From: Armatimonadota bacterium
Lineage (GTDB): Bacteria; Armatimonadota; UBA5829
Assembly (NCBI GenBank): GCA_012522555.1
Contig: JAAYKG010000139.1
Location: 1-41,631, forward strand
Reading direction: 5' to 3'
Length of the DNA: 41,631 nt
Each line of letters begins with the position of its first letter. The stretch's first letter is position 1. The position numbers and the translations under genes were made by a program. Shown one piece after another: positions 1 to 41,631 of this stretch. The notes under the pieces are model-generated. The model saw nothing but the letters and a program-made list of their open reading frames with translations, was not told the DNA's origin and did not search any database.

Positions 1-166
1 TCAGCAGCCTTGTTGAACCGAGTTGGTCGAAATGGTAATAGTTCATATTCGGCCCGTCCAATCTAGCGATTAGCTCCCCCGCCGGCTCTCGTATGTAGTA
101 TATCCCATCTTCTTGAATAACCGCTGGGATTCCTGCTGAAATATAGTAAACGAAGGTATGGGTTGT
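1..166 (-). pseudogene. RHS/YD-repeat core fragment (partial, runs off window)
   Basis: Read on the minus strand from 166 to the window edge, 55 codons are open and end in YYHFDQLGSTRLL, the signature of the RHS-repeat-associated core that precedes the variable C-terminal toxin or effector region of RHS/YD proteins. The frame is closed on its 5' side by a TGA at 167-169 and has no start codon with a ribosome site. An ATG at 172-174 lies in a different frame that soon stops. A full RHS protein has over a thousand residues upstream of this motif, so what is visible is a decayed or frameshifted remnant, or the tail of a gene broken at this point. What follows the core lies outside the window. 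Confidence 0.6.
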
Positions 167-185
167 TCAGCCATTTTTAGCCTCC

Positions 186-294
186 CCCTCACCCCAGCCC
201 TCTCCCTCGAGGGAGAGGGGGTAGATGGTCGCACGCTCGTGGCAGAGAATGATTAGGCACAAAGTTCCCTCTCCTGGGTGTGTTAGGGTGAGGG
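186..294. repeat. Terminal-inverted-repeat intergenic element with CCCTC/GAGGG palindrome
   Basis: The segment is bounded by a perfect 9-bp inverted pair, CCCTCACCC at 186-194 and GGGTGAGGG at 286-294. Just inside its left end is a perfect 22-bp palindrome at 198-219, centred on CTCGAG. A degenerate copy of the left arm is seen in inverted orientation at 265-294. Such CCCTCACCC..CCCTCTCCC units occur as dispersed non-coding repeats in many bacterial genomes. It sits between the RHS remnant and the terminator of the large gene and carries no convincing coding sequence. Whether it is a MITE cannot be decided from one copy. Confidence 0.55.
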
Positions 295-405
295 CGAAAC
301 CAACATTCCAGCACTATTTCTCATATTTCAACAGCTCACCAAGTTTACCACACACGGGAATTACACCCCTTAGTTACCGCGCCTTGCCGGGCGCACTACG
401 AAAAT

Positions 406-433
406 ATAGGGAGGCAGATACCTGCCTCCCTAT
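406..433 (-). terminator. Rho-independent terminator of the large secreted-protein gene
   Basis: A perfect 12-bp inverted repeat (406-417 with 422-433) has a 4-nt loop and, on the minus strand, is followed by a T-rich run (TATATTTTC). It lies 25 bases after the TAG stop of the gene at 458-5779, in the right orientation. Confidence 0.8.
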
Positions 434-457
434 CCTCGGGGCTCGTTGGTAATGACT

Positions 458-3400
458 CTATGGATGCAGAAGCCCTAGCTCGTTCTGTATCCACGTCACA
501 TCAGCGAGTATCTTGCAACACGCAGGATTCTCGCAAGTATTCGCAATGCCCGTTCCTGCTCCGCCTACCAGCGGTTTCGTCGGGGCAAAGATCTCGATGC
601 AGTGGTTCTCCACCAGCAACTGGAAGTCCAGTAACTTCTCTCCGGCGAGGCTGGTATTGCCTTGCTCAATGAGTCCAATGATCTCATCGAGGTCCGCCTG
701 CATCTTTAGGTAAAGAGCCTCATCAGATATAACCGGAACCTGATGGCTGCCCAAAGGCAGTTGATGGAACAAGGCCAGCAGCTTTTTAAGATCAGGCAAG
801 CTGGCATCAACTCTAAACGAGAACGCCTCTGCGTGAGAGATGGTCGGCGGCTTGGTTCCGCCCTCATCCCACGGCGACAACGTATCGTAGTAGACGGTGA
901 TGACAAATGTCGTCCCCGGAATCTCATACATCAAAGGCCACCACAACTGCATCTTCGGCCAGATTTGGATGACATCTTCACCTGGGAAGACATCAGGACA
1001 ATCGGTGGACTGATCCATGTGTTTCCGCAGGGTTACCTTTGTCAAAGTATACGGAACCTGCTCCCCTGCGGCCTTCACCCAGTTGCTCCACTGGCTGTCG
1101 CCAGGATTGATGGCAAATACGCCAGGCACAGCAGTAATGGTGTCAGGACCGATACCGGCGAACCCTTTTTGGACGCTATTTGTGGTATCGCAGGTCAACC
1201 CGCAGAACACCTGTTTCAGAGTAGGCGGACAAATAACCACCAACGCATCGCATGTCCCCGTGGTGACCGTTTTCTCGCCACAGACTCCATCCTGCCGCGC
1301 CATTCCGCACGCTGAGAACTCGTTGAGCCAGTTGCTGATCCCAGCAGGACACAACACGGCCTGGTCGAAGAGAAGCGGCCCAAACACATGACAGACCCGC
1401 TGGCCGGGCTTGAGAACAGCGCTGCCGTTGAGAGCTTGCAGTTCGGCAAGCATAGCAGCGTTGACATCCACTCCCGTCCCAGGAATCAAGGCGTTGGGCG
1501 TAGCTATCTTCGGATCGATAAAGCTCGGGCACGGAGTTGTTCCAGCGCCTGTGAAGTCGATATCCACCTCCCCAGTGTTGATAACACAGGTTTGGAAGAA
1601 CGCATTCGTCTGCGGATGCATTGGGTCGCCCGCGTCGAGTATCTTGACCGGGTTGGTCATTGCCTCATCGACATCGACCCATTTCTCGCACGCAATACTG
1701 GCAACCAGCAAATCGACCGTTGCGACAGCCGGGCCTGCAGTAATGGTTGAACCAAGTGCGCAGACTCCAGATGCTGACGCCGAGTTGACGATGTCATCGA
1801 TTTGACCGATGACCGAGAAGTCCGCTTTGGTCTTCACCTTACAAATAACGCACGCCTCCGCGCCGATCGCCAGGCTGCCGACGTTCCACGATCCACTGTT
1901 GATGAAACACGGAACGGGTGTGCCGTTGACCTTGCATTCCACACAACTGTCGAATGCAGCGCTGGGCGGGAGTGTATCAGTAACCGTGATGTTGTCTATA
2001 TTCATCGACCCGATGTTTTTCACACAGATCTTAAAATAGACGTCGCTGCCGGCTACCGCCTGAACGTTCTCGGTGAATGGCCCATCCGCAGAACAAGACA
2101 CCAGTTTGGTTATCTCCAAGCGGCACGGACAGCATATCTCGACGGTCGCCGAGCAGCCCTCAGTTAAGACCTGTTCACCTCTATCGGCAGGCAGGCACAC
2201 ATTGGCGTCTGTAGCAAGCCCGCACGCAGTGAAGATGTTGTCATAGGTCGACTGCGTTTTGCAGAGTTCCTCTTCGTCGTAGGATGTGGCGACCACGACG
2301 CAAACCGATCCTCCAGCCGGCAGGGTTCCATTGGTCAATTGATTCAGGAATGCCTGAGAGATGCTGACAGGATTGGTTGCGGGAGTCGTCGACACGAGCG
2401 TTATGCCCGTTGGCAGGTTGTCGAGAAGAGAATCCGCGAAATGCTCCGCGCAATCTCCTTTTGTGAAGTCAACTGCAATATCCCCTGTGTTATTGATACA
2501 CAGCTTGTAGTAGACCGTCTTGATGCCCGCAGTACACGTCGGGCCTCCGAGGTCAAGGAAGTTGGTGGCGTTGGTAAAGTCGGTGCTGTCATTAACCAGC
2601 TTGCTGCACTCGATCCTCGGAACCAGCACGTTCACAGTGGCGCTGGATGGCCCTGCGTTTGCTGTGATACCTGAGGTAACGCCGACACCGACGGCGCTCG
2701 CTGTATTGGTGGCGTCGACGGCAGTGCCGAATATTGAGAATACAGGGTTCGTCTGAACCTTGCAGTAGAATGTCTGGCTGGCGCCTACGGCGAGATTGCC
2801 GACAGAAATGGAGCCGGGAATAGTATGGTCACCGGTGCAGCATTGCTCGCAAGGCAGCAGGGCGGCGTTGTCATCGGTAAAAGTGTCGGTGATGACCACG
2901 TCTTTCAGGTCATCGCAGCCAGTGTTGGTAACGGTGAGCTTAAAGCAAACGTAAGCCCCCCGCAAAGCGGTGGTCGAAGATCCGTATACGCCATTGGCGC
3001 AATCCGCCTCCAAAGTCGAACAAGCCACCTCTTTTGTTATGGTAAGATCCGGCCGACAACAAACGTTGACGGTTGTTGTGCACGTTCCGGTCGTCACAAT
3101 CAGCGTCTCCGGGCAGATGCCATCGCCTTTCGGCGCTCCGGAAGCGACGAAATCGTTCGTAATCGTGCGCGTCTCGTTCTTGCACAGTGCGCACTTGTCG
3201 AAGTTAATCGGGCCGACAACCGCACAGACGGTTGCTCCGACAGCCAGGCTGCCTGTAGCAAGCTGGGGCTGCGCTCTGAACAGAGCACACACATCAACCG
3301 GCAACCCGGAAATCCCGGCAAGCGTGGTGTCCAGCAGGGAATTGGTAATCCCGCAGGGGCCAGTTGTGCCGAAATCGACAGGAGTCTCACCGTTATTGGT

Positions 3401-5779
3401 GATACATAGTCTGTAGTAGACCGGCGCCACATTGTCGCCTTCGCACGGAAGATCGAGGGTGGTGGTCGCATTTGTAAAGTCGGCACTGGCGCTGACCAGG
3501 CTTGCGCAAGTGATAGACGGGATAAGAATATTAACCGTCGCACTGACTGGGCCGGCGGATGCAGGCAGGCCGGAACTCACCCCAGTCCCGCTGACACTCG
3601 CCGTGTTTGTAGCATCAATGCTGGTTCCTGTGGTGGAGAATGTCGGGTTGGTCCGGAACTTACAATAGTAGGTCTGGCTTGCGCCAATCGCAAGGTCGCC
3701 TACATTGATGGTCCCCGGAATAGTGTTTGCACCAGTGCAGCACGACGAACACGGCAGCAAAGCCGAGTTCTGATCCGTGATACTATCCGTGATAACCACG
3801 TTTTCAAGATCGTCACAGCCGGTGTTTGTCACCACGATCTTGAAGCAGACATATCCGCCAGGCAGGGCATTAACCGAGTCTTGATAGTCGCCTTGCGCAC
3901 AATCACTTGTTTCAGTTGCGCAAGCGACCTGCTTGGTTATCTGAATATCAGGCTGGCAGCATACGTTGACCGTGGTAGTACACGTGTCGGTGCTTACCAA
4001 AGTAGAGCCGCAATCGCCCAGGTTGGCAAGCCCGGTGGCTTTGAAGTCGTTGGTAATGCTGGTTGCGTCGTTCTTGCACAGAGTACATTTGTCGAAACCG
4101 AGCGGGCCTACAGTGACGCAAACAGTCGCTCCCGGAGCCAATATACCGGTAGCCAACTGCGGCTGCGCTCGGAATAAGGCGCACACATTGGCAGGCAAGC
4201 CCGAAATCCCCGTAAACGCATTGTCCAACAGCGAGTCCGTTATTCCACATGGGCCTATTGTCCCGAAATCAATCGGAACCTGTCCATTGTTGGTAATGCA
4301 CAATCTGTAGTACACTTGTGCAATATCGCTGCCACAAGGCAGGTCGAGCGTGCTGCTGTTGTGCGTGAAGTTGGGATTATCATCGACCAGCGTTGTGCAG
4401 ATGATCGACGGTGTCAACACGCTGACTGTCGCAAAATCAACCGCCGTAACCGTTGTTCCGGTGAATTCCCCGTTGCCGGTTGCGGTTGCTGTGTTGATAC
4501 AATCGGCGGCGATCGACGCATAGCTGCAGGTTTGGCTTTTTGTTTCTCCTGAGGCCAAATTCCCGATGACTATGTTTCCACAATCGGTCGCCCCTCCGCT
4601 GCATCCCGTATCCGTCACTGTTACGTTGATGAGATTCTCACTTCCGCAGTTGGTGACGTCAAGCTTAAAGTAGACGGGATTGCCAGCAAGTATATCCACA
4701 TGGGACACCTTGTGATATGTCCCAGTTCCGTTGTTTATCAAATCGACAGGTGTGCCACCCTTAGTCAGTGAAATCTGGAAAGAGTTGGCGTTGGCATTGA
4801 CGACATAATACAACGTCGATGTGTTTATACCGGTTGTTGTGATTATACTGTCGAATTTGACTTGATCGCCGTTGAGGAGTCCGTGTGCATTCGCTTGCAC
4901 AGCATCAGAGCTGCTGTCGAAGCTCACAGGAACCTCGACGAGAGGCACCCACGGGCCATTGGGGGAGCACGCGACCTGTTTTGTGACGGATATGCACGCG
5001 TCGCAAGTGAGACTTATCACCTGTTCCGTGGTATCCTCATCTGTCAGGTCGCCAGGGCCACCGCTTCTGGTCGTCAATACGCAGGGTTTGCCGGGCCCTC
5101 CCCCGGGATATGCTGCTCGGATGCCACATACCTTGACCTCGATGTCCTTCTCGGTTCCCGGATAGTTCGGCGGAGTTCTCGGTCCTTTGAACCACGTAGC
5201 AGTCACACCAGCATACGGCAAGCCGCCCTTAGTGACGCTTATCTGAGGATCGATCCCACCGTTCATATCCGCAATTGTGATCTTAAAGGTTTCGGTGAAC
5301 GTATTGGGATTGGTCTGGTCTACTCCAAAAAACAGAACATATTCTTCGTAATCCGTATCACTGAACTGTTGCTGGAGTATTGCCGGCGGCGACTGGAAGC
5401 TGGTAAGTATGTTACCATCGTCGTTTGAATCCCAGGCAATGCGTTCGTCCGGGAGTCTAAGCCCTATATACAAGCAATCCGTTGCGCAGTCATAGGTCCA
5501 ATAGACCGCTTGCACATTGAACCCGGATGGCGAAAACTTCGCCGGCGGAACTAGAAAACAGACCTCTCCCATCGGCGCATCCATGCAGCCGGGTGGATTG
5601 GTGTTGAAGCGCGGATCGGTTATATTCTGGTCGGTGGTATCCACCTGCGAGAACACTCCCGGCCCAACGAAATCAGCGACCACATGGCCTGTGAACGTGA
5701 CAGTAGCGGCTGTGGTCGGCATTGTCAGTGCCGCGAACAATACCGCGGCTACAAATACAATGCAATATTTCACATTCAT
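458..5779 (-). CDS. Giant secreted cysteine-rich DUF11-like repeat protein with novel C-terminal domain
   Basis: The protein has 1773 residues. The start is the ATG at 5779, because it follows GAGGAGAAATGAGGAC and opens a signal peptide (residues 1-25, cleavage near PTTAA). An upstream in-frame extension lacks both. Residues 25-260 form a secreted N-terminal domain I do not recognise. Residues 264-1516 are four tandem units of about 300 residues. Each unit has a DUF11-like module (ITKxVxC...FKxxVTNxG...VxxTD) and a second module (YYRLCITNNG...), with paired Cys (CC) at the boundaries. Residues 1520-1773 match the C-terminus of the neighbouring protein at 6246-8636. DUF11 proteins are typically surface proteins or adhesins of bacteria and archaea. 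Many cysteines suggest disulfides outside the cell. The gene has its own promoter and a leader of about 390 nt. Surface or adhesin role is inference; anchoring is unknown. Confidence 0.85.
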   Translation of the reverse strand: MNVKYCIVFVAAVLFAALTMPTTAATVTFTGHVVADFVGPGVFSQVDTTDQNITDPRFNTNPPGCMDAPMGEVCFLVPPAKFSPSGFNVQAVYWTYDCATDCLYIGLRLPDERIAWDSNDDGNILTSFQSPPAILQQQFSDTDYEEYVLFFGVDQTNPNTFTETFKITIADMNGGIDPQISVTKGGLPYAGVTATWFKGPRTPPNYPGTEKDIEVKVCGIRAAYPGGGPGKPCVLTTRSGGPGDLTDEDTTEQVISLTCDACISVTKQVACSPNGPWVPLVEVPVSFDSSSDAVQANAHGLLNGDQVKFDSIITTTGINTSTLYYVVNANANSFQISLTKGGTPVDLINNGTGTYHKVSHVDILAGNPVYFKLDVTNCGSENLINVTVTDTGCSGGATDCGNIVIGNLASGETKSQTCSYASIAADCINTATATGNGEFTGTTVTAVDFATVSVLTPSIICTTLVDDNPNFTHNSSTLDLPCGSDIAQVYYRLCITNNGQVPIDFGTIGPCGITDSLLDNAFTGISGLPANVCALFRAQPQLATGILAPGATVCVTVGPLGFDKCTLCKNDATSITNDFKATGLANLGDCGSTLVSTDTCTTTVNVCCQPDIQITKQVACATETSDCAQGDYQDSVNALPGGYVCFKIVVTNTGCDDLENVVITDSITDQNSALLPCSSCCTGANTIPGTINVGDLAIGASQTYYCKFRTNPTFSTTGTSIDATNTASVSGTGVSSGLPASAGPVSATVNILIPSITCASLVSASADFTNATTTLDLPCEGDNVAPVYYRLCITNNGETPVDFGTTGPCGITNSLLDTTLAGISGLPVDVCALFRAQPQLATGSLAVGATVCAVVGPINFDKCALCKNETRTITNDFVASGAPKGDGICPETLIVTTGTCTTTVNVCCRPDLTITKEVACSTLEADCANGVYGSSTTALRGAYVCFKLTVTNTGCDDLKDVVITDTFTDDNAALLPCEQCCTGDHTIPGSISVGNLAVGASQTFYCKVQTNPVFSIFGTAVDATNTASAVGVGVTSGITANAGPSSATVNVLVPRIECSKLVNDSTDFTNATNFLDLGGPTCTAGIKTVYYKLCINNTGDIAVDFTKGDCAEHFADSLLDNLPTGITLVSTTPATNPVSISQAFLNQLTNGTLPAGGSVCVVVATSYDEEELCKTQSTYDNIFTACGLATDANVCLPADRGEQVLTEGCSATVEICCPCRLEITKLVSCSADGPFTENVQAVAGSDVYFKICVKNIGSMNIDNITVTDTLPPSAAFDSCVECKVNGTPVPCFINSGSWNVGSLAIGAEACVICKVKTKADFSVIGQIDDIVNSASASGVCALGSTITAGPAVATVDLLVASIACEKWVDVDEAMTNPVKILDAGDPMHPQTNAFFQTCVINTGEVDIDFTGAGTTPCPSFIDPKIATPNALIPGTGVDVNAAMLAELQALNGSAVLKPGQRVCHVFGPLLFDQAVLCPAGISNWLNEFSACGMARQDGVCGEKTVTTGTCDALVVICPPTLKQVFCGLTCDTTNSVQKGFAGIGPDTITAVPGVFAINPGDSQWSNWVKAAGEQVPYTLTKVTLRKHMDQSTDCPDVFPGEDVIQIWPKMQLWWPLMYEIPGTTFVITVYYDTLSPWDEGGTKPPTISHAEAFSFRVDASLPDLKKLLALFHQLPLGSHQVPVISDEALYLKMQADLDEIIGLIEQGNTSLAGEKLLDFQLLVENHCIEIFAPTKPLVGGAGTGIANTCENPACCKILADVTWIQNELGLLHP
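1229..4990 (-). repeat. Four tandem coding units (about 300 residues each) inside the giant protein
   Basis: Protein-level tandem repeats correspond to residues 264-607, 612-908, 912-1216 and 1220-1516. Each begins with I(T/S)(I/V)TK.V.C and has a second half that begins at residues 460, 757, 1056 and 1362 and contains a conserved VDFG/VDFT stretch and a CxLCKN-like motif. Units 2 and 3 are the most alike. Unit 1 is longer because of an inserted segment at residues 284-360 (bases 4700-4930). Confidence 0.8.
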
Positions 5780-5892
5780 GTCCTCATTTCTCCTCTCTTT
5801 CTCTCTAAATTGTGGAATGACTACAATGTAGTAACGCCAAAGGCATGCCCTGGCCCTCGCGGCTGAGGATGCAGTATTGACATCTCGGCCGG

Positions 5893-5913
5893 CACAAGGC
5901 ATCATGCCTTGTG
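5893..5913. promoter_or_regulatory. Perfect 10-bp inverted repeat in leader of the giant gene
   Basis: CACAAGGCAT and its exact complement ATGCCTTGTG are separated by one base. The element lies 114-134 bases upstream of the ATG at 5779, inside the predicted 5' leader. It could fold as an RNA hairpin or act as a protein-binding palindrome; the sequence alone does not decide. Confidence 0.5.
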
Positions 5914-6016
5914 TGAGAGCGAAGGATTCCTTACCTGGAACGGGCACGTGAGGAGAAACACGATGTAGCGCGGATGCGGTAGCCCCTCTCAAGTGGAAAC
6001 CATACTGCGCTATTGC

Positions 6017-6066
6017 GGCGGGGAGGCGGTAACCTCCCCGCCCGTCTCACAGACGGACCCGTCTGT
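6017..6066 (-). promoter_or_regulatory. Cluster of alternative hairpins in the long leader of the giant gene
   Basis: Three stems can be read. A 10-bp GC-rich stem pairs 6017-6026 with 6033-6042. A 6-bp stem pairs 6042-6047 with 6051-6056. A 7-bp stem pairs 6049-6055 with 6060-6066. The last two share bases and exclude each other, as in attenuators. The third stem is followed on the plus strand by TTTTCT, so it could also stop plus-strand transcription. No known riboswitch class was recognised in the 5780-6170 leader. Confidence 0.4.
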
Positions 6067-6176
6067 TTTTCTATTTAATTGTCCCGCAGACACCCCATCT
6101 CTAGTCTGCTTTTCAGCCACAATCTGCAATAGTCATCTTTTTGCCAGCATAACCTATGGCCGATTGCTTCACAGGG

Positions 6177-6205
6177 ATTATGATATCATTTTGAAGCCAC
6201 GTCAA
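6177..6205 (-). promoter_or_regulatory. Promoter of the giant secreted-protein gene
   Basis: On the minus strand TTGACG (6200-6205) and CATAAT (6177-6182) are 17 bases apart, each 5/6 to the housekeeping consensus. Transcription would start near 6170. That gives a leader of about 390 bases before the ATG at 5779, unusually long. Confidence 0.6.
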
Positions 6206-6245
6206 TACCAGTTTTTATATATTTCTACGCGGCCCTGTTGCATTT

Positions 6246-8636
6246 TTAGTGTATGAACACCCCCAGTGCTTCCGCGATATACTCAGCGTCGGCTTGAATT
6301 TTGCAGCACGCAGGATTCTCAGCGGTATTACGTATACCCAACTCAGCCCCACATGCACCACAATCGACCGTAACGCAGTTGTTTTCGACCAGGAGAATAA
6401 AGTCCAAAAACATCTCAGCTATCTTCGGATCGGATGGCCCCAGCCTCTCCAACGAGCTTTTTATCTCTTCGATATCGGCGAGCAACTTGTTATACAAAAC
6501 CTCACTGGAGATCAGCGGGACCTGGCAACTGCCGGCTGGTAGCTGGTGGAACAGCTTGATGATCCCCTTCAGGCTGTCGAGATCGGCATCCACCTGCCAC
6601 GCCCACACATCCTGTCGGGGAGTATATGGCGCCTCCTCTAATTTGCTATAAATGGTCAGGGTCCATTTGGTGCCTGGAAGCTCATACATCAATGGCCACC
6701 ATGTGCGGATGTTTCTACCAGACTGCTGCACCGATTTACCCCCAATAGGGGCGGTGCAAACATACTCAGGCTCCGGCACGGCTTTGCTCAGAGTTATGTT
6801 GGTGAGGCTGTAAGGCTTGCCCTCCGCCGCAGCGGTTACATAGTTGGGCCACATTGGCCCGCCTGGGCCGATCGCCAGTACTCCCGGCACAGCCTCTATC
6901 ACATCCGACCCCACGCGGCCGTTAAAGCCGGCAAATTTCTGGTTCGGCTCGCAACTTCTACCCGGATAGGCCTGCTTTAACATAAAGCTCTGGTAATCCG
7001 GATCGATCACAGGCTGCTTGGGTGTGATAGTCAGATCATAGAGTATCGGGGACGGCGCCCCTTCTTCACGCTCGAATCGTACGATTACCTTCAAATAGCG
7101 ACCGACCGGAATCAACTCAAGATCATCACCGCTCGAGATTACCTGCTCTGGAGAAAAAGTGACGGAATCGGAAGAACTCTGCACGCTGACAGTCAACGCA
7201 GCGCCCGGATACTCGCCATCATCCGGATCGCCGGGTTGATCGTTCCACGTCACTTTTTCCCACCCGGTGTTTGCGGCATGGCTGTCGTAGATGATTGTCC
7301 AAGCGCCAGAGTTTGTGGCAATGCACTCACGGATTGAGCCGGCCATATTGTTGTATGCGTAGTGGCCGTCGGTATACTGCAGATTGACTTGCTTGATAAC
7401 GGTATTGGTTATCGGGCTGATGCACTGGATTTTCTCATCTCGATAACAAGCCACCCATACAAGGCCGTCCGAATCGACGGATATCCCGGATGGCTCCCAC
7501 CCCACGCTTATAGTCGCTTTCAGGTTCTGGTTTGCATCATATCGAGTTACAGTGTTTTGACCGGAGTTGGTGACCCAAACATCGTTATCGGGGGTGCACA
7601 CGGCCCCACGACTCCCGACCAAGCCATTGTCCTTCATCGTCCAACCGATATTTCTGGTAACGACATTTATCTGGCTCATCCGGCTTTGGGTGTAGCCTGT
7701 AACATACAGATGATCCAGATTGTCCAGCGCGAGGCCATAGGCCATGTGCGACAGATAAATTCTCTCTATCCCAAGCGTGCTGAGATCAAGCCGCACGACA
7801 TCGCCGGGATCTCTGCCCGCCGACCACAAAGCCCCATACTTATCGATAACCGCCCCATAAGGCCTGTGGGGAGCTACATTCACAACCTTATCGAAAGTTA
7901 TCTGTGAGGGTGCAGCGGGGAGTTTTGCGCCTGATACGTGCAAATACCTCTTCTTGCCGGAGTTGCTTACCCATATATCATCGTTCGCATCACATACCAG
8001 CGAACTCGGAGACGTTCCGAAGAAGTCATCCGGGTCATAGTGGCCGGGGTTATCGCCGGGATAATATGCCGCCTCCTTGCCATCTATGAGCACAACTTCA
8101 TACAACACACACTCATCCTGGCCCCACGGCAGAATCTCGTCATGACTGATGACCCCATCGCCGTTTGCATCTTTACACGTCTGACACACCCCATCGCCGT
8201 TGCGGTCTATCCACTGGCCCGCCTCAAGCAATCCGATCTTGACAACAGTACCGGCGGTCCTATTGGCAACCCAGCAACTGCCGTCCGAGCAGACTGCGGT
8301 TCGGGATGGCCACCCGAAATTGTCCGCCCCGGAAGAAGGCAGTTTAGGAAGATCTGGAGGCACCACCCAATACCGGCCGAGTTCCCGGCTCGTTTGTGTG
8401 CATACTTTTGAGATGGAGCCATTTTCGTTTGGCACCCACAAAAACGACAGTGTTTTACAATCGTCGAGGTTTAACTGCAGTTGATCCGGTGTTGAATCGC
8501 ACTGCACCTGTTGCAGGTTTCCAGAGCGAAAATCCGTATTTGTGGTATAGGTACGTTGCGCAATGCTGCTGCCGGAGACAGCCATTGCGATCGCCAGGAC
8601 AAAGCCCAGGCGTATAAAACTGGCCTTAAATGTCAT
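6246..8636 (-). CDS. Secreted NHL/Vgb-like beta-propeller protein with the shared novel C-terminal domain
   Basis: The protein has 796 residues. The start at 8636 is preferred because AGGGGAG lies about 7 bases upstream and the product opens with a signal peptide ending near SGSSIAQ. The ATG at 8642 is an alternative with tighter spacing. Residues 35-440 show repeated blades of the type VWVTNSGQNTVTRYD and GLVWVACYRDEKI, typical of NHL/Vgb/SMP-30-like propellers. An acidic insert at about 143-168 (DRNGDGV..DANGDGVISHDE) resembles Ca-binding EF-hand or dockerin loops. Residues 445-540 look like a beta-sandwich. Residues 551-796 align with the end of the 1773-residue neighbour (AVPGV, WWPLMYE, LFHQLP, ENPACCKI motifs). 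It lies directly downstream of the Tad operon but has its own promoter. The stop is TAA. Extracellular location is likely; ligand and function are unknown. Confidence 0.85.
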   Translation of the reverse strand: MTFKASFIRLGFVLAIAMAVSGSSIAQRTYTTNTDFRSGNLQQVQCDSTPDQLQLNLDDCKTLSFLWVPNENGSISKVCTQTSRELGRYWVVPPDLPKLPSSGADNFGWPSRTAVCSDGSCWVANRTAGTVVKIGLLEAGQWIDRNGDGVCQTCKDANGDGVISHDEILPWGQDECVLYEVVLIDGKEAAYYPGDNPGHYDPDDFFGTSPSSLVCDANDDIWVSNSGKKRYLHVSGAKLPAAPSQITFDKVVNVAPHRPYGAVIDKYGALWSAGRDPGDVVRLDLSTLGIERIYLSHMAYGLALDNLDHLYVTGYTQSRMSQINVVTRNIGWTMKDNGLVGSRGAVCTPDNDVWVTNSGQNTVTRYDANQNLKATISVGWEPSGISVDSDGLVWVACYRDEKIQCISPITNTVIKQVNLQYTDGHYAYNNMAGSIRECIATNSGAWTIIYDSHAANTGWEKVTWNDQPGDPDDGEYPGAALTVSVQSSSDSVTFSPEQVISSGDDLELIPVGRYLKVIVRFEREEGAPSPILYDLTITPKQPVIDPDYQSFMLKQAYPGRSCEPNQKFAGFNGRVGSDVIEAVPGVLAIGPGGPMWPNYVTAAAEGKPYSLTNITLSKAVPEPEYVCTAPIGGKSVQQSGRNIRTWWPLMYELPGTKWTLTIYSKLEEAPYTPRQDVWAWQVDADLDSLKGIIKLFHQLPAGSCQVPLISSEVLYNKLLADIEEIKSSLERLGPSDPKIAEMFLDFILLVENNCVTVDCGACGAELGIRNTAENPACCKIQADAEYIAEALGVFIH

Positions 8637-8827
8637 TGCCATACTCCCCTCTAGGTGAATCCGCTTTCCCACGCGGGAATAGCTCACAGTTATCGAGCTG
8701 TTGAGGTATGCCCGCTCTCGCGCACGCGCCTGATAGCAAAAAGCCATCAAGCACATTTTCGCGCGGTCGCCGTGGGGAATGGGAAGAAGAGGTACGGCAC
8801 TGCGCATCCTTATTCAGATACAGACGC

Positions 8828-8856
8828 AGTATAGCTACCGACTAATGGATTGTCAA
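8828..8856 (-). promoter_or_regulatory. Near-consensus promoter of the beta-propeller gene
   Basis: On the minus strand TTGACA (8851-8856) and TATACT (8828-8833) are separated by exactly 17 bases. The start site would be near 8820, giving a leader of about 185 bases that contains several short stems. An AT-rich 8-bp inverted repeat (8876-8883 with 8886-8893) lies about 20 bases upstream of the -35 box. Confidence 0.75.
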
Positions 8857-8916
8857 GGGATTACTTCATTTGTTTTTGAATAACTTTATTCAATTCAGCT
8901 TTGCTCGGCGGGCAGG

Positions 8917-9792
8917 TTAGAGTAGCACTTTAAATAGCTTAAGAACCCCCGGCAAAAGCACTACAACGAACAACGAAGGCATAATGCACAGCGCCATCGG
9001 AAAAAGGAGTTTGAGTGGTAGTTTCGCCGCTTCCTCGCGTGCGCGAAGGTTGCGCTGAACCCGCAATCCGGAGGCTTGATCCTCGAGAACCTCGGCGATG
9101 CTGGCTCCGAGTTGTTCGGCCTGATACAGTGCGGCGACAAACATACTCAATTGCGAAACGCCGACCCGTTTTGATGTGTTTCGCAGGGCGTCCATTCGAC
9201 GCTGCCCACTTGCGATGTCATCGAGGGTCCTTTTGAACTCCTCAGCTACAGGCCCAGACATCCGGCCCACCACTTGATCCATCCCCGCATCGAGACCCAG
9301 GCCGGCTTCGACACATACCACCAACAAATCGATCGCATCCGGCAGCATTCGGACGATTTTTTTCCGCCTATCAGCTATTAAATGTGAGACTACCGCCTTT
9401 GGCAACAAAAGACCGACAATCACACCGCCGATCACATACACAAACCACAGGCTCAATTGCACCTTAAAGGCCACACATATCCATATTGCAGAGATGGTGA
9501 ACAATGCCGCACTTGCAATTCGATAGGCCACAAAATTGACCGGACGCAGCTTCAATCCGGCACTATCCAGCTCCAGTTCGATGTTCTTGAGCGCCGTGCT
9601 GGGCACGCTGCGCGAAACGACATCGGTTATTCTACTCCATAGCGGAACGACCATCCTCTGCCACAGAGAAGAGTCCAACTGCCTGCCGATTCCCAGTCGT
9701 TCATCTCGAATTGCACTTTCGCCGGCGCGAGTCATGCCCAGGATAAACAAAAATACGGTTGCCGCACACAAAATACTAATGAGTAGAGGCAA
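8917..9792 (-). CDS. tadC: Tad pilus assembly membrane protein TadC (GspF-like)
   Basis: The protein has 291 residues with an N-terminal membrane segment, an amphipathic region, further membrane segments near residues 95-135, and a C-terminal hydrophobic pair. The core carries the type II secretion F-domain pattern (MLPDAIDLLVVCVEAGLGLDAG, split by family-typical residues). Its length and its position after tadB fit TadC, an inner-membrane platform subunit that works with TadB and the CpaF ATPase to assemble Flp pili. The start is TTG at 9792, preceded by GAAGGTGG. The gene follows tadB after 16 bases and is last in the operon. I see no strong terminator after it, so some readthrough into the propeller gene is possible. 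Confidence 0.9.
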   Translation of the reverse strand: MPLLISILCAATVFLFILGMTRAGESAIRDERLGIGRQLDSSLWQRMVVPLWSRITDVVSRSVPSTALKNIELELDSAGLKLRPVNFVAYRIASAALFTISAIWICVAFKVQLSLWFVYVIGGVIVGLLLPKAVVSHLIADRRKKIVRMLPDAIDLLVVCVEAGLGLDAGMDQVVGRMSGPVAEEFKRTLDDIASGQRRMDALRNTSKRVGVSQLSMFVAALYQAEQLGASIAEVLEDQASGLRVQRNLRAREEAAKLPLKLLFPMALCIMPSLFVVVLLPGVLKLFKVLL

Positions 9793-9808
9793 TTGCGATA
9801 TACCACCT

Positions 9809-10768
9809 TCAATAGTCGATCTTGAGAATATTACGAATGATGAAACCGCCCACTATCTGCAGAACTATCGCCCCAGCAACAAAACGCAGCCCCACCGGAT
9901 CAGTGAAAAGGACCTTCACATATGCCGGATTAAGCACGTAAATCAACCCCGCAAGCACAAACGGCAGGATGAATAATATTACCCCGGACATGCGGCCTTC
10001 GACGGTCAACGCGGACACCTCTCTGTCGAGCCTGACACGATCCCTTATCACCCCGCTGATATTGTCCAGCACCTCCGACAGACTGCCGCCGAGCTGACGA
10101 TTCACGACAACAGCAATGGCCGACAACTCCAGATCATAGCTGCCCATCCTGTCAACCATTCGCGCAAGGGCGTCTTCGAGCGGGATGCCAACCTCAGTAT
10201 CAGCCAACATCCGACCAAACTCCTCAGATATTGGCGCCGGCATCTCCTCTTGCACCAGCGCGGCAGCTCGCTCGAAGGCGGCGCCGTGTCGAACTGCCGA
10301 GCTTATGAGGGTCAAAGCATCAGGCAATTGGCCGTTAAATGCGGCTAACCGACGCGCGCATTTGTTTTGGAGATAAGCCCAGGACACAATTATGCCCACC
10401 AGCAAACCGATAAATTGCGAGCCTGAAAACTTCAACATCAACCCAAATAATAGAGCCAACACAAGACATACGCCGCTGGCGAGCGCCACGAATTCGCTTG
10501 GCCGCAGATTTAGCCCCGCTCGCTCCAGCTTTACCATCAAACCACGCGCCCAATAATGGCCGAAAACTACATTATCCAACCAGTTGAAGAGCGCCTTATC
10601 TTCTGATTCATCGGAATCGGCGGGTTGACTGCCCACAACCGCACGGCGCTTTCTTGCTCGAATAATCGCACGATCCCCCACCCACCAGATTATATATCCA
10701 ACGATGAGGCATCCCCCCGCAATCGCAAGGGCCAACGCGAAATCCGAATAGTTGAAAGCAATCGTCAT
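9809..10768 (-). CDS. tadB: Tad pilus assembly membrane protein TadB (GspF-like)
   Basis: The protein has 319 residues: an N-terminal membrane helix (about 10-30), a basic cytoplasmic stretch, paired helices near 90-130, and the GspF-type cytoplasmic domain with LPDALTLISSAVRHGAAFE and the QLGGSLSEVLDNIS segment. Two C-terminal helices follow. TadB is the partner of TadC in the inner-membrane platform of the Flp pilus machine. The gene starts five bases after the cpaF stop, so translation is probably coupled, and only a weak ribosome site is seen. It ends in a TGA followed by the TTG-started tadC, showing that TGA is a functional stop in this genome. Confidence 0.9.
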   Translation of the reverse strand: MTIAFNYSDFALALAIAGGCLIVGYIIWWVGDRAIIRARKRRAVVGSQPADSDESEDKALFNWLDNVVFGHYWARGLMVKLERAGLNLRPSEFVALASGVCLVLALLFGLMLKFSGSQFIGLLVGIIVSWAYLQNKCARRLAAFNGQLPDALTLISSAVRHGAAFERAAALVQEEMPAPISEEFGRMLADTEVGIPLEDALARMVDRMGSYDLELSAIAVVVNRQLGGSLSEVLDNISGVIRDRVRLDREVSALTVEGRMSGVILFILPFVLAGLIYVLNPAYVKVLFTDPVGLRFVAGAIVLQIVGGFIIRNILKIDY

Positions 10769-10773
10769 ATCAG

Positions 10774-12114
10774 TTACCGTTTCCAGCGACTCTTGCCAAA
10801 TATCTCATCGGCGCAAAGCGAAATTCCATCTTTTGACAGCCTCTCCACAAACACGGGACGGAAACCCGTGGGCTTATGCTCTCCGATTACTGCTCCAGTG
10901 TTGGGGTCTGTGCCTGTTTGATCGAAGATGAAGACGTCCTGCATCGTGATGACGTCGCCTTCCATGCCCCTCACGTCGGCTATCTGCACGATCCGTCTCG
11001 ATCCGTCGCGGAGCCGCGCCTGGTGAATAATAAGATGAATTGCGGACGATATCTGTTCGCGGATGGCCTTTGACGGCAGTTCGGTGCCGGCCATCAGAAC
11101 CATCGTTTCCAGCCTGGAAAGCGCGTCTCTTGGACTGTTTGCGTGAGCGGTGGAAAGCGACCCTTCATGGCCGGTATTCATCGCCTGCAGCATATCAAGC
11201 GCTTCTCCCCCTCGCACCTCGCCCACTATGATCCTGTCCGGCCGCATACGCAGTGAGTTTCTAACGAGCTGGCGGATAGACACCTCCCCGTGGCCTTCGA
11301 TGTTGGGAGGCCGACACTCCAGGCGGACGACATGGTTCTGCTGCAACTGAAGTTCGGCGGCGTCTTCAATAGTGACGATGCGCTCGTCGCGGGGTATAAA
11401 CCTGCTCAACGCATTGAGGGTCGTCGTCTTGCCGCTGCCGGTTCCTCCGCAAATCATAATCGTGATCTTGGCTTCGACGGCGGCTTTCAAGAAATCGCGC
11501 ATTCCAGCCGACATCGTCCCATTTTCGACCAATAGATCCGGGGTGAGCGGTTCACGGGAGAATTTCCGAACGGTGAGCGTTGGCCCGTCTATAGCCAACG
11601 GAGGAATTATCACATTAACCCGCGACCCATTCGGGAGGCGCGCATCCACCATAGGGCTGCTCTCGTCTATCCGCCGCCCCAGCGCATGCACGATACGCTC
11701 TATTATACGCATCAGGTGAGCATTGTCCTTGAAAACCTTGTCATGCCGAAACAACTTGCCCTCTCGTTCGACATAGATTTTGCTCGGCCCATTTACCATA
11801 ATTTCGGTGACATCCGGATCCCTTAGAAGCTCCTGTATAGGGCCGTATTCCGATATCTCGGACTCGACGTCCTCGGCAACCGCCCGAATTTGGTCTGCAG
11901 TAAGATGGATCGATCTAACAGCGGCGAGCTTTTTGACTGAATCAATCGCCAATTGGACTCGTGCGGCAGGGGTCAGTTCGACTAACTCAACAGCATCAAT
12001 CTCACCGGTGATTTGCTTGTGAGTCGCGAGCACAAGCTCTGCGAATGCAGTATTGCTCATCCCTGCCTGCCTGGCCGGATCGGAGATGTTGAATAGAGCA
12101 TCTACTGATGTCAC
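10774..12114 (-). CDS. cpaF: Tad pilus assembly ATPase CpaF/TadA
   Basis: The protein has 446 residues with a GTG start. It is a type II/IV secretion hexameric ATPase that powers Flp pilus extension. Visible motifs: the Walker A loop GGTGSGKTT (about 223-231) preceded by the [14 protein letters not shown]-domain, the Asp-box region [13 protein letters not shown], and the Walker B/His-box region [16 protein letters not shown] followed by [16 protein letters not shown]. The length is normal for CpaF. It follows cpaE by seven bases, which suggests translational coupling. Nothing suggests degradation. Confidence 0.95.
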
Positions 12115-12121
12115 AATAGCC

Positions 12122-13261
12122 TCATCTTTCTTCTGCCGCTAATGCGTCGAGGGTGAAAGTTTCCTCGTCGAGCTTGTCGGCGAGCTTTCGCAGGGCTTTT
12201 GCGAGTTTGGTGTTGCCCCGCATAGGGTCGCCCGCCAGGTTGCGCTGATTTGGAAGCAGTGCCGCCACGTTCAGACCAATCGCCTGTTCTATCTGTGACT
12301 GCGTCAGGCTATCGTGTCTTGATACCCTGTTGATTATCAACTTGATCTGCTCCCACGGGATATATCGAGGGGCGACGGTATCAATCAGCTTCTTTGCATC
12401 CCTCACAGTCTGCACCTCAAATCTGTTTGCCACGATGAGCAGTTCGTGACATAATGAAACAACTCTTAGCACAGGCTCATGCATAAGAGGGGGCAGATCG
12501 ATGACCACATATCGATAGTTTTTCTTAAGCTCGTGTATGATGCTTTCCAGCAGATCCCCGCTCAGTTTATCGAGCGGACCGATCTTCGTCGCTGCAACCA
12601 GGACCTTTAGCCCGGATTCATGCTCGGACATATACGACTCCAACAGTTCCGGGTCGATTTTCTCGGTGGTCAACTCCGAAAGCGGCTTTGGCTCAGCGAT
12701 TCGCATCATTGTGGATATGTCGCCAAACTGCATATACATATCCAACAGCACGGCTTTGCCGGGATATTTTTGGTGCATGCAGAGCCCCAATCCCGATGCG
12801 ACCGTGCTCTTGCCGATACCACCTCTTCCACCGGTAACCGATATAATGCGGCAAGGAGGGGCTGGAGGTGGAAGGGGAGGACCGCATATATCTTTGATCA
12901 CGGAAGCCAGAGCCGAGTCGATCTCCGCAGTGGAAATACACGCTGACGCTCCCGCCAACATAGCCTGCCTGGTCAGAGTCGACCCCACATCACCGTTGCC
13001 CACCAACACGCCTTTCACCGCCGGCACGTATTGCCGGATCATCCGGGTCGTCGCCAGGCCGTCATATATAGGAAGATCGAGCATCACCACAGCCACATCG
13101 TGTTTGCGCGCGCCGGCCATATGCACAGCTTCCAAGCCATCAACCGCGACCCCGGACACCACAAAATCCCCAGCAGCAGTCAGCACCTGACGCAAATGAT
13201 CGCGTGCGGCTCGATCCTTAGCTGCTATTAAAACACGTATATTGGGCTGTCTTTCACTCAT
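12122..13261 (-). CDS. cpaE: Pilus assembly protein CpaE/TadZ (receiver-like domain plus MinD/ParA ATPase)
   Basis: The protein has 379 residues. Residues 8-125 fold like a response-regulator receiver, with an aspartate in VVMLDLPIYDG (D62), but the later conserved Thr and Lys positions are not kept, so phosphorylation is doubtful. Residues 137-365 form a MinD/ParA-type ATPase with the deviant Walker A GGRGGIGKST and the Walker B-like VVIDLPP. CpaE/TadZ places the pilus machine, typically at a pole. The two domains are joined by a proline-rich linker near 128-136. The gene sits 21 bases after cpaC and just ahead of cpaF, the usual Tad order. It ends in TGA. Confidence 0.92.
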   Translation of the reverse strand: MSERQPNIRVLIAAKDRAARDHLRQVLTAAGDFVVSGVAVDGLEAVHMAGARKHDVAVVMLDLPIYDGLATTRMIRQYVPAVKGVLVGNGDVGSTLTRQAMLAGASACISTAEIDSALASVIKDICGPPLPPPAPPCRIISVTGGRGGIGKSTVASGLGLCMHQKYPGKAVLLDMYMQFGDISTMMRIAEPKPLSELTTEKIDPELLESYMSEHESGLKVLVAATKIGPLDKLSGDLLESIIHELKKNYRYVVIDLPPLMHEPVLRVVSLCHELLIVANRFEVQTVRDAKKLIDTVAPRYIPWEQIKLIINRVSRHDSLTQSQIEQAIGLNVAALLPNQRNLAGDPMRGNTKLAKALRKLADKLDEETFTLDALAAEER

Positions 13262-13282
13262 AACTACTTCACTATCTCAGTT

Positions 13283-15040
13283 CTATTCTTCTGGAACGGG
13301 TATCGGAGCGTTTGCTCCTTTCTCAATCAGTTGAGGGGTCACAACGATAATAAGCTCTGTCTGTTTCTCCAGGAAATTTCTGCTTTTGAAAAGTTCTCCC
13401 AGAACAGGAATCTTGCTCAACAGCGGAATCTCACTGATGAGCTTGATCGAAGCGCTGGAGAACAGCCCTCCTATAGCAAGCGATTGGCAGTTTTGCACGT
13501 GAACCGTTGTTGTCGCCCGCCGGACAGTTAGCGAGGGGACGAAGATGCCGCCGGTTTTCACCCCTGCGTTAGGGTCTCTGTCGACATCGCTGACCTCCGG
13601 AGTCACAGTCATCGATATTCGGTTGTCATCCCCTATCTTTGGCCGAACAGTCAGTTGTATGCCGAACGGTTTATATTGAACGGTCACGGAGGCGACTCCG
13701 ATGCTGGAGTTTTGCGCGACAGGAACCGGCATCTCTCCGCCAACCAGTATGCTCGCCGCGTGTCCATCAGCGATTAAAAGTTTCGGCTCAGATAGTATTT
13801 TGGCGTAGCTGCTGTCCACGAGCGCCCGAACTTGAGCGGCAAATGGCAGTCTGCTGAATGAGTTCGCGTTTGTCAGAGGCAGCCCGGCAAGGTCGGTGCC
13901 GGGTATGATGCCGCTGGCGTTTTCAACGGCAAAGAAAGGTTGATCTATGAACGTCCCGTTGAGGGACGACCCCCATTTGACTCCGAGTTCTTTGAGCTTG
14001 CTGCGATCGACCTCCAACACCTGCGCAGTGATCAACACCTGTTTGGCGGTGGCTATGTCAACATTGAGCACAGCAACAATGCGCGGCCCATTGGGAACCC
14101 GCCCGGAGAACACACTGCGAACAGCGTTTGTCTCCTCGCCCACCACCACCCCGCCAGGGTCATAAGTGGTCGCCTCGGTCCTCGCTCTGTCGATGGCATC
14201 GGGGGCGGCTATTTGTCCATTTCCGATGAAGTTTACCTGCGTGTCGCTGCGAACATTCGTGCCTGTAGTGGGCGCGGCCTGGATATCGCCAACCCACGCC
14301 GCGATGATATCGCGTATCTTAAGCACCTCTGTGGCTGTCGGCACTTGCCCGGAAACGAGCACAGTATTATCCGGAAGCTCTTTATAGGTGACGCACGGGC
14401 TGTCTATAATGGCGCGGAGAGATTCAATCAAGGCTTTAGCGGTAACCTCTTCCACTCTCACCAAATTTATGACCTTCAGGCCCGTGCCTTGAGCGATGTA
14501 TTCTGCTCTTTTGATCTGATCGTCATTTTTGGCGGTCCCGGAGAGCATGACACTGGTATCGTTTGCCTGAACACTTATTCTCGGCACCCCGATTTGGGCG
14601 GTAAGATCGCCGGCAATCGCTGCCGGATTGGGCTTGGGTTTTTCCGGTTTTGCGACAGTCACATAATACGTCGCCGGCTTATATACACTGTCCCAAATAC
14701 GGATAACCGCCCGGCCTTCGGATTTGGCGTTAAGAATAATCTCACTCTTTGACAGAACTACGATATCGACGACCTCAGGGGTATTAACCACGGCGCGAGT
14801 GATTTCTTTGCCATACAGCATAATCGACTCGCCCGGCTCCATTCGCTTGTTGGCGAACGCATGCGGCACATCGGACGGCGCACCCTGCCCTCCGATTTCC
14901 GCTGCTGCGGATGTGTCGGAATCAGGCTCAGCAGCCGATTGCGCAGTGACGGCCAGCGCAGATAATAACGTGAATATTATGATAGCAAAAACCACAGTCC
15001 AATAGCGCCTGTGCTCGCTGTGTATAGTATTTAACCTCAT
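13283..15040 (-). CDS. cpaC: Flp pilus secretin CpaC/RcpA
   Basis: The protein has 585 residues counted from the ATG at 15040, which follows GGAGG with 9-base spacing and opens a signal peptide ending near ALAVTAQSA. A TTG at 15085 would extend it by 15 residues without an equal ribosome site. Order: signal peptide; the pilus-formation N-terminal domain (about 45-130, including PGESIMLYGKEITRAVV); a BON-like segment near 155-200; then the secretin core with VQYKPFGIQLTVRPKIG and the C-terminal LIIVVTPQLI. It forms the outer-membrane channel of the Tad system, which implies a two-membrane (diderm) envelope. It lies between cpaB and cpaE. Confidence 0.93.
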   Translation of the reverse strand: MRLNTIHSEHRRYWTVVFAIIIFTLLSALAVTAQSAAEPDSDTSAAAEIGGQGAPSDVPHAFANKRMEPGESIMLYGKEITRAVVNTPEVVDIVVLSKSEIILNAKSEGRAVIRIWDSVYKPATYYVTVAKPEKPKPNPAAIAGDLTAQIGVPRISVQANDTSVMLSGTAKNDDQIKRAEYIAQGTGLKVINLVRVEEVTAKALIESLRAIIDSPCVTYKELPDNTVLVSGQVPTATEVLKIRDIIAAWVGDIQAAPTTGTNVRSDTQVNFIGNGQIAAPDAIDRARTEATTYDPGGVVVGEETNAVRSVFSGRVPNGPRIVAVLNVDIATAKQVLITAQVLEVDRSKLKELGVKWGSSLNGTFIDQPFFAVENASGIIPGTDLAGLPLTNANSFSRLPFAAQVRALVDSSYAKILSEPKLLIADGHAASILVGGEMPVPVAQNSSIGVASVTVQYKPFGIQLTVRPKIGDDNRISMTVTPEVSDVDRDPNAGVKTGGIFVPSLTVRRATTTVHVQNCQSLAIGGLFSSASIKLISEIPLLSKIPVLGELFKSRNFLEKQTELIIVVTPQLIEKGANAPIPVPEE

Positions 15041-15094
15041 CAATTGCAACCTCCAATACCCAACCGATTGCCTATGCGAAATCAACTCCAGTGA

Positions 15095-15943
15095 TTACTC
15101 GCTGACCACTTCCACCGTCTTTACGTTTCCTCGAATCACTTCCACCGTGGGTCGAGCTTCGGGGACAATCTCTGTGGTGGTCGAAAAACTGCCAATCATC
15201 GCCGGCGCAAGCCCTCCGCGCGCACTATTTGAGGTGGGATTCCCCTGTGCAGTCGCGGCCTGCCGAGTCTCTCTGACTACCACAGGCGCTTTAGACGGTG
15301 TTTCCTCAAGCGGTTCGTGGGTGATATCCTTAGGGTTGCGCAGAATAAGCCTGAGCTTGCCCTGCGATTCGGCGAGAGTAACCGCCTGGGCTTGATCCGG
15401 AGTCACTATCAAAGTGGCGGTTTTCCGATCCGGCTCCGCCTTTTCTCCCTCCCCCGCGTTTGCAGCAGGGCCGACTGCCAGCAGCTCAACGTTTTGCAAC
15501 AGGGTTTCGGAATAAGCGCGTTCCCCGCGAGTGTAGGTAGCAACCACATCGACTTTGTCTCCCGGCTGGGCGAACCCGCCTACGTTCGATACCGCATCCA
15601 CCCCTACGCTAACCGCGCGCATGCCATCCGGGACCCTTGCGGAAAGCCCTTTGGGGGCGAGCTGGGTCAGTTTGATCTGCTCGCCTTGCGCGAATTCGAT
15701 CCTGGCGATCTTTCCGACTACAGACTCGACTGCGACCGCTTCTTTGGCCGTTATGTCAAGCGCCTTCGTCGTCACCATTTCGCCGGTGATCAGTTCACCT
15801 CTCGCGATCGCGACTGCTGCCACCGTCGTCTGCACTTTGGGGCGTTCTTTCATGTTGGCGTAGACAATCACACCCGTGATCAGCCCGATAATTGCGGCCA
15901 GCAGCAGTATATTTTTCTTCGTCCAACCTTTACCCATACTCAT
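15095..15943 (-). CDS. cpaB: Flp pilus assembly protein CpaB/RcpC (SAF domain)
   Basis: The protein has 282 residues: one N-terminal membrane helix (about 10-28), an SAF domain (about 40-105), then the CpaB signature GMRAVSVGVDAVSNVGGF followed by PGDKVDVVAT. The C-terminal half is Ala/Pro-rich and probably periplasmic. CpaB works with the secretin in the outer part of the Tad machine. The ATG at 15943 follows GAGGTAGG; a second ATG two codons later is possible. It is 46 bases after tadG and 54 bases before cpaC. It ends in TAA. Confidence 0.92.
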   Translation of the reverse strand: MSMGKGWTKKNILLLAAIIGLITGVIVYANMKERPKVQTTVAAVAIARGELITGEMVTTKALDITAKEAVAVESVVGKIARIEFAQGEQIKLTQLAPKGLSARVPDGMRAVSVGVDAVSNVGGFAQPGDKVDVVATYTRGERAYSETLLQNVELLAVGPAANAGEGEKAEPDRKTATLIVTPDQAQAVTLAESQGKLRLILRNPKDITHEPLEETPSKAPVVVRETRQAATAQGNPTSNSARGGLAPAMIGSFSTTTEIVPEARPTVEVIRGNVKTVEVVSE

Positions 15944-15989
15944 CCTACCTCGCTAGACAAAGTCCGGTCGTGGGTTATATTCACGATAT

Positions 15990-17192
15990 CTAATTAGACA
16001 ATTGGGTGCCGAAATCGTAGATCATTACTTTGCTTATCATACTGGCCGCATACCTGGGTTTGGTGTTCAGACTCCACCTGACCCTGCCCTGGGACAGCAA
16101 CCCAGAAATCAAAACAAAGTCTACATCGCCCGTGTTTTCGTCATAACGTGTGACGAACAGCGGCGCAAAGCCTTTGACTCTATAAGACCCATCAGCCTGC
16201 TTGTTTTTTTTGTCCACTACAACAGCCATTAATATCCGCGCACTGTTGGGGTAGACACCACTCTGGCCAGCGCTTTTCCAGCTTTCATACCGCCAATAAC
16301 TCTCTACCCCCGGCTCAGAGCCGAACCTGTCGTACAATGCGTCGGCGGTGACGCTGTATAAGCTGGGATTATCCAAAGCCTTCACAGTATTTATCGACAC
16401 AGGAGCGTCCGGCCAAAAAGACTGCATTTCGGCTCCGAGCACGATTGATTCCCCGCGGTCGGATAGCCTCGTATAATAATCGCCGCCAGGCAAACCTATA
16501 GCCAATATCTCTACCGCTGCTCCGCTGCCGCCCGATTCGGTAAACGCCCCCACAACTCGCCCGCTCGCTTTTGTCCCTACGTGCGGTTCGTTGTCGGGAT
16601 CGATAGCTCGCCTGTCAATAGCCCACGGCACAAAATTGTATTCCAGGCGAGGGGTTGGATATAGCCTTGCGACTGCGTTTGCCTTGGTGGCTCGCTGGTT
16701 TATGCCCCATGCCTGCGAAAACGTGAGATCGACGGGGATCCTGCACTCCACCTGCATCGACACGTTATAATCTTTGTCGCCCTCAGCAATGACAACAAAC
16801 TTCGGATTCACTGTTTCATTAAAAATATGATGCCTCGACCCCACGCCAAAAAACAACTGCGAACCGGGGTGCTCACCTGCCGTCAGGCTCACCTTTCGCG
16901 TGTCGGGGCCTGTTGTCATCTTGGGATATGCCGCAAACAGGTATCTGGAGATCGCCTCCATCTCAAAATCGACACTGGCTTTTTGGACATCGGTCTTGGA
17001 GTAGTTCTTTATCGCCACCAAAGACGACACTGCACACTGGTCGGCAATATTTTGAGCGTTTTGCTGGGCGACATAAAGCAGGCCGAGGTCGATTACGAGC
17101 GCGGCAATGGCAAGCAGCGCGGTGAGGGCTAGCGCCACCATGACCAGTACAGCGCCCGAACGAGTCCGGGTGATTTTTAGAACTTGCCTCAT
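15990..17192 (-). CDS. tadG: TadG-like pilus-associated protein
   Basis: The protein has 400 residues. Its N-terminus (about 10-40: SGAVLVMVALALTALLAIAA) is the TadG-type pseudopilin-like helix of the Flp-assembly TadG N-terminal domain. The rest is a long extracytoplasmic region without a recognised catalytic domain, and I see no von Willebrand MIDAS motif. TadG proteins are minor-pilin-like or envelope components of Tad systems. It starts 12 bases after tadE, with a GCAGGAA ribosome site. It is less conserved than the other Tad proteins, so the call rests on the N-terminus and the position. Confidence 0.8.
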   Translation of the reverse strand: MRQVLKITRTRSGAVLVMVALALTALLAIAALVIDLGLLYVAQQNAQNIADQCAVSSLVAIKNYSKTDVQKASVDFEMEAISRYLFAAYPKMTTGPDTRKVSLTAGEHPGSQLFFGVGSRHHIFNETVNPKFVVIAEGDKDYNVSMQVECRIPVDLTFSQAWGINQRATKANAVARLYPTPRLEYNFVPWAIDRRAIDPDNEPHVGTKASGRVVGAFTESGGSGAAVEILAIGLPGGDYYTRLSDRGESIVLGAEMQSFWPDAPVSINTVKALDNPSLYSVTADALYDRFGSEPGVESYWRYESWKSAGQSGVYPNSARILMAVVVDKKNKQADGSYRVKGFAPLFVTRYDENTGDVDFVLISGLLSQGRVRWSLNTKPRYAASMISKVMIYDFGTQLSN

Positions 17193-17204
17193 TTCCTGCC
17201 GCGC

Positions 17205-17651
17205 CTATTCCTTTATGTGGACCCCGACGCCCGTGAGTGTGACTTCATCGCCCAGCCCCACCAGCTTTCCTGCCACGGTATTGTGCTTGTATGTCAGGGT
17301 AACTTCCATGTTATACAGGGTCTGAGTGTCGGTCGATTGGTTTTGGCTATCGACAAAGGTATCTTCGTGCTGCGCAAACGACACATCCAGTTGATTTTCA
17401 TCAAGCCCAAGACTTTTCGCGCCTTTTTCGACCCGATCCGTCACTGTCCCCTGGTCGGTGCCTAACGCGTAGCTTCGTGCTGCGTTTTTGGCGAGATGCG
17501 ATAGCGCCAGAGAACTTCTGAGTATCAACCCCATATCGATCATCCCGAACACGAGCAGCATCAACACGCTGAGGACCATCGCCATCTCGACCATAGCGGC
17601 CCCACGACGTGATTTCAGGCGTACAGGATTATGGGTGTGATCTGTTTGCAT
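17205..17651 (-). CDS. tadE: TadE-like pseudopilin
   Basis: The protein has 148 residues. After a basic leader it carries RRGAAMVEMAMVLSVLMLL, with the expected prepilin cleavage after Gly17, a Glu at +5 (E22) and a single hydrophobic helix. This is the TadE-like pattern processed by the TadV peptidase. The remaining 110 residues are extracellular and end in a beta-rich tail. The ribosome site is weak, and a strong hairpin separates it from flp, so it is probably made in smaller amounts than the major pilin. Confidence 0.87.
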   Translation of the reverse strand: MQTDHTHNPVRLKSRRGAAMVEMAMVLSVLMLLVFGMIDMGLILRSSLALSHLAKNAARSYALGTDQGTVTDRVEKGAKSLGLDENQLDVSFAQHEDTFVDSQNQSTDTQTLYNMEVTLTYKHNTVAGKLVGLGDEVTLTGVGVHIKE

Positions 17652-17668
17652 AGCGCACTATCCGGTCA

Positions 17669-17696
17669 GGCGCGGCAACCCGCCAGCTGCCGCGCC
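17669..17696 (-). terminator. Hairpin between flp and tadE (partial terminator or processing site)
   Basis: A perfect 9-bp GC-rich stem pairs 17669-17677 with 17688-17696 around a 10-nt loop, ten bases after the flp stop. There is no U-run, so it may act as an mRNA-stabilising or processing hairpin rather than a full stop. This would raise flp over the downstream genes. Confidence 0.55.
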
Positions 17697-17706
17697 CTTG
17701 TTCGAT

Positions 17707-17889
17707 CTAGCCACCGGAGCCGGCCGCTTCCACAGCCCCACCGGCCGTCATCAGCTTCGCCTTTATAGACTCTCCCAAAGTAGTCCACGCGCCAATAGCC
17801 ACGATTGCAACCAAGGCCAGAATAAGGGCATACTCCACCATGGTGACACCCTCTTCCTCCTTGATAAACCTCGTCAACTTTCGCAACAT
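17707..17889 (-). CDS. flp: Flp-type major pilin
   Basis: The protein has 60 residues. The leader MLRKLTRFIKEEEG ends in Gly14. The mature protein begins VTMVEYALILALVAIVAIGA, with Glu at +5 and Tyr at +6, the diagnostic Flp motif. A short Gly/Ala-rich tail follows. It is the polymerising subunit of the Tad pilus and is cleaved by the TadV peptidase encoded just upstream. The ribosome site is strong (AAGGAGG). A stable hairpin lies just downstream. Only one flp copy is seen in the window. Confidence 0.93.
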   Translation of the reverse strand: MLRKLTRFIKEEEGVTMVEYALILALVAIVAIGAWTTLGESIKAKLMTAGGAVEAAGSGG

Positions 17890-17941
17890 CCTACACCACC
17901 TCCTTTTCGTGGTCTCTCTCCCAACAAATTATCAATCGGAT

Positions 17942-18445
17942 TCAGCGCATAACCATCCAGGCGATAGTTCCCGCAGCAATCGCGACTGCATAGGGCAGCC
18001 GTGTGCGATTTTCATCTATCGCGCCTGGATAAACAGACTTGACGCCAGCCATCCGTCCAAAACCCGACAGCGCCCTGCCAAGTCCACGCTTTAACCGGAA
18101 ATTATACAAAATAACGACCATCGCCATGACTCCTCCCGCCACGGCGCTGCCGATCAAAATACTGAATACAGCGGATTTCCCCGCCAGCGCACCGATCCCC
18201 GCCAACAATTTCGCGTCCCCGGCGCCGATGAAACCGATCAAATACACGATCAGCCCCACAGCTAACATAATGCCCAGCCCGGAGAGGCTATCTATCAGTC
18301 CAATCCCACCTTTCGCGGGATACGCTGCGACCAAACCCAGCAGCATCGCGGAAAAAGTGAGCCAATTCCACACTTTGCGAAACTTCAAATCGGAAAATAC
18401 GGCTGCGGCAAGAACGACTATGAGAATATAATCCGCAATCTGCAT
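17942..18445 (-). CDS. tadV: Prepilin peptidase TadV/CpaA (A24 aspartic protease)
   Basis: The protein has 167 residues and is almost entirely hydrophobic, with about five or six membrane segments. The two catalytic aspartates of the A24 family are visible: one in FSDLKFRKV (near 19) and one in the GxGD motif IGAGDAKLL (near 78). It lacks the N-terminal methylase part of PilD-type enzymes, as is normal for TadV. It would cleave Flp and TadE. It is the first gene of the operon, about 42 bases after the predicted transcription start. Its stop is TGA. Confidence 0.93.
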   Translation of the reverse strand: MQIADYILIVVLAAAVFSDLKFRKVWNWLTFSAMLLGLVAAYPAKGGIGLIDSLSGLGIMLAVGLIVYLIGFIGAGDAKLLAGIGALAGKSAVFSILIGSAVAGGVMAMVVILYNFRLKRGLGRALSGFGRMAGVKSVYPGAIDENRTRLPYAVAIAAGTIAWMVMR

Positions 18446-18494
18446 TCCGGCAGCCTATCCAACATCTATTCGCTCAGCAGAAAAGCGTATATTG

Positions 18495-18523
18495 AGTATA
18501 TTCAACGCTCGCCTATATGTCAA
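18495..18523 (-). promoter_or_regulatory. Promoter of the Tad operon
   Basis: TTGACA (18518-18523) and TATACT (18495-18500) on the minus strand are 17 bases apart, with predicted start near 18487. Both hexamers and the spacing are identical to the promoter of the propeller gene at 8828-8856. No other gene lies between it and tadV. Confidence 0.75.
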
Positions 18524-18601
18524 TGACTAAGCGCATAATTTTCGGCAATTATACGAATATTGATGATTAGGCTTTCACCATTTTGCTTGTTATTACTCAA
18601 T

Positions 18602-18628
18602 ACAGCAATATGTCAACAATACTGCTGT
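18602..18628. promoter_or_regulatory. Imperfect 9-9-9 inverted repeat upstream of the Tad promoter
   Basis: ACAGCAATA (18602-18610) and TACTGCTGT (18620-18628) are complementary at 8 of 9 positions around a 9-base spacer containing TTGACA on the minus strand. It lies about 80-105 bases upstream of the -35 box. It is a candidate operator; no regulator is identified. Confidence 0.4.
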
Positions 18629-18685
18629 TGAGTGGCTTAAGTTCTATTGCCCGGGCCTTATTATCGTATAAACAAAAGTCGCCGT

Positions 18686-18697
18686 GTATTGCAATAC
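18686..18697. promoter_or_regulatory. Perfect 12-bp palindrome GTATTGCAATAC
   Basis: A self-complementary 12-mer lies in the 290-bp non-coding stretch upstream of the Tad promoter, between the pilus operon and the transporter terminator. It could be a transcription-factor site. The rest of 18524-18776 shows no gene. Confidence 0.35.
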
Positions 18698-18776
18698 CCC
18701 ATATGATCAGCTGTTAAACACATCAGTTGGAGTATTTAGGCGGTTGTGATGAACAATGGAGCAGGAGCACAAAAGT

Positions 18777-18802
18777 GGGTGGCGGGTGCAAAACCGCCAC
18801 CC
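18777..18802 (-). terminator. Terminator of the GlpT-like transporter gene
   Basis: A perfect 9-bp stem pairs 18777-18785 with 18794-18802 around an 8-nt loop. On the minus strand it is followed by ACTTTTGTG. It begins ten bases after the TGA stop of the transporter, so that TGA is a real stop. Confidence 0.65.
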
Positions 18803-18811
18803 GCCGGATAA

Positions 18812-20146
18812 TCAAGGCGTCGCTTTGCCTCGATAAGCATTCCAGGCAATTGCAAATAGCAGAGCAGCAATTCCCGCGCACCCGGTGAGCATGGCGAAGA
18901 CGGGGTCCCAATTGTTGGTTTTAACCAGCGACCCTACTCCCCATCCCGATATAATACCACTTGCGTAGCCGAAGAATCCCGTCACTCCGATCGCGGTGGC
19001 TGCAGCCCGCCTAGTGGCCAAATTCGCGGCGATGACCCCAACCAGCGCCTGTGGGCCATACACAAACAGCCCCACTCCGCACAATAACGCGGCATTAACT
19101 AACATGGAATGTGATTGCAGCTTCCAGAAAGCCATCATACATACTGCGCAAAAGAGCATACTGAAGAAACATGCTCTGGCAGCCCTGCCCCGGAATATTC
19201 GATCAGCCATCCAGCCAAACGCAAGCATACCGGCGACCCCGGCGAACTCGACGCCAAACACAAAAAATCCCGTGTGCTTGATATCCACCGCGCGCGCTTC
19301 CTTGAGAAACGTCGGCAGCCAGTTCAAAATCGAGTAGCGCACGGTATACAAAAAGAAGTTGGCGATGCTGATCACCCAGATCATCGGGTTGCAGAATACG
19401 TTTGATATGACAAACTTGCGGAAGCTGGGATCCTTTTCTACTGCGGATTCCTCAGGAGTCTCGCCTTCATTTTTATATACCTCAACAGCAGGCAGGCCCA
19501 ACGACTGCGGAGTATCGCGCAGCCGATTCAGCAAGAATATCGATCCGGCTATCGCCAGCCCGGCAGGGACCAGCAAAACCAGCCGCCAGTTGTATGTGGC
19601 GAGCCAGGCGCACAACAATGCCACCAGCATAGCGCCAACCGAGTGAGAAGTATTCCAGATGGAAAACTTGACCCCGCGTTCATTGGGAGAAAACCAGTGG
19701 GTCAGCGCTCGTGCGCAGGGCGGGAAACCCATACCCTGAAACCACCCATTGAACAGCCAAAATATGCCGAATAAGATGGAAAGGCTGGAGAGGCCGAAGC
19801 CTATGTTCATAATGGCGGACAAAATCAGCCCAGCCACCATAAAATATCTCAAATTGGCGCGGTCGCCGAGCATGCCGTTTACAAACTTCGACACCCCATA
19901 AAGCAGCCCATGAAGAGTCAGAAATAACCCCAGCGATGCCTTAGTGATCCCAAGTTCCGACTCGATCCCCGGAATGGCAAAGGCCAGGTTTGTGCGAACA
20001 AAATAAAACAATGCATATCCGATCAGCGTCGAATACATAATTCTCGTCCGCCAATAGCGATATAATCGATCGACCTCGACAGGATCTTTTACGGACGGAA
20101 TGGGCTTAGCGGGGCGAAATATGTTGATGAGAGGATCAAACATCAT
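18812..20146 (-). CDS. GlpT/UhpT-type (OPA family) major facilitator transporter
   Basis: The protein has 444 residues and about 12 membrane segments. It aligns by eye with E. coli GlpT along its length, including GWFQGMGFPPCARALTHW and RDTPQSLGLP. The substrate-binding residues of GlpT are at matching sites: R51 (GlpT R45), H168 (H165) and R270 (R269). It therefore probably exchanges glycerol-3-phosphate or a related organophosphate for phosphate. Its ATG overlaps the stop of the upstream glycerophosphodiesterase gene by four bases (ATGA), which implies co-translation. The pairing matches the classical use of glycerophosphodiesters: hydrolysis outside the membrane, then uptake of glycerol-3-phosphate. 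Specificity within the OPA family is inferred. Confidence 0.88.
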   Translation of the reverse strand: MMFDPLINIFRPAKPIPSVKDPVEVDRLYRYWRTRIMYSTLIGYALFYFVRTNLAFAIPGIESELGITKASLGLFLTLHGLLYGVSKFVNGMLGDRANLRYFMVAGLILSAIMNIGFGLSSLSILFGIFWLFNGWFQGMGFPPCARALTHWFSPNERGVKFSIWNTSHSVGAMLVALLCAWLATYNWRLVLLVPAGLAIAGSIFLLNRLRDTPQSLGLPAVEVYKNEGETPEESAVEKDPSFRKFVISNVFCNPMIWVISIANFFLYTVRYSILNWLPTFLKEARAVDIKHTGFFVFGVEFAGVAGMLAFGWMADRIFRGRAARACFFSMLFCAVCMMAFWKLQSHSMLVNAALLCGVGLFVYGPQALVGVIAANLATRRAAATAIGVTGFFGYASGIISGWGVGSLVKTNNWDPVFAMLTGCAGIAALLFAIAWNAYRGKATP

Positions 20147-21048
20147 TTATCCCTCTGATATTCGCGAATAGCCTGCATGGCCACGTTCGGATAGTCGCTG
20201 GCAAATGATTCCAACCCCAGACCCAACAGCTTTTTGTAAGCGGCAGGGTTGTCTGTGCCGCGAACCCACGATTGGAACAGTATACCTCTGGAGCGTGTCT
20301 CTTTGGCAACCTCTCGAATGAAAGCTGATGAGGGAGTGAAAGGGTCGGCGGAGTTTAGATCGCCCACATCTATGTGAACTTGCAACTGTGTCAAGTCAGC
20401 GAAATCTGTTTTTCGCAGGTCGTCGATTCGCTTGCGCAGGGCGTCTTCTTTGCCCCCCATCCACAACAGCGTCCCGGATGTGGGAAGCAATCTTTTCCAC
20501 TCGCGATGGTGCTCGTAATGGGTCGACGCGAGAATAAGCTGTTTTTCGATGCCGCGCACGTGAGCCATCTTGGCCAGCTTGTCGAGGGGCACCTTCTTGA
20601 CGTCAAGGTAAAGCCAGCGTTCCGGGTATCCTTTCATTTCATCGAAGACTTGTTCAATCCTTGCCACGCGCTCGCCGACGTGTTTTTGGCCCATATATTC
20701 GCCGACATCGAGCTTTGATACTACATCCCAAGAGAGATCATTTACGCTTTTAGATTTGATTTCTTCCGGCGCGCCGGGAGCCAGACGCTTGAGGTTGTCA
20801 TCGTGAAATGCGACAATGACGCCATCGGTGGTCATGCGAACGACGGCATCCGGCACACTTCACATTATCCAGGCGAGTTGGAGCGACGGCAGGGTGTTTT
20901 CCGGGGCTAGAAAACCCGCGCCGCGATGGGATTGCACAATAAAAGACGCTCCGGCGGGCTTTTCGCTCGCCGATGAGCTTATGGCAAGCAGTAAGCAGAC
21001 AAGGGACATTAAGGTGAGCAATGGTATTGGCGGTATTTCGCGAATCAT
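20143..21048 (-). pseudogene. Glycerophosphodiester phosphodiesterase family gene interrupted by in-frame TGA
   Basis: One reading frame covers 302 codons from the ATG at 21048 (AGGAG six bases upstream, signal peptide to about residue 26). It is interrupted only by a TGA at 20860-20862. Before it are [13 protein letters not shown] (catalytic His-Arg and metal Glu). After it are [16 protein letters not shown] (second catalytic His) and the rest of the TIM barrel. By family comparison the TGA replaces a glycine (GGA to TGA). The next metal-binding ExD also looks lost (DAV). A GTG at 20854-20856 could restart translation, but the product would lack the first catalytic His. Probably a secreted GDPD in decay, or a base-call error. 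The stop overlaps the transporter start. Confidence 0.8.
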
Positions 21049-21131
21049 AAAAAGCTCCTGCGCGGACGATTGTAGTGTGGGTCCGACAGTCTTATATACA
21101 GCGCGGATGACTCGTATTCCTGCGTGTTCGT

Positions 21132-21161
21132 TTGACACTGTTATTTGGCGCATGGTAGACT
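21132..21161 (+). promoter_or_regulatory. Promoter of the isocitrate dehydrogenase gene
   Basis: TTGACA (21132-21137) and TAGACT (21156-21161) are 18 bases apart, with the start near 21168. That lies downstream of the in-frame ATG at 21152, so the TTG at 21194 with its GGAGGT site is the likely start codon. Confidence 0.55.
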
Positions 21162-21193
21162 CACAACGACGAATTCAAGCGGAGGTCACAAAG

Positions 21194-22339
21194 TTGGCGT
21201 ACAGGATCACACTTATCCCCGGCGACGGAACTGGACCGGAGATCACTGAGGCGACCCGCCGGGTCATTGAAGCGACAGGGGTTGGCATAGACTGGGAAAT
21301 AAAAGATGCGGGCGTGGACGTGATGGATAAATATGGCACGCCGCTGCCCGAAGAGGTGCTTGAGAGCATTCGACGCAATAAAGTCGCGCTCAAAGGCCCG
21401 ATCACGACCCCAATTGGCAAAGGGTTCCGCAGTGTAAACGTCGCGCTGCGCAAGGAGCTTGATCTGTATGCTTGCGTGCGGCCGTGCAAATATTACCCAG
21501 GGATTCGATCGAAATATCAAGACGTGGATTTGGTAGTTGTGCGCGAGAACACCGAGGATCTTTACGCCGGTGTCGAGTATGATCTTGGCTCCGAAGAGGC
21601 TAAAACCATAATCGAGATGAGCGGAGGCAAGATTCGGCACGACTCCGCTATATCAATCAAACCGATCTCGGTGACAGGCTCGCGCAGAATCGTCAAATTG
21701 GCGTTTGATTATGCGATTGCTAATGGTCGCAGGAGCGTCACGGCGGTGGCTAAAGCCAACATTATGAAGTATACGGACGGCCTTTTTTATCACATCGCCC
21801 GAGAGGTGGCCAAGAGCTATGGCGCTTCATTTGAATGGAGCGAACTTGAGCCTGAAAGTGGGGATGAGACACTGAGCGCCGAAGCCGGCAAGGGGGCCGG
21901 GATTGTATATCAAGAGCGGTTGGTGGACAATATGTGTATGCAGCTTGTCCAAAAACCGGAACTCTATGATATTTTGTGTATGCCGAATCTTTATGGCGAT
22001 ATTTTGTCTGATGTGTGCGCGGGGTTGGTCGGCGGTCTCGGCGTCGCGCCTGGCGCCAACATAGGCGATGAGGTGGCGCTGTTTGAGCCTACCCACGGCA
22101 GCGCGCCGAAATATACGGGGCAAAATAAGGTAAACCCGATCGCTATGATTTTGTCTGGGATGATGATGCTGCGCCATCTTGGCGAGAACGAGGCGGCGGA
22201 CAGGCTGGAGAACGCGGTCGCGAAGGTGATAGAAGAAGGCAAGGATGTCACCTACGATATGAAACCGAATCGCAACGACCCGACCGCAGTCGGCACAAGC
22301 GAAGTGGCCGATGCCATCATCCGAAAACTGCAGGCGTAA
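21194..22339 (+). CDS. NAD-dependent isocitrate dehydrogenase (isocitrate/isopropylmalate dehydrogenase family)
   Basis: The protein has 381 residues. TTG at 21194 is chosen because GGAGGT precedes it by eight bases; a longer form from the ATG at 21152 would start upstream of the predicted transcript. The N-terminus [16 protein letters not shown] is family-typical. [16 protein letters not shown] has the ENTED loop of NAD-type isocitrate dehydrogenases rather than the isopropylmalate form. YGDILSD carries the metal-binding aspartates, and [18 protein letters not shown] is the cofactor loop. Role: oxidative decarboxylation of isocitrate to 2-oxoglutarate. A homoisocitrate or tartrate dehydrogenase activity cannot be excluded. 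It stands alone, divergent from the GDPD gene. Confidence 0.88.
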
Positions 22340-22352
22340 ACTTCTTTTCAAC

Positions 22353-22381
22353 CTCGGGCGAGGTAGATAATCTCGCCCGAG
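22353..22381 (+). terminator. Hairpin after isocitrate dehydrogenase gene
   Basis: A perfect 10-bp stem (22353-22362 with 22372-22381) with a 9-nt loop lies 13 bases after the TAA stop. The following bases are only moderately U-rich (GCTTCAACTT), so termination may be inefficient. Confidence 0.55.
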
Positions 22382-22392
22382 CTTCAACTTCC

Positions 22393-22422
22393 ATGACATT
22401 CACGCGCGAGCTGTGCTATCAT
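22393..22422 (+). promoter_or_regulatory. Putative promoter of the DUF6259 gene
   Basis: ATGACA (22393-22398) and TATCAT (22417-22422), each 5/6 to consensus, are 18 bases apart. Transcription would start near 22429, about 23 bases before the ATG at 22452. Confidence 0.5.
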
Positions 22423-22451
22423 TTGCACATCATTTGGTACGAGGTGCAGAG

Positions 22452-24482
22452 ATGATGCTGTGCATTGCGCTTTTACTGATGCTCGTTGTTCTATCGACTC
22501 ACTCTATCGCTGCGACTCCAGCCTGGAGCGAATTCGACCCGGGGCAGGTCAAAATCGCGTTTGATATGTCGGAGCGAGGGCTGGTGCTGACTGAAATCAG
22601 CAGCAACGAGGGCAAGGATTTTTTGGCCAAGCCAACCGGATTGCTGTGGAGGCTGGCGCTTGTGACGGATGATGGATCAATCAATGAGATCGACAGCACA
22701 AATGCCGCCCTGACAGGCGCTGAATCGACTGTGGCTCAAGGGAAGTTTACCTGGCAAACGAAGGATAACACAGAAGTCACCGTGTCGATCCGCAGCCCGG
22801 AAGGCAGCCCGCTGTCCTATTGGTCGATTAAGGCAAAACTGCCGGATGGATGGAAGGTCTCTCGCTGCGATTTTCACATTTTGCCGACATTATCGAAAGA
22901 AACATCGCGAAAAATGGCGGCTTCGTTTGGCTGGGGGGTCGAGTATGAGCTTAATCCCGGTATGGGCTATGAGGCGACGTATCCCTCAATGATCTCTGCA
23001 ATGCAGTTCGTGGCGTTTTACGACAAACAAGAGGCGCTATATGTCGGCACCCACGACCCGAAGGCCAATTTCAAGGTCTATTCCGTTAAAACCGACGAGG
23101 ATGGAACTTCTTATACCTGCCAGAATTGGCCTGGGTTGGCCGACAAAAGCGGCGGGGAGTATAAACTGCCGTACGAGGCTGTAATCGGCGTGGTAAACGG
23201 CAGATGGTATGGCGCGGCGCAGGTTTATCGAGAGTGGGCGTTGACGACCCCCTGGGGGAAAGGCGGGCCTGTCTCAAAACGACCGATCCCACAGTGGCTG
23301 AAGGATACGGACCTGTGGCTGCGAGTTGAATTCGGATATGAGGGAATAGCCGAGATCTGCAAGAGCGCACGAAAATATTTTGATGTGCCGACATCGCTGC
23401 ATTGGTATAAATGGCATGAGATTCCGTATGATACGCTGTATCCCGACTATTTCCCGACGCGGCCGGGATTTGCCGAGGGGGTCAAAGAGCTTCAAGAACA
23501 AGGCTTCCACGTGATGCCGTATATCAATGGCCGAATTGTCGATCCCAACTCCAAAGGGTGGAATGAAGAGGGCCTGTCGAAATCGGCGGCACGCAAGGAG
23601 AACGGGGAGCCTTACACGGAGGTTTATGGTTCTCAAGTGCCTTTGAATTCGATGTGTCCGTCCTCCACCACGTGGCATGACAAGGTGAGTTATCTGGTAG
23701 AGCGGCTAACTCACGAATGCGGGGTCGATGGGGTGTATATCGACCAGATCGGGTGTGCGTGGGCGTACAGGTGCTATGACAAAAATCACGATCACCTGCC
23801 CGGCGGCGGGAGTTTTTGGGTGGATGGATATCGCGCTCTGCTCGACAAGGCACGAAAAAAGCTGCCTGCGGGCAGGATGTTCACCACAGAGGAGAATATC
23901 GAGTGCTTTATCGACCAGTTCGACGCGCTGCTGCTGGTCAACACTCCGTGCGAATCGTGGCTGAATGTAATCCCTTTGTTCCCCGCGGTATACTCCGGTA
24001 GGACGATCAACTTTGGGTTCCAATATATCGGCAAGGAGGACATCGAGAGGTCGACGCCGTTCAGAGTGAAGATGGCGAAAGAGTTCATCTATGGCGCCCA
24101 GATAGGATGGGTGCTGGCCGAGTCGTTGATGAAACCGGAAGCCGAAAAGGAGCGAGATTTCGTCCGGAACCTGGCCCGGTGTCGTGGGGGAGCGCACAAA
24201 TACTTACTTGAGGGCAGATTGTTGGGCCTGATTGATGTTGTCGGAGACAACCCGCGCGTCAAATTCACCGCTCCCAAACCATTCGGCGGGGAGTATACGC
24301 TTGATGTGCCTGTGGTTTTCGCAAGCGCATGGGAGGCTGAGGATGGCTCGATAGCGGTGGTATTGGCGAATATCGCTGATGAGGCACATTCGGTGGAGTT
24401 TACATATAAAGACCACAAGAGCCGCAAAGTTACGGTTCCGGCGAGGAACGGGGTTGTTGTGGAGATCAAATCCAAGGGTTAA
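22452..24482 (+). CDS. Secreted DUF6259-type glycoside-hydrolase-like protein
   Basis: The protein has 676 residues. The start at 22452 has GAGGTG upstream and gives a signal peptide ending near STHSIAA. Residues 30-270 form a beta-rich N-terminal domain. Residues 285-560 look like a TIM barrel with strand-end motifs typical of retaining glycosidases: HWYKWHEIPYDTLYPDYFP, GVDGVYIDQIGCA with two candidate acids, and RMFTTEENIE. A beta-sandwich closes the protein (about 600-676). The pattern fits the DUF6259 family, which is related to alpha-galactosidase-like hydrolases, but no substrate can be read from the sequence. It is monocistronic, with its own promoter; no clear terminator is seen in 24483-24560. 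Confidence 0.75.
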   Translation: MMLCIALLLMLVVLSTHSIAATPAWSEFDPGQVKIAFDMSERGLVLTEISSNEGKDFLAKPTGLLWRLALVTDDGSINEIDSTNAALTGAESTVAQGKFTWQTKDNTEVTVSIRSPEGSPLSYWSIKAKLPDGWKVSRCDFHILPTLSKETSRKMAASFGWGVEYELNPGMGYEATYPSMISAMQFVAFYDKQEALYVGTHDPKANFKVYSVKTDEDGTSYTCQNWPGLADKSGGEYKLPYEAVIGVVNGRWYGAAQVYREWALTTPWGKGGPVSKRPIPQWLKDTDLWLRVEFGYEGIAEICKSARKYFDVPTSLHWYKWHEIPYDTLYPDYFPTRPGFAEGVKELQEQGFHVMPYINGRIVDPNSKGWNEEGLSKSAARKENGEPYTEVYGSQVPLNSMCPSSTTWHDKVSYLVERLTHECGVDGVYIDQIGCAWAYRCYDKNHDHLPGGGSFWVDGYRALLDKARKKLPAGRMFTTEENIECFIDQFDALLLVNTPCESWLNVIPLFPAVYSGRTINFGFQYIGKEDIERSTPFRVKMAKEFIYGAQIGWVLAESLMKPEAEKERDFVRNLARCRGGAHKYLLEGRLLGLIDVVGDNPRVKFTAPKPFGGEYTLDVPVVFASAWEAEDGSIAVVLANIADEAHSVEFTYKDHKSRKVTVPARNGVVVEIKSKG

Positions 24483-24596
24483 ATAATAAAAATCACAGTT
24501 CCATACGAATCTGCATAATGAGAGTGGTTGGCTGAAGCATTCGGCCGGGCCTTGAACGGCGCCGCGAGAAACCGAGGCGGGGTGCTGAAATGATGG

Positions 24597-24602
24597 TATA
24601 AT
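24597..24602 (+). promoter_or_regulatory. Extended -10 element (TGGTATAAT) upstream of hcp
   Basis: A consensus TATAAT preceded by TG and one base lies about 150 bases before the hcp start, without a clear -35. It may be a second, factor-independent start. The surrounding gap 24483-24667 holds no gene, tRNA or other feature that I can support. Confidence 0.35.
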
Positions 24603-24667
24603 ATACGCCGATGGCACAGGAGTGACATAAAGCTATCCCATCAATTTAAGGTAAAAAGTGCAGCGGA

Positions 24668-24708
24668 TGTGACCTGGGTCAAAAAAAGCTGTCACGTAGT
24701 GTTATACA
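24668..24708 (+). promoter_or_regulatory. CRP/FNR-type palindrome and -10 box of hcp
   Basis: TGTGACC-TG-GGTCAAA (24668-24683) contains a perfect TGACC/GGTCA inverted repeat. About 20 bases later TATACA (24703-24708) can serve as a -10 box, with the start near 24715-24717. The palindrome is then centred near -40, the class II activator position of CRP/FNR regulators, and there is no good -35 hexamer. HcpR-type regulators of this superfamily control hcp genes in other bacteria. The regulator is not in the window. Confidence 0.6.
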
Positions 24709-24753
24709 CTCTCATTACACGATGATTATAAGCTCAGAGAGGAGATAAGATTC

Positions 24754-26403
24754 ATGAGTATGTTCTGCTACCAGTGTGAGCAGACCGCCAAGGGCACGGG
24801 ATGCACGACTGTCGGCGTGTGCGGCAAGGATTCAACCACCGCTACGCTCCAGGATTTGCTGCTATACGCTGCTGAAGGCATATCAATGTATGCACATCGA
24901 GCACGGCAGCTTGGCGCATCAGATAATGCTGTCGATGTGTTTGTGGTCAAGGCGCTGTTTGCCACCATCACCAATGTCGATTTCGATCCGGAGCGGCTGC
25001 AGACGATGTTAGCCGAGGGCGCCGCAATCCGCGACAAAGCCAAAGCTCTCTATCAAGATGCTTGCGCTAAGGCCGGCAAGACCCCTGAGGCTCTTGGAGG
25101 CGCCACACAGTGGGCTCCTGAGGGCAGCATCAGTGGGCTTGTTTCGCAGGGTATAGAGATTTCAATTCTCAAACGCATGACTTCGCTCGGAGACACTGTC
25201 GCGGGGCTGCAGGAACTGATAACCTATGGCCTTAAGGGTGCGGCGGCATACGCGGACCACGCTCAAATATTGGGCAAGGAAAGCGATGAACTATATGGAC
25301 TGTTCCATGAGGCGTTGGATTTCCTGACCAATCCGAACCCGACACTCGACGAGTTGCTTGGCTGGGCGCTCAAAACCGGCGAGATCAACATGAAGGCTAT
25401 GGAGATCCTCGATGCGGCCAATACCGGCGCCTACGGACATCCGGTGCCGACGCAGGTGCGCGTGGAGCCTGTCAAGGGTAAGGCCATTGTAGTATCCGGC
25501 CACGATCTTTTGGACCTCGAAGAACTACTCAAACAGACTGAGGGCAAGGGAATCAACGTTTACACCCATGGCGAGATGCTGCCGGCGCATGGTTATCCTA
25601 AGCTGAAGGCGTATAAGCATTTGGTGGGCAACTATGGCAGCGCGTGGCAGAATCAGACCAAGGAGTTCGACACATTCCCAGGCGCGATTCTAATGACCAC
25701 CAACTGCATCCAAAAACCTCGCGAGAGCTATAAGGGGCGTATATTCACCTCCGGGCTGGTTGCGATGCCGGGAGTGCAGCATGTGCATCACACCGATTTC
25801 AGCCCCGTTATCGAGGCTGCGCTGGCGGCTCCGGGGTTCGAGGAAGACGGCCCTGACAAGGAGATCACCGTCGGGTTTGGTCACGAAGCGGTTTTGGGGG
25901 TTGCGGGCGCTGTGATTGAGGCGGTTAAGACCGGCGCTATCCGACACTTCTTCCTGATCGGTGGCTGTGATGGCGCTAAGCCTGGTCGCAACTACTATAC
26001 CGAACTCGCGCAAAAGGTACCGGAGGACTGCGTCATTCTGACCCTCGCGTGCGGCAAGTATCGCTTCAACAAGCTCGATTTCGGCACGATCGGGGGAATT
26101 CCGCGGCTGCTGGATATCGGTCAGTGCAACGATGCTTATTCAGCGATTCAGATCGCAGTCGCCCTTGCGAAGGCGTTTGATGTGGGGGTAAACGACCTGC
26201 CGCTGTCGCTGATTCTGAGCTGGTATGAGCAGAAGGCGGTCGCGATTCTGTTGACCCTGCTGTATTTGGGTATCAAGAACATCCGGATAGGGCCAAGCCT
26301 GCCGGCGTTCGTGACACCGGACGTGCTTAACGTGCTGGTGGAGAAATTCAATATCATGCCGATTTCGACTCCGGACGAAGATCTGAAGGCGATCCTGGGC
26401 TGA
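24754..26403 (+). CDS. hcp: Hydroxylamine reductase (hybrid cluster protein)
   Basis: The protein has 549 residues, the usual length. The N-terminal cubane ligands are C5, C8, C17 and C23. The hybrid Fe-S-O cluster ligands are all visible: H250 (VVSGHDLL), E274 (THGEML), C318 (TTNCIQKP), C405 (GGCDGAKPG), C433 (LACGKYRF), C458 (IGQCNDAY), E492 and K494 (SWYEQKAV). It reduces hydroxylamine and is also linked to NO removal under anaerobic nitrosative stress. It is cytoplasmic and monocistronic here; no hcr reductase gene is adjacent. The ribosome site AGAGGAG precedes the ATG. It ends TGA TAA, a tandem stop. Expression is probably activated through the palindrome upstream. Confidence 0.96.
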   Translation: MSMFCYQCEQTAKGTGCTTVGVCGKDSTTATLQDLLLYAAEGISMYAHRARQLGASDNAVDVFVVKALFATITNVDFDPERLQTMLAEGAAIRDKAKALYQDACAKAGKTPEALGGATQWAPEGSISGLVSQGIEISILKRMTSLGDTVAGLQELITYGLKGAAAYADHAQILGKESDELYGLFHEALDFLTNPNPTLDELLGWALKTGEINMKAMEILDAANTGAYGHPVPTQVRVEPVKGKAIVVSGHDLLDLEELLKQTEGKGINVYTHGEMLPAHGYPKLKAYKHLVGNYGSAWQNQTKEFDTFPGAILMTTNCIQKPRESYKGRIFTSGLVAMPGVQHVHHTDFSPVIEAALAAPGFEEDGPDKEITVGFGHEAVLGVAGAVIEAVKTGAIRHFFLIGGCDGAKPGRNYYTELAQKVPEDCVILTLACGKYRFNKLDFGTIGGIPRLLDIGQCNDAYSAIQIAVALAKAFDVGVNDLPLSLILSWYEQKAVAILLTLLYLGIKNIRIGPSLPAFVTPDVLNVLVEKFNIMPISTPDEDLKAILG

Positions 26404-26412
26404 TAATTATGA

Positions 26413-26438
26413 AAGGTGGGGTCTTCGGACCCCACCTT
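26413..26438. terminator. TTCG-loop hairpin between convergent hcp and fucosidase genes
   Basis: A perfect 11-bp stem (26413-26423 with 26428-26438) is closed by a TTCG tetraloop. It lies ten bases after the hcp stop and 56 before the fucosidase stop. No long U-run follows on either strand, but stability and position make a shared terminator likely. Confidence 0.7.
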
Positions 26439-26493
26439 ATGCTATCAACAAGGCGTCTCCCCACCCGATTCCTCATTATAACAGCCGAGCTAT

Positions 26494-27822
26494 TTAGCGA
26501 ACCGGTTTGTCCGCATACGTCAACTCGATGACCGTCGCTATCGGGTCGGGATGTGAGGGTGGGGCGATCACCAGAGACGCCCGCATCTCAGTGCCCGGCA
26601 GTTCGGTGTAATCCACCTGTTCATTTATCCCCAAATATCGCGCCGATTGCAGTGATGTTCGCAAATCCGGCAGCCTGATCTCGTCGGACGGCCAGTTGAA
26701 TACGAACAGATATAGCTTGTTATCCTTCATCGTGGCGCGCCCATCGAACATCATTGTGGTAAATGGAGCTCTCGTGGTGCCATAGATAGCCTCGCCGTTT
26801 GTTTTGAGCCAATTCCCAATTGCCTTCAGCCGATCAACGCTTGGGCTGGGAATCTGGCCGAGCGAATCGGGGCCGACATTCAGCAGATAGTTACCGCCTT
26901 TGGAGACTATATCGATCAGATTGCGCTCAAGATTCTGCGTAGATTTCCAGTTGTTATCGGTTGATTTATAGCCCCAGGTATCGTTCATCGTCATGCAGGT
27001 TTCCCAATCATTATCGGAGTCGGCTTTTGGAATCTCCTGCTCCGGGGTGCCGAAATCGCCATCGTAAAACCCCAGCCGATTGTTCATTATGATCCCAGGC
27101 TGCAATTTGAGCAGCGGCAGCAGCATATCGGCTCGCTGCTGGTTCATATCGGCCGGGGTATCCCACCACATAACAGCAATCGGGCCATAATTGGTCAGCA
27201 GTTCTTTCACTTGGGGCACCGCGACGTCTTGAAGATACTTGTCCATATCCCCATCCTGCGCCTTGTCCCAGTGTCCTCCGGCCATCGCAGCCCCGCCGGG
27301 GTGGTTCCAATCCTGGGCTTGGGAATAATAAAACCCCAGCTTTATTCCTTCTTTGGCGCAAGCCGCGGCCAGTTCTTTAAGGGGGTCGCGTTTGAACGGA
27401 GTGGCGTCGTAGATGTTGAACGGATCGGTTTTTGAGTGGAACATCGCGAAACCGTCGTGATGTTTGCTCGTGATGACGATGTATTTCATTCCCGCCTGCT
27501 TGGCGAGTTTCACCCACTCTGCAGCGTCGAATTTGGTGGGATTGAACTGCTCAGGCAGTTTTTGGTAATCTGCGCACGGAATCTTGCCGTGCAGCATTAT
27601 CCATTCCCCAACGCTCGGCACGTCCTTGCCTTCCCATTTGCCGGCTGGAACCGAGTAGACCCCCCAATGGATAAACATGCCAAACTTGGCTTCCCTCCAC
27701 CAGGCCATTTTTGCGTTGCGCTGTTCGCGAGTCTCCACAAAAGGTTTGACCGCGGAATCCGCCGAGGTCAGCGTAAGTGTCATTATAGCCATCGCCGTAA
27801 GAGCGATTCCCAATGCGTTCAT
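26494..27822 (-). CDS. Secreted alpha-L-fucosidase, GH29
   Basis: The protein has 442 residues with a signal peptide (about 1-23) and the GH29 barrel: WWREAKFGMFIHWGVYSVPAG, YIVITSKHHDGFAMF, LGFYYSQAQDWNHP, and the nucleophile region PIAVMWWDTP with Asp221. GGNYLLNVGPDSLG is also family-typical. A short beta domain ends the protein. It releases terminal L-fucose from glycans outside the cytoplasm. The start follows AGGAGG at good spacing. It is monocistronic and convergent with hcp. No fucose-utilisation genes are adjacent. The acid/base residue cannot be fixed by eye, as it varies in this family. Confidence 0.92.
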   Translation of the reverse strand: MNALGIALTAMAIMTLTLTSADSAVKPFVETREQRNAKMAWWREAKFGMFIHWGVYSVPAGKWEGKDVPSVGEWIMLHGKIPCADYQKLPEQFNPTKFDAAEWVKLAKQAGMKYIVITSKHHDGFAMFHSKTDPFNIYDATPFKRDPLKELAAACAKEGIKLGFYYSQAQDWNHPGGAAMAGGHWDKAQDGDMDKYLQDVAVPQVKELLTNYGPIAVMWWDTPADMNQQRADMLLPLLKLQPGIIMNNRLGFYDGDFGTPEQEIPKADSDNDWETCMTMNDTWGYKSTDNNWKSTQNLERNLIDIVSKGGNYLLNVGPDSLGQIPSPSVDRLKAIGNWLKTNGEAIYGTTRAPFTTMMFDGRATMKDNKLYLFVFNWPSDEIRLPDLRTSLQSARYLGINEQVDYTELPGTEMRASLVIAPPSHPDPIATVIELTYADKPVR

Positions 27823-27854
27823 AATACAACCTCCTGACGAGCCGATGCTCGACC

Positions 27855-27863
27855 ATTATACCA
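27855..27863 (-). promoter_or_regulatory. Extended -10 promoter of the fucosidase gene
   Basis: On the minus strand TGGTATAAT is a consensus -10 box with the extended TG motif; -35 is poor. The start would be near 27848, leaving about 26 bases before the ATG. Confidence 0.5.
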
Positions 27864-27946
27864 TTCCATGCTACTGCTTTTCGCCTAATATACGATATTT
27901 CCTCCATAGCCCGAACGATGCGTGCATCTGATTTGCAGCGGGATTC

Positions 27947-27976
27947 TTGACAGGATGGGGCTTGTCGGGGTTTAAT
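27947..27976 (+). promoter_or_regulatory. Promoter of the wecG-pfkB-comF unit
   Basis: TTGACA (27947-27952) and TTTAAT (27971-27976) are 18 bases apart, giving a start near 27983 and a leader of about 80 bases. It is divergent from the fucosidase promoter. Confidence 0.5.
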
Positions 27977-28063
27977 TGTGTCGGTAGATTGTGCGGGGAA
28001 TCGTCTTGTATTGCGTTTCTAGTTTTCTAAAGGTTCTGAAATATGCCGGTCGGAGGGCGCAGG

Positions 28064-28816
28064 ATGCGTGATCTCGACCATATCTCTCTGCTTGGGGTCA
28101 AAATCCACCGCGTCGACATGGATGGCACGCTGGCGCTGGTTCGCGATTTTGTGGAGAGCGGCAGGCCGCATATCATCGTGACTGCGGATGCATCGAGTGT
28201 GATGCGCGCTCAAAGAGATACGGAGTTTCAATATCTCGTCAATGCGGCGGATCTCGTAACCCCCGACGGATTTGGCGTCATAAAGGCTGCCGCTGTGCTC
28301 GGCTCTCCACTAATCGAGCGGGTGAGCGGGGTGGAGATCGCAAAAGAAATGTGCAGGATGTCCGCTGAGGAAGGGTTTTCGATCTACTTTCTCGGAGCCG
28401 CACCCGGAGTGGCTGAACTTGCCGCTCAGAATTTGAAAGCCTGATTCCCGTCGCTTAATGTCGCAGGGGTCCACGACGGCTACTTCCGCCCCGAGCAAGA
28501 TGCCGAGATTGTGGAACAGGTGAAGGCGTCCGGCGCACAGGCTTTGTTGGTGGCGATGGGAATCCCGCGCCAGGAAAAGTTTATTTATGATAACCTGAGC
28601 AAACTTGGCGTCTGTGTGGCGATGGGCGTGGGGGGTTCGTTTGATGTATTCTCCGGGAAGGTCAAACGCGCCCCGATGTGGTTTCAAAACCACGGCCTAG
28701 AGTGGCTCTATCGGCTCGCAAAAAATCCGAGCAAGATTAAAAAAGCGGCTTGCCTACCCAGATTCGCGGCGCTGGTGCTGTGTCGGCGGCTGGCAAATTT
28801 GCGCCGCGATTATTAA
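28064..28816 (+). pseudogene. WecG/TagA/CpsF-family glycosyltransferase (GT26) interrupted by in-frame TGA
   Basis: A single frame of 251 codons starts at the ATG at 28064 (GGAGG seven bases upstream; an ATG at 28043 is in frame but lacks a site). It is interrupted only by TGA at 28442-28444. Before it: TADASSVMRAQRDTEF, DLVTPDGFGVIKA and the SIYFLGAAPGVAELAA turn. After it, without loss of frame: HDGYFRPEQD, AMGIPRQEKFI, GVGGSFDVFSGKVKRAP and LEWLYRL. Family comparison places a basic residue at the TGA (LKA-R-FPSLN), so CGA to TGA is the simplest change. Intact members transfer N-acetylmannosaminuronic acid or related sugars in wall teichoic acid or exopolysaccharide synthesis. The first fragment lacks the C-terminal substrate lobe. 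It heads a unit with the kinase gene 17 bases downstream. Confidence 0.82.
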
Positions 28817-28833
28817 ACAAATTGGAGATCTAT

Positions 28834-29751
28834 ATGTCAGCAAATCATGTTTTGATAGTCGGCAGCGTAGCGCTCGATTCCGTGCAGACTCCTTCGGGCC
28901 GAGCTGTGCGTGCTCTCGGAGGGGCGGCCGTGTATTCCTCGGTTGCGGCTAGTTTTTTTGCCCCGGTGAGAATGGTCGGCGTGGTCGGAGAAGACGTTCC
29001 CGCTGAACATGTAGATTTTCTGAAGTCACGCAACATCGACGTGATGGGCCTGCAAATAGTGCCCGGCGGCAGGACTTTTCATTGGGCTGGAGCTTATGAA
29101 GGCGATATGAATCAAGCCGACACCCTCGCCACAGAGTTGAACGTTTTTCAAGACTTCCGCCCAGAACTGCCTGAAGCATATCTCTCGTCCGATTATGTAT
29201 TTCTCGCGAATATCGACCCGGAACTGCAGCTCACAGTCCTCGATCAAGTGCCGGCAGCCAAACTGAAGGCTGTGGATACTATGAACTTTTGGATCACCAG
29301 CAAATACGATGCTCTGCGAGAGGTTATAAGCCGGGTCGATGTGGTATTTATCAACGACGCCGAGCTGAGGCAGTTTACTGGAATTGTGAACTTGACCAAG
29401 GCCGCCGCCGCGGTTCACGACCTCGGGCCGAGCTATGTGATCGTGAAAAAAGGGGAGCACGGGGCGGTTATGTATTGCAATCAGGAGATGTGTTTTGCGG
29501 CCGCTTCGTATCCTCTCGCCGAGGTTGCCGACCCGACCGGCGCTGGGGACAGCTTCGCCGGTGGATTTATGGGTTATCTGGCCGGCACAGGGCAGATCAA
29601 CCCGACTAACCTGCGCAGAGCAGTCGTCTACGGCAGCACCCTCGCCAGCTATAACGTGCAGGAGTTCAGCCTTAATCGATTCAAGAGCCTCACAAAAGGA
29701 GAGATCGCCAGTCGCTATGACGAGTTCAAACGGATTGTGCTGATAGATTGA
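28834..29751 (+). CDS. PfkB-family carbohydrate/nucleoside kinase
   Basis: The protein has 305 residues. The start at 28834 follows TTGGAG with six-base spacing. The ribokinase fold is shown by the N-terminal substrate strand VLIVGSVALDSV, the RALGGAAVYSS glycine motif, NDAELRQFTG, VIVKKGEHGAV, and the C-terminal signature ADPTGAGDSFAGGFMGYLAG with catalytic Asp239. The sugar or nucleoside substrate cannot be told. It ends in TGA, which overlaps the TTG start of comF by four bases (TTGA), so the two are translationally coupled. Confidence 0.88.
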   Translation: MSANHVLIVGSVALDSVQTPSGRAVRALGGAAVYSSVAASFFAPVRMVGVVGEDVPAEHVDFLKSRNIDVMGLQIVPGGRTFHWAGAYEGDMNQADTLATELNVFQDFRPELPEAYLSSDYVFLANIDPELQLTVLDQVPAAKLKAVDTMNFWITSKYDALREVISRVDVVFINDAELRQFTGIVNLTKAAAAVHDLGPSYVIVKKGEHGAVMYCNQEMCFAAASYPLAEVADPTGAGDSFAGGFMGYLAGTGQINPTNLRRAVVYGSTLASYNVQEFSLNRFKSLTKGEIASRYDEFKRIVLID

Positions 29752-30524
29752 GCGCGATCTCGGCGGTGGGCGATTTCCTGAAAGGTGTCTGCAGCGGGAT
29801 TCTGGAATTGTCTTTTCCTGTCCACTGCATGGTTTGCCGCGACCTCTCCGAAAGCTACCTGTGCGCAAAATGCCGACAGAAAATCACACTTATCGCGCCG
29901 CCGATATGCACAAAGTGTGGCATACCCAACGCAACGCCCCGCTGTTGGGGCTGCCTGAAGCATCAATTTCATTTTGAGCTCGCTCGCAGTGCAGGTGCGT
30001 TTGAGGGGGCACTCCGAGAAGCGATACATGCTCTGAAATATCGCAGCATATGGATGCTGGCCGAGCCACTGTCAGAGGTGCTGATTGATGGCTTTATTGA
30101 GTCGCGGCTGCCGAAATCCGTGGATATGATAGTACCGATACCGATCCACCCCTCCAGAAAAGCCCACAGAGGATTCAATCAATCCGAATTGATCGCGAAG
30201 GGATTGGCGAAACATTTGTCGATTCAGATGGATACCAAAACCCTGGTCAAAAGCAAAAAGACCCCGCATCAGGTCGACGTGCCGTTTGAGCAGCGCCGGA
30301 TCAATATATACGGCTCGTTTTCCGTTGTCCGTCCGGAGCGGGTAAAGAACAAAAAGATAATGCTCATCGACGACGTCATCACTACCGGCGCGACTCTCGA
30401 CGAAGCCGCGCGAATGCTCCTCGATTCCGGAGCTTCAACAGTCGTGGCTTATACCCTGGCCAGGAGCATACAGTACATTAAAGAAGCTCCGTGCATAGGG
30501 GCGCGGAGCAAAAAAAATCGATAG
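29748..30524 (+). CDS. comF: ComF-family phosphoribosyltransferase-like protein
   Basis: The protein has 258 residues. The TTG start is inferred from the overlap with the kinase stop; a GTG at 29766 is an alternative. An N-terminal zinc-ribbon-like region has paired cysteines (HCMVC, LCAKC, CTKCG, RCWGC; about 23-70). The rest is a type I phosphoribosyltransferase fold with VPIPIHPSRKAHRGFNQSE and the PRPP loop IMLIDDVITTGAT. ComFC/GntX proteins take part in DNA uptake in naturally competent bacteria, though their biochemical role is unsettled. No other competence genes are in the window. It ends in TAG next to an eight-A run. Confidence 0.9.
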   Translation: MSAISAVGDFLKGVCSGILELSFPVHCMVCRDLSESYLCAKCRQKITLIAPPICTKCGIPNATPRCWGCLKHQFHFELARSAGAFEGALREAIHALKYRSIWMLAEPLSEVLIDGFIESRLPKSVDMIVPIPIHPSRKAHRGFNQSELIAKGLAKHLSIQMDTKTLVKSKKTPHQVDVPFEQRRINIYGSFSVVRPERVKNKKIMLIDDVITTGATLDEAARMLLDSGASTVVAYTLARSIQYIKEAPCIGARSKKNR

Positions 30525-30527
30525 GGG

Positions 30528-30545
30528 CCACAGGCTAGCCTGCGG
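30528..30545 (-). terminator. Candidate terminator of the cold-shock gene
   Basis: A 7-bp stem with a CTAG loop overlaps the TAG stop of csp. It is followed about ten bases later on the minus strand by a run of eight T. The gap between stem and T-run makes it a weaker candidate. Confidence 0.4.
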
Positions 30546-30738
30546 ACTGAACGTTTGCGGCTTGAGGCCCTTTGGGACCTTCGGATACTTCGAACTCTAC
30601 CTGCTGACCTTCGTAAAGGGTCTTGCGGCCATCCATATTGATCGCCGAGTAGTGTACGAAGATGTCCTTGCCTTCATCGGTAGCGATGAATCCGTAGCCT
30701 TTGGCGTCATTGAACCACTTTACTACACCGTTTTGCAA
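30535..30738 (-). CDS. Cold-shock protein (CspA family)
   Basis: The protein has 67 residues. It begins at a TTG at 30738, nine bases after AAGGAGG. The frame is open further upstream to 30873, but that part does not match the family. The CSD fold is complete, with RNP1-like KGYGFIATD and RNP2-like DIFVHYSAI, and it ends [10 protein letters not shown]. It binds single-stranded RNA and DNA and acts as an RNA chaperone. A non-coding stretch of about 180 bases separates it from hspR and probably contains a long 5' leader, as is common for csp genes. I could not read a convincing promoter there. Confidence 0.93.
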
Positions 30739-30920
30739 GTAATCCACCCTCCTTTGCCTATTGCGCGTAAATCTGAGCCCATCTTTCCGAGCATCGTTTT
30801 TCGGCAAAGGGACTTCTTCAAACTTACACGATCTCAATGCGTCGCTAGCAATCCGATCAAATAATGTCACCATCTACGCAGTTTGCACACCAATCAGATC
30901 ACAAGCGCCGCCTGCATCTA

Positions 30921-31253
30921 TTACTTATCCAAGCGTTTAAGCAATTCCTCCATTTCACGCTGAATTTTTTCCATTTCTGTGTCCATCTCGTCTTGCATAA
31001 CCTGCATTCGTTCCAGCAGACCCAAAATAACCTCCACCCCGGCCAAATTCACGCCCATATCCTGAGTCAATCGCTGTATCTGGCGCAGCCTGTCGAGGTC
31101 ATTCTCGGAATACATGCGGTTTTTAGAGCCTATTCTGGCGGGCTGTATCAACCCCAATCGCTCATACATCCGCAAAGTCTGAGGATGCAGCCGGCACAAT
31201 CGAGCCGCGACGCCTATCATATAGACAGGTTCGTCTTCATTTGTCTGTCTCAT
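30921..31253 (-). CDS. hspR: HspR, MerR-family heat-shock repressor
   Basis: The protein has 110 residues. A MerR-type winged helix-turn-helix (about 10-78) reads YMIGVAARLCRLHPQTLRMY, then the wing residues RIGSKNRMYSENDL. It is followed by a short coiled coil (about 80-108) with heptad Leu/Met. This is the HspR pattern. Such proteins repress dnaK operons by binding HAIR inverted repeats, often with DnaK as co-repressor. It is the last gene of the dnaK-hsp20-dnaJ-hspR operon, 27 bases after dnaJ, and a HAIR-like repeat overlaps the operon promoter. The start has GCGAGG upstream. Confidence 0.92.
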   Translation of the reverse strand: MRQTNEDEPVYMIGVAARLCRLHPQTLRMYERLGLIQPARIGSKNRMYSENDLDRLRQIQRLTQDMGVNLAGVEVILGLLERMQVMQDEMDTEMEKIQREMEELLKRLDK

Positions 31254-31280
31254 AGCATCGGCCTCGCTTCCTTAAATATA

Positions 31281-32216
31281 TCACGCAGCCTCGGGTTGTC
31301 TAAGCTTTCTCAGTTGTTCGAGGATCGCGCGTTCTTCATCGGTTAGATTTTCCGGTATTGTCACACGCACTTTGGCAAACAAATTGCCGCGTCCGCTATC
31401 TTTTGGTTTCGGCATCCCCTGCCCTGGCAGCCGGAAAACCCTGCCTCCGGACGTTGATGCCGGCACTTTCATCTTTACCCGCCCTGTCAAAGTGGGCACC
31501 TGCACTTCTCCGCCCAACGCAGCAACGATATAATCTACAGGCACTTCCACATACAAATCGTCACCGCGCCGCTCGTATACCGGATGCGGGCGGATATTTA
31601 TCTTAATAAGCAGATCACCGCGGCCCGCAGGGCCATCTTGTCCCTGGTTCGCCAGACGGATCTTCTGTTGGTCTTTGACACTTTTAGGGATCGTTATATC
31701 AAGTTTGCGCCCATTGAGGGTAACAGATCGCTTCGCGCCGTGAAAAGCGTCCTCCAGCGAGATTTCCATCTCGGCCTCGATGTTTTCGCCTTTCTGCGGC
31801 GCGGCGCCACGACGGCCGGCTGCCTGCCCGCCTCGTGCGCCATGCCCAAACAGCATTTCGAAGAAATCGCTGAATCCCTGGCCGCCGCCAAAGTCGACAT
31901 TGCCCTGGTCCCCCATTCCACCATAGTCGAAGGTGAATGAGTCCCACATCGGCCCCGGCCCGCCGCCGCCCGGCTGTTGGCCGGCCTGCTCCCAATACTG
32001 CCCGAACTGGTCGTATTTGGCGCGTTTGTCCTTGTCAGAGAGGACCTCATAAGCCTCGCTGATCTCCTTGAACATATCCTCCGCGGCTTTGTCGCCAGGG
32101 TTCACGTCCGGATGATGCTTACGAGCGAGCCTACGATAGGCGGCCTTGATCTCCTTTTCAGTCGCATCGCGGCCGACCCCCAATGTCGCATAGTAGTCTT
32201 TGTAATTTCGAGCCAT
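31281..32216 (-). CDS. dnaJ: DnaJ-family co-chaperone without zinc finger (CbpA-like)
   Basis: The protein has 311 residues. Residues 4-70 are the J domain with HPD ([10 protein letters not shown]). Residues 75-140 form the Gly/Phe-rich linker. The two C-terminal beta-barrel substrate domains follow (about 145-300: [18 protein letters not shown], then [14 protein letters not shown]). The four CxxCxGxG zinc repeats of type I DnaJ are absent, so it is a type II (CbpA-like) J protein. It delivers substrates to DnaK and stimulates its ATPase. The gene is between hsp20 and hspR. A GC hairpin just upstream may lower its expression relative to hsp20. The stop is TGA. Confidence 0.92.
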
Positions 32217-32239
32217 ATTTAACTCGGCTTAATACAACA

Positions 32240-32265
32240 GGCGCCGGGCATCTGCGACCGGCGCC
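32240..32265 (-). terminator. GC hairpin between hsp20 and dnaJ (attenuator or processing site)
   Basis: A perfect 8-bp stem (32240-32247 with 32258-32265) with a 10-nt loop lies ten bases after the hsp20 stop on the minus strand. It is followed by TGTTGTATT, not a strong U-run, so a partial terminator or mRNA-stability element is likely. Confidence 0.5.
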
Positions 32266-32275
32266 CGATGTTTTC

Positions 32276-32713
32276 CTATTCTTTATTGATCTCGATCTTC
32301 TTGGGCTTGACTTCTTCGGCCTTCGGCACGGTTATCTCAAGCACACCGTCTCGATATGCCGCCTTGATCTTATCCGGCTGCACAGGCACACCGATGCTGA
32401 ACGACCTTTTGAACGGGCCATACGCACGTTCCACACGGAGATATTTATCCTTAGATCCCTCGTCAAACTTGCGCTCACCGCAAATTGTCAGAGACTCCGA
32501 GGTCACCTCGACGTCCATGTCCTCGCGACTTACCCCAGGCAGTTCGGCGCGAACAATCAAGTCGTTCTCACCCTCGATGATGTCGACAACCGGCGCCCAG
32601 GTCTTCTCGGCGCCCTCGGCCTCACCACGACTGATTTGTTCGTTGAACACACGGTTGATTCGATCCTGCAGCGCGCTCATTTCGCGAAAAGGATCCCATC
32701 TACTGATCATCAT
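32276..32713 (-). CDS. hsp20: Small heat-shock protein (Hsp20/alpha-crystallin)
   Basis: The protein has 145 residues. The N-terminus RWDPFREMSALQDRINRVF is typical of bacterial Hsp20. The alpha-crystallin domain (about 42-135) includes ELPGVSREDMDVEV, FKRSFSIGVPVQPDKIKAAY and DGVLEITVPKAEE. The C-terminal IxI anchor is represented by KKIEINKE. It is an ATP-independent holdase that keeps denatured proteins ready for DnaK refolding. Two adjacent ATG codons (32713 and 32710) follow AAGGAG. It is placed between dnaK and dnaJ, where grpE is often found. Confidence 0.93.
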   Translation of the reverse strand: MMISRWDPFREMSALQDRINRVFNEQISRGEAEGAEKTWAPVVDIIEGENDLIVRAELPGVSREDMDVEVTSESLTICGERKFDEGSKDKYLRVERAYGPFKRSFSIGVPVQPDKIKAAYRDGVLEITVPKAEEVKPKKIEINKE

Positions 32714-32742
32714 CTTGCTGTTCGCTCCTTTCGTATTGATAT

Positions 32743-34575
32743 TTATTCGACATCAAATTCCGCGTCTATGACGCTTTCGTCCTCGGCTTTGCCCGCAGAC
32801 TCCTGCTCAGGCGCTGTCGGCTCACCGGCCTGCTGCTGCGCAGACTGCTCATAAAGCATCTGAGAGAGCTTGTAGCTGGCCTGCTCTAAACTCTCCGCCG
32901 CCGCCTTGATCTTTTCCGGGTCATTAGACTCAAGCGCCGATCGCAGCTCGGTCATAGAGTTTTCTATGGCCAGTTTATCCGCCGACGGAACTTTGTCGCC
33001 GAGGTCTTTCAACATTTTATCGGTCGCATAAAGCATCTGCTCCGCGTGATTTTTCGCCTCGGCGGTTTCCCGCAGGCGTCGGTCTTCGTCGGAATGCAGA
33101 TCGGCTTCCCTCATCATCTTATCGATCTCTTCTTTGGAGAGCCTCGTCGAGCCGCTGATCGTTATGCTCTGCTGCTTGCCGGTCGCAAGGTCCTTTGCAG
33201 AGACGTTGACGATGCCGTTTGCGTCGAGGTCGAATGTCACCTCGACCTGTGGAATGCCCCTCGGCGCCGGCGGAATACCCGTCAGATGGAAGCGGCCCAG
33301 GCTATGGTTATACTGCGCCATCTCCCGCTCGCCCTGCAGAACGTGTATTTCAACCTCGGTCTGCCCGTCCGCAGCGGTCGTATACGTCTTGGATTTGCGG
33401 GTTGGAATCGTCGTGTTGCGCTCGATGAGCTTGTCAGTGATTCCACCCAAAGTCTCGACGCCCAACGTAAGCGGGGTCACGTCGAGCAATACCACGTCCT
33501 TGACCTCACCGCCAAGCACCCCGGCCTGGATCGCCGCTCCGATAGACACCACCTCATCCGGGTTGACCCCTCTGTTAGGCTCTTTACCCCCAGCCAGCCT
33601 CTTGACCAGTTCCAGAATCATCGGCATTCGGGTAGCGCCCCCGACCATCACAACCTCGTTGATATCCGAAGCAGAGATTTTAGCGTCGTCCATCGCCCTC
33701 TTGAACGGCGCCTCACAGCGCTCCAGCAGATCGCGAGTCAGCTCTTCAAATTTCGCACGAGTGACGGTCATATCCAGGTGCTTTGGTCCGGTAGCATCCG
33801 CAGTCACATACGGCAGATTAACGCTGGTCTGAACCATGCTCGAAAGCTCGATTTTGGCTTTCTCGGCGGCTTCTCGGACCCTCTGCAAAGCCTGTCGGTC
33901 GCTGCGTAGATCGATCCCCTGAGACGCCTTGAAGTCATCGCAGATATAGTCGACTAATCGCTGATCCCAGTCGTCGCCACCAAGTTTGGTGTCTCCGGAA
34001 GTGGATTTGACCTCAAAGACCCCTTCGCCGACATCGAGCACGGACACGTCAAATGTTCCGCCGCCAAGGTCGAACACCAAAACCGTCTCGCTGCCTTTCT
34101 TATCCAGCCCATAAGCCAACGCAGCCGCCGTCGGCTCGTTGATGATACGCAGGACTTTCATCCCCGCGATCTCTCCGGCATGCTTGGTGGCGGTGCGCTG
34201 CATGTCATTAAAATAGGCGGGCACAGTGATGACTGCCTGGGTGACCTCTTCGCCGAGGTATGCTTCCGCATCGGACTTGAGTTTTTGCAAAACCATAGCC
34301 GATATTTCTTCGGGGGAATATATCTTCCCGTCGATATCGGTTGGGTGGTCCGTTCCCATCTCTCGCTTGATGGATGAGATGGTGTGATCCGGGTTCAGGA
34401 TCGCCTGACGCTTTGCGGTCACGCCGACGAGCCGTTCGCCGCTCTTCGTAAATGCGACGACCGATGGGGGCGTCCTGGAGCCTTCGGAGTTCGGGATAAC
34501 TACCGGCTCCCCGCCTTCCATAACGGCGACCACGCTGTTAGTGGTCCCTAAGTCTATACCTACAGTCTTAGCCAA
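32743..34575 (-). CDS. dnaK: Chaperone DnaK (Hsp70)
   Basis: The protein has 610 residues with a TTG start eight bases after GGAGGT. The nucleotide-binding domain has [37 protein letters not shown] and [12 protein letters not shown]. The substrate domain begins after [19 protein letters not shown]. The lid is helical and ends in the acidic [11 protein letters not shown] tail. The N-domain is slightly shorter than in E. coli, like DnaK of many Gram-positive-type lineages. It is an ATP-driven folding chaperone and heads an operon with hsp20, dnaJ and hspR. No grpE is present in the window. Confidence 0.97.
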
Positions 34576-34671
34576 TTGAGTTCACCTCCGCGAACACTCG
34601 ATACCCAATTTGATTGCCTATCAAACAGGACAACAGGTATTAGTCCTGTCATCTCACTTTACCTGGATATT

Positions 34672-34703
34672 AATATATCACTTGCGCACATGACTGTCAA
34701 GTG
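34672..34703 (-). promoter_or_regulatory. dnaK promoter overlapped by a HAIR-like inverted repeat
   Basis: On the minus strand TTGACA (34695-34700) and TATATT (34672-34677) are 17 bases apart, with the start near 34664. CACTTG (34679-34684) and CAAGTG (34698-34703) form a perfect inverted repeat with 13 bases between them. That is the CTTG-N13-CAAG spacing of the HspR-bound HAIR element (CTTGAGT-N7-ACTCAAG), although the inner three bases of each half differ. The site covers the -35 box and the spacer, where bound HspR would block polymerase. Confidence 0.65.
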
Positions 34704-34785
34704 CCTTGTAGTAGTCTTTTTGGCTTTTTGCCCATTTTCTTTAGATATAAAGAGTCGTCGGGGAATTATTCGGAGTTTGCCGACA

Positions 34786-37029
34786 TCAGTTTTCGATCAC
34801 TATTTCAGGCTCCAGCCAGTTGGCCCAGTCGTATGAATTGTCCTTGAGCGCGTTCACCTTCAGCTTCAGTTGGATGGTCTTTCCCGCATAAGGGGTCAGA
34901 TCGATCTTGTGATCAGTAAAAGCGTCGCTATCCGGCAGAATGCTGTCCTGAGCGGAGTTGGACGACTTTTGCAGAGTGTAACTGGTCTTAGTCTGGCTCC
35001 ACAACTCTTTGTCGTCAACCTCCACAGAAAATCGCACCCCATCGGTAGTTTTTTCGGTGATAACGGTTCCGAACTGCATTGTAAGCGTGCCCTTATCTAT
35101 TTTTGGCAGTTCGATGCGGTATGTGGCGATAGCGTCACCAATGGGGTTGGGATGTTGCAGGACGCTGCGAACGGTTTTGCCGTGCCTTTCAACAAAACGA
35201 GCTTCCCAGGCGAAGCAATTCTCGGTTGTGGCTTTACCAATGCGCATCAGGTCAAAAACGACGTTGTTCGGCAACTCGGAGAATTGCGCATCGATCCCCG
35301 CTATCCATTCCTTAATGTTCTCCCCGCCCTCGCGAACGTGAGTTATCTTGTTAGCTGCGATCGTTTGTTTTACTCGCAGCAACACCTTTGGGGCGTCTTC
35401 ATCGCGAAGCCCATAGCGTTCCTGCCGGGTGAATTGCATATACCAAAACGGCATCATCAACTTATCTATCCTGTTGCGTAAAACATCATCCCCTGCCGCA
35501 TCCCGCGCGCGCGATAGTATAAGCAAGGAATCACTGACAAGCCCACGATTGATTTTGTCTGTCGGGTCCCAAGCGCCGAAAGCATGATAGTCCGGCTTTT
35601 CGGCGTAGTTATCGAGCAGCCTCAAATACTCCAACACATCCTCTGCGGCTTCTTTGTAGTAGCCTCGGCAAAACTCCACCCGCAGCTTCATAGGGTCCTG
35701 GGCCGGGTCCCACATGAGCTGGGCACACAGATACTGACGCAGCTCCGCGAGTTCGCCGCCGGGGCTTTGATAATCGCTTTGCACCATAACCCCGTTCACC
35801 CCATGCGATACATAATATTTCAGGTCTTTCACCAAGCCCGCCAGGTTGGGGTTAGGGGCGATATAGTGAGCGAAATTAGCCGCGTAGTGCCAGATGAATA
35901 TTCGTTTTGTCAGCTTGCTCCATTGGTCGATGTATTCCGCGAAATTCGCGCCCAAACCGCAGTCCTCAAACCCGTGACCGTAGCAGCCCGCATGGCATAG
36001 TCGGATGATGACATTGTCGCGGGGTCTGGTGATTGCGGGCGGCTTCGTTGAATAAGCATAAGCAAGGGTCTCTACCCACTTGTCGGGATATTTCTCGGCG
36101 ACCACGTCGGCGATCTCGTTGACGAAGCGCATAATCGGCCCATGCTGGGAACCCTCTTCATTGACTATCGCCATGCAGTTATCGCATTCGCAAGGCCCGT
36201 TGCCGTCGTTTTGCGACACATCTAAAATCGGCGCATTCGGGTTTTCTTCGATCCATTTCAGGACCTTCTCTTTGGCGATTTTCAGCACGTCAGGGTTCGT
36301 CAGGCACAACTGAGCGTGCACCCCGCCCGCTACCCGTTTGCCGCCCTGCAGCCCAAAGTATTCCGGATGGCTGTCGAAGTATTCTTCTTTTGAGATTATC
36401 TCTTGAAAGGAATGCACATACGGGTGAAACTCGATTTTGCCGCCGACGCTCTCATCGCACTTTGTGAACGGCCCGTTCAGCCGCTGCCGAGCCGCGATCT
36501 CTTTAGGGAAAGAATCCCAATAGAGGGTCTCGCGATACATATACGGAGGCGCATGAGAATAATCAATCGGCGGAAGAGCAAAGGTTTTGATCTCGGGCAC
36601 AATTGTGCAGTCGATCGCCAGAAAACGAACTCCAAGATACTTTTCAAGAAAAACATAGACGCTGTAGAGGTTTCCCCGCCCATTTTGCCCGAGCAGCGCG
36701 ATGTCCCTGCCCAGCGTCTTTATAAGAACGCCGTCCTCGGGAAGTTTAGCCGCCTGATCGATCAAGCCGGCCTGCACGCTGCGACAACAAGGCCCGAGCA
36801 AAAAAGCCGGGGCTGTGCTATTTTCTGATTCTTTTACGATCGGCAGGCGAGCGCCCGTAGATTTGGCCACCAACCCTTGCAATTCAGCCGCTGCATATTT
36901 GATCTCAGGGCCGGGTTTGTCCGGGATAACGATGCAATAATCACTATGGCCATCGCGCACCACGACCGCGCTTTGCGCTTGAACGGCGAATATCAACAAG
37001 CCTGCTACCATCAGCGGCGCCAAATTCAT
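34786..37029 (-). CDS. Secreted DUF4838 domain protein (glycan-active, alpha-glucuronidase-like fold)
   Basis: The protein has 747 residues. The ATG at 37029 follows AAGGAG and opens a signal peptide ending near FAVQAQSA; the frame extends upstream without a site. Residues 20-135 resemble the N-terminal domain of GH67/GH20-type enzymes (IKYAAAELQGLVAKSTGARLP). The DUF4838 region follows (about 190-430) with YGHGFEDC, VSQNDGNGPCECDNC and LCLTNPDVLKIAKEKV. The C-terminal part (about 590-747) is beta-rich and carbohydrate-binding-like. DUF4838 proteins are linked to polysaccharide breakdown but lack a settled activity. The gene is last in an operon with two amidohydrolase-fold genes, 11 bases after the second. 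Confidence 0.82.
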   Translation of the reverse strand: MNLAPLMVAGLLIFAVQAQSAVVVRDGHSDYCIVIPDKPGPEIKYAAAELQGLVAKSTGARLPIVKESENSTAPAFLLGPCCRSVQAGLIDQAAKLPEDGVLIKTLGRDIALLGQNGRGNLYSVYVFLEKYLGVRFLAIDCTIVPEIKTFALPPIDYSHAPPYMYRETLYWDSFPKEIAARQRLNGPFTKCDESVGGKIEFHPYVHSFQEIISKEEYFDSHPEYFGLQGGKRVAGGVHAQLCLTNPDVLKIAKEKVLKWIEENPNAPILDVSQNDGNGPCECDNCMAIVNEEGSQHGPIMRFVNEIADVVAEKYPDKWVETLAYAYSTKPPAITRPRDNVIIRLCHAGCYGHGFEDCGLGANFAEYIDQWSKLTKRIFIWHYAANFAHYIAPNPNLAGLVKDLKYYVSHGVNGVMVQSDYQSPGGELAELRQYLCAQLMWDPAQDPMKLRVEFCRGYYKEAAEDVLEYLRLLDNYAEKPDYHAFGAWDPTDKINRGLVSDSLLILSRARDAAGDDVLRNRIDKLMMPFWYMQFTRQERYGLRDEDAPKVLLRVKQTIAANKITHVREGGENIKEWIAGIDAQFSELPNNVVFDLMRIGKATTENCFAWEARFVERHGKTVRSVLQHPNPIGDAIATYRIELPKIDKGTLTMQFGTVITEKTTDGVRFSVEVDDKELWSQTKTSYTLQKSSNSAQDSILPDSDAFTDHKIDLTPYAGKTIQLKLKVNALKDNSYDWANWLEPEIVIEN

Positions 37030-37040
37030 GATACTTCTCC

Positions 37041-37736
37041 TTACCCCAACAATTGTTTCGCGTTTTGATATAGAATTCGGTCTCGGTTCAAATCGGATAT
37101 CGCCGAATGGATTACCCTGTATACGGCTGTTTTGGGGTAAAATATTGGGGAGTTGGTTGCGAATAGCACCCTGCCGGCGTCGACTACCGCCAACAATTTC
37201 TCCAACGAGTTGATCGGATGCTGCACATGCGAAATATCCATCCATACGTTTTGTCGGGAAAACAGAGCCGAGTTTGCTTGCGCCTCATAATAATTGGCCC
37301 CACTCACAGCAAATCGCACATCTTTATGGACCTCGGCCAATTTGTCCAGAGCTTTCAAAACCTCTCCGGATGGGGTCTTTTGCACAAGCACCCTGGGATC
37401 TTGCAATCTCAGGCAGATTTGAACGATCAGACCGCTCCTTTTCGCAGCCGCAAGGACACTAGCCATCTCCTCGCCATCGAAATCCCAGATTTGATAGGTC
37501 GGAAATATCCGAACCCCTTTCACAGACCCGACCTCGGCGACGTCGCTTGCAGGACTGAGAGTAGGAAACCGAATCAGGCTTTCGTTTTCGGAACCGGATA
37601 CCACGGATCTCTCGATACCGGCGGCTTGCGCCAATTCAACAAACCTGGCCGTGTCGAAGAACCTCTCGTTCATAATATTGTGAGAAAGGCTGCTTACTTC
37701 GTCATAGCCGCAATGTGCGCAAAAGTCGATAATCAT
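37041..37736 (-). CDS. Amidohydrolase-fold protein with degraded metal site
   Basis: The protein has 231 residues, starting at the ATG at 37736 that overlaps the stop of the upstream gene by four bases (ATGA). It resembles the amidohydrolase_2 protein encoded just before it, especially in VKGVRIFPTYQIWDF, the DKLAEVHKDVRFAVSG region and the closing RILYQNAKQLLG. The metal ligands appear lost: the first HxH is CAH (DFCAHCG), the later His sites are not kept, and the final Asp of GSDGP is Asn (ATNSP). It is probably a non-catalytic partner or a diverged enzyme. Coupled translation suggests that both are made in equal amounts. Confidence 0.75.
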   Translation of the reverse strand: MIIDFCAHCGYDEVSSLSHNIMNERFFDTARFVELAQAAGIERSVVSGSENESLIRFPTLSPASDVAEVGSVKGVRIFPTYQIWDFDGEEMASVLAAAKRSGLIVQICLRLQDPRVLVQKTPSGEVLKALDKLAEVHKDVRFAVSGANYYEAQANSALFSRQNVWMDISHVQHPINSLEKLLAVVDAGRVLFATNSPIFYPKTAVYRVIHSAISDLNRDRILYQNAKQLLG

Positions 37737-38503
37737 TTCGCCCCTCCCAAACCCAGCAGGCGCTTTGCGTTCAGGTGCAGAACCTTCTCGCGATCCGATT
37801 CGGAGATATCCGCCGCCATAACCCGTGCAATCTGACACAACACGTCACGACCCGGCCCATCGGAACCATACAGAACTCGGTCAACGCCCAGCCTGTCGAT
37901 CACATACTCCACACTGCCCAGCTCAGGGTCGCAGCCGCTGGTATCCACATATATATTCGGACATTCCGCCACCGCATCCGCCCCCTCCTGCCATCGCAGC
38001 GCCATGTGCGCCATTATAATCGGCAGGTCCGGATACCTGCGAGCCAATGCGACTATGTGATCCGGTTTGGACTCCTCCGGCAAAATCTCCTCACGCCGCA
38101 GATACGAATGAATCAGCACCGGAGCGTTATATTCGAGAGCAGCCTCAGCTATTGGAAATGTGCGCGGGTCGTCCACCTTCACCGCCACCCACAATTTGAC
38201 GCCGCGCATGCCTTTGCCCAGACACCGCCGCACCTCCTCGACCGCCGAACTCTCATGCTGCTGGCTGACGTAGCAAAATCCATACACAAAATCCGGATAC
38301 TGCGCCATCTGCTCCAAAACGGCGTCGTTGGCAGCCACGCACTGCTCAAAGGTCGGGTAGGCGAGCATTGAACCCTGTGACCCAAGACAGGAGGTGGCAA
38401 ACGGCATGTCCCAGTTCTGCGCGAACGCCATAAACTCAGCATCCAATTGCGCATTGCCGAGCAAATGAACATGAATATCAAAAATCGAAGCAGGCTTTTT
38501 CAT
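37733..38503 (-). CDS. Amidohydrolase 2 family metal-dependent hydrolase
   Basis: The protein has 256 residues. The start at 38503 follows GGGGGGAG. The metal-binding pattern of the amidohydrolase_2 (ACMSD-like) superfamily is present: FDIHVHLLG (HxH), VLIHSYLRR, IIMAHMALRWQEG, and the terminal Asp in VLYGSDGPGRD. There is no signal peptide, so it is cytoplasmic. Family members hydrolyse or decarboxylate small cyclic or aromatic compounds and lactones. The operon with DUF4838 suggests a role in breakdown of a sugar-derived acid or lactone, but this is inference. It ends in TGA overlapping the next ATG. Confidence 0.85.
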   Translation of the reverse strand: MKKPASIFDIHVHLLGNAQLDAEFMAFAQNWDMPFATSCLGSQGSMLAYPTFEQCVAANDAVLEQMAQYPDFVYGFCYVSQQHESSAVEEVRRCLGKGMRGVKLWVAVKVDDPRTFPIAEAALEYNAPVLIHSYLRREEILPEESKPDHIVALARRYPDLPIIMAHMALRWQEGADAVAECPNIYVDTSGCDPELGSVEYVIDRLGVDRVLYGSDGPGRDVLCQIARVMAADISESDREKVLHLNAKRLLGLGGAK

Positions 38504-38576
38504 TGCACTCCCCCCGGTGAGGATAACACAATCCACTCACCCATATCAACTCGATTTTTTATTCTGTCTTTAGCTA

Positions 38577-38605
38577 TTGACTAACGATCTCGATACCCAT
38601 ACACT
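38577..38605 (+). promoter_or_regulatory. Promoter of the GH2 gene
   Basis: TTGACT (38577-38582) and TACACT (38600-38605) are 17 bases apart, with the start near 38612 and a leader of about 47 bases. Confidence 0.55.
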
Positions 38606-38658
38606 ATAGTCTGAATGCTAGTCATTTGACTACATATTTTTCAGGGAGCACTAGACGT

Positions 38659-40506
38659 ATGTTGCCTATTGTGAGAATATTCGCGGTTCTGTTCGCAGTG
38701 ATTTGTGTCGTCACTGGGGCAGCCGCACAAGACAACCAAAGGAGCGCTAAAAACATGTCGCTTATTCCTCGACCGGAACACCCCAGGCCGGATTTCTTGC
38801 GCAAAGACTGGCAGAATCTTAACGGCCAATGGCAATTCGCCATCGACACCCAAAAGTCCGGCCTGCAGAAAGGCTGGCATACGGGAGTCGACTTCCCGAT
38901 GCAGATCAACGTGCCGTTCTGCCCGGAGAGCAAACTTAGCGGAATCGGGCACACCGATTTCCTGGAAGCGGTGTGGTATCGACGCAGCTTTACGGTGGAT
39001 CCTGCTCTGCGCGGCAAAAGGCTGCTGCTGCACTTCGGCGCGGTGGACTACGATTGCCGAGTATGGGTCAATGGCAAGCAGGTCGCCCGACATCGCGGCG
39101 GTTTTACACCGTTTTATGCTGACATCACAGGGGTGGTGAAAGCGGACGGCGAAAACGAACTGGTCGTATATTCAGAAGACGACGAGCGATCGTTCGTACA
39201 GCCGTTAGGAAAACAGTCCAGCAATCTGAAGTCCGCAGGCTGCCACTACACCCGAACCACCGGGATATGGCAAACCGTGTGGCTGGAGGCGGTCGGTAAT
39301 TCGCGAATCGCCAACATCACGGTTTGGCCTGATGCGGCCAACGGCAAAGCTTGTGTGGCGATTGACGTTGACAAACCGTATACCAAACTCGGTGTTGTCG
39401 TAGAAGCGATGGTAAACGGTAAGGCAGTAGCCTCAGCGAAACTGGCGCAAGCCGGCGCGGGTAACAACGTTATACTGGATATTCCAAACCCAAAGCTGTG
39501 GCAGGTTGGCAAGCCGTTCCTTTATGATCTGCGGGTCAAACTGGTCGAAGGCTCGACTGTTATCGACGAGGTGGAGTCGTATTTCGGCCTGCGGGATGTG
39601 CGAATCGAAGGGGACCGGATCTTGATAAACGGCAAATCTGTGTTCCAAAGACTTATCCTCGACCAGGGGTTCTGGCCGGACGGAATCTTTACAGCGCCGT
39701 CTGACGATGAACTGCGCGCCGATATAGAGCGCAGCATGGCTTGTGGCTTCAATGGCGCTCGATTGCATCAAAAAATCTTTGAGCCGAGGACACTATATTG
39801 GGCCGACAAACTGGGTTATCTGCTGTGGGGAGAGTTCCCGGACTGGGGGGTCTCCGTGCGCCATCACGCTCAGGCCAGGGAAAACCATCGCCGCGAATGG
39901 ATCGATGCAGTCATGAGAGATCGCAGCCATCCTTCGATAGTCGCATGGGTCCCGCTGAACGAGGCCCATTCCAGCGCAGATAGATACGAGCCTACTTTCT
40001 TTGTCGAGATATACAATCTGACAAAACAGCTCGATCCCACCCGGCCTGTATGCGACACCAGTGGATATACTCACGTCAAGACCGATATCTGGGACCTGCA
40101 CGACTACGACCAGAATGTCGAGACATTCGCCGCTCGATATAAGAAGTTCGCCGACAATCCGTCTACGGAAACACTGGCTCGAAACGATCCTAATCACGAG
40201 CCGCCTTACGAAGGCCAACCGATGATCGTCAGCGAATATGGCGGCGCGTGGTGGAATCCGACGCAAAAGGAAGACAATGCCTGGGGCTATGGCGACCGGC
40301 CCGCCGATGAAAAGGCGTTTTTGGATCGGTTCAAAGGCTTGGCTGATGTGCTGATCGATAACCCGCACATCGCAGGTCTATGCTACACCCAGTTGACCGA
40401 CGTGGAACAAGAGGTCAACGGACTATACACCTATGATCGCAAACCGAAGTTCCCGCCGGAGTTGTTCAAAAAAGTCCTCGATCGCAAAGCTGCGATAGAA
40501 GATTAA
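38659..40506 (+). CDS. Secreted glycoside hydrolase family 2 enzyme (beta-galactosidase/glucuronidase type)
   Basis: The protein has 615 residues. The ATG at 38659 (GGGAG upstream) opens a signal peptide ending near VTGAAAQ; an in-frame TTG at 38626 is less likely. Domains: the N-terminal sugar-binding jelly roll (about 50-200; WQNLNGQWQFAID, VDYDCRVWVNGKQV), an immunoglobulin-like domain (about 210-300), and the TIM barrel (about 310-600). The acid/base is Glu435 in VAWVPLNEAHSS and the nucleophile is Glu526 in MIVSEYGGAWWN. It removes a non-reducing beta-linked sugar; which one is unclear. It is monocistronic, with a strong terminator. Confidence 0.9.
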   Translation: MLPIVRIFAVLFAVICVVTGAAAQDNQRSAKNMSLIPRPEHPRPDFLRKDWQNLNGQWQFAIDTQKSGLQKGWHTGVDFPMQINVPFCPESKLSGIGHTDFLEAVWYRRSFTVDPALRGKRLLLHFGAVDYDCRVWVNGKQVARHRGGFTPFYADITGVVKADGENELVVYSEDDERSFVQPLGKQSSNLKSAGCHYTRTTGIWQTVWLEAVGNSRIANITVWPDAANGKACVAIDVDKPYTKLGVVVEAMVNGKAVASAKLAQAGAGNNVILDIPNPKLWQVGKPFLYDLRVKLVEGSTVIDEVESYFGLRDVRIEGDRILINGKSVFQRLILDQGFWPDGIFTAPSDDELRADIERSMACGFNGARLHQKIFEPRTLYWADKLGYLLWGEFPDWGVSVRHHAQARENHRREWIDAVMRDRSHPSIVAWVPLNEAHSSADRYEPTFFVEIYNLTKQLDPTRPVCDTSGYTHVKTDIWDLHDYDQNVETFAARYKKFADNPSTETLARNDPNHEPPYEGQPMIVSEYGGAWWNPTQKEDNAWGYGDRPADEKAFLDRFKGLADVLIDNPHIAGLCYTQLTDVEQEVNGLYTYDRKPKFPPELFKKVLDRKAAIED

Positions 40507-40515
40507 GTAGCTCGA

Positions 40516-40550
40516 CCCCCTTGCCGCAAAGGCAGGGGGGCATTTTTTTA
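40516..40550 (+). terminator. Rho-independent terminator of the GH2 gene
   Basis: A 10-bp GC-rich stem (40516-40525 with 40531-40540, one G-U pair) with a 5-nt loop is followed by CATTTTTTTA. It lies ten bases after the stop. It also lies just past the stop of the convergent DUF1854 gene. Confidence 0.85.
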
Positions 40551-41081
40551 TACAACCCTGTCCCAAGCCGTTTGACTTTTGGAATCGAGGTCGGCGATTT
40601 GGGGAAGTTCGAAGCGATTGCCGTCGACATCGTTGATGAGATATCGACCAGGCTCAATTTCATGAATACTGTCTCGCAGCCCTCGCAAGACGAATCGACG
40701 ATCCCCTCGGTCGGTTTCCACATCCCAATATATCGAGCCGAATTCTTTTTTTGCATCCACAATTTTGATGATCCTGGGCACGAAATATCTTTTATCGATC
40801 TCCTGCTGAACCAGCAGCCGCGCTTCCCCGTCGAGATCGTTGAGACGCCGCAGCATCCCGATCTCATGACCATTTATGGCGTCGAGTAAGCCGATATATT
40901 CATGCTGTTCGCTCAAAGGAAACGCCCTGACTGCACGCACTTTAAGATACGTTCTATCGTCACGAACGGTCAACATGAGGGCGTCACCGCGCTCCCTGAA
41001 GCTCAGAGTCGCAGCATCGAGATACTCCAGTTCGCCCCCGTCGTCGGTCTGGTCTTTATAGTCTAAGGTCCAATCCGGCAT
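40548..41081 (-). CDS. DUF1854 domain protein
   Basis: The protein has 177 residues. It has no signal peptide or membrane segment and matches the DUF1854 pattern: RAFPLSEQHEYIGLLDAING near the middle, EIGMLRRLNDLD, YFVPRIIKIVDAKKEFG, WDVETDRGDRRFVLRGLRDS, and the end GRYLINDVDGNRFEL. DUF1854 proteins occur next to ABC exporters, and some are annotated as linked to cyanophycin metabolism. No biochemical role is established. Its ATG overlaps the stop of the ABC gene by one base (TAATG), so the two are translationally coupled and probably act together. Confidence 0.85.
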   Translation of the reverse strand: MPDWTLDYKDQTDDGGELEYLDAATLSFRERGDALMLTVRDDRTYLKVRAVRAFPLSEQHEYIGLLDAINGHEIGMLRRLNDLDGEARLLVQQEIDKRYFVPRIIKIVDAKKEFGSIYWDVETDRGDRRFVLRGLRDSIHEIEPGRYLINDVDGNRFELPQIADLDSKSQTAWDRVV

Positions 41082-41631
41082 TATCCGTTCACCGCCTTAA
41101 TCTTAGAAAGCTCCTGCTGAATATCGACCAGGCGTCTATAGACGCCCATCTTCCCCATCAGTTCATCATGGGAGCCGATTTCCGCGATCTTACCATCTTC
41201 GAGCACGATCAATCGGCTCGCCTGACGCAGAGTCGAAAGCCTGTGTGCAATCGCCAGCGTTGTTCTGTTTTTGACGAGCCTTGAGAGAGCTTGTTGGATT
41301 TGGCTCTCCGCCTGTGTGTCTATTGACGAAGTCGCTTCATCCAGAATCAGAATCCTGGGATCACATAATATGGCTCGGGCGATAGATACCCGCTGCCGTT
41401 CCCCGCCTGATAGCCTTCCACCGCGCTCACCAACCTGCGAGTCGTACCCATCCGGCAGTTTCATAATGAACTCGTGAGCGTTGGCTGCCTTGGCCGCTCT
41501 GATCACGTCCTCTCTCGACGCATCCATACGCGAATATGCGATGTTATCCCTGATCGTCCCATTGAAAAGAAAAGGATCCTGCAGCACGACACCGATCTGG
41601 CTGCGAAGATCTCTCATTGCGATATTTCGCA
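41081..41631 (-). CDS. ABC exporter ATPase domain, C-terminal part (partial, runs off window)
   Basis: 183 codons are visible and the frame is open at the window edge, with no start. They are the C-terminal two thirds of an exporter-type nucleotide-binding domain: Q-loop in QIGVVLQDPFLFNGTIRDNI, signature RLSGGERQRVSIARAI, Walker B RILILDEATSSID, and the H-loop TLAIAHRLSTL. The Walker A and the transmembrane domain lie outside. The sequence is typical of B-family half-transporters with fused membrane domain. Its stop overlaps the DUF1854 start. Confidence 0.93.
   Translation of the reverse strand, partial: RNIAMRDLRSQIGVVLQDPFLFNGTIRDNIAYSRMDASREDVIRAAKAANAHEFIMKLPDGYDSQVGERGGRLSGGERQRVSIARAILCDPRILILDEATSSIDTQAESQIQQALSRLVKNRTTLAIAHRLSTLRQASRLIVLEDGKIAEIGSHDELMGKMGVYRRLVDIQQELSKIKAVNG

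Follow-up and report, generated by a model that had tools for sequence, protein, structure and literature searches.

Two large exported proteins encoded next to each other in an Armatimonadota genome end in the same domain and are fusions. In this study, we show by computation that this domain of about 245 residues is a genuine unnamed family with an informative operon context, and that it occurs most often by itself, as a small exported protein. The window, that is the whole stretch of DNA analysed (41,631 nucleotides), is contig C43 of genome G000 (2.78 Mb, 260 contigs). A sequence-only reading of the window had proposed that the C-termini of the two proteins are homologous and their N-terminal parts unrelated. 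BLASTP confirms both statements: residues 1592-1842 of the one protein align with residues 610-851 of the other at 44% identity over 255 columns (E 8e-51), and all other segments match at chance level (E ~1 or worse). Every motif quoted in that reading is present in both translations, and the two copies lie where it had placed them (Table 1).

Table 1. Features of the two domain fusions and of their neighbourhood in the window.
Feature	Position	Strand	Basis or remark
DUF11/DUF7507-repeat exported giant, domain C-terminal	458..5992	-	1844-aa ORF; likely start ATG ~5779; orthologs in G234 (L007/L039) and G223 (full-length)
DUF11 protein N-terminus, signal-peptide-like, MNVKYCIVFVAAVLFAALTMPTTAA	5705..5779	-	hydropathy and reading only
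Domain copy 1, whole, LKQVF...ELGLLHP	461..1219	-	BLASTP, profile, alignment
Copy 1, N-terminal half, beta-rich by pattern, without confident structure; WWPLMYE motif	815..1219	-	alignment, half-profile
Copy 1, C-terminal half, predicted helical; ENPACCK motif	461..814	-	alignment, half-profile; modelled on copy 2
NHL-type beta-propeller exported protein, domain C-terminal	6246..8807	-	853-aa ORF; likely start ATG ~8642; ortholog in G234 (L007/L039)
Propeller protein N-terminus, signal-peptide-like, MAMTFKASFIRLGFVLAIAMAVSGSSIAQ	8556..8642	-	hydropathy and reading only
Domain copy 2, whole, LKQAY...EALGVFIH	6249..6980	-	BLASTP, profile, alignment
Copy 2, N-terminal half, beta-rich by pattern	6597..6980	-	alignment, half-profile
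Copy 2, C-terminal half, four-helix bundle in AlphaFold2 model (of window:6249-6611)	6249..6596	-	mean pLDDT 74, pTM 0.71, four-sequence alignment
Tad/Flp pilus gene cluster	8917..18445	-	setting of the fused genes rather than of the domain family

The passenger parts of the two proteins consist of DUF11/DUF7507 repeats and of NHL/SGL-type propeller repeats, respectively. Their signal-peptide-like N-termini appear when translation is started at the internal ATGs; signal peptides and C-terminal anchors were judged by hydropathy and reading only throughout. The adjacent Tad/Flp cluster encodes two T2SSF proteins, a CpaF-like and a TadZ-like ATPase, a secretin, RcpC/CpaB, two TadE/Tad-domain proteins and a prepilin-peptidase-like protein. 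It is adjoined by a GlpT/UhpC-type major-facilitator transporter gene (18812-20146), a homolog of which (L045:15135-16466) is found near the Tad and domain cluster of genome G223.

Concerning the identity of the domain, scans of both window proteins and of all 27 domains collected here gave no match to it in Pfam or NCBIfam at E<=1, in agreement with the sequence-only reading, which knew no named family that fits. Single-member matches to DUF7507/DUF11-type repeats trace to passenger sequence left in one alignment row. Among PDB sequences, phmmer found no match at E<=1, and the best profile match had an E value of 0.27 over 46 residues. A search of the literature for the setting of the domain returned nothing relevant.

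A six-sequence profile search over 291 Armatimonadota genomes revealed 27 members. They are spread over 12 genomes, every one of which belongs to the class of the window's genome, and the latter carries two further copies besides the window pair. The alternative that the pair is only a local duplication is thereby ruled out. Both window genes have separate orthologs in G234, a second genome of the genus, with domains 71% and 77% identical (L007), and the pair is therefore older than the split of the two genomes. The survey in depth covers the Armatimonadota; the general genome collection was scanned with one single sequence, which found only the close relative G234. An origin from mobile elements or phages was considered and discarded, as no relatives occurred among the viral contigs, plasmids and phages searched.

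The sequence-only reading took the domain for a module at the C-terminus of large secreted proteins. It is indeed a real and reusable module of exported proteins, but not one peculiar to large ones. In 14 of the 27 members the protein consists of a signal peptide and the domain and nothing else; the small protein encoded at G000:C58, for example, has 289 aa. One more member, with the same neighbours as the small genes, is cut by a contig edge. C-terminal fusions account for 11 members, whose passengers are DUF11/DUF7507 repeats, a propeller, M6-peptidase/SdrD_B proteins and others. The C-terminal position is nearly general: 26 of the 27 members end 0 to 8 residues after the domain, and the remaining, extended one continues for 208 residues. 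That member (L049:6799-8205) is the sole one with sequence beyond the domain, and it has also lost Cys206, Cys229 and Cys230. All 26 visible N-termini are signal-peptide-like by hydropathy. None of the members has a C-terminal hydrophobic anchor: within the last 45 residues, the mean hydropathy of an 18-residue segment reaches 1.28 at most. On the best domain tree, which contains two long-branch members of uncertain placement, there are about five changes between fused and other forms, at least two of them forced by well-supported branches. Because a single fusion clade is rejected (AU p 8e-6), fusion, or loss of the passenger, must have occurred repeatedly.

The alignment of the 27 members defines a conserved unit in two parts. 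Motifs of the N-terminal half are AVPGVLAI.PG..W.N, K..P, QC.DVF, NIR.WWPLMYE.PGT.W.L and VH.E.W.W. The C-terminal half contains VDADL.SL..LL.LFHELPFG.DEVPLISDE.LY, a gapped helix pair, DACI and GTGIANT.ENPACCKLLAD.EYI. When profiles of the two halves were run separately over the 291 genomes, each recovered the same 27 places and otherwise chance matches only; the additional weak ones (E 0.003-0.009), to a histidine kinase, an unrelated exported protein and an isomerase-like protein, are attributed to chance. Since both half-profiles return the same places, the halves do not occur apart, and two separable, independent domains are ruled out within the phylum. Read from the alignment, Cys79 is effectively universal, shifted by one column in two rows. 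In the columns of Cys206 and Cys230 (copy 2 numbering), 26 of the 27 members have cysteine at each, and the extended member has it at neither; four members lack Cys229, the other residue of the CC pair. This one double loss suggests a disulfide between Cys206 and Cys230.

Structure prediction, which the sequence-only reading had recommended, succeeded for one half. With a four-sequence alignment, AlphaFold2 gave a pLDDT of 41 for the full-length domain, too poor to use. The C-terminal half alone was predicted as a four-helix bundle in the best model, the other four models scoring 51-56 in pLDDT, and a helical, four-helix C-terminal half is thus supported by modelling. A fold search of this model against the PDB gave no match at E<=0.001 and returned generic four-helix bundles only (best E 0.64). 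The assignment of the N-terminal half as beta-rich is a reading of sequence pattern.

Among named families, FIMAH (PF22888) comes to mind, as the C-terminal half is likewise a predicted four-helix module ending exported proteins. By hhalign, 79 columns of this half align collinearly with FIMAH, whose alignment holds seven sequences (score 24.65, P 7.4e-4, probability ~25%). Scores were lower for the N-terminal half (11.9), for 200 column shuffles (maximum 15.7) and for five Tad-protein families (maximum 13.9), and 2 of 200 block shuffles exceeded the FIMAH score. The FIMAH profile itself matched none of the 27 members at E<=1 and nothing in G000. We regard the resemblance as no more than suggestive. 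Unlike FIMAH, the domain has an obligate N-terminal half of about 130 residues, the ENPACCK loop and conserved cysteines. With type IX CTDs and PEP-CTERM or LPXTG tails it shares the role of a C-terminal module common to otherwise unrelated exported proteins, but it is about 245 residues long, often makes up the whole mature protein, and shows neither a hydrophobic tail nor a profile match. The DUF11/DUF7507 repeats of surface proteins, which several fused members, the window giant among them, carry as passengers, are a separate family N-terminal to the domain. In kind, we place the domain with the C-terminal and free-standing modules of exported proteins that are already known, and do not take it for a new mechanism.

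The small genes reside in a recurrent gene neighbourhood. In 11 genomes, at one locus each, the gene that immediately follows the small gene encodes a LolA-like protein of about 220-270 aa, with weak DUF2092/DUF4412 matches only and no confident Pfam match. Most of these loci have a divergent PQQ/BamB-like propeller gene upstream. In a phylum-wide search, strong LolA-like matches (E<=6e-63) were found in exactly the 12 domain-bearing genomes out of 291, with the next best match at 8.6e-15 (family example L059:784-1596 and G000:C58, besides 11 further genomes). Over the 28 genomes of the class this co-occurrence has a Fisher p of 3e-8, a value which overstates independence, the genomes being related. 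An UshA-like metallophosphatase with a C-terminal cytochrome c554-type multihaem segment, scoring below the NF041198 cut-off, has an ortholog in 10 of the 12 domain genomes, and the usual order is small gene, LolA-like gene, UshA-like/cytochrome gene. Such fusions are encoded at L040:7687-9159, L043:10160-11623 and L076:720-2177; in G223 the LolA-like and UshA-like genes stand at the start of a contig, so that what lay upstream of them is missing. There are also four small copies (G000:C137, G234:C181, G220:C33, G220:C41) that do not adjoin the LolA-like gene, and the operon partner is therefore not needed by every copy.

Several further observations concern the surroundings of these operons. 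Distant UshA-like homologs elsewhere in the class (e.g. G224, G225, G223:C4, G240) carry one in-frame TGA, a feature that would agree with the known UshA-like selenoprotein family (PMC13188914). Three genomes have, beside the operon, genes for large exported proteins (1026-1399 residues; L076:2989-7188, L077:1560-4943, L078:4758-7838) that share a C-terminal 'VTGISS'-like motif and precede or adjoin propeller genes. An exosortase-like gene pair and several PEP-CTERM-like tails were recognised by eye in the window's genome or its relatives (L061:3251-4749, L061:11837-12391, L077:5020-5664, L078:1-1233), and one PEP-CTERM-type profile matched above its cut-off (TIGR02595 in L059:3393-4760).

The proximity of the window pair to a pilus operon had led the sequence-only reading to propose surface anchoring, sorting or docking and to raise a tie to one envelope system. 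For the family as a whole such a tie exists with the small envelope operon containing the LolA-like gene, and not with the Tad pilus. Among the 28 genomes of the class, RcpC/CpaB is present in 6 of the 12 that carry the domain and in 5 of the 16 that lack it, 11 in all (Fisher p 0.44), and on this distribution we reject a pilus-specific module as the role of the family. The pilus link holds for the DUF11 giant. No genomes but G000, G234 and G223 have its N-terminal region, and all three encode the protein beside Tad genes. The orthology spans two families: the protein of G223 is orthologous over its full length, with about 33% identity in the repeats and 45% in the domain. Adjacency and orthology are what speaks for the domain as a docking or tip module of the Tad pilus, an explanation we consider very unlikely: RcpC is missing from half of the domain genomes, five Tad-bearing genomes of the class have no copy, Tad adjacency is seen in three genomes and for fused members only, the small copies and the remaining fusions are located elsewhere, and no copy of the domain is near the Tad loci of G241 and G243. 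One contig of G223 (C19:1-35000; L076, L044, L045) brings together, in about 35 kb, the LolA-like and UshA genes, the Tad cluster and three genes for domain fusions. As a description of the family, a C-terminal, pilus-linked anchoring module is too narrow; an anchoring, sorting or docking role of some kind is what we infer.

To our reading, at a probability of about 0.4, the domain is an exported, two-part docking or binding module, most commonly a small and usually LolA-linked protein, that was repeatedly fused C-terminally to large exported proteins. The beta-rich N-terminal half would pack with the four-helix C-terminal half to form an oxidised extracytoplasmic module, which the Cys206-Cys230 disulfide may hold together. 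The small protein would bind a component of the cell envelope, and the co-inherited LolA-like protein is the first candidate for its partner. Fused copies would then fix their DUF11, propeller or peptidase passengers to this same site of the envelope, one DUF11 giant of this type being encoded beside Tad genes in three genomes, the window's included. A docking or binding function is the likeliest of the roles considered for the domain. Contact of the domain with the LolA-like protein or the cytochrome does not follow from their co-inheritance, and the sample is phylogenetically structured.

Three further explanations bear on the same evidence. The domain might bind a ligand such as a glycan, another polymer or a metal, acting alone in the small proteins and giving binding to the passengers of the fused ones. 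Near-invariant W48, W99, Y103, E104, H126, W130 and W132 in the N-terminal half are consistent with this, as are passengers that include repeat scaffolds, a propeller and a peptidase, and glycosidase genes adjoining some copies. The conserved aromatics may however belong to the core, there is no match to a carbohydrate-binding or other family, the N-terminal half is without a confident fold, and if the ligand is an envelope polymer this explanation overlaps with docking; we hold it possible but somewhat unlikely. A role in secretion or sorting, as a C-terminal signal of the type IX CTD kind that is removed once the outer membrane has been crossed, is less favoured by the evidence and in our view unlikely. 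Although the domain closes the protein in 26 of the 27 members, which have a signal peptide, and the passengers are unrelated, some 14-15 members would have nothing left to secrete. A cleaved signal is made less likely by these many members without cargo and by the one with 208 residues after the domain. Moreover, about 245 residues with near-invariant motifs are long for a signal, and the NCBIfam sorting-tail families do not match.

Finally, the conserved order of small gene, LolA-like gene and UshA/cytochrome gene, kept in most of the 12 genomes, together with near-invariant Cys, His and Glu residues, could point to an enzyme or a redox or metal-handling partner of the cytochrome, an activity that the fusions would deliver to the surface. 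We think this quite improbable, since the cysteines are arranged more like those of a structural disulfide than like a redox motif, the CC pair lacks Cys229 in four members, and the fused copies lie mostly far from the cytochrome gene.

The docking or binding module preferred here may be extended to an envelope docking system that is new: an exported 245-residue receptor-binding module and a dedicated LolA-like partner, mounting unrelated large proteins at one surface site. We consider this extension unlikely, and it is just as doubtful that such a system takes the place, in this Armatimonadota class, of the sortase, exosortase and type IX solutions known elsewhere.

The open papers searched say very little about the envelope biology of the Armatimonadota. 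The domain defined here is unnamed, exported and, within the phylum, restricted to one class, and it has a clear gene partner. What began as a domain of giant surface proteins without a known function thereby becomes a small system, consisting of a protein of about 290 residues, its LolA-like neighbour and a cytochrome. If the docking reading is true, this system would represent another way of attaching large proteins to the bacterial surface.
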